From: Actinomycetota bacterium
Lineage (GTDB): Bacteria; Actinomycetota; Actinomycetes; Nanopelagicales; Nanopelagicaceae
Assembly (NCBI GenBank): GCA_009699205.1
Contig: WLOP01000009.1
Span: 1 to 55,699, forward strand
Length of the DNA: 55,699 bases
Direction of reading: 5' to 3'
The translations under genes and the position numbers were made by a program. Positions 1 through 55,699 of the stretch are shown in pieces. Numbering within the stretch: the stretch's first letter is position 1; each line of letters begins with the position of its first letter. The notes under the pieces were generated by a model. The model searched no databases, was not told the DNA's origin, and saw only the letters and a list, made by a program, of their open reading frames with translations.

Positions 1-1
1 G

Positions 2-79
2 GATGAGAAAACTAAGGACAGTGAAGCAAGAACGATAAAAGCGACATTGGTCCGTTTCATAAAGGAACTTTACGCATAG
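2..79 (+). CDS. C-terminal fragment of a protein cut by the window edge
   Basis: An open frame runs from base 2 to a TAG at 77-79 and encodes about 25 residues ending RFIKELYA. It contains no start codon, so it would be the tail of a gene beginning outside the window. The composition (basic, helix-like) is plausible for a real C-terminus, and the next gene converges on it with a 66-bp gap. Nothing in so short a piece identifies a family. Confidence 0.45.
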   Translation, partial: DEKTKDSEARTIKATLVRFIKELYA

Positions 80-145
80 GGCTCAATTAATGATAGGTCT
101 ACCGCCCACTCTGTCTAACCTTCACCCTTCGCTCAGATACAAAAG

Positions 146-1564
146 TTAAATCTCGACACCAATGTATTTGGTCTCGAGGAATTCGTGGATTCCGTCGAAG
201 CCACCTTCGCGGCCTAAACCACTCTGCTTCATTCCGCCAAACGGTGCTGCCGGATCTGAAACCACTCCTCGGTTAATAGCAACCATTCCTGATTCAATTC
301 CTTCAGCTGCCTGAAGTGCGCGCTTAAGGTCCTTGGAGAAGATGTAACTAATTAAGCCGAAATCGGTCTCGTTTGCGAAGGCAATACCTTCGGCATCGGT
401 ATCGAAAATAACGATTGGCGCGACTGGTCCGAAGATTTCATTCTTCAAGATGACGTTATCAACTTCGCAGGTAAGCACAGTTGCAGGATAGAAGGCGCCA
501 TCACCTTCTGGGACCTTGCCGCCAGTGCGCACCTTTGCGCCACCGCTAACAGCTGAATCAACCAATGCTGCAATCTTGTCTCGTTCTTTAACGGAAACAC
601 TTGGCCCTAAATTCACTCCGGATTCCATACCAGGTCCCATAACAAGGGCTTCCATTGCTTGAGTAAATTCAACGGTAAAAGCTTCGGCAATTGCACGTTG
701 TAGGTAGATACGGTTCGCAGCTGTGCAAGCGGATCCACCATTGCGCATCTTTGCAATCATTAAACCTTGTACCGCTGCTGGAATATCTGCATCATCAAAA
801 ACGACGAATGGTGCGTTGCCGCCAAGTTCCATGGAACAACGGATCACTCGATCTGCCGCTTCATGCAAGAGCACGCGACCGACTTCTGTAGAACCTGTAA
901 AAGACAAATTCTTGATACGTGGATCGTGAAGCATCTTGCTAATTGATGCACCGACTGGTGTAGGCAAAATGAGATTAACTACACCTTTAGGTACGCCAGC
1001 TCGTTCGAGAATATCTACAATTGCCATTGCGGTTAGCGGAGTTTCACTCGCGGGTTTAAGAACTACAGTGCAGCCAGCTGCGAGCGCAGGGCCGATTTTT
1101 CTCGTCGCCATCGCGGCTGGATAGTTCCAGGGAGTAATGAGAAGTGAGACGCCGATTGGTTGGTGGGTGACAAGAATTCTCTTATCGCCACTTGGTGATT
1201 TTCTAAAGTCGCCTGAAATTCGTACCGCTTCTTCTGCAAACCAGCGGAAGAATTCAGCGGCATAAGTAATTTCGGCTTTGGCATCAGAAAACACTTTTCC
1301 GTTTTCGCGCGAAACTAATGTGGCAAGTTCATCGGCTTCGGCGATCATGATTTCGAAAGCCTTACGTAAGATTTCTGCGCGAACTCGAGGGGCGGTCTTG
1401 GCCCACGGGGTAAAAGCTTCGTAGGCTGCCGCGATTGCCGCTTCAGTTTCTACTTCACCAGCGGTGGCTACTTCGGTAATGAGGGATCCATTGCTTGGGT
1501 CATACACGGGCATCGTCCCCGAGCCATCAACCCACACACCATTTATATATAACTTTGAGCGCAT
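146..1564 (-). CDS. gabD: NAD(P)-dependent succinate-semialdehyde dehydrogenase family
   Basis: A 472-residue aldehyde dehydrogenase, full length for the family. The family oxidises an aldehyde to its acid through a cysteine thiohemiacetal. Visible landmarks are the oxyanion Asn in TPWNYP (N147), the cofactor motif FTGSTEVG (222-229), the general base in MELGGN (E246) and the nucleophile in GGSACTA (C280). Overall similarity is to the GabD/succinate-semialdehyde branch, which feeds succinate to the TCA cycle; the exact aldehyde cannot be read from sequence. The start ATG at 1564 lies 6 nt after a TATGCT hexamer with no Shine-Dalgarno sequence, so a leaderless mRNA is likely. The gene is divergent from the APC permease. 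Confidence 0.88.
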   Translation of the reverse strand: MRSKLYINGVWVDGSGTMPVYDPSNGSLITEVATAGEVETEAAIAAAYEAFTPWAKTAPRVRAEILRKAFEIMIAEADELATLVSRENGKVFSDAKAEITYAAEFFRWFAEEAVRISGDFRKSPSGDKRILVTHQPIGVSLLITPWNYPAAMATRKIGPALAAGCTVVLKPASETPLTAMAIVDILERAGVPKGVVNLILPTPVGASISKMLHDPRIKNLSFTGSTEVGRVLLHEAADRVIRCSMELGGNAPFVVFDDADIPAAVQGLMIAKMRNGGSACTAANRIYLQRAIAEAFTVEFTQAMEALVMGPGMESGVNLGPSVSVKERDKIAALVDSAVSGGAKVRTGGKVPEGDGAFYPATVLTCEVDNVILKNEIFGPVAPIVIFDTDAEGIAFANETDFGLISYIFSKDLKRALQAAEGIESGMVAINRGVVSDPAAPFGGMKQSGLGREGGFDGIHEFLETKYIGVEI

Positions 1565-1570
1565 ATGGCG

Positions 1571-1576
1571 AGCATA
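1571..1576 (-). promoter_or_regulatory. -10 element for gabD, probable leaderless start
   Basis: On the minus strand TATGCT is followed by 6 nt and then the ATG of gabD, leaving no room for a ribosome binding site. This is the usual arrangement of actinobacterial leaderless promoters. No convincing -35 is needed or seen. Confidence 0.5.
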
Positions 1577-1631
1577 CGCTCTAAGATGGCAAGAGTGAAA
1601 AGGGTTAGTACGTCGTATCGGGGGAAAATTC

Positions 1632-3965
1632 GTGCCTAAGTCATGGACCGATGGTGCTCCAGCGCCGGCTGTTCTTAAAGAACATGCACACCTAAAAGAT
1701 CCCTTCCTTTATAAGGTCAAGCGTCGGATCCTCGGTAACCCCCTCAACCGTCACTCTTTAGGGCATCAACGTTTGGCAAAACGTTACGCCCTCGGAATTC
1801 TTTCTAGTGACTGCATCTCCTCTTCGGCATATGGCAGTGAACAGATCCTGATTGCTCTCTTGCCTGCGTTTGGTCTTGCTTCGTTTGCGCTGATGATGCC
1901 AATGACTGCTGTGATTATTGCAATCCTCATAATTGTGACACTGAACTATCGCAACGTTATCGCCGTGTATACAAAAACTGGTGGTGCATACATGGTGGCG
2001 CGAGATAACTTCGGGCCGACAACGTCGATTGTTGCAGCAGTTGCATTGATGCTCGATTACATCGTGACCGTTGCAATTCAATCTGCTGCTGGAGTAGCTG
2101 CCATTATTTCAACTTTCCCATCTTTGCATCCGGGCAAGATTTATATGACCTTAGGCGTAATTATCCTTATTACTTACGGAAATCTCCGCGGTGTCAAAGA
2201 GGCGGGCAAATCTTTCGCTCTTCCTACTTATCTTTTTGTTTTCGCGATGGCGGTCGTCTTTATTACCGGTTTATACCGAGTTGTGAGTGGCAATCTTCCT
2301 GTTCTAGATACAAACTTGCCAGGCGCTGTAGCGGTGGGGCAAGCGCAAGGGCTATTAACTTTCAGCGCAATATTCATTCTGCTTCGCGCTTTTGCAAATG
2401 GTGGTTCATCTCTCACTGGGCTTGAAGCAATTTCCGATGGCGTTGCACTTTTTAAAGTTCCAGAAGATAAAAATGCGCGCCGCACACTTGTTGTAATGAG
2501 CTCCATCCTCGGCACCCTTGTCGTGGGAGTTTCTTGGTTTGCTCAGAGAATTCATGCGATGCCTTATGAGAGCGGAACTCCGACGGTAATTTCGCAGATT
2601 GCTAAGGCGGCACTTGGAGACGGCGCCGCAGGTAAGACATTCTTTATCTTCGTACAGGCTGCCACGATGTTAATCCTCTTTGCTGGCGCTAACACCACAT
2701 ATAGCGCTTTTCCAATCCTTTGTAATTTTGTTGCTACAGATGGATATCTGCCCCATCAATTAAGTAAGCGCGGACACCGCTTGGCATTCTCGAATGGAAT
2801 TATTTTCCTTGCGGGAGCAGCGATGTTATTGGTTCTCTTCACCCGCGCTTCCGTAGATCACCTTGTGGCTTTCTACGCGTTAGGTGTATTTACAGGATTC
2901 ACTTTGGCTGGATTCGGTATGGCAAAGCACGCTTACGTTCACCGCATCGGTGCATGGAAAGTGAAGATGGTTATCAACGCGCTTTCGGGCTCAGTTTCTG
3001 TCGTCGTAGTCTTTGTTTTCGCGATAGTGAAATTTAGTGAGGGCGCTTGGATTGTCTTGGTCATTGCTCCAATTGCGATTGTTTCGTTACTGCGCCTTAA
3101 TCGCCAATACCTCAAGGAACAATCGGCACTCAATCTTCCATCTACTGAATCTCGTGCGACTTCAATTAGTCGTCACGATGTAATAATTCTGGTGGATAGT
3201 GTTGACGTTGCAACTGTGGGTGCGGTGCGTTATGCACGTAGTTTGAATCCACATTATTTGAGTGCAGTTCACTTTGTTATAGATGACCAACGTGCCGAGG
3301 AAATCCGAAAAACTTGGGCAGCAACGTCAGCTCTCGACGATGTCATGTTGGAGTTAATCGATTGTCCTGATCGTCGACTTCCAAATGCCGCGATGGATTA
3401 CGCAATTCGTGCGACTTCATCTTTAGATACAGAAGTTACTTTGCTGCTTCCGCGTAGATCGTATGCTCCAGTTCTCGGAAAACTTCTGCATGATCAGACC
3501 GCTGAAGAAATAGCACGTCCAATTTCGCAGTTGCCGCGCGTAGTTGCGACAATTGTGCCATTCGATGTTGCTCAGATAATCTCTGGTAAATCAATTCTGG
3601 TTCATGATGAGCCAGAGGAGCCCATGGTTCATGTTGAGGCTGTGCCAGTTACTGCCGCTGAATTTAAAATCGGTGCGCCAATGAGCCACTATGCAGAGAA
3701 TTTAATTCCAATTGGAAAAATCACTTGGAGAACTCGAGCTCACGTCCAAGGGCGCGTGACCTCGATACGTACCGCGCCAAGTGGTGCCGCACCGAATGTT
3801 GAAGTTGAAGTATGGGATGAAACCGGTGGGGTTACTTTGCAATTCTTGGGACGGCGCGAGATTGCGGGCCTTGATGTTGGCTCACAATTGCGGGCAGAAG
3901 GAATGGTCGGTGAAAACGATGGAGCGTTAACAATTCTCAATCCATCGTATGAAATTCTGATTTAA
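1632..3965 (+). CDS. APC-superfamily amino-acid/polyamine permease with C-terminal OB-fold-like extension
   Basis: A 777-residue protein. Residues ~1-500 form a multi-span APC transporter: SSDCISSSAYGSEQ near residue 60, then repeated hydrophobic helices and a KTGGAYMVARDNFG segment. Residues ~520-680 are soluble and begin VIILVDSVDVATVGAVRYAR, like the cytosolic tail of actinobacterial APC permeases. The last ~80 residues (~695-777, ITWRTRAHVQGRVTSIRT to ALTILNPSYEIL) look like an OB-fold, with GRV, WDETGGVTLQFLGRR and NPSYE strands. Ordinary relatives are about 650 residues, so the tail is an addition. The start is GTG after GGGGGA. The gene is divergent from gabD. Substrate unknown. Confidence 0.85.
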   Translation: MPKSWTDGAPAPAVLKEHAHLKDPFLYKVKRRILGNPLNRHSLGHQRLAKRYALGILSSDCISSSAYGSEQILIALLPAFGLASFALMMPMTAVIIAILIIVTLNYRNVIAVYTKTGGAYMVARDNFGPTTSIVAAVALMLDYIVTVAIQSAAGVAAIISTFPSLHPGKIYMTLGVIILITYGNLRGVKEAGKSFALPTYLFVFAMAVVFITGLYRVVSGNLPVLDTNLPGAVAVGQAQGLLTFSAIFILLRAFANGGSSLTGLEAISDGVALFKVPEDKNARRTLVVMSSILGTLVVGVSWFAQRIHAMPYESGTPTVISQIAKAALGDGAAGKTFFIFVQAATMLILFAGANTTYSAFPILCNFVATDGYLPHQLSKRGHRLAFSNGIIFLAGAAMLLVLFTRASVDHLVAFYALGVFTGFTLAGFGMAKHAYVHRIGAWKVKMVINALSGSVSVVVVFVFAIVKFSEGAWIVLVIAPIAIVSLLRLNRQYLKEQSALNLPSTESRATSISRHDVIILVDSVDVATVGAVRYARSLNPHYLSAVHFVIDDQRAEEIRKTWAATSALDDVMLELIDCPDRRLPNAAMDYAIRATSSLDTEVTLLLPRRSYAPVLGKLLHDQTAEEIARPISQLPRVVATIVPFDVAQIISGKSILVHDEPEEPMVHVEAVPVTAAEFKIGAPMSHYAENLIPIGKITWRTRAHVQGRVTSIRTAPSGAAPNVEVEVWDETGGVTLQFLGRREIAGLDVGSQLRAEGMVGENDGALTILNPSYEILI

Positions 3966-3966
3966 C

Positions 3967-4056
3967 TGGCGGTGGCGGTGGGATTTGAACCCACGGTTGA
4001 GTTTCCCCAACACGCGCTTTCGAGGCGCGCTCCTTCGGCCGCTCGGACACGCCACC
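3967..4056 (-). tRNA. tRNA-Ser(CGA)
   Basis: Minus strand. The acceptor stem GGTGGCG/CGCCACC is followed by discriminator G and an encoded CCA (3967-3970). The anticodon loop CTCGAAA sits in a CGCGC/GCGCG stem and gives anticodon CGA. A long variable arm (GTTGGGGAAACTCAAC) marks it as class II, and the T-loop is TTCAAAT. It reads UCG codons and lies just downstream of tadA, on the same strand. Confidence 0.95.
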
Positions 4057-4084
4057 AGAGATGAGGATACAGCAAAGAATTTAC

Positions 4085-4537
4085 TTAACGTTGCCCTTTA
4101 AAAAAGCTTGAAAGCAAAGCAGAACACTCATCACGCAAAATTCCACTTGTTACTTCCGTTTTATGAAGTGCACGCGGATCTCGAAGAAGATCCCACACCG
4201 AACCAACCGCACCAGCTTTCTCGTCCCATGCTCCGAATACTAAATAGGGAATTCGTGACTGAGCGATTGCGCCAGCACACATCGCACAAGGCTCTAACGT
4301 GACAACGAGTGTGTGCTCTTCCAGTCTCCACTTTCCAAATTTCTCTGCAGCAGCGCGTATCGCAACTATTTCGGCGTGGGCGGTTGGATCTCCAATTTCC
4401 TCACGTCTGTTAATTCCAGTTGAAACAACTTCACCATCCGAATTGAGAATTACTGCCCCCACGGGAACATCGCCACTTGCCTTCGTAGATTCTTCCGCGA
4501 TCTTTATGGCAAGACGCATAGCCTCGGTCGTATTCAT
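4085..4537 (-). CDS. tadA: tRNA-specific adenosine deaminase TadA
   Basis: A 150-residue zinc deaminase of normal length. It converts A34 to inosine in tRNA-Arg(ACG). The catalytic HAE motif (H54-A-E56) and the PCAMCAGAI zinc motif (C84, C87) are both present. Its substrate tRNA-Arg(ACG) is also encoded here (36115-36187). It follows the gene at 4547-5008 on the same strand after 9 bp, so the two probably form an operon, with tRNA-Ser(CGA) just beyond. Initiation region is weak; the chosen ATG gives the conserved MNTTEAMRLAIKIA N-terminus. Confidence 0.93.
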   Translation of the reverse strand: MNTTEAMRLAIKIAEESTKASGDVPVGAVILNSDGEVVSTGINRREEIGDPTAHAEIVAIRAAAEKFGKWRLEEHTLVVTLEPCAMCAGAIAQSRIPYLVFGAWDEKAGAVGSVWDLLRDPRALHKTEVTSGILRDECSALLSSFFKGQR

Positions 4538-4546
4538 TAGAAGATC

Positions 4547-5008
4547 TTAAAGGTTAAGTAACTTGCGGAATTCTTCACCGAAACCTAAACGCGTTGCAAT
4601 CGCATCAAGTTGTTCATCTGGAAAAAGTTCTGCATCATCACAAAGCGCTGAAATTTCCATGTGATTCATGCCGAGGTCAGCCAAAATATCAAGATGCCCT
4701 GTCGGCATTGGTTCGTCGTCTTCATCGGGGAAAGGCAGATCTGCTAGTTCGATAAATTCTGCAGCTGCCTCATAATCGAACGCGCAAGTAATATCGCTGA
4801 GAAACATACTTATGTGCGCACCGAGAACACGAATCAACATAAAGAACTCTTCATCGATCGCCAAAAGTGCGATTGCTCCGCCATTTGTACGTTGACTTTT
4901 TAACGCATCAATAATGTGGGCTAAGTCATGTGCGCTAGGTAACTCGGCAAGGGTCCAGCGCCCATCTTCATGCCAAGCGGCTACGGCGATATCTACTTCG
5001 TTACTCAC
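4547..5008 (-). CDS. TadA-associated conserved actinobacterial protein
   Basis: A 153-residue acidic protein matching what I recall as the tRNA adenosine deaminase-associated family, found next to tadA across Actinobacteria. Visible features are an N-terminal VDIAVAAWHEDGRWTL strand segment and an acidic stretch FPDEDDEPMP around residue 98. No catalytic motif is apparent. The start is GTG, supported by AGGAGG 6 nt upstream. The gene is 9 bp from tadA and cotranscribed with it. Function unknown; a role helping or regulating TadA is an inference from linkage only. Confidence 0.82.
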   Translation of the reverse strand: MSNEVDIAVAAWHEDGRWTLAELPSAHDLAHIIDALKSQRTNGGAIALLAIDEEFFMLIRVLGAHISMFLSDITCAFDYEAAAEFIELADLPFPDEDDEPMPTGHLDILADLGMNHMEISALCDDAELFPDEQLDAIATRLGFGEEFRKLLNL

Positions 5009-5077
5009 CAGTTGCCTCCTCGCTCGCTTCCCCTAGGTTGCATCCTGACACTTATTTATTAGGAAAGAAAGCCCTGT

Positions 5078-5728
5078 ATGGTAGGAAGCATGAAAGTCCA
5101 CGTCGCCAATCACCCTCTTATCTCGCATAAATTAACTGTTTTGCGCGATGAAAAAACTGATTCGCCAACTTTTCGACGCCTCGTCGAAGAGCTTGTCACT
5201 CTCCTTGCATATGAAGCAACGCGCGACGTGCGCACCAAAACAGTTACTGTGCAAACTCCAGTAACTCAAACTCAAGGTTTAAAGATGGCCGAACCTCGCC
5301 CTGTTGTTGTTCCAATTTTGCGCGCAGGCCTTGGGATGCTCGAAGGAATGGTTCGACTCGTTCCCACTGCAGAAGTTGGATTCCTCGGAATGGTGCGCGA
5401 TGAAAAAACTTTAAAAGCTAGCACTTACGCTAACCGACTTCCTGATGATCTCTCCGGTCGTCAATGCTTTGTGCTTGACCCAATGCTTGCCACTGGCGGA
5501 ACCCTAGTTGCAGCAATTAACTTTCTGATTGAAAAAGGCGCAGATGACATCACTGCGATTTGTATCCTTGCTGCACCTGAAGGAATTGAATATATGGAGA
5601 AAGCGTTCGAGAATTCATCTGTGCCAATCACAATTGTGACGGGCGCTTTGGATGAAAAGTTAAATGAACATGGTTATATCGTCCCTGGTCTCGGGGACGC
5701 CGGCGATCGACTATACGGAGTTGTATAA
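5078..5728 (+). CDS. upp: Uracil phosphoribosyltransferase
   Basis: A 216-residue UPRT that makes UMP from uracil and PRPP in pyrimidine salvage. It shows [13 protein letters not shown] (near residue 75) and the PRPP-binding loop [11 protein letters not shown] (~131-141), with a conserved C-terminal [11 protein letters not shown]. There are two candidate starts: ATG at 5078 (AGGAAAG about 10 nt upstream) and ATG at 5090, which gives the usual family N-terminus [10 protein letters not shown] but has a cramped ribosome site. The stop at 5728 directly abuts the malic enzyme start at 5729, so the pair is cotranscribed and probably translationally coupled. Confidence 0.94.
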
Positions 5729-7105
5729 ATGGCATCAACAAGTCCTGGCTACGGAATTACAATTCGCATCGAAGGTGCACCTAATTCACAACCCGTCGCA
5801 CTTGTCACCGCGGCGATTACTGGAGCAGGTGCAACGATTACAGCGCTCGATGTCGTTGAATCACTCATGGATAAAGTCGTTGTCGATGTCACCTGTGACA
5901 CCGTTGATGCCGCTCATGCCGAGACAATTACCAAAGCGATCGATGCTCATCCAGAATTAACTGTCCGCAAAGTTAGCGATCGCACATTCTTACTTCACTT
6001 GGGCGGAAAACTTGAAGTTCAATCTAAAGTCCCCCTAAAGACTCGTGATGATCTCTCGCGCGCCTACACACCCGGTGTTGCTCGAATTTGTCAGGCGATT
6101 GTTGATGACCCTTCCGATGCCCGGCGCCTGACTATCAAGCGCAATACGGTGGCTGTTGTAACTGATGGATCTGCAGTTCTAGGCATGGGCAATATCGGTC
6201 CCGCCGCAGCCCTTCCTGTCATGGAAGGTAAAGCTGCTCTCTTCAAGCGCTTTGCAGATGTGGACGCATGGCCAGTTTGTTTAGATACTCAAGATGTTGA
6301 TGAAATTGTCCGCACGGTACAACTAATCGCGCCTGTATACGGTGGTATCAACCTCGAAGATATTTCCGCTCCGCGCTGTTTTGAAGTTGAACGTCGCCTT
6401 CGCGAACTTCTTGATATTCCTGTTTTCCACGATGATCAACACGGAACTGCGATTGTTGTTCTTGCGGCCCTTCGAAATTCTTTGAAGTTAGTGAAAAAAG
6501 AGTTATCAGATTGCAAGATAGTCATGAGTGGTGCTGGCGCTGCCGGTACTGCAATTGCACGATTGTTGATGCAAAGCGGCGCAAAGAACATCATGGCATT
6601 TGATACCAAAGGTGCAATTCATAAGGGCACGATTACTAATGACCCTATGCGTCAATGGTTTATCGATAATTGTAATCCAAATGATTTTGCTGGGACTCTC
6701 CATGAGGCCATGGTTGGCGCAGATGTCTTCATCGGCGTAAGCGCTGCAAACATTCTCAAAGAAGAAGATGTCTCATCGATGGGTAAGGATGCAATTGTTT
6801 TCGCACTTGCAAATCCAGATCCCGAGATTGATCCAGCTATTGCTCGCAAATACGCAACAGTTGTCGCAACTGGCCGTAGCGATCAACCAAACCAAATTAA
6901 CAATGTTCTTGCATTCCCAGGAATCTTCCGTGGATTGCTTGATGCAAACGCTCACAAAATTACCGATGAGCTGTTAATCGCTGCGGCAGAGGCAATCGCA
7001 GATTGCGTAAGCCCTGAACAGCTCAATGCTTCATTTATCGTCCCTAGCGTTTTCGATCCAAATGTTGTGAAGGCGGTTACACAAGCAGTTAAGAATTGCG
7101 TGTGA
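5729..7105 (+). CDS. NAD-dependent malic enzyme with N-terminal ACT-like domain
   Basis: A 458-residue malic enzyme that decarboxylates malate to pyruvate, linking the TCA cycle to pyruvate. Residues ~1-80 (YGITIRIEGAPNSQPVALV) form an ACT-like regulatory domain. The catalytic part starts near residue 90 with DDLSRAYTPGVARIC and includes VTDGSAVLGMGNIGP, FHDDQHGTA (metal/substrate region, ~residues 230-238) and the Rossmann motif SGAGAAGTA near 267. An ACT domain suggests allosteric control by an amino acid; the ligand is unknown. It abuts upp and overlaps the next gene by four bases (GTGA, 7102-7105). Confidence 0.9.
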   Translation: MASTSPGYGITIRIEGAPNSQPVALVTAAITGAGATITALDVVESLMDKVVVDVTCDTVDAAHAETITKAIDAHPELTVRKVSDRTFLLHLGGKLEVQSKVPLKTRDDLSRAYTPGVARICQAIVDDPSDARRLTIKRNTVAVVTDGSAVLGMGNIGPAAALPVMEGKAALFKRFADVDAWPVCLDTQDVDEIVRTVQLIAPVYGGINLEDISAPRCFEVERRLRELLDIPVFHDDQHGTAIVVLAALRNSLKLVKKELSDCKIVMSGAGAAGTAIARLLMQSGAKNIMAFDTKGAIHKGTITNDPMRQWFIDNCNPNDFAGTLHEAMVGADVFIGVSAANILKEEDVSSMGKDAIVFALANPDPEIDPAIARKYATVVATGRSDQPNQINNVLAFPGIFRGLLDANAHKITDELLIAAAEAIADCVSPEQLNASFIVPSVFDPNVVKAVTQAVKNCV

Positions 7106-7710
7106 TTGAATTTGCGGCATCATTTGATGCCCAACTTCTTCCTATTGCACCATTTTTGATCTACCTGCTCATCGCAGTCGTCATTTTCTTTGAAACAGGC
7201 GTTGTTTTTGCCTTCTTTTTGCCTGGCGATTCAATTCTTTTTAGCGCTGGCCTAGTTGTCGCGGCTCGAAATGACTTAAACATTGTTGTACTAGCCGCGA
7301 TTATCTTCCTTTCAGCATTCTTCGGCGATCAGATTGGATATGTACTTGGCCGCACGATTGGGCGTCCATATCTTGAAAAACGTCAATCTCCCAGAATTAA
7401 ATCCATGGTGGCGCGTTCAGAGCACTTTTATGAACACAGCGGTTGGTGGGCGGTTGTTGCAGCTCGATTCTTCCCTTGGATCCGCAGTTTCATTCCACCT
7501 GTAGCTGGCATCGCAAAAATGAATTACTACAAATTCCTATCTGCCAACGCTCTCGGCGCGTTACTTTGGGGCGTGGGAATCACACTCGCCGGTTTCTATG
7601 CCGCGCGTTTCCCTTGGGTCAAGAGTTCGTCCTACGGCCTTGCCGCCTTCTTCATCGGCGGTTCATTAATTTCGGCTACGTGGAATTATTTTCGCGCTAA
7701 GCGCAAGTGA
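7102..7710 (+). CDS. DedA-family membrane protein
   Basis: About 203 residues with 5-6 hydrophobic spans. DedA landmarks are FETGVVFAFFLPGDSILF near the N-terminus, the G-D-GY motif FFGDQIGYVLGRTIG, and the arginine-rich re-entrant AARFFPWIRSFIPPVAG. The family is implicated in lipid-carrier flipping and membrane homeostasis. The GTG at 7102 overlaps the malic enzyme stop as GTGA; an in-frame TTG at 7096 is the alternative. It converges with the YdcZ-type transporter, overlapping it by 25 bp. A second DedA protein lies at 10434. Confidence 0.85.
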   Translation: MIEFAASFDAQLLPIAPFLIYLLIAVVIFFETGVVFAFFLPGDSILFSAGLVVAARNDLNIVVLAAIIFLSAFFGDQIGYVLGRTIGRPYLEKRQSPRIKSMVARSEHFYEHSGWWAVVAARFFPWIRSFIPPVAGIAKMNYYKFLSANALGALLWGVGITLAGFYAARFPWVKSSSYGLAAFFIGGSLISATWNYFRAKRK

Positions 7711-8618
7711 TTTGTTCCGCCGACTAAGACTCCAAAATAAGTCATAAGAATTCCGGTTACTAAATACCAACTGATATGTACGCTCGCTGTTGGTGCAAAA
7801 TAGTCAATAAGCAGGGAACCTACTAATTGGCCGCCGACAGATAGAAGTGTAAAAGTTAAAACTCCAAGGTGCTGAACAATTGTTGAAGAGAAAGCGATAT
7901 ATACAACACCTATTGCACCACCCGTGTAAATCCACCATGGCCCGAAGGGTAGAGAAACGAAATGTGTTCTATGCGTAAGAATTCCAAGAATTGAAAAGAA
8001 TAATAGGAATGTAGTTCCGGTAATGAAGTTCAGTAATGACGTGGTGAAACTCTGTTCCGTGAATTCATTAATCTGCCCATTGAATGCCCGTTGGAAACCC
8101 ACAATCGCACCCGCTAAGCCTGCAAGGCTCACTGCATAAAGAGAAAGATTTCGGGCGTCGATTCGATCTAACACCGAGAGTAAAACGGCAAGGATGGTAA
8201 ATCCCGCGGCCAGTACTCGTCGAAAAGTTATATGTTTCTTGCCTCCGCCGGTCATTCCTAATCGATCAACGCCTAACGACGCCACCGTTTGTCCTGCGAT
8301 AGAAGCCACCGAATAAATGGCAACACCAATCAACGGCACCATTTGCGTTTGGATCGCCACAAATGATCCACCCAACATGCCTGCCAATAGCCTCCATGCG
8401 GGTAAGGATTTGGCACGAACGGCGCTTCGTAACTTTACGGCTCCAGTTTTAATTCCAGGGATAAAGAGAGATGCCAAAGTTATAAGTATTAACCCTGAGC
8501 CGAATGAAACTAAAGCTGCTTCGAGACCGTTGTCCAGTCGGCTTGATAATTCTCCATTTGTGCGCGCCTGCAGTGCAATCATCACACCAGAAAGAATCGC
8601 TAAGAGGTCAAGACGCAT
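7686..8618 (-). CDS. DMT-type transporter of the YdcZ (DUF606) kind
   Basis: A 310-residue membrane protein with about ten hydrophobic segments in two homologous halves. Each half begins with a short motif of the same type: ALQARTNGELSSRL near residue 17 and GFQRAFNGQINEFT near 173. This is the arrangement of fused DUF606 proteins in the drug/metabolite transporter superfamily. Substrate unknown. It ends by overlapping the convergent DedA gene and lies 12 bp downstream of the ABC-F gene on the same strand, so may be expressed with it. Confidence 0.8.
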   Translation of the reverse strand: MRLDLLAILSGVMIALQARTNGELSSRLDNGLEAALVSFGSGLILITLASLFIPGIKTGAVKLRSAVRAKSLPAWRLLAGMLGGSFVAIQTQMVPLIGVAIYSVASIAGQTVASLGVDRLGMTGGGKKHITFRRVLAAGFTILAVLLSVLDRIDARNLSLYAVSLAGLAGAIVGFQRAFNGQINEFTEQSFTTSLLNFITGTTFLLFFSILGILTHRTHFVSLPFGPWWIYTGGAIGVVYIAFSSTIVQHLGVLTFTLLSVGGQLVGSLLIDYFAPTASVHISWYLVTGILMTYFGVLVGGTNHLRLARK

Positions 8619-8630
8619 TGGGAAAGAGTA

Positions 8631-10403
8631 CTAATTCTCCAGGGAAAGTGTTGCCGATAACCATTCGGCTTCAAGGGTGACCAGGGAATCTTTGGTTGAA
8701 GCAATTCCTGCAGCAAGTTCAATAAGGCGCTCAGGCGTGAATGACACTGCATCTTCTTCTGCAAGTAATGATGCGAGTTTGATGTTTGCCTTCTCAATTT
8801 GGCGGTCAAGACGAGCGATATCTTTCTTTATTTGGCGTTCTTGAGCCGCGTTCGAAACTTTCTTCACAGATGTTTCTGCTTGATTAGCAAGGTCAATCAT
8901 CGATTCGCGTTGCTCTAGATACTGCTCAACACCACGAGGCAGGTCTCGAAGTTCGCCGTCACCCAACAAACCAACAAAGCGATCGCAAACTCTCTCAAGA
9001 AAATATCGATCGTGCGAAATAACAAGGAGTGTCCCGCCAAAGCTATCTAACAAATCTTCAAGTTCTGTCAGTGTTTCAATATCAAAATCATTTGTCGGCT
9101 CATCAAGCAAGAGAACATTTGGGCTATCCATCAAGAGGCGAGTTAGCTGCAAGCGGCGTTTTTCTCCGCCTGAGAGATCTCCCACTGGAGTCCATTGGGA
9201 TTCGCGATCAAACCCCAGCCGCTCACACAGTTGCGAAGCTGAAAGAGTTTTACCGTTACCTAATTCCACATGAATAGCCACCTCTTCCACCGCTTCTAGT
9301 ACTCGCCACATGGGATTGAGTTCGTCTAAATGCTGGGTAAGAAATGCTGGTTTAACTGTAATTCCCGTAACTAATTTGCCTGCGGATGGTTTAATTTCTC
9401 CAGCTAACATCCGCATTAGCGTTGTCTTTCCCGCACCATTGATTCCGACAATGCCGATGCGATCTCCCGGGCCAACATTCCAGTAGATGTCATCCAAGAT
9501 TTCTTTCTCTCCTGCGCGCACTTGTGCGTGCTGAACTTCATAGACAGTCTTACCTAGTCGATTAAGTGCAAAGCGAAGAAGTTCGGTCGTGTCTCGAGGT
9601 GGCGGTTCAGATGAAATTAATTCATTAGCTGCATCGACACGGAATTTGGGTTTTACAGTTTGAGCCGGAGCGCCACGACGTAACCAAGCGAGTTCTTTCC
9701 GGATTAACTGATTACGCCGTCCTTCCATTGCTGATGCTTGGCGAGCGCGCTCTGCTTTGGCTAATACGTATGAGGAATATCCACCGTCGTACTCCTCAAT
9801 CTTGCCTCTGACAACTTCCCACGTCCTGTCTGTGACAGCGTCAAGAAACCAACGATCGTGGGTAATAACTGCTACCCCTAAGTTCTTCCGTTCATTAAGG
9901 TGGCGCGATAACCAAGCAACACCTTCAACATCTAGATGGTTTGTAGGTTCATCTAAGAGGATTAAATCCAAATCATCGATGAGTAATTTTGCTAAACCTA
10001 CACGGCGGCGTTCGCCCCCCGAGAGCGCAGCAAATTGTCTATCTAGGAGTTCATCTGAATGCCCACCAAAGAGACCGTCAAAAATTTCGCGGATTCCTGA
10101 TTCGCGCGCCCATTCATGTTTGGGCTTATTTCCTAGAACAACATCTCGAACACTTGCCGATGGTTCTGCAATGTCTACCTGTGACAACAGACCTATATTC
10201 ATAGAGCCCGCGCGAGTTACCCGTCCTTTATCAGGAGCTTCGATCCCGGCAATGACTTTTAATAAGGTGCTCTTACCGCAACCGTTACGACCGACGATCC
10301 CTATTCGATCTCCATCGGAAATTCCCAGGGAAACCTCATCAAGTAATTGCTTGATATCAAAGGCTTTTGAAACGCCCTCAAGATTGACTAAGTTGCGCGC
10401 CAT
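8631..10403 (-). CDS. ABC-F family ATPase (Uup-like)
   Basis: About 590 residues with two ABC domains and no membrane segment. Domain 1 has Walker A GRNGCGKST, signature LSGGERRR and Walker B LILLDEPTNHLD. Domain 2 has GINGAGKTT, LSGGEKRR and LLLDEPTNDFD. The C-terminal ~75 residues form a charged coiled coil (QAERQIKKDIARLDRQIEKA), as in Uup-type ABC-F proteins that act on ribosomes. I start it at the ATG at 10403 (MARNLVNLEGVSKAF); upstream in-frame codons would run into the divergent dedA gene. A TAGGTT hexamer 8 nt before this ATG fits leaderless initiation. Confidence 0.9.
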   Translation of the reverse strand: MARNLVNLEGVSKAFDIKQLLDEVSLGISDGDRIGIVGRNGCGKSTLLKVIAGIEAPDKGRVTRAGSMNIGLLSQVDIAEPSASVRDVVLGNKPKHEWARESGIREIFDGLFGGHSDELLDRQFAALSGGERRRVGLAKLLIDDLDLILLDEPTNHLDVEGVAWLSRHLNERKNLGVAVITHDRWFLDAVTDRTWEVVRGKIEEYDGGYSSYVLAKAERARQASAMEGRRNQLIRKELAWLRRGAPAQTVKPKFRVDAANELISSEPPPRDTTELLRFALNRLGKTVYEVQHAQVRAGEKEILDDIYWNVGPGDRIGIVGINGAGKTTLMRMLAGEIKPSAGKLVTGITVKPAFLTQHLDELNPMWRVLEAVEEVAIHVELGNGKTLSASQLCERLGFDRESQWTPVGDLSGGEKRRLQLTRLLMDSPNVLLLDEPTNDFDIETLTELEDLLDSFGGTLLVISHDRYFLERVCDRFVGLLGDGELRDLPRGVEQYLEQRESMIDLANQAETSVKKVSNAAQERQIKKDIARLDRQIEKANIKLASLLAEEDAVSFTPERLIELAAGIASTKDSLVTLEAEWLSATLSLEN

Positions 10404-10411
10404 GATGGGAG

Positions 10412-10427
10412 AACCTACCAATAGGAT
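10412..10427. promoter_or_regulatory. Compact divergent leaderless promoters for ABC-F and DedA genes
   Basis: Only 30 bp separate the two start codons. On the plus strand TAGGAT (10422-10427) is 6 nt before the ATG at 10434. On the minus strand TAGGTT (10412-10417) is 8 nt before the ATG at 10403. Neither side has a ribosome binding site, so two leaderless promoters seem to overlap back to back. Confidence 0.5.
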
Positions 10428-10433
10428 TACCCA

Positions 10434-11060
10434 ATGTCGCATTGGATAGAAACCACAGCTCAATGGTTGGTGAGCCACAATCTTCAGGTTCCGCTATTTG
10501 CACTGCTCATCCTCCTTGCTTTTGCTGAAGCTGCTGCATTTATTGGATTTGTTCTTCCAGGTGAAACTTCGCTTCTTATTGGAGGAGTTCTCGCTCATGA
10601 AAAGGTGTGGCCCGTATGGCTATTCCTAATATGCGCAATCATTGGAGCAATTGCCGGGGACTCAGTTGGTTATGAAGTTGGTAAACATTTTGGTCCTAAA
10701 ATTGAAGTTTCCCGTTTAGGCCGCTTAGTTGGTGCCAAACGTTGGGCACTGGCGCAACACATATTCGACAAATATCACGGTGGAGCTATCTTTTTTGGTC
10801 GGGCGCAAGCATTGCTTCGTGCCCTTGTTCCTGCACTTGCTGGCATGAATAGAGTGCCTTATCGAACATTCCTAAAATGGAACGCTGCGGGGGGAATAGT
10901 TTTCTCGACAGTTGTCGTTTTGCTTGGATATGAATTTGCAAGCCAGTTGACGAAATTGGAAGCGGCTCTCAAGTACTGGGCTATCGCCTTCTTAACTATT
11001 GTTATCACCTTGATTCTGATTCTTAAGCGCAAATTAGAAAGTAAATTAGAAACCGATTAA
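10434..11060 (+). CDS. DedA-family membrane protein (second copy)
   Basis: A 208-residue membrane protein with the DedA pattern: FAEAAAFIGFVLPGETSLLIGG near the N-terminus, AGDSVGYEVGKHFG in the middle, and the arginine-containing FFGRAQALLRALVPALAGMN segment. It ends in a basic C-terminus (LILKRKLESKLETD). It is divergent from the ABC-F gene and followed after 21 bp by the Rieske protein. It is not a recent duplicate of the protein at 7102: only the family motifs are shared. Confidence 0.85.
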   Translation: MSHWIETTAQWLVSHNLQVPLFALLILLAFAEAAAFIGFVLPGETSLLIGGVLAHEKVWPVWLFLICAIIGAIAGDSVGYEVGKHFGPKIEVSRLGRLVGAKRWALAQHIFDKYHGGAIFFGRAQALLRALVPALAGMNRVPYRTFLKWNAAGGIVFSTVVVLLGYEFASQLTKLEAALKYWAIAFLTIVITLILILKRKLESKLETD

Positions 11061-11081
11061 CTACCAAGAAAAGGTTAAAAG

Positions 11082-11501
11082 ATGATACGTATAAACCGTC
11101 GCCAACTCATTGCTCTGGGGACTGCACTGGTACCAAGTTTTTTATTGCGAAATAGCGGTTCAGCAGAAGCTGCAACCGCCGGCACTAAAGTAACTAAATC
11201 TTCGACAATCAAGGTTGGACAAACTAAAGTATTCACTGGTCAGACAACATCGGGCCAAAGAATGGAATTGATTCTCACTAGAACTAAAAAGGGTCTTTTT
11301 GCACTTAATGGTGCCTGTACTCACCAAGGGTGCGCCGTTAGCCCACAAGGTGCAAAGTTGATCTGCCCTTGTCACGGATCCATTTTTGCTAATGACACGG
11401 GTGCATGCATTATGGGACCTAATGGGGCACCAAAGAATTCGTTACTGCCCTTAGCTAAATTCACAACCACAGAAAAAGGCGGTTATATCTATATTAAGTA
11501 G
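11082..11501 (+). CDS. Small exported Rieske [2Fe-2S] protein
   Basis: A 139-residue protein with an N-terminal export signal containing twin arginines (MIRINRRQLIALGTAL) and an Ala-rich cleavage region near 28-32, consistent with Tat export of a folded iron-sulfur protein. The Rieske ligands are both present: CTHQGC (~84-89) and CPCHGS (~101-106). It is far shorter than the bc1-complex Rieske subunit and has no membrane-anchored cytochrome partner nearby. It is probably a stand-alone electron carrier whose partner is unknown. AAAGGTTAAAAG precedes the ATG. Confidence 0.85.
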   Translation: MIRINRRQLIALGTALVPSFLLRNSGSAEAATAGTKVTKSSTIKVGQTKVFTGQTTSGQRMELILTRTKKGLFALNGACTHQGCAVSPQGAKLICPCHGSIFANDTGACIMGPNGAPKNSLLPLAKFTTTEKGGYIYIK

Positions 11502-11510
11502 CGCGTGAAA

Positions 11511-11539
11511 TGACTTTCATACGCTTGACCAATTAGACT
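11511..11539 (+). promoter_or_regulatory. Promoter of the glycan island, leaderless
   Basis: TGACTT (11511-11516), a 17-bp spacer and TAGACT (11534-11539), then 6 nt to the ATG at 11546. The -35 lies inside an imperfect inverted repeat (11503-11524, GCGTGAAA with TTTCATACGC) that could be an operator or the terminator hairpin of the Rieske gene. Confidence 0.5.
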
Positions 11540-11545
11540 TACCAA

Positions 11546-13327
11546 ATGCTGAAACATGACGAACTCCGTGATGATGTTCTGGTCTGCTCCTTTTATACAG
11601 ATGATGACTTCTATCGGGGACATGCCAAGCGCTTACAGGTGAGTTTAGAGAAACTTGGAATTGAAATTGTCCTCCGTGAGATCGTTAAACAACCAGGCGA
11701 AAACTGGGCTCAACTATGTCGCAAGAAAGTTGGCTTTATTGCTGAAGTCTGCGCAGCAAATCCAAATAAGAAAGTTTTTTGGATTGACGTAGACTGCGAT
11801 CTCTTTGAAATTCCTGATTATGTAATGAATTTCTCTGCCGACATAGTTGGCTTCCAACGTGGGTTCAGCACGCCGATGAAGATTGGTTATGCCACCCGCA
11901 CCCGTTTCTGGGAACCATGCTTCTGGGGAATTAACACAACCCCTCAAGCGCGAAAAATGATTGCGGATGCTCATGCTCTTGAGGAAAAATCAACTCTCAC
12001 TGCGACTGACGACTATTTCTTTGAAGAAGCCTGGCGTGCTAACTCTACAAATTTGAGTTTTCAGATCATTCCTTCGAGTGGAGTTATTGGTAAAGGCCGC
12101 CATTCCGAACTTTCACGAAATGCTTTCTTCTATTTTGGTTCAAGTGGCAATGTTGCAGAATTCAAAGGGAAAGTGCAACAACACTCAGGTGGCGATTATC
12201 GGGCACCTTTTAATCCTCGAAAAATTGCTCTTCGATATGCAAAGAAAGTGGAGAGGAGGCTTTCTAATAAGACTTCTTTCGTGCTTCGTGCTTTCGTTGA
12301 TGGCATTGGCATTACAGGACTTCTCACCGCTAAAGGTGCCAATGAGAAATCTCCTAACTCTGAGGCAATTTCCGGCTTCTTGCGAAGAAGCCTTAAGACC
12401 GATAGCGGCCTAACGGTAAAAGAAATTGAAGATTTCAAGGCACAAACAATTCTTAACCCTGCTGAACGCTCTTCTTTACGAGCTGCTGAAACTTATCTCG
12501 CGTATAGCAGCCGCAAATCAAATGAAGAATTTGTCTTAGCTTGGTGGCCAAGGCCATTCCCGGGAAATTTCGGGGATTGGTTGAGTCCATATATTTTTAG
12601 CCACTACACAGATAAGAAGATTGTTTTCCAGAATCCCTCCCGCCGTGCACATAAAAAGCACATCATCGCTATCGGCTCAATTGGGCGATTCATCAAGAAG
12701 AACTCGGTAGTTGTGGGTACAGGCATCAGCAGCCCCGAGAACAAGTTGCAAAAGAAGGCTCACTACATCTCGCTCCGAGGTCCAATTACCGCTGAATTAC
12801 TTGTTGAATCCGGTGGGCCCCGCGTGACAAGTTTTGGTGATCCAGCGATTGTCTTATCTCGAGTATTCCCAGTTTCGCGCTCAACCACGAATGGCCGTGT
12901 TGCATTTATCCGCCACCACGCTCACCGCCAACTACCTGTTAATCTCACGGAAAATATGGATGAGATATCGGTTCTCCTCTCGCACCCCACTGAAATTGAA
13001 GAGTTTCTTCGCCAACTGAATTCTTATGACTCTGTTGTCACAAGCGCAATGCATGTATTTATCACCTGTCAAAGTTATGGCATTCCATGCGCCCTTATTA
13101 AGTTTGAACAGTTCAAAGAAGCGGTTCACGGAACGGGAATCAAATACCCTGACTACTCCCTCGGTGCTGGCCTAGACGAGGTAAATCCTCACAGCGTTGC
13201 GTTGGACTTTAGATCGATTGATTTTGCTCCTCTCACTTCCGTGCAAACTCCTTCTAGCGCCAAAATGGATGAGGTAGAGAAAGCAATTAGAGACGGTTTA
13301 GCACTTTTCGATAAGAAGAAGAAATGA
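11546..13327 (+). CDS. Two-domain protein: glycosyltransferase-like N-terminus, polysaccharide pyruvyl transferase C-terminus
   Basis: 593 residues. The first ~200 resemble a GT-A nucleotide-sugar transferase: VLVCSFYTDDDFYRG at the start and a DxD motif in KVFWIDVDCDLF (D81, D83). After a linker, residues ~330-560 match polysaccharide pyruvyl transferases: WWPRPFPGNFGDWLSPY, the GTGISSPE loop, ISLRGPITAELL and a late VVTSAMHVFITCQSYGIP. The family adds pyruvate ketals to surface or wall glycans. No signal peptide, so cytoplasmic glycan assembly is expected. The stop overlaps the next gene by four bases (ATGA), starting an operon through 14875. Confidence 0.78.
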   Translation: MLKHDELRDDVLVCSFYTDDDFYRGHAKRLQVSLEKLGIEIVLREIVKQPGENWAQLCRKKVGFIAEVCAANPNKKVFWIDVDCDLFEIPDYVMNFSADIVGFQRGFSTPMKIGYATRTRFWEPCFWGINTTPQARKMIADAHALEEKSTLTATDDYFFEEAWRANSTNLSFQIIPSSGVIGKGRHSELSRNAFFYFGSSGNVAEFKGKVQQHSGGDYRAPFNPRKIALRYAKKVERRLSNKTSFVLRAFVDGIGITGLLTAKGANEKSPNSEAISGFLRRSLKTDSGLTVKEIEDFKAQTILNPAERSSLRAAETYLAYSSRKSNEEFVLAWWPRPFPGNFGDWLSPYIFSHYTDKKIVFQNPSRRAHKKHIIAIGSIGRFIKKNSVVVGTGISSPENKLQKKAHYISLRGPITAELLVESGGPRVTSFGDPAIVLSRVFPVSRSTTNGRVAFIRHHAHRQLPVNLTENMDEISVLLSHPTEIEEFLRQLNSYDSVVTSAMHVFITCQSYGIPCALIKFEQFKEAVHGTGIKYPDYSLGAGLDEVNPHSVALDFRSIDFAPLTSVQTPSSAKMDEVEKAIRDGLALFDKKKK

Positions 13328-14097
13328 TTTTCGCAAGCAAACGCTTATATGAAGCTTTTAAGCTTCTCTTCCCGCCTGGAAGATTTAGATATCTTCTAGT
13401 GGGATTAGTTCTTCTCGCAGCAATTATTTCTTTGACCGAAATGCTTGTAGCTAAGCTCTTCTCTACTATTGTGCTGGAATCTCATAAAGGTGATACGCAC
13501 GCCTTCATCAAGAACTCGATTCTCTTCTTTGCTGTTTTCTTGATCACTCGAACTGCTCACTTCGTTCAGAAGGTTTATCGCGTTAGCGTTTTTGATAAAG
13601 CATTTCTATCTTCCGAAACTAAAGTTGCCAGGCTTGCAGAAAGTTGGCGTTGGGCTTTAGCTTTTGAACTAACTTCAGTGCTAACTTTATTGACGCAGTT
13701 AATCGTGATTTCTCTCTATTTTGTCTATATGAATCCTCTCATGGGGCTAATGAACTTAACCTTCTCTCTTTTGGTAATGCAATGCTTAGGGTTTCTTTTC
13801 AAGCGGCAATTAGCCTCACAGCTTGGTTTTGTTGAAAAGAAGAAGAATAGAGAGCATGTTGAAACATCAGTGCGTGTCGCCAGTCGTATTCGATCCGGTG
13901 AAATCGGTGCGCTCATAGCAGGTATCGGCATGCTCTTCGTACTCGCGGCTCTTCTTGTCCTTAGTTATAAGAACGTCATTACCGCTTCAAACACCATAGT
14001 CTTCTTCTTTGGCATCAGAATGCTCAATCACAGCCTTCAATCAATATCTTCAGGGCTCATGCGTTTTGCTAGGGCAAGTGCTAACAGTGACGAGTAA
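13324..14097 (+). CDS. Orphan ABC-exporter-like transmembrane domain without ATPase
   Basis: 257 residues with about six hydrophobic segments (e.g. YLLVGLVLLAAIISLTEMLV near 24, SILFFAVFLITRTAHFV near 66, and FVLAALLVLSYKNVIT near 200). The order and the HFVQKVYRVSVFDKAF coupling-like region resemble the membrane half of a type I ABC exporter. There is no Walker A, signature or Walker B in this frame, and the next gene is a glycosyltransferase, so the ATPase half is absent. It overlaps the preceding gene by 4 bp. It may be a diverged flippase component that works with an ATPase encoded elsewhere. Function not assignable with certainty. Confidence 0.6.
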   Translation: MIFASKRLYEAFKLLFPPGRFRYLLVGLVLLAAIISLTEMLVAKLFSTIVLESHKGDTHAFIKNSILFFAVFLITRTAHFVQKVYRVSVFDKAFLSSETKVARLAESWRWALAFELTSVLTLLTQLIVISLYFVYMNPLMGLMNLTFSLLVMQCLGFLFKRQLASQLGFVEKKKNREHVETSVRVASRIRSGEIGALIAGIGMLFVLAALLVLSYKNVITASNTIVFFFGIRMLNHSLQSISSGLMRFARASANSDE

Positions 14098-14875
14098 TGA
14101 AAACGATTTAAACAGTGGCGAAGAGGTTTTAACTTTTGGTTTTTCAACTCTAGCTCAGCGCTATGAAGATATCGTTCTGCCTGAAGCTAAACCTTTTCAA
14201 GAAATCTTGATTGTGGTCCAGAACCCGACTGGCCTTTCCATTAATCTTCATTCGGAGCGAGAAGATATCCGAGTTGTTGAGCTCAAGAGTCTGGGAGTTG
14301 CCAAGAGCCGCAATGTTGCCATTTCGCAGGCTCGAGGGCGTTACATGATTTTCGCTGATGATGATGTTACTTTCAAAAAAGATGGCTTGATTGAGGCGTT
14401 GGAATATTTTGAAGCCAATCCAGATTGCACTCTTATTCTTGGCAAGACCGTAGATGAACATGGGCACCCACGAAAACGCTATCCGGTAAAGCACGAAAGA
14501 TTGACTCGTTACAACAGCGCTCGTGCCGGAACTATTGAAATGATGATCCGTATAGAGGCAATCCGAAGTGCTGGAATTACATTTGACGAGAATTTTGGTG
14601 CAGGGGCTGAAAATTTCTTAGGTGATGAATATATTTTTATATCTGATTTAGTAAAGAAGGGGTTGCGAGCTGATTACCTCCCAATAGTTCTTGCAGAACA
14701 TCCTGCAATAAGTTCGGGAAATGTCTGGGAAACCGAAAGGGACTTAAAGGTACGGGCACAAGTATTTAAAAGAGTTTTTGGAAAATGGGCTTTTTTTATT
14801 CGTATTGCGCTAGTTATTAGACAAATCCCGCGTGGGTTAAGTATTTCAAGGGCGCTCTTTTTCATAAAAGGTTAA
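14087..14875 (+). CDS. Glycosyltransferase family 2-like protein
   Basis: About 262 residues from GTG at 14087, which overlaps the end of the preceding gene by 11 bp; the frame stays open to 14009 but that start would bury 89 bp in the neighbour. It shows the GT2 pattern: AKSRNVAISQARGRYMIFADDDVTF (nucleotide-sugar site with DDD) and a later GDEYIFISDLVKKG segment that corresponds to the catalytic acid region. The middle (AGTIEMMIRIEAIRSAG) is typical of surface-glycan GT2 enzymes. It is the last gene of the glycan operon. Donor and acceptor unknown. Confidence 0.75.
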   Translation: MTSNENDLNSGEEVLTFGFSTLAQRYEDIVLPEAKPFQEILIVVQNPTGLSINLHSEREDIRVVELKSLGVAKSRNVAISQARGRYMIFADDDVTFKKDGLIEALEYFEANPDCTLILGKTVDEHGHPRKRYPVKHERLTRYNSARAGTIEMMIRIEAIRSAGITFDENFGAGAENFLGDEYIFISDLVKKGLRADYLPIVLAEHPAISSGNVWETERDLKVRAQVFKRVFGKWAFFIRIALVIRQIPRGLSISRALFFIKG

Positions 14876-14900
14876 GAGTTTTACGCGTAAACCGCATCCG

Positions 14901-14928
14901 TTGCATTAACTTTTTTCGCTGGTAGACT
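14901..14928 (+). promoter_or_regulatory. Promoter upstream of the aminotransferase
   Basis: TTGCAT (14901-14906), a 16-bp spacer and TAGACT (14923-14928). Transcription would begin near 14935 and leave a leader of about 50 nt. That leader contains AGGAG at 14950-14954 followed by a short open frame and a hairpin (see the entry at 14963). Confidence 0.5.
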
Positions 14929-14962
14929 GCACCTATACAAAGCTCGGTTAGGAGCCTAGTTC

Positions 14963-15001
14963 GTGTATTCCAGCAGATCTGGAATATGTATGAACTTATA
15001 A
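14963..15001 (+). other. Possible leader ORF with overlapping hairpin before the aminotransferase
   Basis: GTG at 14963, 8 nt after AGGAG, opens a 12-codon frame (about MYSSRSGICMNL) ending TAA at 14999-15001, out of frame with the aminotransferase and overlapping its first ATG (14986). A perfect 7-bp inverted repeat, ATTCCAG/CTGGAAT with a 5-nt loop (14967-14985), ends exactly at that ATG. The best ribosome site here therefore serves the short frame, not the gene. It could be a translational switch, an operator, or chance. Confidence 0.35.
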
Positions 15002-16398
15002 AAATGCATACCAATGTCAACCATTCAAAAACATTTCGCTCAACACCTACTCATTCAAGGCCTCTGTCAGAAACAAAGTTAAGCGCTCTACTCGATCAAG
15101 AGTGGGCCCGTTTTAAAGATGGCACCACAGCCTCAAAGGATGAAAGCAAATTAGCAGTTGGTGTGCTGCCTTTAGGAGTTCCCTCAAGTTTCCAACATTG
15201 GGATCCCTATCCAATCTCCATTGTTTCGGCGCAAGGCGCCTGGATGACAGATGTAGATGGGCGCCGATTGCTCGACCTTTCAATGGGTTTCGGAGCAATG
15301 CTCGTAGGCCATCTCAATCCAGATGTCGTCAACGAAATCAAAGCGACACTTGAGGTCGGAACGCTCTTTGTTACTCCTTCGCCTATCTCTCGAGATGCGG
15401 CTCAACGAGTCTGTAAACGCTTCGCAATCGATCAGGTGAGATTCACAAACTCTGGCACCGAAGCCACTATGTATGCCGTACGTCTGGCAAGAGCTTTCAC
15501 AGGTAAGGGCGCGGTAGTGAAAATTGAGGGTGGCTACCACGGTAGCTATGACCCTCTGATGACTTCAGCAAAACCTTCATTGGATAAAGCTGGATCGGCC
15601 GAGGAGCCAACTCCTGTCTATCAGGACGGTTCAGTCTCTGGAGAAGTATTTGTCGTTCCTTATAACAACCTCGAAGCGCTCGAAAAAATATTCCGGAAAT
15701 CTGCTACCGACATTGCCTGCTTTATTCTTGAACCAGTTCTTGAAAACTTAGGAATCGTCCTCCCAGATGCTGGATATCTTGAGGGCGTCCGCGAACTCTG
15801 CGATCAACATGGCGTTGTTCTCATTTTTGATGAAGTTAAAACTGGACTTACTGCAGGGCCACAAGGCGCGGCACAACGTCTTGGTGTTCAGCCAGATCTT
15901 ATTTGTTTAGCTAAATCTATTGGCGGCGGAGTTCCGTTGGCTGCCTTCGGTGGCAAACAGAAATATATGGATGCACTTAGCGATGGACGCTTTGCACACT
16001 TTGGTACTTTTAACGGAAATCCATTGGCTATGGCTGGTATCCGTGCCGTTGACAATATTTGTACAACGCAAGCACTTGAACGTGCAGAATCGTTTAACCT
16101 TCAAGCCCTTGAGCGAATCAGCAGGATTATTGAAGAGTATGAACTTCCTGCTCATACTGTTGGTTTTGGTGTGAAAGGTTGCGTCACTTGGTCACCAACT
16201 CCAGTACGTAACTATCGCGATTACAAAGCCACAGATTTCACAATTGCTGAGCTCTCTTGGCTTTGGTCGCTCAATCGCGGAATCATCACGCCTCCAGGGT
16301 TAGATGAGCAATGGCTCATCAGTTTGGCTCACGGCCAAGAGGAGATCGATATTCTCGTTGAGGATTTCCGTCTGCTCGCCGTGGCACTAAGGAGCTAA
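14986..16398 (+). CDS. Class III aminotransferase, glutamate-1-semialdehyde aminomutase-like
   Basis: 470 residues of PLP fold type I. Recognisable are LLDLSMGFGAMLVGH, the phosphate-binding FTNSGTEATMYAVRLARA, GYHGSYDP, the cofactor Asp in IFDEVKTGL and the Schiff-base lysine in LICLAKSIGGGVPLAAFGG, ending with GTFNGNPLAMAG. It resembles the GSAM branch but its N-terminus lacks the standard HemL opening and it is ~40 residues longer, so it is more likely a GSAM-like transaminase than HemL itself. Start choice is uncertain: ATG 14986 or ATG 15004. It precedes the LacI regulator by 49 bp. Confidence 0.78.
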   Translation: MYELIKMHTNVNHSKTFRSTPTHSRPLSETKLSALLDQEWARFKDGTTASKDESKLAVGVLPLGVPSSFQHWDPYPISIVSAQGAWMTDVDGRRLLDLSMGFGAMLVGHLNPDVVNEIKATLEVGTLFVTPSPISRDAAQRVCKRFAIDQVRFTNSGTEATMYAVRLARAFTGKGAVVKIEGGYHGSYDPLMTSAKPSLDKAGSAEEPTPVYQDGSVSGEVFVVPYNNLEALEKIFRKSATDIACFILEPVLENLGIVLPDAGYLEGVRELCDQHGVVLIFDEVKTGLTAGPQGAAQRLGVQPDLICLAKSIGGGVPLAAFGGKQKYMDALSDGRFAHFGTFNGNPLAMAGIRAVDNICTTQALERAESFNLQALERISRIIEEYELPAHTVGFGVKGCVTWSPTPVRNYRDYKATDFTIAELSWLWSLNRGIITPPGLDEQWLISLAHGQEEIDILVEDFRLLAVALRS

Positions 16399-16433
16399 TC
16401 ACTCCAAGGGTTGAGCTACTCCCATTGCTGGTT

Positions 16434-16439
16434 TAGACT
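16434..16439 (+). promoter_or_regulatory. -10 element of the LacI-type regulator gene
   Basis: TAGACT lies 8 nt before the ATG at 16448, with no ribosome binding site between them, fitting a leaderless transcript. The 14-bp operator found elsewhere in the locus is absent here, so the regulator seems not to control itself through that site. Confidence 0.45.
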
Positions 16440-16447
16440 CGCAAATT

Positions 16448-17473
16448 ATGGCAACCAACAAAAAGGTCGATGCGACTATTGATTTAGTCGCCAAATCAGC
16501 TGGGGTTAGCCGTGCGACAGTTTCGCGCGTTGTTAACGGAAGCGCCAAGGTCTCACCTGAGACCGAGAAAGCTGTTCGCCGCGCCATTGCAAAACATAAT
16601 TTCACACCTAACGTTAATGCTCGTCGCCTTGCGGGAGGTCGCAGTGGTTTAGTCGCATTAGTTCTTGAAGAGTCGAGTGAAGAGTTCTTCCTCAACCCAT
16701 TTTGGGGTTTTGTTGTTCAAGGATTTACATCAGCAATTACCGATGCCGGCATGCAGGCACTTCTCCTGATTCGACCAAAAACTGGAACTGAAGATTCACT
16801 CTTTGAATCCTTACGAGTTGCACAAGTCGACGGTATGGCGCTATTTAGCTGGCACCGACCAGTAAAGAGTTTCGAGAAATCAATTCCAGCAAATATGGCA
16901 GTTGTTTTCGGCGGCGACCTAGGTGGATCTGAAAAATTCGCATACGTCGACGTTGACAACGTTAAAGGCGGATATTTAGCAACAAAACACCTGATTGCGC
17001 AAGGTTGCAAGAATATTGTGACTATTACCGGAGATTTGAAACTGCAATCCGGGCGGGATCGTCTTGAAGGATTTGAAAAAGCCATGACTGAAGCGGGGCG
17101 CACAATCACATCAGTCGCAATTCTCAATGGGGACTACTCGATGTCTCGCGGAGAAGCTCTTACGCGCGAACTCATCAAGAATAAGGTTAAGTTCGATGGG
17201 ATTGTTGCAGGCAATGACCTCTCTGGTGTTGGTGCCGTCAACGCTTTATTGCAAAAAGGTTTCAAGGTCCCAGAGGATGTAAAAGTTATTGGGTTCGATG
17301 ATTCACCTGTGGCTGCCCGCAGCAATCCCGCGCTTTCAAGTATTTATCAACCCACTCGCGAATTAGGTGCAGAAGTGGCTCATACCTTGATTGCGATTCT
17401 TGCTGGTAAGAAGCCAGAGAAGAAGATGTTGCCAGTAAAGTTAGTGGTACGAGCTTCTACTGCTAAGAAATAG
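16448..17473 (+). CDS. LacI/GalR-family transcriptional regulator of the beta-glucan locus
   Basis: 341 residues, standard for the family. The helix-turn-helix lies at ~residues 11-34 (VAKSAGVSRATVSRVVNGSA), followed by the hinge helix VNARRLAGG. The sugar-binding domain starts near 70 (LVALVLEE) and includes VVFGGDLGG, DNVKGGYLATKHLI, GRDRLEGFEKAM and VIGFDDSPVA. Such proteins repress glycan genes until an oligosaccharide binds. It is convergent with the GH1 gene (4 bp apart). Five identical 14-bp near-palindromes typical of this family lie in the neighbouring control regions, so it is the obvious candidate to bind them. The effector sugar is inferred to be a beta-gluco-oligosaccharide. Confidence 0.9.
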   Translation: MATNKKVDATIDLVAKSAGVSRATVSRVVNGSAKVSPETEKAVRRAIAKHNFTPNVNARRLAGGRSGLVALVLEESSEEFFLNPFWGFVVQGFTSAITDAGMQALLLIRPKTGTEDSLFESLRVAQVDGMALFSWHRPVKSFEKSIPANMAVVFGGDLGGSEKFAYVDVDNVKGGYLATKHLIAQGCKNIVTITGDLKLQSGRDRLEGFEKAMTEAGRTITSVAILNGDYSMSRGEALTRELIKNKVKFDGIVAGNDLSGVGAVNALLQKGFKVPEDVKVIGFDDSPVAARSNPALSSIYQPTRELGAEVAHTLIAILAGKKPEKKMLPVKLVVRASTAKK

Positions 17474-17477
17474 TAAA

Positions 17478-18860
17478 TCAAGCGCCATTGTTGGCGATGA
17501 TCTCCTTGTAACGTTTGGCGCTCATTTTCGGAGTACGTTCCATGGTCTTGTAATCGACATAAACTAAACCAAAGCGCTTGCCGTACCCTTCAGCCCATTC
17601 AAAATTATCGAGCAAGGACCAAGCGAAATAACCTTTAATAGGAACTCCCGCTGCTGCCGCATCATAAAGTGATTCCACATGGCCAGATAAATACTTGGTC
17701 CGCGCAAGGTCATTAATGTTTCCATCTGCCTCTTTGATGTCGTCATAAGCTGCACCATTTTCGGTCACCATGATGTATCCGAATTGCGGCCAAGATGTGT
17801 GAACTCTCTTTAATACCTTTCCAAGGCCTTTTGGTGTTACTACCCATCCCATCCCGGTCAAAGAACCTGCTAGATCGGCTGGAGGTGAGGTGTCGGCTCG
17901 CTGTGGGAATGGTAAAAAACCCTCATCTAGGAAAGGTTTATCTTCCGGACGAGGACTTCGAATAAAGCTATCGCTGTAATAGTTGACGCCTAGAAATTCA
18001 TTCTGGCACTTTAAAAGCTCGTCATCCCCCGATTTCAGTACAGATGTAAGTGCCTCTCCATAGTAAGCGAGAATATTTTCAGGGTATTTTCCTGTTGTTA
18101 ACGCATCAATCCACCATCGGTTCAAATTGGAATCCATAAGAGCTGTTAATTCAACGAGATCTTTATCCTCTGGGTTCTCCAAATTGTGGTTGGTCATGTT
18201 TACCGTTATACCTACATGCGCCTCTGGTTGCACACTCTTAATCGCGCGTGTACCTGCAGCATGAGCAAGGGCTGTGTGATGAGATGCGGCAATTGCTAAT
18301 TTGTAATCCTTCTTGCCGGGGGCATGCACTCCGTTTGAATAACCTAACCAAGAGACACACCAAGGTTCATTTAAGGTAATCCAACTGTTGATGCGATCAC
18401 CGAATGCTTCTGCGCATGCTTTCGCATATTTTTCAAAAGCATCTACCGTGGCACGGTTAGCCCAGCCACCCGCATCTTCCAATTTCTGTGGCAAATCCCA
18501 GTGATAAAGAGTGACCATCGGTTCGATGTTGGCAGCGAGAAGCGCATCAATTAATTTGTTGTAAAAAGCAAAGCCTCGCTCTTCGCGCACTTCATCACCA
18601 TTAGGAAAAAGTCGCGGCCAAGCAATCGAGAAGCGATAGGCCTTGACGCCGAGGTTTTTCATGATTGCAATATCTTCTGGATAGCGGTGGTAGTGATCGC
18701 ACGCACTATCCCCAGTATCGCCATTAACAACCTTGCCAGGAGTCCTACTAAATGTGTCCCAAATGCTGACTCCGCGGCCGTCTAAGTTCGCAGCTCCTTC
18801 GATTTGGTAACTCGATGAAGCAGTACCCCACAGAAAATCTGATGGCAATTGCGAACTCAT
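17478..18860 (-). CDS. GH1 beta-glucosidase, cytoplasmic
   Basis: 460 residues, full-length GH1. It starts with the family signature FLWGTASSSYQIEGA. The acid/base is E165 in TLNEPW and the nucleophile is E367 in VTENGA; LDNFEWAEGY near the C-terminus forms the aglycone pocket. No signal peptide, so it cleaves imported beta-linked gluco-oligosaccharides to glucose. The gene is divergent from the cytoplasmic GH16 and shares with it an operator 74 bp upstream (18934-18947). Initiation: GGAG about 10 nt before the ATG. Confidence 0.93.
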   Translation of the reverse strand: MSSQLPSDFLWGTASSSYQIEGAANLDGRGVSIWDTFSRTPGKVVNGDTGDSACDHYHRYPEDIAIMKNLGVKAYRFSIAWPRLFPNGDEVREERGFAFYNKLIDALLAANIEPMVTLYHWDLPQKLEDAGGWANRATVDAFEKYAKACAEAFGDRINSWITLNEPWCVSWLGYSNGVHAPGKKDYKLAIAASHHTALAHAAGTRAIKSVQPEAHVGITVNMTNHNLENPEDKDLVELTALMDSNLNRWWIDALTTGKYPENILAYYGEALTSVLKSGDDELLKCQNEFLGVNYYSDSFIRSPRPEDKPFLDEGFLPFPQRADTSPPADLAGSLTGMGWVVTPKGLGKVLKRVHTSWPQFGYIMVTENGAAYDDIKEADGNINDLARTKYLSGHVESLYDAAAAGVPIKGYFAWSLLDNFEWAEGYGKRFGLVYVDYKTMERTPKMSAKRYKEIIANNGA

Positions 18861-18933
18861 ATACCTAGCGCTCCATCCGTGGCTCTTTTGTGACTTTGAA
18901 AGTTATTGGAGTTTATCCATATTTCACGCTGAT

Positions 18934-18947
18934 TGAAAGCGGTTTCA
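18934..18947. promoter_or_regulatory. LacI-type operator, site 1
   Basis: TGAAAGCGGTTTCA, a near-perfect palindrome around CG. It lies midway between the divergent GH1 and GH16 starts (73-74 bp from each) and overlaps the likely -35 region of the rightward promoter, whose -10 is TAGATT (18962-18967). It is identical to the four other sites in the locus. Confidence 0.8.
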
Positions 18948-18961
18948 CGGGAAATTAAGGG

Positions 18962-18967
18962 TAGATT
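18962..18967 (+). promoter_or_regulatory. -10 element of the cytoplasmic GH16 gene
   Basis: TAGATT 7 nt before an ATG (18975) that opens an 18-codon frame overlapping the GH16 start at 19021. The GH16 ATG has a GGAAGCGG ribosome site about 10 nt upstream. The operator covers the matching -35 position, consistent with repression. Confidence 0.45.
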
Positions 18968-19020
18968 TAAGGCTATGAAGCAAAGTGCGTGGGGAATATA
19001 TGCAGGAAGCGGGTTAGCGA

Positions 19021-19809
19021 ATGGCTCCTGAGAGCCCGGTGCTTTCCTGGTCAGAAAGTTTTGATGAGCCCACCTTGTCACCTCAAAGATGGAACTTCGA
19101 CGAAGGTGATGGGTCAGCCCACGGCCTTGTGGGTTGGGGTAATAATGAACTTCAGTTCTACACCGAAAATTCTTTAATTGTTAATAAAGGATTGAAAATC
19201 AGAGCTAGTAAGCAAAGCGAGGATACAACTCTTCAATGCTATTACGGCCCCGCCAAATGGAGCAGCGGGAAGATTCACACCGCCAATAAAGTTGCATTCA
19301 AATACGGACTCATAGAAGTTCGGGCGCAAATGCCAAAAGGAAAAGGAACTTGGCCAGCGCTCTGGTTGCTGGGAAACTCTCTTACTGAAGGAATTAAATG
19401 GCCGTTCTGCGGTGAGATAGATATTTTTGAAGGTGTCGGCAATAAACCTCACACTGTAAGAGGAACCATTCATGGCCCCGAATACTTCGGTGAAGAGGGC
19501 ATCACTCACGCTTTTGATTATTCCGACGAACTTTCATCTAGCCTTCATACTTACGCTATTTCCTGGGAAGAGAATCGAATCGCTTGGCTCTTTGATGGCC
19601 AACCATATTTTTCTCTCACACCGGATGATCCACGCCTAGTTGGCAAAGTATGGCCTTTTAATGAGAGCCATTACTTAATAATCAACTTAGCTATCGGCGG
19701 TTGGTTTGGTGGTGAGGTCGATCCCGACTTAACTACTGCCGAACTAAAGATTGAGTGGATACATCATTCGAGGATAAATGGAGTTGGCGAAGTTTTAACT
19801 AGTGCTTGA
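19021..19809 (+). CDS. GH16 beta-glucanase lacking a signal peptide (cytoplasmic laminarinase-like)
   Basis: 262 residues covering only the GH16 jelly-roll. The catalytic motif is GEIDIFE (nucleophile E132, acid/base E137), the ExDxxE beta-bulge form typical of laminarinases rather than lichenases. Other markers are WNFDE, GWGNNELQFYT, KGTWPALWLLG and LIINLAIGGWFGG. A TAG stop sits 2 codons before the ATG, so no export signal can be added upstream. It probably shortens imported beta-1,3-gluco-oligosaccharides ahead of GH1. It ends INGVGEV like its relatives, and overlaps the convergent GH16 gene by 11 bp. Confidence 0.88.
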   Translation: MAPESPVLSWSESFDEPTLSPQRWNFDEGDGSAHGLVGWGNNELQFYTENSLIVNKGLKIRASKQSEDTTLQCYYGPAKWSSGKIHTANKVAFKYGLIEVRAQMPKGKGTWPALWLLGNSLTEGIKWPFCGEIDIFEGVGNKPHTVRGTIHGPEYFGEEGITHAFDYSDELSSSLHTYAISWEENRIAWLFDGQPYFSLTPDDPRLVGKVWPFNESHYLIINLAIGGWFGGEVDPDLTTAELKIEWIHHSRINGVGEVLTSA

Positions 19810-21187
19810 TTACTTCGCCTACTCCATTAATTGAATAAACGCGGATGTAATCAAAGGCAGTGGTGGCAGAAGTTACAGATGAATCTACTGCCCCTGGAAA
19901 ATTTCCACCCATAGCTAAATTGACGATGAGGTAAAACTCGTGGTCAAAAACCCAGTCATCATCAGTCTTTTCAACGGTTTTATAGGCAACCCCATCCAAA
20001 TACCATGTGATGTGATCTGGCAACCAATCGATTGCGTAAGTGTGAAATTCACTAGAGAAACCATTCGGCATTTCTACGGTTCCTCCACGCCCTAAACCAC
20101 CCGAACGTATGCCATGCAAAGTTCCATAATTAGTAGTAGGTCGCCCGCCCATTAATTCGGTAACATCGATTTCTCCACAGACAGGCCACCAATGTTTATC
20201 GATATCTGCACCCAGTAACCAGAAAGCGGCCCACGTTCCTTGGCCAACAGGCCCTTTTATGCTGGATTCAATTCGTCCGTACTTAAAACCTACTTGACCT
20301 TTTGTGACAAATTTAGAGCTTATCCATTCACAAGGTGTCCCGTAATAGCAGGAGAAGACATTTGCTCCTGAGCGTGCGGCATTAATAGTTAAGACTCCTG
20401 ATGAATCAATCTGAGATTGTGTTTCGGTATACCACTGGCGTTCACCGTTGCCCCAACCTTGGTTATCGAAAGCTGTTCCATCGCTATTTTGTGGAACCCA
20501 AATCTTGGGGTCCACCGTATTTGTTGCAGATGCATTGAATTCATCAGACCAGATCAGTGAATAGTTATAAACAGTTTTTGGTATAAGAATAGAATTAGAA
20601 TTTTTCTTAAGTGTTGTGAAACCTTTTGCAGTATAAGAAGCTTGAACGCTTATCTCTGTTTCTGCATCTGATGATGTAAGAATATAAGTCGCCGAGTGGG
20701 CACCTGGTATATCGAATATTCCGTTAAACCATTGATAAGTAACTTTGGCAGAAGTTGGGACCATAGCCCCTGATGAAACTTTCAGCGCTTTATGTTGATC
20801 ATCTTTAAAATCAATCGTTAGCTCGCCGGCAACAAATACTTGCCCCAAGGTGACTATGTTGGATTTTCCTTGTAGAGATGTTCCATCTGGGAAAGTAGCA
20901 GTTTCAATGAATTGCAGTGACTTACTTCTTTGTTTGGTAGTGAAGACATAAGTAGTCTTGGTAGCGCCGCTTATGGCCTTGCCGCTGAGAAGCCATTTAT
21001 AGGTACTTTTTGCTGTGCTACTCCAACGTGCGGGCGTCGCGAGCACTGTCATCCCCTTGGCTATTGGGGCGATTGAGGGAGCCGTCACCATGGATGACGA
21101 GGTTGCCGACCCTGACGAAGGGATCAGGGTCGACATGGCCAGCGCTGCTATCAATGCAACGCTGGCTCTCCTCATCAATTTCTCCAT
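19799..21187 (-). CDS. Secreted GH16 beta-glucanase with N-terminal Ig-like modules
   Basis: 462 residues: signal peptide (~1-29, RRASVALIAALAMSTLIPSSGSA), then about 170 residues in two beta-rich modules of a repeated type (STYKWLLSGKAISGATKTTY and KVTYQWFNGIFDIPGAHSATY, both Y.W...G..I.GA...TY), then GH16 from ~205. Catalytic motif GEIDVTE (E339, E344). Substrate-side markers are GWGNGERQWYTE and GTWAAFWLLG. It ends YSINGVGEVIKH. The in-frame ATG at 21175 has GGAG at proper distance and may be the true start. Last gene of the SBP-malF-malG-surface protein-GH16 operon. Confidence 0.9.
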   Translation of the reverse strand: MEKLMRRASVALIAALAMSTLIPSSGSATSSSMVTAPSIAPIAKGMTVLATPARWSSTAKSTYKWLLSGKAISGATKTTYVFTTKQRSKSLQFIETATFPDGTSLQGKSNIVTLGQVFVAGELTIDFKDDQHKALKVSSGAMVPTSAKVTYQWFNGIFDIPGAHSATYILTSSDAETEISVQASYTAKGFTTLKKNSNSILIPKTVYNYSLIWSDEFNASATNTVDPKIWVPQNSDGTAFDNQGWGNGERQWYTETQSQIDSSGVLTINAARSGANVFSCYYGTPCEWISSKFVTKGQVGFKYGRIESSIKGPVGQGTWAAFWLLGADIDKHWWPVCGEIDVTELMGGRPTTNYGTLHGIRSGGLGRGGTVEMPNGFSSEFHTYAIDWLPDHITWYLDGVAYKTVEKTDDDWVFDHEFYLIVNLAMGGNFPGAVDSSVTSATTAFDYIRVYSINGVGEVIKH

Positions 21188-21209
21188 GGCGTTAAGTCGT
21201 TAACTCCGG

Positions 21210-22649
21210 TTATTTCACTACGACGGTAGAGGTGTAGCTCTTCCCATCGATAGTAATTTTCACGGTCTTTTTTCCTTTGGTAACCACATATTTAAGTACC
21301 TGGCTGGCACTTGTGATTGATGCACTTAGCCCAGCCTTAAGCCCAGTGATAGATACTGCAGCAGTTTTACCATTAGCGTTCTTAACGGTGATATTCATCG
21401 TGTACACCGTTTTACCTTTTACGGTTGCCTTAGTTGCTTTCGCAGTTACAGCAGGAACTAGAGGCGCTACCGGCACTCCATAGAAGTGGAATTCGACCAT
21501 GTCCGCGATATCTGTGGCTCCACCAGTAATCTCTGGGAAAATCTGGCTAAAAGTTCCGCCAGTAGTTGGGGCAGCTGTCAACGGAGTTGCAGGTTTTGCT
21601 TCACCATTCACATCTGTATTCTTAAGATCAAAGAGGACAAAACCAAGTGCATCGGTTGTGCCTTCAAGAAGCGCTTGGTCATTACCTTGTGTGGAATCTT
21701 TTGTAGCATCCGTGGCTGTCTTTCCATCTGTAATTGAGGCGTTAGAACCGCTATATGCCTTGTTCACATGCAACTTCACTTTTGTATTTGCAAGCGGTGT
21801 CTTGCCGTCATCACCAGTTACTTGGTAGACGAGAGTGAGCTTGGATCCCACTGGCGCATAGACCTGTCTAAAGTGCAGCCCTGGGGCGTACCAAGTATTT
21901 TCAACAGTAAATTTCTTCTCTAGATCTTCGCGATGGATTGAATTCGTATCGGTCAACCCTGGAGAAACTAACCGAATTGTTGGATGAGTTGCAGGAACAA
22001 CCTCTGGGCTAGAATCCGTGTAATAGTGGAATTCAGTGATGACAGAGTGATCAACCATCTGTCCAGCCACCTGAGGCAACATCTGTGAATGCAGATCTGT
22101 TAGGTCCCCATCAGGGAGTGTTGGATCAGTCAGTTTCGCTGGCTTCTTTTCGCCTAGTGGAGCTTTATCTAGGTCAATGATTGCAAAAGTTACGTTTCCA
22201 AATGCATCGGTTTTATGTGTCACATTCGCTTGATCCACAAGTTGCTTATCTACACCAGATGTGAAGGAATTATCAACCTGCAACATGGAAGTCGAGATGC
22301 TGTAACCTTTGTTAACACGCAACATCACGTCTTGATTAACCACTGGTTGACCGTTTTTATCGACTACATGGTAAGTGAGATTAACTGTTGATCCGATAGG
22401 AACATAGGCGCGTTGGAATACTAATCCCTCTCCGTACCACTTCATCGAAACCCAGTATTCACCCAGCGCTAAGTTCTTAGCTGAATCAGCTGTATTCGTC
22501 GCATCAAGCACAGGGCTGATAAGGGTGATTACGGCATCCTGGGGTGGAGTTCCTGCTGCGTGAGCAGGTACTAACCCAGTGCTGGCAATTCCAGTTGCTA
22601 GTGCAGTAGTTGCAACCACTGCCTTAACTTTCATCCAACTGATCTTCAT
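21210..22649 (-). CDS. Secreted protein with two copies of an unrecognised domain, candidate glycan-binding surface protein
   Basis: 479 residues: signal peptide (~1-32, ending AHAA), repeat 1 (~40-210), repeat 2 (~224-390) and an Ig-like C-terminal ~80 residues. Both repeats share LISPVL/LVSPGL, a Y.P.GS...L.Y.V strand pair, LRVNKGYS/LHVNKAYS, a late D..G.V.F strand and an EFHYY/EFHFY end. The same domain closes the protein at 31771. I do not recognise the family. It lies in the operon between malG (35 bp upstream) and GH16 (22 bp downstream). By position it may bind polysaccharide at the cell surface. No anchor motif such as LPXTG is visible. Confidence 0.75.
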   Translation of the reverse strand: MKISWMKVKAVVATTALATGIASTGLVPAHAAGTPPQDAVITLISPVLDATNTADSAKNLALGEYWVSMKWYGEGLVFQRAYVPIGSTVNLTYHVVDKNGQPVVNQDVMLRVNKGYSISTSMLQVDNSFTSGVDKQLVDQANVTHKTDAFGNVTFAIIDLDKAPLGEKKPAKLTDPTLPDGDLTDLHSQMLPQVAGQMVDHSVITEFHYYTDSSPEVVPATHPTIRLVSPGLTDTNSIHREDLEKKFTVENTWYAPGLHFRQVYAPVGSKLTLVYQVTGDDGKTPLANTKVKLHVNKAYSGSNASITDGKTATDATKDSTQGNDQALLEGTTDALGFVLFDLKNTDVNGEAKPATPLTAAPTTGGTFSQIFPEITGGATDIADMVEFHFYGVPVAPLVPAVTAKATKATVKGKTVYTMNITVKNANGKTAAVSITGLKAGLSASITSASQVLKYVVTKGKKTVKITIDGKSYTSTVVVK

Positions 22650-22684
22650 TGTGCGACCTTTCCCTAGTTGTTCATCTTGGATTT

Positions 22685-23530
22685 CTAACCTTTTACTGCT
22701 CCATCCATGACTCCGCTTACTAAGCGACGTCCTACAAAAATAAAGAGTATGAGCAATGGTGCGGTAGCTAAAAACGCTCCACCCATTTGAAGCGCATAAT
22801 CAAGTCCGTACATAGGCTTGAGTTGTGTGAGAGCTACCTGCAAGGTGAAGTGCTTGGGGCTTTGCAGAATAATCGTTGGCCACAGATAATCGTTCCACGC
22901 AGCTAAAAATGCGAATAGTCCTAAAACAAAGCTGCTTTGACGAATGATTGGTAGTACAACGCTCCAAAATATCCGTGGAACAGAAGCGCCATCAATGCTC
23001 GCAGCCTCCAATAACTCATTAGGCACTTGAGCATCAATAATCTGGCGCATCCAAAAAACACCAAAAGCCGTAACTAAGGCAGGGACGATAAGACCCAGAA
23101 GTGAGTCCATAAGGTGCATATTTCCGATGAGCATAAATAAAGGAATTATCCCGAGTTGGCTAGGCAACATCATCGTGCCGATAACAAATAGTATGAAAAA
23201 TCTTCTTCCTTTAAAATTAAGTTTGGCAAATGCAAAACCCGCAATTGCAGAAAAAATTACTTGTGCGCCAGCAATTGAGAGACCTACAATAAAAGTATTA
23301 CTTAACGCGCTCCCGAAGTAGACTCCTTCGGCATGCATCACTTTTTGGGCAACAATTAGGAATCTTCCACCGGGAACAAGTGATGGTGGACTCTTGGACA
23401 CCTCGGCGTTGGTATTAGATGCCACAACAAACATCCAATAGAAGGGAAAAATAGAGAGAAAAGTAATCACTGTCAGAAAGAAATAATTTATAGGTGAAAC
23501 TTTACGCCAGCGTGGAACCTTTTGGTTCAT
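22685..23530 (-). CDS. Sugar ABC transporter permease, MalG-type (CUT1)
   Basis: 281 residues with six membrane spans. N-terminal FLTVITFLSIFPFYWMFVVASN is typical of MalG-like permeases, and the EAA coupling loop reads ELLEAASIDGASVPRIFWSVVLPI (~165-190). The family forms the importer pore with a MalF-type partner. Its ATG overlaps the stop of the malF-type gene (ATGA, 23527-23530). Substrate inferred from linked GH16 and GH1 enzymes to be beta-gluco-oligosaccharides. No ATPase is encoded nearby. Confidence 0.9.
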   Translation of the reverse strand: MNQKVPRWRKVSPINYFFLTVITFLSIFPFYWMFVVASNTNAEVSKSPPSLVPGGRFLIVAQKVMHAEGVYFGSALSNTFIVGLSIAGAQVIFSAIAGFAFAKLNFKGRRFFILFVIGTMMLPSQLGIIPLFMLIGNMHLMDSLLGLIVPALVTAFGVFWMRQIIDAQVPNELLEAASIDGASVPRIFWSVVLPIIRQSSFVLGLFAFLAAWNDYLWPTIILQSPKHFTLQVALTQLKPMYGLDYALQMGGAFLATAPLLILFIFVGRRLVSGVMDGAVKG

Positions 23531-24504
23531 CGGGAACCTGCATCAGAGATTTTTCGCGTAATTAGAAAATTCACTGCAGAAATAATCATGACAATGAAAG
23601 TGATAACAATTCCGATCGCAGCTGCGTACCCATATTTATTATTAACAAACGCCTGGTTATAAAGGAATAAGGTAAGCGTAAGGAACTGCTTGCTTGAGCC
23701 TCCATCTGGAGCAAACTGTTGAGGTTCTGCGAATACTTGCAAACCGCCAATAGTGCCGACAACGATTACAAAGGTGATTGTGTTTCTTAACCCAGGAAGT
23801 GTTACATATACGAACTGCTTCCATTTACTTGCACCATCAACCGAGGCTGACTCGTACAATTCATCTGGGATCGCCAACATTGAGGCTAGGAATATCAAAG
23901 TGTTATAGCCGATCCATCGCCAAGTAATCATGGTTGCAATCGCAATATGGCTAGGGATGACACCTTCAATAAAATCTATATGGTGGCCAAGTCCAAAAAG
24001 GGTGAGGACATAATTGATCATTCCAAAATCGCGGCCAAATAACTGTTGGAAAACAATGGTAATTGCAATGACAGAGGTGATATTAGGTACCAAGAGAATC
24101 GTGCGCCAAAAAGACTTTCCTTTTAGGCGCTTGTTGCGCAATATTGCTGCAAATCCAATGGCCATAAACATCTGAGGAAAAGTGGAGAGCGCCCAGATAC
24201 TGAATGTATTTCGGATTGCCAGCCATAAATCCGAATCGTGTATCAAGTTATAGAAATTATGCAATCCTGCAAAAGTTGAACCACCCAGTGGATCCCATTG
24301 AAAGAAGGAGATGTAAACCGAGTAGATAACAGGTGCGAGTCCAAATACAAGGAACATAAAAAAGAATGGAGCTACAAAAAGAAAGCCCCAACGGCCATCT
24401 AAGGAGGCTACTCCAGGAAGTACCTTTGCCTCTTTTGGCTTCTTGTTTTTCCAAGGGGACAGAGGCGCTTTACGACGCCCCTGTCCACTCTTGGTTACAG
24501 ACAT
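23527..24504 (-). CDS. Sugar ABC transporter permease, MalF-type (CUT1)
   Basis: 325 residues. A basic cytoplasmic N-terminus (GQGRRKAPLSPWKNKKPKEA) precedes the first span (FLFVAPFFFMFLVFGLAPVIY). The EAA loop reads ELYESASVDGASKWKQFVYVTLPGL near residue 215. It pairs with the MalG-type permease in an importer. It lies 28 bp downstream of the binding-protein gene and overlaps the next gene by 4 bp, so the three are one transcription unit. Confidence 0.9.
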   Translation of the reverse strand: MSVTKSGQGRRKAPLSPWKNKKPKEAKVLPGVASLDGRWGFLFVAPFFFMFLVFGLAPVIYSVYISFFQWDPLGGSTFAGLHNFYNLIHDSDLWLAIRNTFSIWALSTFPQMFMAIGFAAILRNKRLKGKSFWRTILLVPNITSVIAITIVFQQLFGRDFGMINYVLTLFGLGHHIDFIEGVIPSHIAIATMITWRWIGYNTLIFLASMLAIPDELYESASVDGASKWKQFVYVTLPGLRNTITFVIVVGTIGGLQVFAEPQQFAPDGGSSKQFLTLTLFLYNQAFVNNKYGYAAAIGIVITFIVMIISAVNFLITRKISDAGSR

Positions 24505-24532
24505 TTCATCCCTATCTTTTTACTTTGGATGG

Positions 24533-25900
24533 TTATGGGTTAACAACTTTTTGGAGATCTTTCATTACTTGCTCCCATGATTTTGCTGAAGTCATTTTCT
24601 TAGCGGCTACCCGGCCTAATCCTGCCCCGAAGGCTTGATCGATTGCGCGTTGTAGTTTTCCTTCGAAGATTGGCTTCAGCTTCGTAACGCCTTCTGTATA
24701 AATCTTGCCGACAGGAGCGTTATTGAAGAATGCATCTTTGTAATTTAGTAGAGCGGCATCGTCATAAAGACTTGAAGCGGCGGGGAATAGACCGTATTTC
24801 TTAAATACGTAAAGCTCCTGAGCGGGCGCCAAATACCAAGAGATAAAGTCAAAAGCCGCTTGCTTCTTATCTGACCACGCCGGTACCGCTAACTGAGTAC
24901 CACCTTGGTTGCCTCCGCTTACTGGAAGATTTGCGATATCCCATTTACCTTTGGTATCTGGAGCTTGTCCTTTTATGTAATCCATCATCCAGGCTGGAGC
25001 CAAAATGGTGGCAAAAGTGCCCTTATTCATGCCTGTATTCCAGTCAGCGGTGTACTGACCGATACGAGTTCCAATACCTGCGGTGGTAGCTTTAATTGTG
25101 GTGTCCCACGCATTTTTAATTTGAGGATTGGTTGTGTAAATCAATTTACCTGCATCGGTACCGTTATTTTGGTAGTACTTAGCAGTTCCTTGGTTCAAGA
25201 TTGCTGCATAAATTGTTCCGACGTTATCTATGAAGCCCATTCCGGACTTCTTTTGAGTCGCGCTTAATTTCTTCATATATTTTTGCCCGGTTGCAATAAA
25301 TGCATCCCACGTCGGCCATAACTTGCCGACTGCTACACGATCTGTTGGTAAGCCCGCTTTCGCAAAGAGATCGACACGGTAGGCGACTTCAAGCCCGCCA
25401 ACATCTGTCGGAATACCGATAACGCTGTCGTTATAACCAACTCCGTGCTCCCAACGCCATCCGAGATAATCCTTTTTCATATCTGTTGCTGATTTACCGG
25501 CGACAATGCCACCGGCAACGTTTGCATCAGATGTATGCATCTGTCGCAAATCTTGGAAGCACTGTGGGTATGAGCGCCAGTAGCCAGAGTAGGAAACTTC
25601 AATCGCGACAACATCTGGAGGAGTTCCAAGGCGCTTTGTGCGAAGGTAATCAGCGCACGAGGTAACAAGAGCTGTGCCATTGAGTGGATCTAGATCCGAC
25701 TTCTTAATTTCTAATGTGATCTCTGGGTGCAAGACTTTGTATTGTTGAACTAGGTCACGTTGAATCACGTCACCGAAAGTCCAAATTGTAATTGTCATGG
25801 GTTCGGCAGCAGCTTTAGCTGGCGAAGAGAATATCCCCACTGAGACAAGGACGGCAGTACCTATAGCCAATGCCGATTTGGCGCTCCAACCTTTGCGCAT
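24533..25900 (-). CDS. Sugar ABC transporter extracellular solute-binding protein (family 1)
   Basis: 455 residues from ATG 25900, which has AAGGAG 6 nt upstream; the frame is open 23 codons further but without a ribosome site. A Sec signal peptide (MRKGWSAKSALAIGTAVLVS...SSPAKAAA) is followed by MTITIWTFGDVIQRDLVQQY, the standard start of a family-1 binding protein, and a late FDFISWYLAPAQELYVFKKYG. No lipobox cysteine follows the signal peptide, unusual for a monoderm binding protein. First gene of the five-gene transport/hydrolase operon, with an operator 90 bp upstream. Confidence 0.9.
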   Translation of the reverse strand: MRKGWSAKSALAIGTAVLVSVGIFSSPAKAAAEPMTITIWTFGDVIQRDLVQQYKVLHPEITLEIKKSDLDPLNGTALVTSCADYLRTKRLGTPPDVVAIEVSYSGYWRSYPQCFQDLRQMHTSDANVAGGIVAGKSATDMKKDYLGWRWEHGVGYNDSVIGIPTDVGGLEVAYRVDLFAKAGLPTDRVAVGKLWPTWDAFIATGQKYMKKLSATQKKSGMGFIDNVGTIYAAILNQGTAKYYQNNGTDAGKLIYTTNPQIKNAWDTTIKATTAGIGTRIGQYTADWNTGMNKGTFATILAPAWMMDYIKGQAPDTKGKWDIANLPVSGGNQGGTQLAVPAWSDKKQAAFDFISWYLAPAQELYVFKKYGLFPAASSLYDDAALLNYKDAFFNNAPVGKIYTEGVTKLKPIFEGKLQRAIDQAFGAGLGRVAAKKMTSAKSWEQVMKDLQKVVNP

Positions 25901-25989
25901 GCCATGCTCCTTTGGTCTTGAAGAATTCTGGACTAGCGTAGAACAACCTTCGGAGGAACCTTCTAGCAAAATAGGCTATTTGCTTCCTA

Positions 25990-26003
25990 TGAAAGCGGTT
26001 TCA
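25990..26003. promoter_or_regulatory. LacI-type operator, site 2
   Basis: TGAAAGCGGTTTCA, identical to site 1, between the divergent importer operon (start 25900) and the secreted GH16 gene (start 26098). A possible leftward -10 is TACGCT on the minus strand (25935-25940). The position allows one site to act on both directions. Confidence 0.8.
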
Positions 26004-26097
26004 CAGTATCGTAGTTAACTGTACGGGCGCCCACTTGGCAAGAGGGTTTCGGATAGGTCGTAGAGTTCCCTAGAGATTCCCCGACGAAGGAGGAGCT

Positions 26098-27015
26098 GTG
26101 GCACGAGTAAATCTGAGGCGAGTCATCGCGATCCCTGTGCTTGCTGCCCTCTCTGGGGTACTTCTCGTGGCGCCGCCAATTTCTGCCGGCGCAGCAACGA
26201 CGAAATACAAACTTTTGTGGGCCGATGAGTTCAATGCGAAAAAGGGAACCTTGCCGAGTTCTAAGTCTTGGGATTTCGACCTCACCAATGCTTACGGCTG
26301 GGGCAATTCCGAACTCGAGTACTACACCAAGAAACCGGGAAACATTTCAACAGATGGCGCTGGACACCTTTTAATTACCGCCAAAAGAATTTCTGATGTT
26401 TCGGGGATGACCTTTGGAACTGATCCAACTTCCGATCAAATCTTGAACTCATGTCCAGAGTGCCAATTCACAAGCGCCAAAATCAAGACGGCTAACAAAT
26501 TAGGTTTCTTTTATGGCCGAATTGAAATGAGAATGAAGAATGCCAGCGGAGTCGGAACTTGGCCAGCTTTCTGGATGTTGGGTGATGACATCCTTCATGG
26601 AAGTCTATGGCCCGAATGCGGCGAGATCGATATTTTAGAGACTCAAGGACGTCTACCCGAAATTGCTTCTGGCACTATCCATGGACCAAATATCGGTCCA
26701 AATGCTGGAGCGGGGTACGGTGGAAATTACAACAACTTAACTCCACTAAGCGATGGGTACCACACTTATACTTTTGATTGGAAAAAGAATCAGCTGGATT
26801 TCTTGGTAGATAACAAACTCTATTTAACAATTACTCCGCAATCAGTTTCACCGGGTCGTTGGGTTTTTAACCATGAATTCTTCTTGATTCTGAATTTAGC
26901 AATGGGTGGTTTATTTACAGGCGATATCGACCCCGCCTTAAACCAAGCACAATTATCGATTGATTACATCCGCTTCTACTCAATCAATGGCGTTGGAAGA
27001 CTTATAAAACACTGA
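26098..27015 (+). CDS. Secreted GH16 beta-glucanase, single domain
   Basis: 305 residues: signal peptide (~1-33, RRVIAIPVLAALSGVLLVAPP...AGAA) and one GH16 domain. Catalytic motif GEIDILE (E176, E181), beta-bulge type as in laminarinases. Other markers are LLWADEF, GWGNSELEYYT, GVGTWPAFWMLGDD and FFLILNLAMGGLFTG. The end is YSINGVGRLIKH, nearly the same tail as the GH16 at 19799. The start is GTG with AAGGAGGAG just upstream. Divergent from the importer operon across operator site 2. Confidence 0.92.
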   Translation: MARVNLRRVIAIPVLAALSGVLLVAPPISAGAATTKYKLLWADEFNAKKGTLPSSKSWDFDLTNAYGWGNSELEYYTKKPGNISTDGAGHLLITAKRISDVSGMTFGTDPTSDQILNSCPECQFTSAKIKTANKLGFFYGRIEMRMKNASGVGTWPAFWMLGDDILHGSLWPECGEIDILETQGRLPEIASGTIHGPNIGPNAGAGYGGNYNNLTPLSDGYHTYTFDWKKNQLDFLVDNKLYLTITPQSVSPGRWVFNHEFFLILNLAMGGLFTGDIDPALNQAQLSIDYIRFYSINGVGRLIKH

Positions 27016-27121
27016 TTTCCCGCACGGTTTCCTCTACACCTGGATGTGCTCTAACAGACAGTTTTTTGAGTGCTACGACCTGTTGCCGCCCTTCTCTTCC
27101 GGGCGAATCTGAGGAAACTAA

Positions 27122-27144
27122 AGGTGTACACGTTTTGTGTACCT
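27122..27144. promoter_or_regulatory. Inverted repeat before the SDR gene, possible operator
   Basis: GTACAC and GTGTAC form a 6-bp inverted repeat around GTTTT (within AGGTGTACACGTTTTGTGTACCT). It lies 16-20 bp before the ATG at 27160, so a bound protein would block initiation. The shape suits a GntR- or TetR-type repressor, but no such regulator is in the window, and it differs from the LacI operator. Confidence 0.4.
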
Positions 27145-27159
27145 GAGAAAGGCCAAAAA

Positions 27160-27945
27160 ATGACAAGGACGTATGTAGTCACAGGAACCGCCTCCGGAAT
27201 AGCAGCAGAAACATCTGCTCTATTAAAGGAGCGAGGATTCACAGTTATTGGCGTAGATATTCATAACGCAGATGTGAATGCTGATCTGAGCACCTCACTG
27301 GGGCGAAAAGAAGCTGTGAGAAAGGTATTAGATTTGAGTGGCGGCAAGATTGATGCAGTAATTGCATGTGCCGGACTAGCTCATCCGATTGCCAATACAG
27401 TTTCGGTTAACTTTTTTGGCGTAACAGAATTCTTAGATGGACTCTTGCCAACTCTTACAAAGAGCGCAGCACCACGTGCAGTTGTCACAAGTTCAATGGC
27501 ATCACTCATGCCGAATTCCCCAGAGTTGGTGGATGCAATGTTGGCTAACGATGAAGCTAAATCTGTTGCAATCGCTCAAGGACTTGTTGATCAAGGACCT
27601 GAGATCGCTTCACTTATATATGGATCGACAAAACGCGCAATCAGCAGATGGATCCGTCGCGAATGCATTAAACCTGCCTGGGCAGGGGCGGGAATTCCAT
27701 TAAATGCTGTAGGCCCAGGAATAGTTGAGACTCCTATGGTTGCTGAAATGATTGCAACACCGGAGGCGCGGACTGCTATTGCACAAATGGTCCCTATGCC
27801 ACTTAATGGGTACATCAAGCCAAGACAGATTGCCTATCTATTAGCGTGGTTAGCAAGTGAAGAAAATACGCACACCACTGGGCAGACCATTTATACCGAT
27901 GGTGGATCTGATGCGACGCTTCGCGGAGATGATGTCTGGAAGTAA
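27160..27945 (+). CDS. Short-chain dehydrogenase/reductase, hydroxysteroid dehydrogenase-like
   Basis: 261 residues from ATG 27160 (MTRTYVVTGTASGIA), preceded by GAGAAAGG; the frame is open 30 codons upstream but those residues are not SDR-like and overlap an inverted repeat. The cofactor motif is TGTASGIA, the third Gly being Ala. Then come the VIACAGLA strand, a catalytic Ser in VTSSMASLMP and the active-site YGSTK. The long insert between Ser and Tyr resembles 3-alpha-hydroxysteroid-type SDRs. Substrate unknown. It follows the secreted GH16 by 144 bp and converges with guaB1. Confidence 0.82.
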   Translation: MTRTYVVTGTASGIAAETSALLKERGFTVIGVDIHNADVNADLSTSLGRKEAVRKVLDLSGGKIDAVIACAGLAHPIANTVSVNFFGVTEFLDGLLPTLTKSAAPRAVVTSSMASLMPNSPELVDAMLANDEAKSVAIAQGLVDQGPEIASLIYGSTKRAISRWIRRECIKPAWAGAGIPLNAVGPGIVETPMVAEMIATPEARTAIAQMVPMPLNGYIKPRQIAYLLAWLASEENTHTTGQTIYTDGGSDATLRGDDVWK

Positions 27946-27948
27946 GTA

Positions 27949-31366
<3,418 letters not shown>

Positions 31367-31403
31367 GGTACCTAGCGCAATATTAATTGCCAGGGCTGGG
31401 TTG

Positions 31404-31441
31404 CTCTTGGTTTATAGGTTGTGCGACCAGTAAACCAAGAG
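31404..31441. terminator. Hairpin after the secreted 605-residue protein gene
   Basis: CTCTTGGTTTA (31404-31414) and TAAACCAAGAG (31431-31441) form a perfect 11-bp stem around a 16-nt loop that can close further (GGT/ACC). No run of T follows on either strand, so intrinsic termination is doubtful; it may stabilise the 3' end or insulate the operator region. Confidence 0.4.
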
Positions 31442-31468
31442 GCCCCTCGTGACTTCAAAACTGCGGCT

Positions 31469-31482
31469 TGAAACCGCTTTCA
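31469..31482. promoter_or_regulatory. LacI-type operator, site 3
   Basis: TGAAACCGCTTTCA, the exact reverse complement of sites 1 and 2. It is spaced 22 bp (about two helical turns) from site 4, so two repressors could bind the same face of the DNA. Confidence 0.78.
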
Positions 31483-31490
31483 GGGCTAAT

Positions 31491-31504
31491 TGAAAGCGGT
31501 TTCA
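31491..31504. promoter_or_regulatory. LacI-type operator, site 4
   Basis: TGAAAGCGGTTTCA, same sequence as sites 1 and 2 and 22 bp from site 3. It is 133 bp upstream of site 5, a distance suited to a repression loop. Confidence 0.78.
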
Positions 31505-31620
31505 GAGCAAATTGCAAGGGCTGTGATGGGATTTTCTTGGCAATTTTTCGCCAGATTACGCTCAATACACGTGACCTTAGCTGGTTTGAAGAATCTTTAG
31601 GATTTCACAGGGTTTCCCTA

Positions 31621-31650
31621 TTGTGAAACCGCTTTCAGTGGATTTATGAT
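31621..31650 (+). promoter_or_regulatory. Promoter of the CBM-like surface protein gene
   Basis: TTGTGA, an 18-bp spacer and TATGAT (31645-31650). It predicts a start near 31657 and a leader of about 115 nt before the ATG at 31771, which has its own AAAGGAAAAG ribosome site. Operator site 5 sits within the promoter. Confidence 0.55.
31624..31637. promoter_or_regulatory. LacI-type operator, site 5, in the promoter spacer
   Basis: TGAAACCGCTTTCA lies between TTGTGA (31621-31626) and TATGAT (31645-31650), overlapping the -35 and most of the spacer of the promoter for the protein at 31771. Binding here would directly block RNA polymerase. Confidence 0.8.
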
Positions 31651-31770
31651 TCCTCCGTTGTGTGTGCGCACAGCTGGTGACGGGTGTCATCGAGCGCACA
31701 CATTATTTGTTTGCACTTATCGCACCTTCACATGATTTACATGAAATACACCCTCGTGAAAGGAAAAGAA

Positions 31771-33672
31771 ATGAAAGTTAAGAACAATTTAAGTAAGAAG
31801 GTGATCACGCTATCGGTTGCTTTTGCGCTTTCTTCTATTGGCATGGTCGCATTGTCTGCGCCAGCAAATGCATTAGCGGCCGCTACCCACACGGTCACTT
31901 TTGATGCCGGTGGTAGCGCGTATAACACGCTAGGTGCATCGCCCACAGATTTCTGCGGGGCGACCTCCTCCTTATCTTCTAATGTGGATTTTTCTGGAAA
32001 TGTTACGAAGGTAGTGAAAGCTGTCAATGCCGCAAACTTTGCTGGAACACAAATCGTCACTCTTGCAGCTGGTTCTGTCTTTACAACCGGCCACCACACA
32101 ATTAGTTTGAAAGTAAACGTCCCTGCTGGTGGAGCAGATGTAATGATGAAGTTACCTGATGGCAATACAGGATGGTCTCTATACAAGAAGGTGACTGCTG
32201 CAGCCGGCACAAGCACTCTGACATTTGATTTTGATAATCCTGAGTCAGCAGGTGCATATACATACCAAGCAGAAGGTTCCGGAGCAATTGCAACTGGTAC
32301 ATACCGCAATATAGTTATTATCTTTGACCCAGCAAACGCACTTGCCGTTGATGATGGTGGAGATGCAGAATGGGGATCTGCGTGTGAATGGGGTGGCGGC
32401 GGAGCCACATCAGAGGAGACTTACTACATAGACGAACTTTCCTACTCGTCGATGGATGTTTTCGCACTAGACCCAGTATTCGGCACACCGGTTGGCATGA
32501 AAACTGGTTCCGAAGTAGGTGTAATAATTCCAATCACTAACTACCACGCAGAGTGGGCGTACACAGTTTCATCTAGCGTTGGGGTTGCTTCTTTTGTCGC
32601 TCCAAATGTGAATGTTTCTGGTTTGGCTGATGGAGAATCTTCGACCCTCACAGTCACAGTTACTGATGGGGTGGATACATCCATCGCAACCTTCAAAACT
32701 GGTTACACGGTTCCGCTAGTTCTGTCAGCCGCTCCAACAGTTACTGTTGATTCGGCCGCAAAGACAATCACCTGTAACAACGCTCAGTTCAATAAAGCAC
32801 CTACTGATGTTGCATATTTCTTGTACATCAACCGTGTACTTATTGGCGGAAAGAAGTCAGGTAGCACTAAAGGGTTGTCGTACTCCAACCCTGGAGTCAG
32901 TCTTTCAACTGATGATGCCACACTCACGAGCGCAACCTGGGCATCCAACCCAGATTGGAACGCGCACTCACTTGCTCGTGCTTCCTGTGTTGCTCAGAAC
33001 TTCTTGGGGACCGGACAGAGAGTTACAAAGAGTTCTGATCTTTTGACCCTCACAAGAACTGGCAAGTTCGTTGCTAAAGCAACATGGAAAGGCACAGTCA
33101 CAAGTGAGACTCCAGCTGGAGCAACTATGCGATTGATCTCTCCTGTACTTACCAAGGATGCGGATGGAAAGGCTGTTGACTACTTTGACTGGACATACAA
33201 CGCTCTCGATAACGATTGGGCGAAGTATTACGGACCTAAGTTGGCCTTTATCTACAAATACATCACCGCTGGATCGACCATGACACTCAAGTGGCATGTC
33301 ACCAACACAGATACTGGTGCACCTCTTACCAACTATCCAGTCTCTTTGGTTATTAATAAGAACTATGGCGGAGTAGAAAACGTCTCCTTCACTTATCAAT
33401 TCAGTGGAGAAACAAAATCAATCCCTGTATCGCTCTCAAATGGCGGTTCTGGTGAAACTAAACTTGCAGGTGTAACTGACTCGAACGGTGATGTCACCTT
33501 CGTCATCACTAACTCGAATACAGCAAGTTCAGCAGAGCCAACACCAGCTGCTATGAACGCGATGCAACCAACAACGGTAGATAATTACCACTCACAAATC
33601 ACACTAACTGCTGGACTAGCTCAAGATAAGGAATCCATCGACCTGTTGGAATTCCACTTCATTAAGCCATAA
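31771..33672 (+). CDS. Secreted multidomain protein, CBM-like N-terminus and locus-specific C-terminal domain
   Basis: 633 residues from ATG 31771 (AAAGGAAAAG upstream). Signal peptide ~1-35 (VITLSVAFALSSIGMVALSAPANA). Residues ~38-230 look like a beta-sandwich carbohydrate-binding module: they open THTVTFDAGGSAYN and end with ETYYIDELSYSS, the Y-Y-D strand ending common to glucanase CBMs. Next come two Ig-like stretches (~235-440). Residues ~450-633 are the same unknown domain found twice in the protein at 21210 (LISPVL, GST..L.WHV, VINKNYG, DLLEFHF). Three operators precede it and a strong terminator follows. Probably a surface glycan-binding protein of the regulon. Confidence 0.75.
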   Translation: MKVKNNLSKKVITLSVAFALSSIGMVALSAPANALAAATHTVTFDAGGSAYNTLGASPTDFCGATSSLSSNVDFSGNVTKVVKAVNAANFAGTQIVTLAAGSVFTTGHHTISLKVNVPAGGADVMMKLPDGNTGWSLYKKVTAAAGTSTLTFDFDNPESAGAYTYQAEGSGAIATGTYRNIVIIFDPANALAVDDGGDAEWGSACEWGGGGATSEETYYIDELSYSSMDVFALDPVFGTPVGMKTGSEVGVIIPITNYHAEWAYTVSSSVGVASFVAPNVNVSGLADGESSTLTVTVTDGVDTSIATFKTGYTVPLVLSAAPTVTVDSAAKTITCNNAQFNKAPTDVAYFLYINRVLIGGKKSGSTKGLSYSNPGVSLSTDDATLTSATWASNPDWNAHSLARASCVAQNFLGTGQRVTKSSDLLTLTRTGKFVAKATWKGTVTSETPAGATMRLISPVLTKDADGKAVDYFDWTYNALDNDWAKYYGPKLAFIYKYITAGSTMTLKWHVTNTDTGAPLTNYPVSLVINKNYGGVENVSFTYQFSGETKSIPVSLSNGGSGETKLAGVTDSNGDVTFVITNSNTASSAEPTPAAMNAMQPTTVDNYHSQITLTAGLAQDKESIDLLEFHFIKP

Positions 33673-33702
33673 CCATCGGTTGGTTCCCGCGAGGGTAGAT
33701 TG

Positions 33703-33746
33703 AAAAACCTCGGCCCTGGAGTTCACTCCGGGGCCGAGGTTTTTTT
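33703..33746 (+). terminator. Strong intrinsic terminator
   Basis: A GC-rich hairpin (ACCTCGGCCC paired with GGGCCGAGGT, extended inward by TGGAG/CTCCG around a TTCA loop), preceded by an A run and followed by seven T. It ends transcription of the 31771 gene and, because of the A run, could also serve the enolase-superfamily gene from the other side. Confidence 0.93.
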
Positions 33747-33753
33747 ATCTTAA

Positions 33754-34857
33754 TTACGCGTAGGTGTAGATGGGCTTTCCTAAAATCTCTTCATCGACCG
33801 TGATTCCTAATCCTGCGCCTGTTGGTAATTCGCCAAGGCCACCGGAGTTCTTGCAACCCCATTCAGTCACTCTCTCCTTCACCATAGATCCAGTGAAAAA
33901 ACCATTCATAAAGAAGCGCTCGGGTGTGCTCGCCGATAAGTGTGCCATTGCTGCCGTGACAATATCTCCGCCGCCTGAATCTTCGACGGTAAGCGCTAGA
34001 CCAAGTGCCATACTTAAATCGCGCGCCTTCTTTACTGGAGTTATTCCGCCAAAGCGCGAGATCTTTAGCATCACCGCATCCATTGCATTCATCTCATGGG
34101 CTCGTAGCACATCGCCACTTGTTAGCAGGCTCTCATCCAGGATAAATGGGTGGCGAGCGCGAGCTTTAACCCGTGCACTCTCCTCCATTGTCGCGCAGGG
34201 TTGTTCTATATAAATCTTGAGGCCATCTAGAGCCGCCACGATCTGTACTGCTTCGTGTTGAGTCCAATTGCCATTTGCATCAAAAATCACTTTCTCAGCG
34301 CCATCGAGTACCGACATGCATGCCTCTACTCGCTTCAAATCAGTCTCGTAATCTCCACCGACCTTCATTTGGAAACGTTTGTAGCCTTGTGATTTCCACT
34401 TCACGCAATCGTCTTTCATCTCTTGCGGGCTAGCCATGCTGATAGGTGCATAAAGCGGAATCTGGGTTCTATGTGTCCCACCTAAGAGATCACTCACTGA
34501 CATCTTGGTCGATTGTCCGAAGAGATCCCAACATGCAATATCGATTACGGCCTTCGCGTAGTAATGGCCCTTCATTGTTTTTTCCATTACTTCATAAACA
34601 AGTTCAGGTGTTGCTGGATTCATCCCTATTACCGCGGGAGCTAAAAGCGTGAGGGCAGCACGTGCGCCTTCACCATGTGCAACTAAATATCCTGGCGAAA
34701 AAACACACTGCTCGCCCCAGCCAACTAGACCGTTATCAGTTTCAATACGGACAATTGTGGAATCTTGACTAGCAGAAACTTTGCCGCCCGAAATAACAAA
34801 CTTCCCAGCGGACATCGTGTACGTTTTTTGAAAAACATCTATACGTTGGATCTTCAT
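33754..34857 (-). CDS. Enolase-superfamily enzyme, mandelate racemase/muconate lactonizing type
   Basis: 367 residues from ATG 34857 (MKIQRIDVFQKTYTM, AGGA upstream). Two-domain enolase-superfamily protein. Metal ligands lie in VIFDANGNW, IEQPC and LDESLL. A first catalytic lysine is in RFQMKVGG (Q-M-K rather than the commoner K-x-K) and a second is in MLKISRFGG. This lysine pair is the MLE-subgroup arrangement, used by racemases, epimerases and cycloisomerases. The exact substrate cannot be told. Divergent from a secreted GH16; no LacI operator is present between them. Confidence 0.83.
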   Translation of the reverse strand: MKIQRIDVFQKTYTMSAGKFVISGGKVSASQDSTIVRIETDNGLVGWGEQCVFSPGYLVAHGEGARAALTLLAPAVIGMNPATPELVYEVMEKTMKGHYYAKAVIDIACWDLFGQSTKMSVSDLLGGTHRTQIPLYAPISMASPQEMKDDCVKWKSQGYKRFQMKVGGDYETDLKRVEACMSVLDGAEKVIFDANGNWTQHEAVQIVAALDGLKIYIEQPCATMEESARVKARARHPFILDESLLTSGDVLRAHEMNAMDAVMLKISRFGGITPVKKARDLSMALGLALTVEDSGGGDIVTAAMAHLSASTPERFFMNGFFTGSMVKERVTEWGCKNSGGLGELPTGAGLGITVDEEILGKPIYTYA

Positions 34858-34906
34858 TAAAATCCTGTCCTCGCCCTTGAGTATGGTTAATAGTATGCCC
34901 ACGAAG

Positions 34907-34912
34907 TAGCAT
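34907..34912 (+). promoter_or_regulatory. -10 element of the linker-containing GH16 gene
   Basis: TAGCAT 7 nt before the ATG at 34920 with no ribosome binding site, a probable leaderless start. No copy of the 14-bp operator lies in this 62-bp divergent region. Confidence 0.45.
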
Positions 34913-34919
34913 TCCTGCT

Positions 34920-36059
34920 ATGAAGCGGCTCTTGGCATTCTTTCTGGCGGCGAATCTGATCGCTTTAGGTTTTTCGTTACCGGCACACGCTGGAGGCATC
35001 GCCGGAACCAAATGCGTATCACTTGGTGCCAAAACGATCTCTAAAGCAAAGACATACACATGTATCAAAATTGGCACGCGCCTCTATTGGACCCTTGGAT
35101 CCAAGACAATTTCGGTGAAACCAACTCCCACGCCGACGGCTACTCGTTCTACTTCGCCCACACCGACACTAACTCCAAGCGCTGCACCCTCTGCATCGCC
35201 AACTCCATCAACAATTATTGAAAAACCTGTGGTTGATGGATTAACAATTGGAAACCTACTTTGGGCAGATGAATTTAAAGGGCTCTTTGGAAGTGCTATT
35301 GACTCAACAAAGTGGGTCGCTAGGAATTGTCATCGTGTTCCGGCAAATGGTGGAGGTGCTTGTTTTGATGGTGAGGATCAATTCTACGCTCCATCGGCAA
35401 TTAAATTAGATGGAAGCGCATCCGGTGTTGCTGTAATTAACACAACGCGAATCAACGGATCCAAACCATCTGATGCTGGAATTTGCCTTTCTGTGTCATG
35501 TCATTTTGTAAGTGGAAGATTTGATACTCAAGGTAAGGCACTTTTCCAATACGGATATATTGAAGCTCGAATAAAAATGCCTGCCGGTAGCGGTAACCAT
35601 CCAGCTTTCTGGATGTTAGGTAACTCAATTAACCAAGTTGGTTGGCCACTATCTGGTGAAATGGATATCACTGAAATCCATAGCAATGATCCATTCGTCT
35701 CCACTGCTGCTACCCATTACTCCACATCAGCGATACCAAATATATGTTGCGATAATCATTTTTACACGTGGGCGGGGTTGAATATGGGAGTTGATCTCAC
35801 ACTGGATTATCACTCATACGCAATTGCGTGGCTGCCTAATCAGGTTTCGTATTATGTTGATGGGCGCAAAGTATCAACTACGACGCCTGTTGACCTTGGT
35901 GGTTATTGGCACTTTAATGACAAATTCTTTTTAATTCTCAATAACGCCGTAAACACTATCTTTAGCGGCTCATCCGACAATCTTCAATCTTCAACTATGT
36001 CTATCGATTGGGTCCGTGCTTATCAACTCAACGGATACGGGACGGTAACCACACGATAA
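34920..36059 (+). CDS. Secreted GH16 beta-glucanase with Cys-containing N-terminal module and Pro-Thr linker
   Basis: 379 residues: signal peptide (~1-24, LAFFLAANLIALGFSLPAHA), a ~40-residue module with two Cys (GTKCVSLG ... KTYTCIKIG) ending LYWTLGS, a Pro/Thr/Ser linker (~68-98), and GH16 from ~110. Catalytic motif GEMDITE (E247, E252). Extra cysteine pairs (CHRVP/CFD, CLSVSC, CC near 285) set it apart from the other three, and its tail is NGYGTVTT. The short Cys module followed by W recurs in exported proteins of this group and may bind the cell wall. Not under an identified operator. Confidence 0.9.
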   Translation: MKRLLAFFLAANLIALGFSLPAHAGGIAGTKCVSLGAKTISKAKTYTCIKIGTRLYWTLGSKTISVKPTPTPTATRSTSPTPTLTPSAAPSASPTPSTIIEKPVVDGLTIGNLLWADEFKGLFGSAIDSTKWVARNCHRVPANGGGACFDGEDQFYAPSAIKLDGSASGVAVINTTRINGSKPSDAGICLSVSCHFVSGRFDTQGKALFQYGYIEARIKMPAGSGNHPAFWMLGNSINQVGWPLSGEMDITEIHSNDPFVSTAATHYSTSAIPNICCDNHFYTWAGLNMGVDLTLDYHSYAIAWLPNQVSYYVDGRKVSTTTPVDLGGYWHFNDKFFLILNNAVNTIFSGSSDNLQSSTMSIDWVRAYQLNGYGTVTTR

Positions 36060-36067
36060 CTCCAGCA

Positions 36068-36112
36068 TAAAAAAGTTCGACCCCTCAAGTGAAAGGCGAG
36101 AGAGGTCGAACT
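36068..36112 (-). terminator. Intrinsic terminator of tRNA-Arg
   Basis: AGTTCGACC (36074-36082) pairs with GGTCGAACT (36104-36112), with further pairing inside (CCTC/GAG). Read leftward, the hairpin is followed by a run of six T. It lies directly after the 3' end of tRNA-Arg. Confidence 0.85.
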
Positions 36113-36114
36113 CG

Positions 36115-36187
36115 TGCGCGCGAAGGGATTCGAACCCCTAACCTTCTGATCCGTAGTCAGATGCTCTATCCGTTGAGCTACGCGCGC
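36115..36187 (-). tRNA. tRNA-Arg(ACG)
   Basis: Minus strand. Acceptor GCGCGCG/CGCGCGC with discriminator A; no encoded CCA. Anticodon loop CTACGGA in a TCTGA/TCAGA stem gives ACG, the substrate for A34-to-inosine editing by TadA, also encoded here. T-loop TTCGAAT. Terminated by the hairpin at 36068-36112. Confidence 0.96.
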
Positions 36188-36216
36188 TTGTAAAGCGAGT
36201 GAAGCCTACCTGTTTT

Positions 36217-37521
36217 TTACAGGCCTCCCAAATGCAATAAATGCGCACGTTCTACAGCCTTCACGCGGGGCTTTCCTAATGGTTCGCCCATCTCAACCTC
36301 CGCTGTGTTGATCTTCTCCCAATGGCTCTGTGTAACTATCGGATGGCCAGTTAATAAATCAGTCACATCGCCATTGTTTTTGGGGTTCGCAGGCAATTGA
36401 GAAATCAGTAACTTGATAACTTCACTGGCATCGCTCTTGTTAGTTCCAATAACGCCTGATGGTCCACGTTTGGCCCAACCCACTGCATAAATATTGGTGC
36501 CCTCCACGTGTCCTTCAGTATTTGCGACTTTGCCTTTCAGGTAAGGAACACCACTAATGCTTTCTGCCTCGTATCCAATTGCGGAAATTACTAAACCGCA
36601 TTTTATGGTTTTAGTTTCGCCAGTAGCTACAACTTTGTCACCGTCGATTTTATTGACTCCAAGAACTATTTCTTCAACTCGATCTGTTCCATGAATTTCA
36701 AGAGGCGCTAGTAGATATTCGAATTCGAAGGTCCGTTCGTGGTTTGTTGGTGCCATATCTGCCACTAAAGACATTGCATCGAGATTACTCTTTACATCCT
36801 TTTCTGGAGTTTCGCCCACTCGTGCGCGTGCATCTTCGATATCACTTTTATGGATAATTACATTGGTATGTTCAAGTTTAGAAAGTTCGCGCAATTCCGG
36901 AGCGGTGAAGGCAGCGTGCTCTGCACCACGACGAGCGCACAAGATGACGCGACGTATTTTGCTGCGACGCAGCACTTCTAACGCATGATCTGCTGTATCG
37001 GTCTCGTCCAATTCGTGTGGTTCGAGGGCCAACATACGAGCAACGTCCATCGCCACGTTTCCTGCACCGATAACAACTGCGGTATCACAATCGACCAATA
37101 CATCTAGATCTTTGTAATCAGGGTGTCCGTTGTACCAAGGCACAAAATCTGCCGCAGAGAGTGAACCCTGCAAATTCTCCCCAGGAATACCTAGTTTGCG
37201 GCCTAGGGAGGATCCTGTAGCGATGATAACTGCGTCGTAGCGTTCAACTAGATCAGCGGTATTGATATCTGTTCCTAATTCAACGTTTCCGAAGAGTCGG
37301 AAATTCTCGCTGGTGGCAATCTTTTCGAATACCTTCGATACTGTTTTAATCTTTGGGTGATCTGGTGCCACACCACTGCGTACTAAACCCCAGGGGGTCG
37401 GAAGCCTTTCAATCATGTCGATTGCAAAAGTTCGTTCTTCGTTTCCGCTATTTTGCAGAGCTTGGGCTGCAAAATAACCCGCGGGTCCTGCTCCAACGAT
37501 TGCGATTCGATAGATCGACAT
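36217..37521 (-). CDS. fprA: Ferredoxin-NADP+ reductase, adrenodoxin reductase type
   Basis: 434 residues. FAD motif IVGAGPAGYFAAQAL at the N-terminus, then LPTPWGLVRSGVAPDHPK, typical of the adrenodoxin-reductase/FprA family. NADP motif VIGAGNVAMDVARML (~150) and a C-terminal GWAKRGPSGVIGTNKSDA that positions FAD. It passes electrons between NADPH and ferredoxin. Somewhat shorter than the ~450 residues typical of actinobacterial FprA. Single gene between tRNA-Arg and an aldo/keto reductase. Confidence 0.92.
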   Translation of the reverse strand: MSIYRIAIVGAGPAGYFAAQALQNSGNEERTFAIDMIERLPTPWGLVRSGVAPDHPKIKTVSKVFEKIATSENFRLFGNVELGTDINTADLVERYDAVIIATGSSLGRKLGIPGENLQGSLSAADFVPWYNGHPDYKDLDVLVDCDTAVVIGAGNVAMDVARMLALEPHELDETDTADHALEVLRRSKIRRVILCARRGAEHAAFTAPELRELSKLEHTNVIIHKSDIEDARARVGETPEKDVKSNLDAMSLVADMAPTNHERTFEFEYLLAPLEIHGTDRVEEIVLGVNKIDGDKVVATGETKTIKCGLVISAIGYEAESISGVPYLKGKVANTEGHVEGTNIYAVGWAKRGPSGVIGTNKSDASEVIKLLISQLPANPKNNGDVTDLLTGHPIVTQSHWEKINTAEVEMGEPLGKPRVKAVERAHLLHLGGL

Positions 37522-37578
37522 TTTTCGCTCCCTACATGTACATAACCATGGGCACTCCCATGCAGAACCTATATAAGA

Positions 37579-38505
37579 CTACACAATTGAGTTAAGGATT
37601 GAAATTTCCTGCGCTGAAAGGTCAACCACTTGAATAATCTCTTTAAGTTGTTCAACGGTTCGAGCGCTAGCAATTGGTGCCGAAATAGTCGGTTGCGAGC
37701 GCAACCATGCCAAAGCCACCGCAGGGATTGTCGCCGCGTGCACATTGGCCAATTCCGTCAATTGCGCCAATACTGCCCATCCGTGTTCGTTCTGGTAATC
37801 CTTTACTCCACCTGCACGTACTGATTCGACAACGACTCCGGGTTGGTATTTTCCAGTTAAGAACCCACGTGCTAATCCATAAAATGGAATTCCTGAGATG
37901 TTTTCTTTGAGTAATAGCGGGACCATATCTTCTTCATACTCTGAGCGGGTCAGAAGGTTGTATTGATTTTGCACGGCAATATATTTAGCTAAATTATTTT
38001 CCTGGCTAACGTTGAGCGCCTGGGCTAAACGAGCAGATGTAAAATTGGAAGCAGCGATGTATCTTACTTTGCCTGAAGTAACGAGTTCGTTAAATGCTCC
38101 CAATGTTTCTTCCATCGGGACTTTTTCATCGTCTTCATGTGCGTAGTAAAGGTCAATGTAATCGGTTCCAAGGCGACGTAGTGAATCTTCTGCAGCCAGT
38201 TTTATATTTGATGCAGACAAGCCCGGGCGTTTAGAAGATTTCGCCACTTTAGTCGCAATAACCACATCAGCACGGTTACCGCGAGCCTTCATCCATGAAC
38301 CGATTATCGTTTCACTTTCGCCCCCGACATTGCCTTCTTTCCATTCAGAGTAGGCATCTGCGGTGTCGATAAAGTTTCCACCTGACGCAAGGTAGGCATC
38401 GAGCACGGAATGAGATTGGCTCTCATCTGCACTCCAACCAAAGACATTTCCGCCGAGGCAGAGTGGGAATACTTTTAGATCGGTTTGTGGAAGTGTGATT
38501 CTCAT
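37579..38505 (-). CDS. Aldo/keto reductase
   Basis: 308 residues of the (beta/alpha)8 aldo-keto reductase fold. The tetrad can be placed: Asp and Tyr in FIDTADAYSEW, Lys in VIATKVAK and His in DLYYAHED. The late PISAPIASARTVEQL matches the NADPH-binding SR motif. It resembles the Tas/YajO-like bacterial group. Substrate unknown. It lies 57 bp upstream of fprA on the same strand. Confidence 0.88.
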   Translation of the reverse strand: MRITLPQTDLKVFPLCLGGNVFGWSADESQSHSVLDAYLASGGNFIDTADAYSEWKEGNVGGESETIIGSWMKARGNRADVVIATKVAKSSKRPGLSASNIKLAAEDSLRRLGTDYIDLYYAHEDDEKVPMEETLGAFNELVTSGKVRYIAASNFTSARLAQALNVSQENNLAKYIAVQNQYNLLTRSEYEEDMVPLLLKENISGIPFYGLARGFLTGKYQPGVVVESVRAGGVKDYQNEHGWAVLAQLTELANVHAATIPAVALAWLRSQPTISAPIASARTVEQLKEIIQVVDLSAQEISILNSIV

Positions 38506-38654
38506 TTATGAATACTAACCATAAAGAAATCCTCTGTGCAGATGCCCGATTTTTGCTAGATCCACGGCAAAATATGAGCAAAGGAGAGCAAACTAAAGGC
38601 CAAGAACTTGTTTTTTCTTCCCGTCAAACTATTGGGTTCCATTATATTTTCGGA

Positions 38655-38660
38655 TACCCT
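38655..38660 (+). promoter_or_regulatory. -10 element of the secreted 460-residue protein gene
   Basis: TACCCT 6 nt before the ATG at 38667, with no ribosome binding site. Probable leaderless start, and the hexamer is the same as that before crgA (54191). Confidence 0.45.
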
Positions 38661-38666
38661 CCCTGA

Positions 38667-40049
38667 ATGAAGGATTTACTGAGGTTTTCTTTACTTACCT
38701 CACTTATTGGTGCCCTCATCGCGGCACCAGTGACTGCGCAAGCAGCGGATAAGTCATATCCGTTGCATAATCCTAAAATCAATATCTACCACAATATTTA
38801 TGTAGTCAGTGCGCAAATGCAATCCGGTACTTGTTTCAAAGGGGGCCATCTGGTCTTCCGCGGGCCTGATAATAAAATTGTTAATCACGCCATAGATAAC
38901 ACAAAAATCTATCCATTCGTATACCTTGATTGGACGGTCCTATCAAATTCGCCTTCATGTGTTGCAGGTGGCAATGTTACATATTCTGACGGCCCAGGAG
39001 TTTTTCTGATCAAGGTGGCTGAGATACGAGATTACGCTACAAAGGAAGTACTGTGGAGCGCAGCGCTAAATGAAATTACTGCTGTTCCGACATCCGATCC
39101 ACCTTTGGAAAATCCTCTCTTCGCGCTAACTGCAGTGAGGACTGTTCCTCCACAAAATGATTCTCCAAGTTCGACTCCCGTACGCTCTGGCCCCATGGGA
39201 GTTATGGATCTTATTGAAATTAGCTTCTCGCCTGAGGGAACTAGTTCTATCCGCCCTCTGACTACACAGAATGGCTACGCGATAATTGGCAGAACTAAAG
39301 ATGCATTGCTTGTTCAGAGCACTTTATTTACAGGATTGGCTACATTTGCTGAGATTTGGATTGTTACCGCGTCTGGTTGGAAATTTTGGAGTAAACAGGG
39401 AAGCGGCCTTTTCTCAGTAAGGGCGATAACTTTATCAACTGATCGAAAGTCTGCACTAAGCCTTGGTATGCAAGGGGGAGCATTAGCGTCTATAGAAAAA
39501 TTGCAATCCGTGGGGGGACCAATTCGGCCACCAAAGGTATTTGAGACGAGCAAAAATGGAGGAGGCTTTATCTGCGGGCTAATAAATGATTCCGCCGATA
39601 AATACGCATACTTCACCCAAATAACTAAAACAAAGACTTATTTGTATCAAGCCGATCTAAGAACGCTAAAAATTAAGCGGTTAGGTGCCACCGAAAATAA
39701 TTTTTGTTTAGAAACTTTTGATAGCTCTGGCAACATGGTTGGTGAAGCGCGGTCTACATCAGCATCGACAACCGCACATTCGATCATGGTAGTTTCCTCT
39801 TCGACTTACAAAATTATGACAGAGATACCCACTTCAACTTTCGATGTTGGTGTATTGGATGGTCATTCGATTGCGGTAGTTGATAACCTCGCAGTAATAA
39901 CACCTTCTCGAACCAATTCTTTAGAGGTGATAAATCTGACTACTAACGAGGTTCAAAGTACTATTGAGTCTGTTGGCCTTCTCAACTTTCTTACTGCCTT
40001 ACCGCCAAGTTGGATTGCCAACACAGCAAGACCAGCGCTACATGATTGA
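38667..40049 (+). CDS. Secreted hypothetical protein, possibly beta-propeller
   Basis: 460 residues. Signal peptide (~1-27, FSLLTSLIGALIAAPVTAQAA). Residues ~30-135 form one beta-rich domain with Cys in GTCFKGG and SPSCVAGG. After a Pro/Ser linker (~165-178), repeated strand patterns such as GYAIIGRTKDALLVQSTLF, ALSLGMQGGALASIEKL and HSIAVVDNLAVITPSRTNSL suggest a propeller. I do not recognise the family. No LacI operator is nearby, so membership of the glucan regulon is not supported. It converges with tRNA-Ser(GCT), whose encoded CCA lies 2 bp beyond the stop. Confidence 0.65.
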   Translation: MKDLLRFSLLTSLIGALIAAPVTAQAADKSYPLHNPKINIYHNIYVVSAQMQSGTCFKGGHLVFRGPDNKIVNHAIDNTKIYPFVYLDWTVLSNSPSCVAGGNVTYSDGPGVFLIKVAEIRDYATKEVLWSAALNEITAVPTSDPPLENPLFALTAVRTVPPQNDSPSSTPVRSGPMGVMDLIEISFSPEGTSSIRPLTTQNGYAIIGRTKDALLVQSTLFTGLATFAEIWIVTASGWKFWSKQGSGLFSVRAITLSTDRKSALSLGMQGGALASIEKLQSVGGPIRPPKVFETSKNGGGFICGLINDSADKYAYFTQITKTKTYLYQADLRTLKIKRLGATENNFCLETFDSSGNMVGEARSTSASTTAHSIMVVSSSTYKIMTEIPTSTFDVGVLDGHSIAVVDNLAVITPSRTNSLEVINLTTNEVQSTIESVGLLNFLTALPPSWIANTARPALHD

Positions 40050-40050
40050 G

Positions 40051-40144
40051 TGGCGGAGACGAGAGGATTTGAACCTCCGAGACCCTTTAAGGGGTCTACC
40101 TCATTAGCAGTGAGGCGCACTCGACCGGGCTATGCGACGTCTCC
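40051..40144 (-). tRNA. tRNA-Ser(GCT)
   Basis: Minus strand, class II with a long variable arm. Acceptor GGAGACG/CGTCTCC, discriminator G and encoded CCA (40051-40054). Anticodon loop CTGCTAA in a CCTCA/TGAGG stem gives GCT. T-loop TTCAAAT. Its 3' end almost touches the convergent secreted-protein gene. Confidence 0.95.
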
Positions 40145-40193
40145 GAGTTGCATGTGTGAGTTTACATGCATTTAGTAGCTACTTTGGAACACC

Positions 40194-41078
40194 TTATTTA
40201 ACGTTGAAGTTGTCGATTTGACCTTCGATTTTGGACATCGGATACGGATCTGGCCGTATATATATGTAACCAGGGCGCACACAAGGGTCCCCACATTCAA
40301 CAGGACCAGTTGCTACATATAACTGATAGCCGCCAGGGCCAACGCATTTGTAGTGTTTGGCATCTGCCGCTTCCTTTGAAATTACGAAACTAGAAGGTGT
40401 AAACCCTAACTTTGTATAAGGCTCGAAAGCTTGAGGTGTAACGTGTTCAAATATAGATTGATAAACAACTTTTCCACCTGCCAAATTTGCCTCATATGCG
40501 ATTTGCACTGGGTCCATTGGTCCTACCGTTCCAACCAGTTGTCCAGATTTCACTTGTGAGCCTTCTTTTAGACCTGGAATTACATCCGAGTGATAAAGCC
40601 TTACGATCCAATGCGAATTAGATTTGGCTTTGATAATAATTTGCAGTCCTACTTCTTTGCTCGAAGGATTATTTGGATTCGTTCCTTCTGGTCGTGTCGA
40701 ATACTCTCCATCAAATGGGGCGTAGAGATTTATGTTGGGATGCCCAGGAGTTGGTTGTGAACGGTATGCCTTTCCGTTTTTAAAGTGTCCGTAATTCCCA
40801 TAGTGATTGAGAGTCCTGCATGTTTCGCCATCCCAGGATTTGTAGGTGTAATCGTGGCCGACATTGGATCTATAAGGAGTGAGCGCATATACCCGATCCA
40901 CATCCCAAGGCAAGTGTGTGATCTGAGGAATTTCAGCCATTTCTTTAGGTCCAAAATTCTCTAAAGCATTCATAGATCGTTTAGCTAGTTGTGAACCCAC
41001 AAGAAGAAAGATGAGGACGACTATCAAAAATATTTTGAGTTTCTTGTGTTTCTGTAAAAGCTGCCGTGGGCTCCTCAT
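40194..41078 (-). CDS. Membrane-anchored M23-like (LytM-fold) protein, probably non-catalytic
   Basis: 294 residues. Basic N-terminus and a single span (~14-31, LKIFLIVVLIFLLVGSQL) place the rest outside the cell. The middle resembles an M23 peptidase fold: NVGHDYTY, INLYAPFDGEYST, a long strand IIIKAKSNSHWIVRLYHSDV and the classic EGSQVKSGQLVGTVG turn. The final His-x-His of active enzymes reads YHSD, so the zinc site appears broken. The C-terminus has paired Cys (CVGPGG, CGDPC). It may act as a wall-binding or regulatory protein. Upstream of it the divergent aminopeptidase gene starts 141 bp away. Confidence 0.6.
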   Translation of the reverse strand: MRSPRQLLQKHKKLKIFLIVVLIFLLVGSQLAKRSMNALENFGPKEMAEIPQITHLPWDVDRVYALTPYRSNVGHDYTYKSWDGETCRTLNHYGNYGHFKNGKAYRSQPTPGHPNINLYAPFDGEYSTRPEGTNPNNPSSKEVGLQIIIKAKSNSHWIVRLYHSDVIPGLKEGSQVKSGQLVGTVGPMDPVQIAYEANLAGGKVVYQSIFEHVTPQAFEPYTKLGFTPSSFVISKEAADAKHYKCVGPGGYQLYVATGPVECGDPCVRPGYIYIRPDPYPMSKIEGQIDNFNVK

Positions 41079-41207
41079 CTCTGCAGGATAGAACTTGCGA
41101 TTGCGCTAGACAATTGAATTGAGCAATTGAATAGGCTCAAATTAAACAAGTAGTGCTGCCCCCGATTTATGGTTTTGGGTGAAAGTTGCTACCAAATCTC
41201 TGCTGTG

Positions 41208-41213
41208 TACTCT
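41208..41213 (+). promoter_or_regulatory. -10 element of the aminopeptidase P gene
   Basis: TACTCT 6 nt before ATG 41220, no ribosome binding site. This supports 41220 as the start rather than the in-frame upstream codon at 41169. Confidence 0.45.
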
Positions 41214-41219
41214 TATCCA

Positions 41220-42659
41220 ATGAGCGAAGAGGTAAAAACCCCACCAAAGCGTGCCCATGATGTGGCCCCTTCCCCGCTTTTTGCCGAATTTATGAAGACA
41301 GGATGGAGTCCGACTCCACTTGCTGGCATGAGCGCGAGCGATGTAACTGCATGGACAGTTGCCCGCCGAAACAAACTTTCGGAAGCTTTCCCAGGAATTC
41401 GCTTGGTAATCCCCGCAGGCAACTTCAAAGTCCGAAGTAATGATTGTGATTATCGCTTCCGCCCTCACTCAGCTTTTGCTTATTACACAGGCGTGCAAGG
41501 TAGCGAAGCCACTGCTGATGCTGTATTCGTTATGGAACCTACAGGTGCAGGACATCAACCTCTTCTATTTATTAACCCTAGATCTACGCGCGACACAGAT
41601 GCCTTTTATCGCGATGCACGTTATGGCGAACTTTGGGTGGGTAGGCGCTACACCGTAGATGAAGCACAAACTCGATATGAGATTGAAACACGCACTGTCG
41701 CATCTTTGGAAGATTTCCTTAAAACTCCAAAGGAATCTCTTGTAATTCGAGATCAAGACAAATCCGTGGACACTATTGTTTCGGTACACGAGCGTGATGC
41801 AGAATTTGCGACTTTCGTCTCCGCGCAACGGTTGATTAAGGATTCCTACGAAATTAACGAGATGCAAAAAGCATGCGATTCGAGCGCCAGGGGATTTGCA
41901 GACATTGTTCGCGCACTTCCTGCTGCTGTGGCGACTCCCCGTGGTGAACGAGTCGTTGAAGCGGCTTTCTTTGGTCGTGCTCGCATTGAAGGAAATGATT
42001 TGGGTTATGAAACGATTTCTGCTGCTGGTTCGCATGCTTGTGTTTTGCATTGGATTCGTAATGACGGGGATGTCCGTCCGGGTGAATTAATACTTGTTGA
42101 CGCTGGTGTGGAGAGAGATTCTTATTACACCGCCGATGTCACACGGACGCTTCCTGTAAATGGAAAGTTCACCCCTGCACAACGTTCTCTCTATACCTTG
42201 GTTTATGAAGCACAAAAAGCAGGATTTGCCGCGATCAAACCTGGTGTTGAATTTGCTGAAATTAACCGCGCATGCCAACGGGTTCTCGCACAAGGTTTAT
42301 TTGATATGGGAGTCCTTACAGTGAGCGTTGAAGAATCTATGCGCCCTGAAATTGGACTTCACCGCCGCTGGACTTTGCATGGAGTAAGCCACATGCTCGG
42401 TATGGATGTCCACGATTGTGCTCAGGCACGTAAAGACCAATATCTTGAAGGCAAGTTAGAAGTAGGTCACGTGCTGACTGTCGAACCAGGGCTTTACATC
42501 CAATCTGATGATGAACTATTCGCCCCTGAATTTCGCGGTATCGGTATCCGGATTGAAGATGATGTTGTGGTGACCGAAACCGGATGCCGCAACTTAACTG
42601 AAGCTCTCCCACGCCACCCCGATGAAATTGAAGCGTGGATGGGCTCGATTCTTCGTTAA
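41220..42659 (+). CDS. Aminopeptidase P family protein (Xaa-Pro aminopeptidase, M24)
   Basis: 479 residues from ATG 41220, placed by the leaderless promoter. N-terminal creatinase-like domain (RLVIPAGNFKVRSNDCDYRF) and a C-terminal pita-bread M24 domain. Metal ligands lie in LVDAGVERDSYYTADVTRT (two Asp), HGVSHMLGMDVHD (His), TVEPGLYI (Glu) and GIRIEDDVVVTE (Glu). It removes an N-terminal residue preceding proline. Cytoplasmic. It overlaps the end of the convergent crcB by 4 bp. Confidence 0.93.
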   Translation: MSEEVKTPPKRAHDVAPSPLFAEFMKTGWSPTPLAGMSASDVTAWTVARRNKLSEAFPGIRLVIPAGNFKVRSNDCDYRFRPHSAFAYYTGVQGSEATADAVFVMEPTGAGHQPLLFINPRSTRDTDAFYRDARYGELWVGRRYTVDEAQTRYEIETRTVASLEDFLKTPKESLVIRDQDKSVDTIVSVHERDAEFATFVSAQRLIKDSYEINEMQKACDSSARGFADIVRALPAAVATPRGERVVEAAFFGRARIEGNDLGYETISAAGSHACVLHWIRNDGDVRPGELILVDAGVERDSYYTADVTRTLPVNGKFTPAQRSLYTLVYEAQKAGFAAIKPGVEFAEINRACQRVLAQGLFDMGVLTVSVEESMRPEIGLHRRWTLHGVSHMLGMDVHDCAQARKDQYLEGKLEVGHVLTVEPGLYIQSDDELFAPEFRGIGIRIEDDVVVTETGCRNLTEALPRHPDEIEAWMGSILR

Positions 42660-42994
42660 CTTCCTATGTAATGACCTAGCCACACTGCGCCAAGCCCCAA
42701 AGTAGTTGATAAGAATAGGTTGAGTAACCCGCTCTTATACTTTTTCAACTCCATGGCTAGATATAGATCTAGTATGAATGTTGACCACGTTGTAAAACCC
42801 CCTGCGAATCCAACGAGTAAAAAGATATGTAGATTATCTGCAGGGCCAATAAGTAATCCGATAATGAAAGAACCAACGACGTTGACTAATAAAATCCCCA
42901 ATGGGAATTTTGTGAACTTACGTAGATATTGATCGACGATAAACCGAACCGGTGCCCCGATTGAAGCTCCAAGTAGAACGAGTAGTGCTTTCAC
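42656..42994 (-). CDS. crcB: CrcB/Fluc fluoride channel subunit (second gene of pair)
   Basis: 112 residues, four membrane spans. GASIGAPVRFIVDQYL and GILLVNVVGSFIIGLL with VGFAGGFTTWSTFI are the channel signatures (Asn in the second helix, Phe-box and the T-S pair). I use GTG 42994, which overlaps the stop of the upstream crcB (GTGA). Fluc channels need two antiparallel subunits, so the two unequal genes probably make a heterodimer that exports fluoride. Confidence 0.9.
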   Translation of the reverse strand: MKALLVLLGASIGAPVRFIVDQYLRKFTKFPLGILLVNVVGSFIIGLLIGPADNLHIFLLVGFAGGFTTWSTFILDLYLAMELKKYKSGLLNLFLSTTLGLGAVWLGHYIGS

Positions 42995-43347
42995 TTGCGC
43001 ACCGGAATAAATTTGCGCGATAGAGAAATCACTATTGCCACGATCAAAAGGCTGCAAATCAAAGTAAGAAGAAAGTACGCAGCTCCGCCTTCATTTGGAT
43101 GCAAAGTCATAAATGCCAGAGCTGAAAACGTTGTGAGGCCGCCACAAAAACCAGGAAGCAGTAAATGGCGGTAGAAATCGTTGCCGTGGCGCTCTAGAAA
43201 AACCAACAGGAAGCCTGCAAGGGCCACACCAAGTAGATTCGCTATAAATGTTCCTGTGCGAGAATTTGCGAACGCAAGTGATAAAAGCCAACGCACTAAT
43301 GATCCAATTGCTCCGCCGAGTGAAACCCAACGAGCCGACTTTAAAAT
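42991..43347 (-). CDS. crcB: CrcB/Fluc fluoride channel subunit (first gene of pair), apparent ATT start
   Basis: From GTG at 43296 the protein is 101 residues but lacks the conserved first helix start. The same frame upstream encodes LKSARWVSLGGAIGSL, clearly CrcB, back to an ATT at 43345-43347, with AAGG 7 nt before it and no ATG, GTG or TTG in between. This gives 118 residues, normal for the family. The ATT overlaps the stop of the upstream holin-like gene. Other signatures: FIANLLGVALAGFLLVF and FCGGLTTFSALAF. It overlaps the second crcB by 4 bp (GTGA). Confidence 0.8.
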   Translation of the reverse strand: MLKSARWVSLGGAIGSLVRWLLSLAFANSRTGTFIANLLGVALAGFLLVFLERHGNDFYRHLLLPGFCGGLTTFSALAFMTLHPNEGGAAYFLLTLICSLLIVAIVISLSRKFIPVRK

Positions 43348-43694
43348 GGCGTCGCCTTCGAATAGAACTTTCGCAAGAAGCTTGTGACGATTGTGATGAT
43401 TAGGCTGGCAAAAAGAGCAGACCAGAAATCTTTAACATCTAAGGAATCGCTCCAGCGCGCGGTAAGAGAGAGCATCGCTGCGTTGATGACGAAGATGAAT
43501 AACCCGAAGGTAAGAATTGTTGCGGGAAAAGTTAAAACTTTAACAATCGACCCTAAGATCGCATTGATAAGCCCAAAGAGAAGGGCCACCCAAAGATAGG
43601 TTCCGACTCCACCGTTTACTGTGATGCCTGGGACGAGCGCGGTAGCTGCCCAGAATGCCAAAGCTAAAGCTGCCCAACGAAAGATTAAACGCAT
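43341..43694 (-). CDS. Phage-holin-like membrane protein (YvlD/DUF360 type)
   Basis: 117 residues with four hydrophobic spans: IFRWAALALAFWAATALV, GTYLWVALLFGLINAILGSI, TFPATILTFGLFIFVINAAML and FWSALFASLIITIVTSFL. This matches the small family named for weak holin similarity but widespread in non-phage chromosomes. Function unknown. It lies 3 bp from sdhB (upstream) and its stop overlaps the first crcB, so it is cotranscribed downstream of the succinate dehydrogenase genes or from a nearby promoter. Confidence 0.8.
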   Translation of the reverse strand: MRLIFRWAALALAFWAATALVPGITVNGGVGTYLWVALLFGLINAILGSIVKVLTFPATILTFGLFIFVINAAMLSLTARWSDSLDVKDFWSALFASLIITIVTSFLRKFYSKATPF

Positions 43695-43697
43695 GTA

Positions 43698-44459
43698 TTA
43701 AACAATACCCTCGCGTTTACGGATTTTGGAGCCCAACCACCGAACAGGATCATATTTCACGTCAACTACGCGTTCCTTCATGGGGATAATTGCGTTATCG
43801 GTGATGCGAATATGTTCTGGGCAAACCTCTGTACAGCACTTGGTGATGTTGCACATTCCTAAGCCGTGCTCGTCTTGTGCAGTGTGTTTGCGGTTTTTTA
43901 AGATATCGAGTGGGTGCATATCGAGTTCGGCGATACGGATAAAGAAACGTGGTCCAGCAAAGGACTTCTTATTCTCTTCGTGATCGCGAATTACGTGGCA
44001 GGTATCCTGACATAAGAAGCATTCGATACATTTGCGGAACTCTTGCGAGCGCTCCACATCTACCTGCTCCATACGTGGTTCACCTGGCTTCATGCCAGCT
44101 GGCATAACGAGAGCAGGAATTTCCATTGCTTTCTTGTAATTAAAGGAAACATCGGTGACGAGGTCCTTGATAACAGGGAAGGCACGAAGTGGTGTGATGG
44201 TGATGGTTTCACCTTCAGGAAACGAAGCAACTTGCGTCATACAAGCAAGGCGTGGTTTTCCGTTAATTTCCATTGAACAAGATCCACATTTACCTGCTTT
44301 GCAATTCCAGCGAACTGCAAGGTCGCCCATCTGTGTTGCTTGCACGCGATGGATTATGTCAAGAACAACTTCACCGTGATTGGCGTCGACGGTGACATCT
44401 TGCAATCCACCATCTTTACTATCCCCGCGCCAGATACGTAGCTTGAGTGTGCGTGCCAT
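43698..44459 (-). CDS. sdhB: Succinate dehydrogenase/fumarate reductase iron-sulfur subunit
   Basis: 253 residues. Plant-type [2Fe-2S] ligands C53, C58, C61 and C73 (NCKAGKCGSCS...LAC). Bacterial-type cluster Cys at CIECFLCQDTC (C144, C147, C150, C154) and CNITKCCTEVCP (C203-C213). It carries electrons from SdhA flavin toward quinone at the cytoplasmic membrane. Its start touches the sdhA stop (1-base overlap at 44459), so translation is coupled. Confidence 0.95.
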   Translation of the reverse strand: MARTLKLRIWRGDSKDGGLQDVTVDANHGEVVLDIIHRVQATQMGDLAVRWNCKAGKCGSCSMEINGKPRLACMTQVASFPEGETITITPLRAFPVIKDLVTDVSFNYKKAMEIPALVMPAGMKPGEPRMEQVDVERSQEFRKCIECFLCQDTCHVIRDHEENKKSFAGPRFFIRIAELDMHPLDILKNRKHTAQDEHGLGMCNITKCCTEVCPEHIRITDNAIIPMKERVVDVKYDPVRWLGSKIRKREGIV

Positions 44460-46339
44460 TAGTTGGAACCACCTTTCGCAATTTCCTGCGGCGTCATGTA
44501 TTTCTCGAGTTCGTGAACATCAAATAGGTCAAAGAGTTCTTTTGGTAACACAGGCAATGGTTGGGCTTTTGTATTTACTTTCTCACCATCGAAACTTGAG
44601 ATGTGGTTAACCTGGCGCCACGTTGAGTTCATACCAGGGAAGTCATCGCGAGTATGCCCGCCTCGTGATTCTTCACGAAGTAGAGCGGCCTTTGCTGTGC
44701 TTTCAGCAACAAGCAGCATGTTGTCTAGATCGAAAGCTAAATGGAAGCCAGGGTTAAATTTGCGATCACCAGAAACAGCAATATTTGCACTGCGCTTGCG
44801 GATATCGGCAATCTTTTCTATTGCTTCTCTAAGTTCGGCACCGGTGCGGATAATGCCCACGAGATTATGTGTGACTTCTTGTAACTCTTGGTGGAGCGAG
44901 TATGCGTTCTCTCCGCCTTTTCGTGCGAATGGTGCTTCGATCTTCGCCGCGGCCTTAGCAATTGCCGCATCGCTCACAGGGTTTGCCTTATTTGCCTTCA
45001 CATAATCGGCTGCGCCTTTACCTGCGCGACGGCCAAAAACGAGAAGGTCGGTCAAGGAATTACCGCCAAGGCGGTTTGAGCCGTGCATTCCACCAGCAAC
45101 TTCGCCAGCTGCAAAGAGTCCGTCAACGCCAATTGCCGCTGCGCTATCTGGGTCTACTTCAACGCCGCCCATAACGTAGTGACATGTAGGGCCAACTTCC
45201 ATTGCTTCCTTAGTGATATCTACGCCTGCAAGTTCATAGAACTGGTGCCACATAGATGGAAGGCGTTTTTTAATAATTTCTGCAGAGAGACGCTTTGAAA
45301 CATCTAGGAAGACTCCACCGTGTTCAGTGCCGCGCCCTGCTTTAACTTCGCTGTTGATTGCGCGCGCAACTTCATCGCGTGGAAGCAGCTCGGGTGGGCG
45401 ACGATTATTATCTTGATCCACATACCAACGATCTGCTTCTTCTTCGTTATCTGCATATTTATCTTTAAATACATCTGGGATGTACTTAAACATAAAACGC
45501 TCACCGAGTGAATTGGTCAAAATTCCACCTTCACCTCGTACTGATTCGGTGACAAGAATTCCTTTTACAGAGAGTGGCCAGACCATGCCTGTTGGATGGA
45601 ATTGTAAGAACTCCATATCAACTAAGTTTGCGCCGGTTTTAAGTGCAAGCGCGTGGCCGTCACCTGTGCCTTCCCATGAGTTAGATGTAATTTTGAAAGT
45701 TTTACCAACGCCACCTGTGGCGATAACAGCAGCGCTGGCTTCAATAAGAATATCTGCGCCAGTTTCGCGCCAATATCCGTAAACGCCAGCAACCTTGCCG
45801 CCCTCTTTAAGAATTTCTGTAACTGTAAGTTCTGCGAAAACTCTTAGTGAGTCTGTGTTGCCTTTCTCTTTCAACTCTTCTTGCTGAAGTGCAACGATTC
45901 TCTGTTGCATTGTGCGAATGAGTTCAAGACCAGTGCGGTCGCCAACGTGGGCTAAGCGAGGGTATTCGTGTCCACCAAAATTGCGCTGTGAAATCTTTCC
46001 TTCTTTTGTGCGGTCAAAGAGCGCGCCCCACATTTCAAGTTCCCAAATACGATCTGGTGCTTCTTTGGCATGTAATTCAGCCATGCGATAGTGGTTGAGG
46101 AATTTACCGCCGCGCATTGTGTCCCTGAAGTGGACCATCCAGTTGTCATTGTCATTGACATTACCCATGGAAGCAGCAGCGCCGCCTTCGGCCATCACTG
46201 TGTGGGCCTTGCCGAAGAGGGATTTACATACGATTGCCACAGTAAGGCCCGCTTCGCGCGCTTCAACAGCGGCTCGCAGGCCAGCTCCACCAGCACCAAT
46301 AACTACAACATCGTACTTATAACGTTCGAGAGCGCTCAT
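44459..46339 (-). CDS. sdhA: Succinate dehydrogenase/fumarate reductase flavoprotein subunit
   Basis: 626 residues. FAD motif VVVIGAGGAGLRAAVEARE; the covalent-FAD His region is KAHTVMAEGGAAAS; LQFHPTGMVWPLSVKG and the catalytic Arg region TESVRGEGGIL follow; HGSNRLGGNSLTDLLVFG lies near 420. It oxidises succinate to fumarate in the TCA cycle. Second gene of sdhCAB, 20 bp after sdhC, with AAGGAGAATTTC before the ATG. Confidence 0.96.
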   Translation of the reverse strand: MSALERYKYDVVVIGAGGAGLRAAVEAREAGLTVAIVCKSLFGKAHTVMAEGGAAASMGNVNDNDNWMVHFRDTMRGGKFLNHYRMAELHAKEAPDRIWELEMWGALFDRTKEGKISQRNFGGHEYPRLAHVGDRTGLELIRTMQQRIVALQQEELKEKGNTDSLRVFAELTVTEILKEGGKVAGVYGYWRETGADILIEASAAVIATGGVGKTFKITSNSWEGTGDGHALALKTGANLVDMEFLQFHPTGMVWPLSVKGILVTESVRGEGGILTNSLGERFMFKYIPDVFKDKYADNEEEADRWYVDQDNNRRPPELLPRDEVARAINSEVKAGRGTEHGGVFLDVSKRLSAEIIKKRLPSMWHQFYELAGVDITKEAMEVGPTCHYVMGGVEVDPDSAAAIGVDGLFAAGEVAGGMHGSNRLGGNSLTDLLVFGRRAGKGAADYVKANKANPVSDAAIAKAAAKIEAPFARKGGENAYSLHQELQEVTHNLVGIIRTGAELREAIEKIADIRKRSANIAVSGDRKFNPGFHLAFDLDNMLLVAESTAKAALLREESRGGHTRDDFPGMNSTWRQVNHISSFDGEKVNTKAQPLPVLPKELFDLFDVHELEKYMTPQEIAKGGSN

Positions 46340-46359
46340 GAAATTCTCCTTGATGCCTA

Positions 46360-47160
46360 TTAAAAGAAGTAAAGGTTATGGATTGCGCCGGATGAGACCG
46401 CACGAACATAAACATCTGACAGGGCTACTCCAAAGAGTGAGATCCATGCAAATGTTGGGTGCTTGTGGTTAAGAATCGAAACCCATGTCCAAAGTTTGTA
46501 ACGCACTGGGTGTTTAGAGAAATGCTTGAGACGTCCGCCAATAGTGTGACGGCAGGTGTGGCACGAAGCTGAATACAACCAGAGCAACGTTGCGTTTGTG
46601 AGCAAGACAAGTGAACCGATGCTCATATGTCCCCATTGACCTGATTCATTTCGAAATGCCAAAACTGCATCAATAGTTAAGAGCACATTGAAAACTAAAC
46701 CTGCAAGGAAGAACCAACGGTGACCGTTTTGCACGATTAAAGGTGCTTTTGTTTCTCCTGTGTACGTTGCATGTGGTTCTGCAACTGCACATGCAGGCGG
46801 TGATTGCCAGAAGGAACGGTAGTAAGCCTTGCGGTAGTAGTAGCAAGTCATTCGGAAGCCAAGTGGAAAAATTAATATAAATAAAGCGGGTGAAATTGCC
46901 ATTCCGAAAATCGCAACATTGCCGAGCGGTTGACCCAATAGCGATGCTTTTGTATCACAGGCTGCTGTAAGGCAAGGTGAATAGAATGGTGAAATCAATG
47001 GTTCAGCAAAATAGAACTTCGCTTCAAACGCGCGAATAGTTGCGTAGACAATAAAAGAGAGAAGAACGGCAACGGTGATTGTTGGTTGTAACCACCAACG
47101 ATCTGTCCGAAGTGTTCGTGCTGCAATTTTTGCTCGCGAAGGTGAGAAAACTCCGGACAT
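46360..47160 (-). CDS. sdhC: Succinate dehydrogenase cytochrome b subunit, actinobacterial type
   Basis: 266 residues with five to six membrane spans. It belongs to the larger actinobacterial/Bacteroidetes membrane anchor rather than the small SdhC/SdhD pair. Candidate heme ligands are in NGHRWFFLAGLV, CHTCRHTIGG and LNHKHPTFAW. Cys residues at SCHTC and PACAVAEP are visible. It anchors SdhAB and passes electrons to menaquinone. First gene of the operon, AAAGGAGCTGG before the ATG. Confidence 0.9.
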   Translation of the reverse strand: MSGVFSPSRAKIAARTLRTDRWWLQPTITVAVLLSFIVYATIRAFEAKFYFAEPLISPFYSPCLTAACDTKASLLGQPLGNVAIFGMAISPALFILIFPLGFRMTCYYYRKAYYRSFWQSPPACAVAEPHATYTGETKAPLIVQNGHRWFFLAGLVFNVLLTIDAVLAFRNESGQWGHMSIGSLVLLTNATLLWLYSASCHTCRHTIGGRLKHFSKHPVRYKLWTWVSILNHKHPTFAWISLFGVALSDVYVRAVSSGAIHNLYFF

Positions 47161-47281
47161 GAACCAGCTCCTTTGGGGTAGCGTCGTAAACGCCGATGTC
47201 CTAGTTTCCCGTCACCTCCCGTCTATTGCTAGGGGAAAGCGGGGGGTGCAGGCTATGAAATCAACCACACGTAAAACTGAG

Positions 47282-47364
47282 CGGAGGGCGAGGGATTTGA
47301 ACCCTCGAAGGTTTCCCTTGCCGGTTTTCAAGACCGGTGCACTCGGCCGCTATGCGAGCCCTCC
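47282..47364 (-). tRNA. tRNA-Ser(TGA)
   Basis: Minus strand, class II. Acceptor GGAGGGC/GCCCTCC with discriminator G; no encoded CCA. Anticodon loop CTTGAAA in a CCGGT/ACCGG stem gives TGA. Variable arm GCAAGGGAAACCTTC. It lies just downstream of the serS-HAD genes on the same strand, so a serine tRNA and its synthetase are linked. Confidence 0.95.
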
Positions 47365-47389
47365 GCGGGGTAATGTACCCGACCTTTGC

Positions 47390-48202
47390 TTAAGCAGGAA
47401 GTTGAAGTAATTCCTCGAGGATTATCGCTACGCCATCAGCTGTGTGAGCGGGGGCGACGCCTTTTGCGTACTTCTTTCCATCTGGGTGCCCATCAGCCAT
47501 TGCATATGAACGACCACACCATTGGAGCATTGAAAAATCATTTGGGTTATCGCCAAATGAGACACAATCTTTTGCTTCGATTCCTAAGCGTCCAGCCATG
47601 ATCGCCAACGTTGTTCCTTTTGAGACACCAATCGCTGAAATCTCAAGGTGGGATTCATTGGGATTCGAATGTGTGATTGTTACAAGATCGCCAACTGCTT
47701 CTGTGGCTAAATGCATCATTTCATCTGATGTCAGCTCTTGGTTTGTGCACCTAGCCATCAGTTTCAAAGCTGGGGACTTCATAGCTTTTTCGATTAAATC
47801 TTGACCGATCTCATCAAGACCAACATCGTAATGAGCGATGTAACCTTTTTCGCGGTGAAAGTAATCGCTACTTTCGACAGCAAATGAAATCTGGGGAATA
47901 GCCACGCGCAATTTCTTTACTGCCTCAATCTGCGCGTCGACAGAAATTCCCCACTCCTCCAATACTGTGTCGCTCTTTAAGTCATACAACATCGCGCCGT
48001 TACAACAAATTGCTGAACCGAAAGCGAAAGTTGCATCTATATCTCGCATCCAACGTGGAGGACGCCCTGTTGCAAAGAAAACTTCAACTCCCATTTCGTG
48101 AGCTTGTGTAAAAGCATCAACAGTTCTTTGGGAAATCGCTCCGTAGTGCGGAACAATCGTTCCGTCTAGATCGGTAGCGATTAATTTCGGTCGATGGGTC
48201 AC
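47390..48202 (-). CDS. HAD-superfamily phosphatase, Cof type
   Basis: 270 residues. HAD motif [12 protein letters not shown] (nucleophile Asp), motif [10 protein letters not shown], and late [10 protein letters not shown] with the metal-binding Asp pair. The cap insertion of the Cof/IIB type lies between ~85 and 190. It would hydrolyse a small phosphate ester; substrate unknown. GTG or ATG start overlaps the serS stop by 4 bp, so it is cotranscribed with pheA-serS. Confidence 0.9.
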
Positions 48203-49467
48203 ACAAGCTCAAATCTAGAAGTCCCCAAGAATGGTTGGAGCGCTACAGGAACATTGACGGTGCCGTCAGCGTTTTGGTGATTTTCTAGAATGGCAACAAT
48301 CATTCGTGGAATCGCAACAAGGGTTCCATTAAGTGTCGCTACATGAGATGTAGCTTCAGCGCCTTTCATGCGGATATTTAAGCGTCTAGCTTGAAATTCG
48401 AGGCAGTTGGAAGTGCTTGTAACTTCACGGTAAGCCTCTTGTGTTGGAATCCACGCTTCGCAATCAAATTTACGGGTAGCACTTGATCCCAAATCTCCTG
48501 AAGCAACATCAATAACCCTAAAAGGGATTTCCATTGCGGTGAGAAAGTCTTTTTCCCACTGGAGCAAACGTTGGTGTTCAGCAACCGCATCCTCTGGCTT
48601 GCAAAAGGTAAACATTTCGACTTTATCGAATTGATGCACACGAATAATGCCGCGCGTATCTTTGCCATATGTGCCAGCTTCACGTCTGAAACATGTTGAA
48701 TAGCCGGCGTAGCGCAATGGAAGTTTTTCGACGTTGAGTACTTCGTCCATATGGAAAGCTGCCAACGGTACTTCGCTGGTACCCACCAAATAGAAATCAT
48801 CCTTTTCTAGATTGAAAACATTCTCTGCGGCTTGACCTAGGAACCCCGTGCCCTCCATTGCTGGAGGTTTCACAAGCACAGGTGTAATCATTGGAATAAA
48901 TCCAGCTTTAACTGCACTGCTAATCGCATAATTTACAAGAGCGAATTCCAGTAGTGCACCTACCCCAGTCAAGTAATAAAAGCGCGCGCCTGAAACTTTG
49001 GCACCACGTTCGGTATCTATGGCGCCAAGTAACTTGCCGAGTTCAACATGGTCTTTGGGCAGAAAATTATCTTTTGTGAAATCACGAGGCGTTCCCACGT
49101 GTTCCAAAACGACAAAATCTTCTTCGCCGCCAATGGGTGCCTTTGGATCGAGAATATTTGAAAGAAGTAAAATTTCTTGATGAGCGGCGACTTCTGCTTC
49201 GCTCTTGCGAGCTTCAGCCGCTTTAACGGCGGCTGATAAAACTTTTCCTTTTTCTAGAAGCGCCTCGCGTTCTTCGCCTTTTGCTGCTCCGACGCTCTTA
49301 GAGAAGAGATTTTGTTCGGCGCGTAGCGCTTCATAATCAGCGATTGCGGTTCGGCGCGCATCGTCACTCGCTAGAACGCGGTCAACAATTGCTGGATCTT
49401 CTCCGCGCCCCTTTTGAGAAGTGCGCAATACATCTGGGTTTTCACGAAGATACTTAATATCAATCAT
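48199..49467 (-). CDS. serS: Seryl-tRNA synthetase
   Basis: 422 residues from ATG 49467 ([15 protein letters not shown]), with AAGGAG 7 nt upstream. N-terminal coiled-coil arm (~25-105, rich in [13 protein letters not shown]). Class II motifs: motif 2 [17 protein letters not shown], motif 3 near the end in a [16 protein letters not shown] stretch, and [12 protein letters not shown]. It charges the three serine tRNAs found in this window. Overlaps pheA by ATGA and the HAD gene by 4 bp. Confidence 0.96.
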
Positions 49468-50294
49468 GAAAGCGCTCCTTCTCTTGGGTATGAACCTAAG
49501 AATCTTATGTCCTGGCAAATAATTTTTAGCCCGGCAAGAGCGTTAGCCACGGGTGCGTCTTGGATGTGGCCTTCTACATCGATAATGAAATGGTAGTGAC
49601 CGAGCTCTAAACCTGTGGGCCGGCTTTGAATGAAAGTTAAGTTAACTTCTTGCTTCTTGAATTCGGTGAGGATTTCCAAAAGAGCACCTGCGTGGTCGAT
49701 TGCAATGAAAACGGCAAGTGAGGTTCGGTCATGCCCGGTGGATGTTCCTAATTGACCAGGTTTGGTGACAAGGACAAATCGAGTAACCGCTCCTGGGGTA
49801 TCGCCAATATCGTTAGCAAGAATTTTCAATCCATAACGTTGAGCAGCAACAGGCGCTGCGATTGCCGCGTCGTATAGACCGCTCACTAAAGCTTCTGCTG
49901 CCGCTGCGGTAGAAGCAGTTGGGATGATTTCTGCCTTTGGATAATTCTTAGCGATGTAGGCGCGACATTGAGACTCTGCATGCGGGTGGGTCGCAATGCT
50001 CTCAATATCTATTTTTTCATTTCTTGTCATAAGTGAAAAAGTGACAGGAATTGTTACCTCTCCCGCAATAACCAACGGGTCACCTGTTGCTAATTCATCC
50101 AGCGTCCGAGCCACTACGCCTTCAACAGAGTTTTCAATAGGGACAAGTGCAAATTCCGCTTCGCCTTTTCGGACAGCATCCAAAGTGGCGGTGACATTCG
50201 CGTATGGGAGTAGTAAATCTTGTGGTTGAGAAATTTTCTGTAGGGCTGCCTCAGTGAAAGTCCCCGCGGGACCCAGGTAGGCATAAGTGCTCAT
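49464..50294 (-). CDS. pheA: Prephenate dehydratase
   Basis: 276 residues. Starts [17 protein letters not shown], the typical PDT opening. The catalytic Thr-Arg-Phe is in GAVTRFVLV, and a C-terminal ACT domain carries [18 protein letters not shown] (usual ESRP here QSRP), the phenylalanine-binding site. It converts prephenate to phenylpyruvate. ATG stop/start overlap with serS (49464-49467) puts both in one operon. Confidence 0.95.
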
Positions 50295-50297
50295 TGC

Positions 50298-50978
50298 TTA
50301 AGGATAGCCGAGCACCTTGCGGGCTAGAGACGGTTTATTTGTGATGATCACATCTACCTGATTTAACGCACAGAATTCGAGATCTTCTACAGAATCGACT
50401 GTCCATACGTAGATTTTCTTCCCTTGTGATTTTGCCGAAGTTACAAAATCTCCCCTTTTTTTGAGCATTGCAATGTTTGGTCCTAACCCTTTGGCTGAAG
50501 TGAATTTTGAGCGGAGGGAGATGAATGGGGGGCGTAAGAGTAAAACTGATTCAATATCTTTTGGCACTTTCTCCAGCGCTAACCAAGAGAAAGAGATAAT
50601 TGCGCACTTCACATCTACATTCGAAATTAGCGACGAAACTACTGTTTCTATCTCCTTTCCTTGTGGGACAGGATGTTTAGTTTCTATTGCCAATTCTTTC
50701 TTGTGGTTGATAGCAAGTTCAATTAATTCTTCTAACTGCATTACGGCAGGATAAACCTTCTTCATTTCTTGAAAAGAAATAGCGGCAACCAATTCTTTTG
50801 ATCCTGCGATGCGTTCCATACTCGAGTCGTGCCATAAAACCGGAACTCCATCTTTTGTCAGACGAACATCGCATTCAAATCCATCAGCACCTTGATCGAT
50901 GGCTGCCAAATAAGCAGCGCGGGTATGTTCTGGGAAGTGACTGGAGGCACCGCGATGGGCATATATTTTGGGAATCAC
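50298..50978 (-). CDS. Glycerophosphodiester phosphodiesterase
   Basis: 226 residues of the GDPD barrel. Catalytic motifs are KIYAHRGASSHFPEHT (His and Glu), FECDVRLTKDGVPVLWHD (Glu-Asp and second His) and EELIELA...LAIETK. No signal peptide, so cytoplasmic. The GTG start at 50978 is a single base after the 3' end of tRNA-Leu, leaving no leader; it is 3 bp from pheA at the other end. It hydrolyses glycerophosphodiesters from lipid turnover. Confidence 0.88.
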   Translation of the reverse strand: MIPKIYAHRGASSHFPEHTRAAYLAAIDQGADGFECDVRLTKDGVPVLWHDSSMERIAGSKELVAAISFQEMKKVYPAVMQLEELIELAINHKKELAIETKHPVPQGKEIETVVSSLISNVDVKCAIISFSWLALEKVPKDIESVLLLRPPFISLRSKFTSAKGLGPNIAMLKKRGDFVTSAKSQGKKIYVWTVDSVEDLEFCALNQVDVIITNKPSLARKVLGYP

Positions 50979-50979
50979 G

Positions 50980-51062
50980 TGCGCGAGAGGGGAGTTGAAC
51001 CCCTACACCCTTACGAGTACACGGACCTGAACTGTGCGCGCCTGCCATTCCGCCACTCACGC
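50980..51062 (-). tRNA. tRNA-Leu(CAG)
   Basis: Minus strand, class II. Acceptor GCGTGAG/CTCGCGC (with a G-U), discriminator A, no encoded CCA. Anticodon loop TTCAGGT between CACAG and CCGTG gives CAG; one A-C mismatch is present in that stem. Variable arm GTACTCGTAAGGGTGT, T-loop TTCAACT. The phosphodiesterase start codon follows after one base. Confidence 0.92.
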
Positions 51063-51144
51063 TATCTGACCTCACATTATCACCGTTAGGCTTAGGAGGT
51101 AGAGGTAGAACATAAAAGCTAGATAGCGATGATGGGAGGAAGAG

Positions 51145-51957
51145 ATGGCGGTTATAACAAGTAGACACTTCTCTACCTCGGCGCGCTCTGTTACTGGGTT
51201 AATCCGACCAGGAAATGAGGATTCGGCATTACATCACTCGCATCTACTTGCTATAGCTGATGGCATGGGCGGTCATGCTGGCGGTGAAATCGCCTCTGCT
51301 ATTGCAATCAATACTCTTGCGCAGATTATCCCGGTAATTGATTCCGGTTCGATTGATTCTGATTCTGTTGAAGATTTACTTATGAACTCTCTTTACGACG
51401 TTAACGCTGAAATTCGTCGCGTCGCTGATAATGATGAAGAGCTGCTTGGAATGGGCACCACTTTAAGCGCGCTACACCTGTACTCGAGCGATAAAAGAAG
51501 CTTTGTTGCGCTGATACATGTCGGCGATACGCGTGCATATCGGTTGCGAGATGGTGTTCTTACTCAACTCAGCCATGACCACACTGTGATTCAAGAGCTT
51601 TTAGATCAAGGAGTATTAAAGGTTGGCGAGACTTCTGATCATCCTCAACGTTCAATGCTCACCCAAGTCTTAATGGGTGATAATTCGATTGCACCGGTAC
51701 TTATGATTTATGAAGTAGAAGAAAAGGATCGTTTCTTGTTATCTAGTGATGGGTTACATGGAATTGTTTCGGAGGCAGAACTTTTAGAAGGTGTACAAAT
51801 TGCCGACAAAGACGAAGCTGTTACCTTTTTAATTGACACCGCATATAAAAATGGAGCTCCTGATAACGTCACTGTTCTTGTGGCTGATATAACGGTGGGT
51901 GTAAGCGAAGGCAGTTCAATCTTTTTGGGCGCTGCGCAGGTGGGTCACAATGGATAA
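51145..51957 (+). CDS. pstP: PP2C-family serine/threonine phosphatase
   Basis: 270 residues. PP2C motifs: RPGNEDS (metal Asp), IADGMGGHAGGEIAS, HVGDTRAYRLRDG, LSSDGLHGIV and GAPDNVTVLV. It dephosphorylates PknB-type targets and probably the kinase itself. GGGAGGAAGAG precedes the ATG. It overlaps pknB by 8 bp. Unlike many actinobacterial PstP proteins, it ends soon after the catalytic domain and shows no transmembrane tail. Confidence 0.92.
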   Translation: MAVITSRHFSTSARSVTGLIRPGNEDSALHHSHLLAIADGMGGHAGGEIASAIAINTLAQIIPVIDSGSIDSDSVEDLLMNSLYDVNAEIRRVADNDEELLGMGTTLSALHLYSSDKRSFVALIHVGDTRAYRLRDGVLTQLSHDHTVIQELLDQGVLKVGETSDHPQRSMLTQVLMGDNSIAPVLMIYEVEEKDRFLLSSDGLHGIVSEAELLEGVQIADKDEAVTFLIDTAYKNGAPDNVTVLVADITVGVSEGSSIFLGAAQVGHNG

Positions 51958-53494
51958 ATTATTAGGAGAGCGCTACAAACTCGGTGAAATGATTGGTACC
52001 GGCGGTATGGCTGATGTTTATATCGCCCAAGACCAACGTCTTTCACGTGAAGTTGCAATCAAGATTCTCCGAAGTGACTTGGCGCGGGATCCTTCCTTTG
52101 TGGCACGGTTTCGGAAAGAAGCTTTAGCTGCTGCTGGACTCAACCATCCTGGAATTGTTGCCGTGTATGACTCTGGCGAAGAACCAGCCCCTTACATTGT
52201 TATGGAATTGGTCTCCGGTTACACACTTCGTGAATTAATTCATAGTGGCGAACATTTACCCCTAGAGCGCGCCCTTGAAATCGCAGAAGGAATTCTTTCC
52301 GCACTTGAATATTCTCACGAAAGAGGAATCGTTCATCGAGATATAAAACCTGCAAACGTCATGATTACAGATCAAGGTGATGTGAAGGTTATGGATTTTG
52401 GAATCGCTCGTGCTCTCGATGACATAGGTGCAACTTTAACTAGTACATGGAACGTTGTAGGCACTGCGCAATATCTCTCTCCTGAGCAGGCAATGGGTGA
52501 GACTGCCGATTATCGCAGCGATCTCTATTCGCTTGGCTGCCTACTTTATGAATTACTTACAGGGCGCCCTCCATTTTCTGGAGATACACCAGTATCAATT
52601 GCGTTCCAGCATGTATCTGGTGCGATTATTCCTCCGCGCCAAGTGGCACCAGAACTTCCTGAAGGTTTAAATATCGCATTACTTGTTTCGCTAGCGAAAA
52701 AACCAGAAGATAGATATCAAAGCGCATCTGCGATGCTGGCTGATATTAGGAAATTACGCGCTGGGCAATCGGTATCTACAAAGGTGGCTCGCAAGCCGAT
52801 AAATAAGAAGCGAGTTCTCGCACTTATGATGAGCGTGCTTTTAGTCGCAGGAGGTATTAGTTATTCTGTTTTAACTTCTGGCACTGTTGCTTCTAGTTCT
52901 CTTATTGAAATTCCTAATGTTGTAGGGCTTAATCAAATTGATGCTACAAACCTCCTTGCGGATTTCACCGTCACAATTTTGCGTTCCCATGACGCTCGTA
53001 TCCCCAAAGATCGTGTAGCTAGTCAAAATCCGTTAGCTACTTCGAAAGCCAAAAAGGGTACTGGTGTTGTTCTCACTCTTTCAGATGGGCCAGGAGATGC
53101 AATTGTCCCGGACAATCTTGTTGGTCAATTACTTATAGATGCGCGTGCTGCTCTAACGGCTGCTGGATTAGTCGTTTCCCGTACAGAGGCCGTTACTTCA
53201 GATAAACCTCAAGGAACTGTTTTGAAAGTTACACCGAGTGAAGGCACAACTCTTGTCGCCGGTGGTGGCGTGCTGTTGCAAATCGCAAGCGGCGATATCG
53301 AAGTTCCTCTCGTGCTGGGAGTTGATGAAATTTCAGCACGTAACATTCTGACGCAAGCAGGATTCTTAATTACACAACTCGAAGCTTATGATCCCAGCCA
53401 AGATTTGGGAATTGTTTTGGCTCAAACACCCGATGCGGCAATAACTGCAACTATTGGTTCTTCAATCACTATCACTGTAAATCGTCAACAGTAG
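51950..53494 (+). CDS. pknB: PASTA-domain serine/threonine protein kinase
   Basis: 514 residues. Kinase domain ~1-265: G-loop IGTGGMADVY, K38 in AIKIL, catalytic HRDIKPANV (D131), DFG (D149) and SPEQ. After a basic linker, one membrane span (~290-310). Three extracellular PASTA modules follow (~317-385, 386-450, 452-512), which in relatives sense peptidoglycan or lipid II. It controls wall growth and division. It overlaps the PP2C gene by 8 bp. The usual partners rodA, pbpA, pknA and FHA genes are not next to it. Confidence 0.95.
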   Translation: MDKLLGERYKLGEMIGTGGMADVYIAQDQRLSREVAIKILRSDLARDPSFVARFRKEALAAAGLNHPGIVAVYDSGEEPAPYIVMELVSGYTLRELIHSGEHLPLERALEIAEGILSALEYSHERGIVHRDIKPANVMITDQGDVKVMDFGIARALDDIGATLTSTWNVVGTAQYLSPEQAMGETADYRSDLYSLGCLLYELLTGRPPFSGDTPVSIAFQHVSGAIIPPRQVAPELPEGLNIALLVSLAKKPEDRYQSASAMLADIRKLRAGQSVSTKVARKPINKKRVLALMMSVLLVAGGISYSVLTSGTVASSSLIEIPNVVGLNQIDATNLLADFTVTILRSHDARIPKDRVASQNPLATSKAKKGTGVVLTLSDGPGDAIVPDNLVGQLLIDARAALTAAGLVVSRTEAVTSDKPQGTVLKVTPSEGTTLVAGGGVLLQIASGDIEVPLVLGVDEISARNILTQAGFLITQLEAYDPSQDLGIVLAQTPDAAITATIGSSITITVNRQQ

Positions 53495-53498
53495 ATAA

Positions 53499-54128
53499 TT
53501 ACTTTCCTACAACTGGTGAAAGTCCGAAAGATTTACTGCGAGCATCTAGATCTCCACATTGAATTAACCAATTAGCGAGCATGTCATGTCCGTGTTCAGT
53601 AAGCACTGATTCTGGATGAAATTGAACACCTTCGATAGGAAGTTCTTTGTGACGTATTGCCATAATAATTCCATCACTAGTTTCGCCGGTAACTTCTAAA
53701 GTTTCAGGAAGTGTTTGACGTTCGATTGCCAGTGAGTGATAGCGCGTAGCTTGAAATGGGTTAGGGATATTTGCAAGCACACCAATATCTTTATGTTGTA
53801 CTTGTGATGTTTTTCCGTGCAGTAGTTCTGGGGCTTGCGAAACAGTTGCGCCATATGCCACTGCGATTGCTTGATGGCCTAAACAAACTCCAAAAAGTGG
53901 AATCTTTTTCTCCGCGCAATAACGAACCATCTCGACGCTCACACCGGCGCGCTCAGGAGTTCCTGGACCAGGAGAGATTAATACGCCATCAAAATCATCC
54001 GCGGCTTCCACAGAGATTTCGTCATTGCGTACAACAGTGCATTGCGCTCCAAGTTGTGCGAGGTACTGCACAAGGTTGAAAACAAATGAGTCATAGTTAT
54101 CAATGACGAGGATTTTTCTGGCGGGCAT
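53499..54128 (-). CDS. pabA: Glutamine amidotransferase subunit, anthranilate/aminodeoxychorismate synthase component II
   Basis: 209 residues. Class I amidotransferase: VIDNYDSFVFNLVQYL at the N-terminus, LISPGPGTPE, the Cys in FGVCLGHQAIAVAYG and His-Glu in GVQFHPESVLTEHG. It supplies ammonia for PABA (folate) or anthranilate (tryptophan); sequence alone does not separate PabA from TrpG, though this origin-proximal position next to crgA and pknB is usual for the actinobacterial trpG/pabA-like gene. Convergent with pknB (4 bp apart). Confidence 0.92.
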   Translation of the reverse strand: MPARKILVIDNYDSFVFNLVQYLAQLGAQCTVVRNDEISVEAADDFDGVLISPGPGTPERAGVSVEMVRYCAEKKIPLFGVCLGHQAIAVAYGATVSQAPELLHGKTSQVQHKDIGVLANIPNPFQATRYHSLAIERQTLPETLEVTGETSDGIIMAIRHKELPIEGVQFHPESVLTEHGHDMLANWLIQCGDLDARSKSFGLSPVVGK

Positions 54129-54190
54129 AGGCGCAATCTTCTCCTATAAAGCTTGCGTCCCGCACTTGCCATAGGTGAGGTCGGGCGTGT

Positions 54191-54196
54191 TACCCT
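54191..54196 (+). promoter_or_regulatory. -10 element of crgA
   Basis: TACCCT 5 nt before the ATG at 54202. It supports 54202 rather than the in-frame upstream start at 54175, and a leaderless mRNA. Confidence 0.45.
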
Positions 54197-54201
54197 GCGC
54201 C

Positions 54202-54465
54202 ATGCCTAAATCGAAGTTGCGCAAGAAAGTAAAAGAGACTGCCAGCCACACAGAGCAGGTAGTTAGCCATACCCCTGCCCCGTTGGAAAGTCCTGGTTGG
54301 TTAGCACCAGTGATGGTTGCCGCTTTCCTCGCAGGTTTGATCTGGATCGTTATCTTCTATGTCACCCAAACGGCCTATCCAGTGCCTCATATCGGCGCCT
54401 GGAACATGCTTATCGGGTTTGGATTTATCGCGGTAGGTTTTTCGCTCGCAACGAAATGGCGTTAA
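54202..54465 (+). CDS. crgA: Cell division protein CrgA
   Basis: 87 residues from ATG 54202 (MPKSKLRKKVKETASHT). A basic N-terminal ~25 residues, then two membrane spans (WLAPVMVAAFLAGLIWIVIFYV and LIGFGFIAVGFSLATKW), the standard CrgA layout. CrgA recruits wall-synthesis proteins to the division septum and is confined to Actinobacteria, which supports the taxonomic call. Divergent from pabA. Confidence 0.93.
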   Translation: MPKSKLRKKVKETASHTEQVVSHTPAPLESPGWLAPVMVAAFLAGLIWIVIFYVTQTAYPVPHIGAWNMLIGFGFIAVGFSLATKWR

Positions 54466-54481
54466 TTACACCGGTGTAATT
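54464..54481. promoter_or_regulatory. 18-bp perfect palindrome at the end of crgA
   Basis: AATTACACCGGTGTAATT is identical on both strands and overlaps the crgA stop. As RNA it would form a loopless stem, so a protein site is as likely as a terminator. DnaA-like boxes follow within 9 bp. Confidence 0.6.
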
Positions 54482-54489
54482 CTCCACAT

Positions 54490-54511
54490 GGTGGATAACT
54501 GCTGTGGATAA
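54490..54511 (-). other. Pair of DnaA-box-like 9-mers
   Basis: TTATCCACA on the minus strand (54503-54511) matches the DnaA-box consensus exactly; TTATCCACC (54490-54498) has one mismatch. They are in the same orientation, 13 bp apart, in the short intergenic region between crgA and the rhomboid gene, close to the expected origin. Confidence 0.5.
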
Positions 54512-54512
54512 G

Positions 54513-55067
54513 TTATCGCCTTTGGCGGAGCAATATTTTCGAGGCAAGAACGCCGCCTACAAGACCACCTAGGTGGGCATGCCAATCAATTCCTGAGAGC
54601 ACAAATCCCATCGCAAAGTTAATTCCGATGATTACCAGAATACTTTTTACATCGGCGCCAATTCTTTTGCCTACTACTGCCATCGCTCCAAATAAACCAA
54701 AGAGCGCTCCTGATGCACCTACAGAAGCTTGATTGCTGGCGTTGAGATATAAAGAAGTGAGGGAACCAGTAGTTAAGGATATGAAAAAGATCGCAAGAAA
54801 ACGGTTGCGTCCAAAGGCGGCTTCGATTGGATTACCTAGAACAAGTAACGCGTACATGTTAAAACCTAAATGCATCAAACTGCCATGGACGAGTGCGACG
54901 GTGAGAATTCGATACCACTCACCTGTTGCTACCCCATGAATCGCGCCATCACTCAAGATTGCTTTATTTATTAAGAGCAGACGGTCTTCTATTGATGGGT
55001 TGAGAAGTTGCAGTAAGTAAAACCCACAAATTACCGTGATAAGGCTGGTAGTTGTGGTGCGTTTCAC
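54513..55067 (-). CDS. Rhomboid-family intramembrane serine protease
   Basis: 184 residues with six spans. Active-site Ser is in [12 protein letters not shown] (~residue 118) and His in [12 protein letters not shown] (~165); [13 protein letters not shown] carries the conserved His-Asn. It cuts membrane proteins within the bilayer. It lacks the N-terminal zinc-ribbon seen in many actinobacterial rhomboids. It overlaps the cyclophilin stop by 4 bp (55064-55067), and so is its operon partner. Confidence 0.9.
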
Positions 55068-55582
55068 GCGAAGGTTATTGAGTTAATCGTTACTGGCGTT
55101 GAAGGGCGATCTTGGTTATCGGTTTTAACGCTACCAATTGCATCGACAACACCTTGGCTGGCTTTATCTTTTACCTCGCCGAAAATTGTGTGTTTGCGGT
55201 TGAGCCATGTTGTCGGCGCAACGGTAATGAAGAATTGAGAACCATTTGTTCCGGGACCTGAGTTAGCCATCGCTAAAATGTATGGGCGGTCAAAAACCAA
55301 ATCTCCATGGAATTCATCTGCGAAACGATAACCAGGTCCACCAGTTCCGCGACCCAATGGATCTCCACCTTGAATCATGAAGCCTTCAATGACGCGGTGA
55401 AAAATTGTTCCGTCGAATAGGTTCGCTGTGGTTTTTTCACCATTGCGAGGATCTGTCCATTCGCGAGCGCCGGTTGCGAGTTCCACAAAGTTTGCAACTG
55501 TTTTCGGTGCATGGTTTGGGAAGAGTTCGACGACGACGTCGCCCATGGATGTGTGCAGGGTTGCTGAAGTTTTTTGTGTCAT
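55064..55582 (-). CDS. Peptidyl-prolyl cis-trans isomerase, cyclophilin type
   Basis: 172 residues, cytoplasmic. Active-site markers: [27 protein letters not shown] pattern (catalytic Arg in FHRV), [10 protein letters not shown] and [12 protein letters not shown]. It speeds proline isomerisation during folding. The ATG at 55582 lies one base after the 3' end of tRNA-Ala, so no leader or ribosome binding site is possible outside the tRNA gene. The origin-proximal tRNA-Ala-cyclophilin order is standard in Actinobacteria. Confidence 0.95.
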
Positions 55583-55583
55583 G

Positions 55584-55656
55584 TGGAGACTAGGGGAATC
55601 GAACCCCTAACCCCCGCCTTGCAAAGGCGGTGCTCTACCAATTGAGCTAAGTCCCC
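55584..55656 (-). tRNA. tRNA-Ala(TGC)
   Basis: Minus strand. Acceptor GGGGACT/AGTCTCC, discriminator A, no encoded CCA. Anticodon loop TTTGCAA in a CCGCC/GGCGG stem gives TGC. T-loop TTCGATT. It follows tRNA-Ile and is followed after one base by the cyclophilin ATG. Confidence 0.96.
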
Positions 55657-55670
55657 GTGGTTAACGGGAG

Positions 55671-55699
55671 TGGGCCTTGGAGGACTTGAACCTCCGACC
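55671..55699 (-). tRNA. tRNA 3' part, probably tRNA-Ile(GAT), cut by the window edge
   Basis: Minus strand. Only the T-arm (GGAGG TTCAAGT CCTCC) and the 3' acceptor AAGGCCC with discriminator A are inside the window; no encoded CCA. The sequence around the T-arm (GGTCGGAGGTTCAAGTCCTCC) matches bacterial tRNA-Ile(GAT), and the pair tRNA-Ile/tRNA-Ala fits the region beside gyrA. The anticodon itself is not visible. Confidence 0.75.

Follow-up and report, generated by a model that had tools for sequence, protein, structure and literature searches.

The question raised by this locus is what a small membrane protein with the predicted fold of an ABC exporter may do in the company of two glycan-building enzymes. 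Within the window, i.e., the whole 55,699-nucleotide stretch that was analysed, three overlapping genes on the (+) strand occupy positions 11546-14875, and encode a GT-A/pyruvyltransferase (PPT) fusion, a six-helix membrane protein, and a GT2 enzyme. The fusion gene (11546..13327, 593 aa) overlaps the membrane-protein gene (13324..14097, 257 aa) by 4 nt, and the open frame of the GT2, as read from the sequence, runs from a TTG at 14009 to 14875, although its likely start is the GTG at 14087 (14087..14875, ~262 aa), which overlaps the membrane-protein gene by 11 nt. The host is a freshwater actinobacterium, represented by a 96%-complete assembly.

The reading preferred here, which draws on analogy and to which we give a probability of about 0.45 as a whole, is that the three genes form a single operon, presumably transcribed as such, for an anionic surface glycan, and that the membrane protein acts as an ATP-independent flippase for the lipid-linked product. 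Failing that, it may be a scaffold. The grouping of these genes into one unit in the earlier note is borne out by the presence of the trio in Streptomyces aidingensis, in a Demequinaceae MAG, and in two genomes of another family (f9). The drop in GC content relative to the flanks (~0.42-0.46 vs. ~0.44-0.48) is too slight to suggest a foreign origin. A plasmid-borne module was rejected, with no plasmid match to the membrane protein, as was a phage-borne module, with no relative of this protein found among viral contigs by pattern scan. Three phage records match the fusion protein, in its PPT part only.

The AlphaFold model of the membrane protein (pLDDT 91.4, pTM 0.86) places an elbow helix at residues 2-15, followed by six helices at 20-55, 58-96, 103-136, 138-174, 181-215, and 221-255, which is the predicted TMD arrangement of the type IV ABC exporters. 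All 13 PDB chains matching this model at E<=0.001 are type IV ABC transporters, which match over its whole length, with a best VIA Z of 18.0 over 246 residues. Both MsbA (7bcw_A; Z 17.3, 252 residues aligned, 3.1 A) and PglK (6hrc_A; Z 16.2, 249 aligned, 3.6 A) superpose in this way, so that the earlier description of an ABC-exporter-like domain with six spans and no nucleotide-binding domain (NBD) is confirmed for a chain of only 257 aa. Judged from their titles, 49 of the best 50 structure matches were taken as ABC proteins; the exception, 7ekl_A (E 1.5e-3), carries the title 'Mitochondrial outer membrane protein'. SbmA is absent from the best 50 matches listed, which is no evidence against kinship.

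The protein is also shorter than the ~310-residue ABC TMDs on which it superposes, with MsbA covering 311 residue numbers where 252 align. In the model, the TM2-TM3 and TM4-TM5 connectors (97-102 and 175-180) have only six residues each, and the coupling helices would therefore be gone; the profile alignment, at low probability, puts the insertions of the ABC proteins at these connectors.

The kinship to ABC TMDs is weak at the level of sequence. The window protein has no Pfam match (E<=1) and no NCBIfam match (E<=0.1), and the hhalign comparison of its family with the ABC TMD gave a probability of 21% and an E of 2e-4 in global mode (controls 0.93 and 0.4), and of 9% and 0.0037 in local mode (controls 0.2 and 0.41). 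An ABC_membrane match was obtained in one of 47 family members (E 2.5e-4), and unrelated membrane families match as well or better, such as Rost (2.5e-4 in six) and DUF456 (2e-5 in two). A PDB sequence search with the two family profiles returned nothing meaningful, and two weak matches to full ABC exporters, which came from a pair of genomes in a single genus (E ~4e-4 and ~5e-4), are suggestive only, given the 396 genomes searched.

The membrane protein is an established family and not a broken gene. Of the 151 genomes from the same bacterial family, 32 encode it, in uninterrupted frames of 257-328 aa, which rules out a recent frameshift or pseudogene and, given the length of these frames, leaves no room for an ATPase domain in any of the 32. 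An intact ATPase in close relatives, the case that the earlier note had named against its own proposal, was looked for and not found.

As for the fusion, its C-terminal half matches PF04230 (E=1.4e-11, aa 357-518, 45.3 bits vs. a gathering score of 25.3), as do all 20 of the aligned fusion proteins, and the PPT homology extends from about aa 303 to 590. The model of this half is poor, with block pLDDT values of 26-57 over 441-530, and the fold matches cover aa 1-208 only. The N-terminal domain has no Pfam match, and its model adopts a GT-A fold (best match 2p6w, Z 13.7, 179 residues aligned, aa 9-204), with an invariant DxD (D81-V82-D83) in 20/20 proteins. The proposed union of a GT-A-like domain with a PPT thus holds, by model fold for the former and by sequence match for the latter, and 20 same-strand copies retain the fusion, with lengths of 590-622 aa. 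The histidine of an S-A-M-H motif, which is likewise invariant (20/20), is probably the counterpart of H308 of CsaB, described as the PEP-binding residue in PMC10435577. The fused enzyme may serve for making pyruvylated saccharides.

The S-layer anchor that had been suggested for the glycan is not supported, as SLH (PF00395) has no match at E<=0.01 in the 96%-complete assembly, with matches in 4/14 genomes in the control search, and the PPT scores 14.4 bits against the CsaB equivalog TIGR03609 (cut-off 213.1), so that it was not taken as a CsaB orthologue.

In the proposed mechanism, sugars would be added to a lipid-linked acceptor at the cytoplasmic face by the GT-A and GT2 domains, and one of these sugars would receive a pyruvate ketal from the PPT domain, with PEP as the donor. 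The membrane protein, most likely a domain-swapped homodimer of type IV ABC TMD architecture, would then move this lipid-linked product across to the outer face, or admit it there, without ATP, either by using an ion gradient or as a passive flippase, for which SbmA, an ABC TMD without its motor, offers a comparison. The dimer, the substrate, the direction, the energy source, and transport itself are what we infer here, and, of the reduced flippase put forward in the earlier note, the ABC-like fold without an NBD stands on the model, and its function as a flippase is only plausible. Precedents for the single steps are given in the literature, namely P. alvei, where a lipid-linked precursor is pyruvylated, and Actinobacteria with pyruvylated teichoic acids (PMC6801904), and the SbmA-like SLiPTs, which have a TMD without an NBD or coupling helices and are proton-driven (PMC13316013).

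The gene neighbourhood in relatives bears on the candidate substrate. In the same-family set, the membrane protein is present in all 14 genomes with the fusion, and 18 further genomes have the membrane protein alone. A CDP-alcohol phosphotransferase lies upstream of it in 42/57 loci (15 of them with the fusion nearby), and the fusion is its upstream neighbour in 9/57, so that the tie to a pyruvylated glycan, as first suggested, is not specific. Since the fusion was not found in the fetched stretch in 30 of the 57 loci, pyruvate does not define the substrate. The neighbouring enzymes in relatives match CDP-OH_P_transf and NTP_transf_3, and one of 541 aa has NF041135 as its best NCBIfam match (78.7 of 580 bits). 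In the window itself, no CDP-alcohol phosphotransferase was found next to the trio; the four CDP-OH_P_transf matches of this genome all lie away from it.

These observations bear on a second reading, possible although doubtful, in which the membrane protein is a non-transporting, ABC-derived TMD that provides a dimeric platform and recruits the GT2 and the GT-PPT (or the CDP-alcohol enzymes) to the membrane and the lipid-linked acceptor. The partner enzymes do differ between loci, the gene overlaps or nearly overlaps that of the GT2 in most of them, and the one longer true relative, found elsewhere (G493, 642 aa), is fused not to an ATPase but to a PPT whose motif histidine is lost. This TM-PPT fusion also counts for the preferred reading. 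Across 61 distinct sequences, R188 and E193 are invariant, E115 is nearly so (60 E and one D), as is Q162, and all four would sit near what are presumed to be the cytoplasmic ends of the helices, in favour of a platform. However, E39 (identical in 61/61), K44, R76, and R232 (the last two R/K in 61/61) are conserved charged residues inside hydrophobic helices, which exceed the needs of an anchor, and the transporter fold is kept almost whole, which is more than an anchor requires. Were this second reading correct, a transporter fold would have been reused as an enzyme platform, which is still of interest.

The GT2, as first assigned, matches PF00535 above the cut-off (E=2.9e-10, 40.8 vs. 23.3 bits), and is the first family gene to follow that of the membrane protein in 48/57 loci. 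It is not an obligate partner, given that none adjoins the membrane protein in L106, L111, L116, and L122, none was found in G493, and the fusion and membrane protein are followed by another gene in three same-family genomes (L062-L064). In the tree, which has several long branches and an arbitrary root, and from which no order of events is drawn, the rows labelled minimal do not group together (3 changes); among them are L122 and G493, neither of which has a GT2 next to the membrane protein. The frequent pairing would suit a third reading, in which the membrane protein flips a single-sugar donor, namely a polyprenyl-phosphate sugar supplied by the GT2, in a manner that we presume to resemble the GtrA/GtrB pair. 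This is improbable, however, as no polyprenyl-phosphate mannose/glucose synthase model is among the eight NCBIfam matches of the window GT2 (EpsD, HpsN, TuaG, and others), all of which are far below cut-off.

Finally, the ABC TMD fold predicted for the protein, together with the seven ABC_membrane matches that the window genome has in ORFs of 527-669 aa, would allow for an ABC half-transporter that is still ATP-driven, through an ATPase from another locus or through a second ABC half as its partner. This is very improbable given that the six-residue connectors of the model leave little for NBD contact and that a scan for ORFs of at least 150 aa with both motifs found nothing NBD-like within the operon at any of 58 loci. 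Outside the operon, 19 loci yielded 20 ORFs of this kind. Two of them, both in L092, share the strand of the operon at a distance of 2.9-3.9 kb, and the rest are on the opposite strand, at only 48 bp in L106 and L111. As regards the preferred reading, any of the seven ABC_membrane proteins could be the flippase instead; in its favour, the Wzx-type profile PF01943, the flippase family that was searched for here, has no match in the window genome.

Returning to the ATP-independent flippase, the trio may be compared with several known systems. The fusion shares with the PPTs (PF04230; CsaB, Pvg1p) the domain match and the S-A-M-H histidine, and differs from them in its GT-A domain without a Pfam family and in its distance from CsaB. 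The CDP-OH_P_transf and NTP_transf_3 neighbours in relatives recall the IPCT/DIPPS-type CDP-alcohol phosphotransferase systems, in contrast to the trio in the window, which has no such enzyme beside it. With MsbA and PglK, the membrane protein shares the modelled TMD fold (Z 16-17, 248-253 residues) and a plausible substrate class; it lacks an NBD and, by the model, coupling helices, and its TMD is ~55-60 residues shorter. No earlier description of this module, or of a protein of glycan synthesis with an ABC fold and no NBD, was found among the titles and abstract starts of a limited literature collection.

By analogy, the closest counterpart of the membrane protein is SbmA/BacA (SLiPT), the NBD-less and proton-driven ABC relative, with which it would share the type IV ABC TMD fold, the lack of an NBD and of coupling helices, and conserved glutamates (on the SLiPT side, according to PMC13316013). 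For the SLiPT glutamate ladder, the candidates by conservation counts are E39, E193, and E115. According to the same source, the SLiPTs have TM0a/TM0b and no elbow, in contrast to the elbow and only six further helices modelled here, and the membrane protein sits in a glycan operon. The SLiPT profile PF05992 does not match the window protein (E<=1), has no matches in its own genome, and does not appear in the 25 families listed, out of 39, for the 47 family members.

Given this, it is tentatively suggested that several families of Actinomycetota hold a second lineage, separate from SbmA/SLiPT, whose ABC exporter TMD has lost its ATPase and coupling helices to become a stand-alone flippase, passive or powered by a gradient, for lipid-linked anionic glycans, as a rule with a GT2, in operons with the pyruvyltransferase fusion and/or CDP-alcohol phosphotransferases. 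If true, this would amount to ATP-free export of a charged surface glycan in streamlined freshwater actinobacteria. With its short chain of 257 aa, the protein offers a compact model. The SbmA-like peptide importers are described as ABC exporters that became secondary transporters once the ATPase and the coupling helices had been lost (PMC13316013), and the same reduction with a different anatomy, in which the elbow is kept and TM0 is missing, and in a glycan context, would suggest that this step is repeatable.

The glycan operon of the window belongs to a genome of 1.42 Mb that is 96% complete, and consists of three genes on the forward strand, each overlapping its neighbour: one for a 593-aa fusion protein (11546-13327), one for a 257-aa membrane protein (13324-14097), and a GT2 gene, whose frame opens at TTG 14009 and ends at 14875, with a likely start at GTG 14087 that gives an 11-nt overlap with the membrane-protein gene. 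A VTT-domain protein and a Rieske protein are encoded 5' of the trio, and a class-III aminotransferase (14986-16398) lies 3' of it. The latter is most like the glutamate-1-semialdehyde aminomutase models, at scores under their cut-offs, and in many relatives is again found close to the cassette, there on the other strand. Adjoining the operon, 16448-27015 resembles a beta-glucan utilisation locus, with genes labelled by eye as a LacI-type regulator, a GH1-like enzyme, three GH16-like proteins, and a sugar ABC importer.

The membrane protein has no Pfam or NCBIfam match. Its AlphaFold model (47 rows; pLDDT 91.4, pTM 0.86) predicts helices at residues 2-15, 20-55, 58-96, 103-136, 138-174, 181-215, and 221-255, a modelled layout in which the first helix corresponds to the elbow and the other six to the TM helices of type IV ABC exporters. 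With Foldseek, every one of the 13 PDB chains that matched at E<=0.001 is a type IV ABC transporter. In the VIA comparison, where Z values of up to about 13 may, for helical bundles, reflect a common arrangement, Z was at least 8 for 499 of 917 chains, and the top values exceed that level and span the whole protein, i.e., BmrCD (the best match; Z 18.0, 246 aligned, 3.1 A), MsbA (Z 17.3, 252 aligned, spanning chain residues 7-317), and PglK (Z 16.2, 249 aligned, 3.6 A). Judged by their titles, the best 50 of the 917 chains are all ABC transporters. The structural reading of the earlier note was a good one. Given that TM4-TM5 superpose as well, the protein likely forms a domain-swapped dimer. 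At the site of the coupling helices in ABC exporters, the predicted connectors are short (97-102 between TM2 and TM3, 175-180 between TM4 and TM5), and when the family profile is aligned to those of six ABC TMDs, the insertions fall at these connectors, although at a low probability (21% in global mode, with E 2e-4 against 0.93 and 0.4 for the controls; 9% in local mode, with E 0.0037 against 0.2 and 0.41). Single-sequence Pfam scans are uninformative here: ABC_membrane matched one of 47 members (E 2.5e-4), and unrelated membrane families scored equal to or above it.

Among 61 distinct sequences of the membrane protein, E39, R188, and E193 are identical throughout, R76 and R232 are always R or K, Q125 and Q162 are each conserved in 60, and E115 is replaced once, by D. 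The hydrophobic stretches contain E39, K44, R76, Q125, and R232, and such buried charges would suit an ion-coupled or anion-binding cavity.

The C-terminal part of the fusion protein matches PF04230 (E=1.4e-11, aa 357-518), as do all 20 aligned fusion proteins, namely that of the window and 19 others drawn from the 20 complete copies on the same strand; identities to the window sequence are 49-57%. This assignment to the polysaccharide pyruvyl transferases (PPT) rests on sequence, given the low overall quality of the model (pLDDT 64.9, pTM 0.51), which is lowest in the C-terminal half. Residues W79, D81, V82, D83, C84, and H503 are invariant in the 20 proteins, and H503, in a T-S-A-M-H motif, is probably the counterpart of the PEP binders CsaB H308 and Pvg1p H339, as named in PMC10435577. 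For the N-terminal part there is no Pfam match; its predicted model has a GT-A fold, closest to 2p6w (PBCV-1 glycosyltransferase; Z 13.7, 179 residues) and next to alpha-1,3-galactosyltransferase, blood-group enzymes, and the LH3 glycosyltransferase domain. Across the named loci, the fusion has 590-622 aa in the 20 complete copies on the same strand and 578-585 aa in four on the opposite strand, and a further copy is ended by the contig end (106 aa). The fusion occurs in 14 of 151 same-family genomes (13 nearly full length, one at a contig edge); in a phylum-wide draw it matched 7 of 396 genomes, with the GT-A part covered only in the window genome and in G493, a genome of another family, f9, while the other five matched the PPT part alone.

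PMC6801904 describes, for Actinobacteria, teichoic acids that bear pyruvate and contain ribitol, glycerol, or mannitol phosphate, and, for Paenibacillus alvei, in vitro pyruvylation on the lipid-linked disaccharide. Given this precedent, a cytoplasmic GT-A/PPT/GT2 set that makes a lipid-linked product would need a route outward, for which the membrane protein is the operon's own candidate. The window genome has no match to PF01943 (the Wzx-type flippase family) and seven to ABC_membrane. ATP is difficult to envisage as the driving force of a membrane protein that has, on the model, no coupling helices, and the same reduced architecture is able to run on a proton gradient in SbmA, according to PMC13316013. 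For these two reasons, an ATP-independent flippase, with a probability of roughly 0.45, is favoured over a scaffold. The latter, although less likely, draws on the frequent overlap of the membrane-protein gene with GT2 and on G493, where a 642-aa frame, directly adjoining a GT-A/PPT fusion gene, joins the membrane domain to a second PPT (cluster at L149:6167-8095 and 12249-14591, reverse strand). This second PPT has 31% identity to that of the window (E 4e-52) and is probably inactive, given its changed motifs (S-S-V-G for S-A-M-H; S-F-D-E-W for N-F-G-D-W). A third protein of this cluster (780 aa) also has, by eye, a PPT-like motif.

That the membrane-protein gene is broken is contradicted by its presence in 32 of 151 same-family genomes, with all frames stop-free and of 257-328 aa. 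It was found in 3 of 120 f9 genomes, and in the phylum-wide draw there were matches in 4 of 396 genomes: those in the window genome and G493, plus two weak ones that are ordinary full ABC exporters. A motif scan found no NBD-like ORF within the operon in any of 58 loci. Outside it there were 20, in 19 loci, of which 18 are on the other strand (two of these, in L106 and L111, just 48 bp away) and two, both in L092, are co-directional at 2.9-3.9 kb. The copies in L106 and L111 have neither GT2 nor the fusion nor CDP-alcohol enzymes beside them and are flanked by genes for a sugar-importer-type ATPase and an aminotransferase, both on the other strand.

A contig scan gave 55 loci with the membrane protein, the L133 copy ending after 50 residues, and neighbours were tabulated for 57 loci with a full-length copy (the window, L079-L132, and two f9 genomes). 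In 48 of these, the first family gene 3' of the membrane protein is GT2, and in three more a CDP-alcohol enzyme sits between; the other six either reach a contig end (L080, L092) or have no adjacent GT2 (L106, L111, L116, L122). On the 5' side, the neighbour is a CDP-alcohol phosphotransferase in 42 loci (15 also holding the fusion in the stretch) and the fusion in nine, while six have no family member, three of them with an opposite-strand fusion gene. The fusion is present in 27 of the 57 stretches in all. In whole same-family genomes, the membrane protein accompanies the fusion in 14 of 14, and the fusion is absent from 18 of the 32 with the membrane protein, so that the link is one-sided. 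Beyond this table, no GT2 family member was found in 16 kb around the G493 copy, and in three same-family genomes (L062-L064) the fusion is beside the membrane protein with no adjoining GT2 family member; a 685-690-aa protein, polyphosphate kinase-like by eye, takes its place. Pairing with GT2 is the most frequent arrangement for the membrane protein without being obligatory, and its association with the pyruvyltransferase and the CDP-alcohol enzymes varies.

All three genes are found together in the window, same-family G075 (L059), MAG loci L093 and L104, Streptomyces aidingensis (L130), a Demequinaceae MAG (L114), and two f9 genomes, and the first two of them in an Actinophytocola MAG (L122). 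Given that the membrane protein is in only 2 of the 21 genomes listed for the window's genus, the island is patchy. An extended cassette adds an NTP transferase and a 541-aa CDP-OH_P_transf/DUF5941 protein, often with a GDPD and a VanY-type peptidase. The N-terminal 200 aa of the 541-aa proteins (L046:4784-6409) are unmatched, and no paper mentioning DUF5941 was found in the literature library searched. A 367-aa protein repeatedly near the cassette (L047:6840-7943) has no Pfam or NCBIfam match, and its start resembles, by eye, a sulfotransferase-type phosphate loop. The membrane-protein family of freshwater actinobacterial MAGs is also encoded in seven records titled 'Bifidobacterium breve' (L084, L090, L091, L097, L105, L111, L113), whose label is probably wrong.

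The observation in the earlier note is a real finding, and its proposal of an anchor for S-layer-like proteins is unsupported. No prior description of the membrane protein was found in the literature library searched, and it is this protein family that is new, not the pyruvyltransferase. Given the missing NBD, it is not classed as an ABC transporter. It shares with the SbmA-like peptide transporters (SLiPT) two defining traits, the lack of an NBD and of coupling helices, and differs from them in not matching PF05992, in the absence of TM0, and in its elbow helix, which SLiPTs lack, as these are described in PMC13316013.
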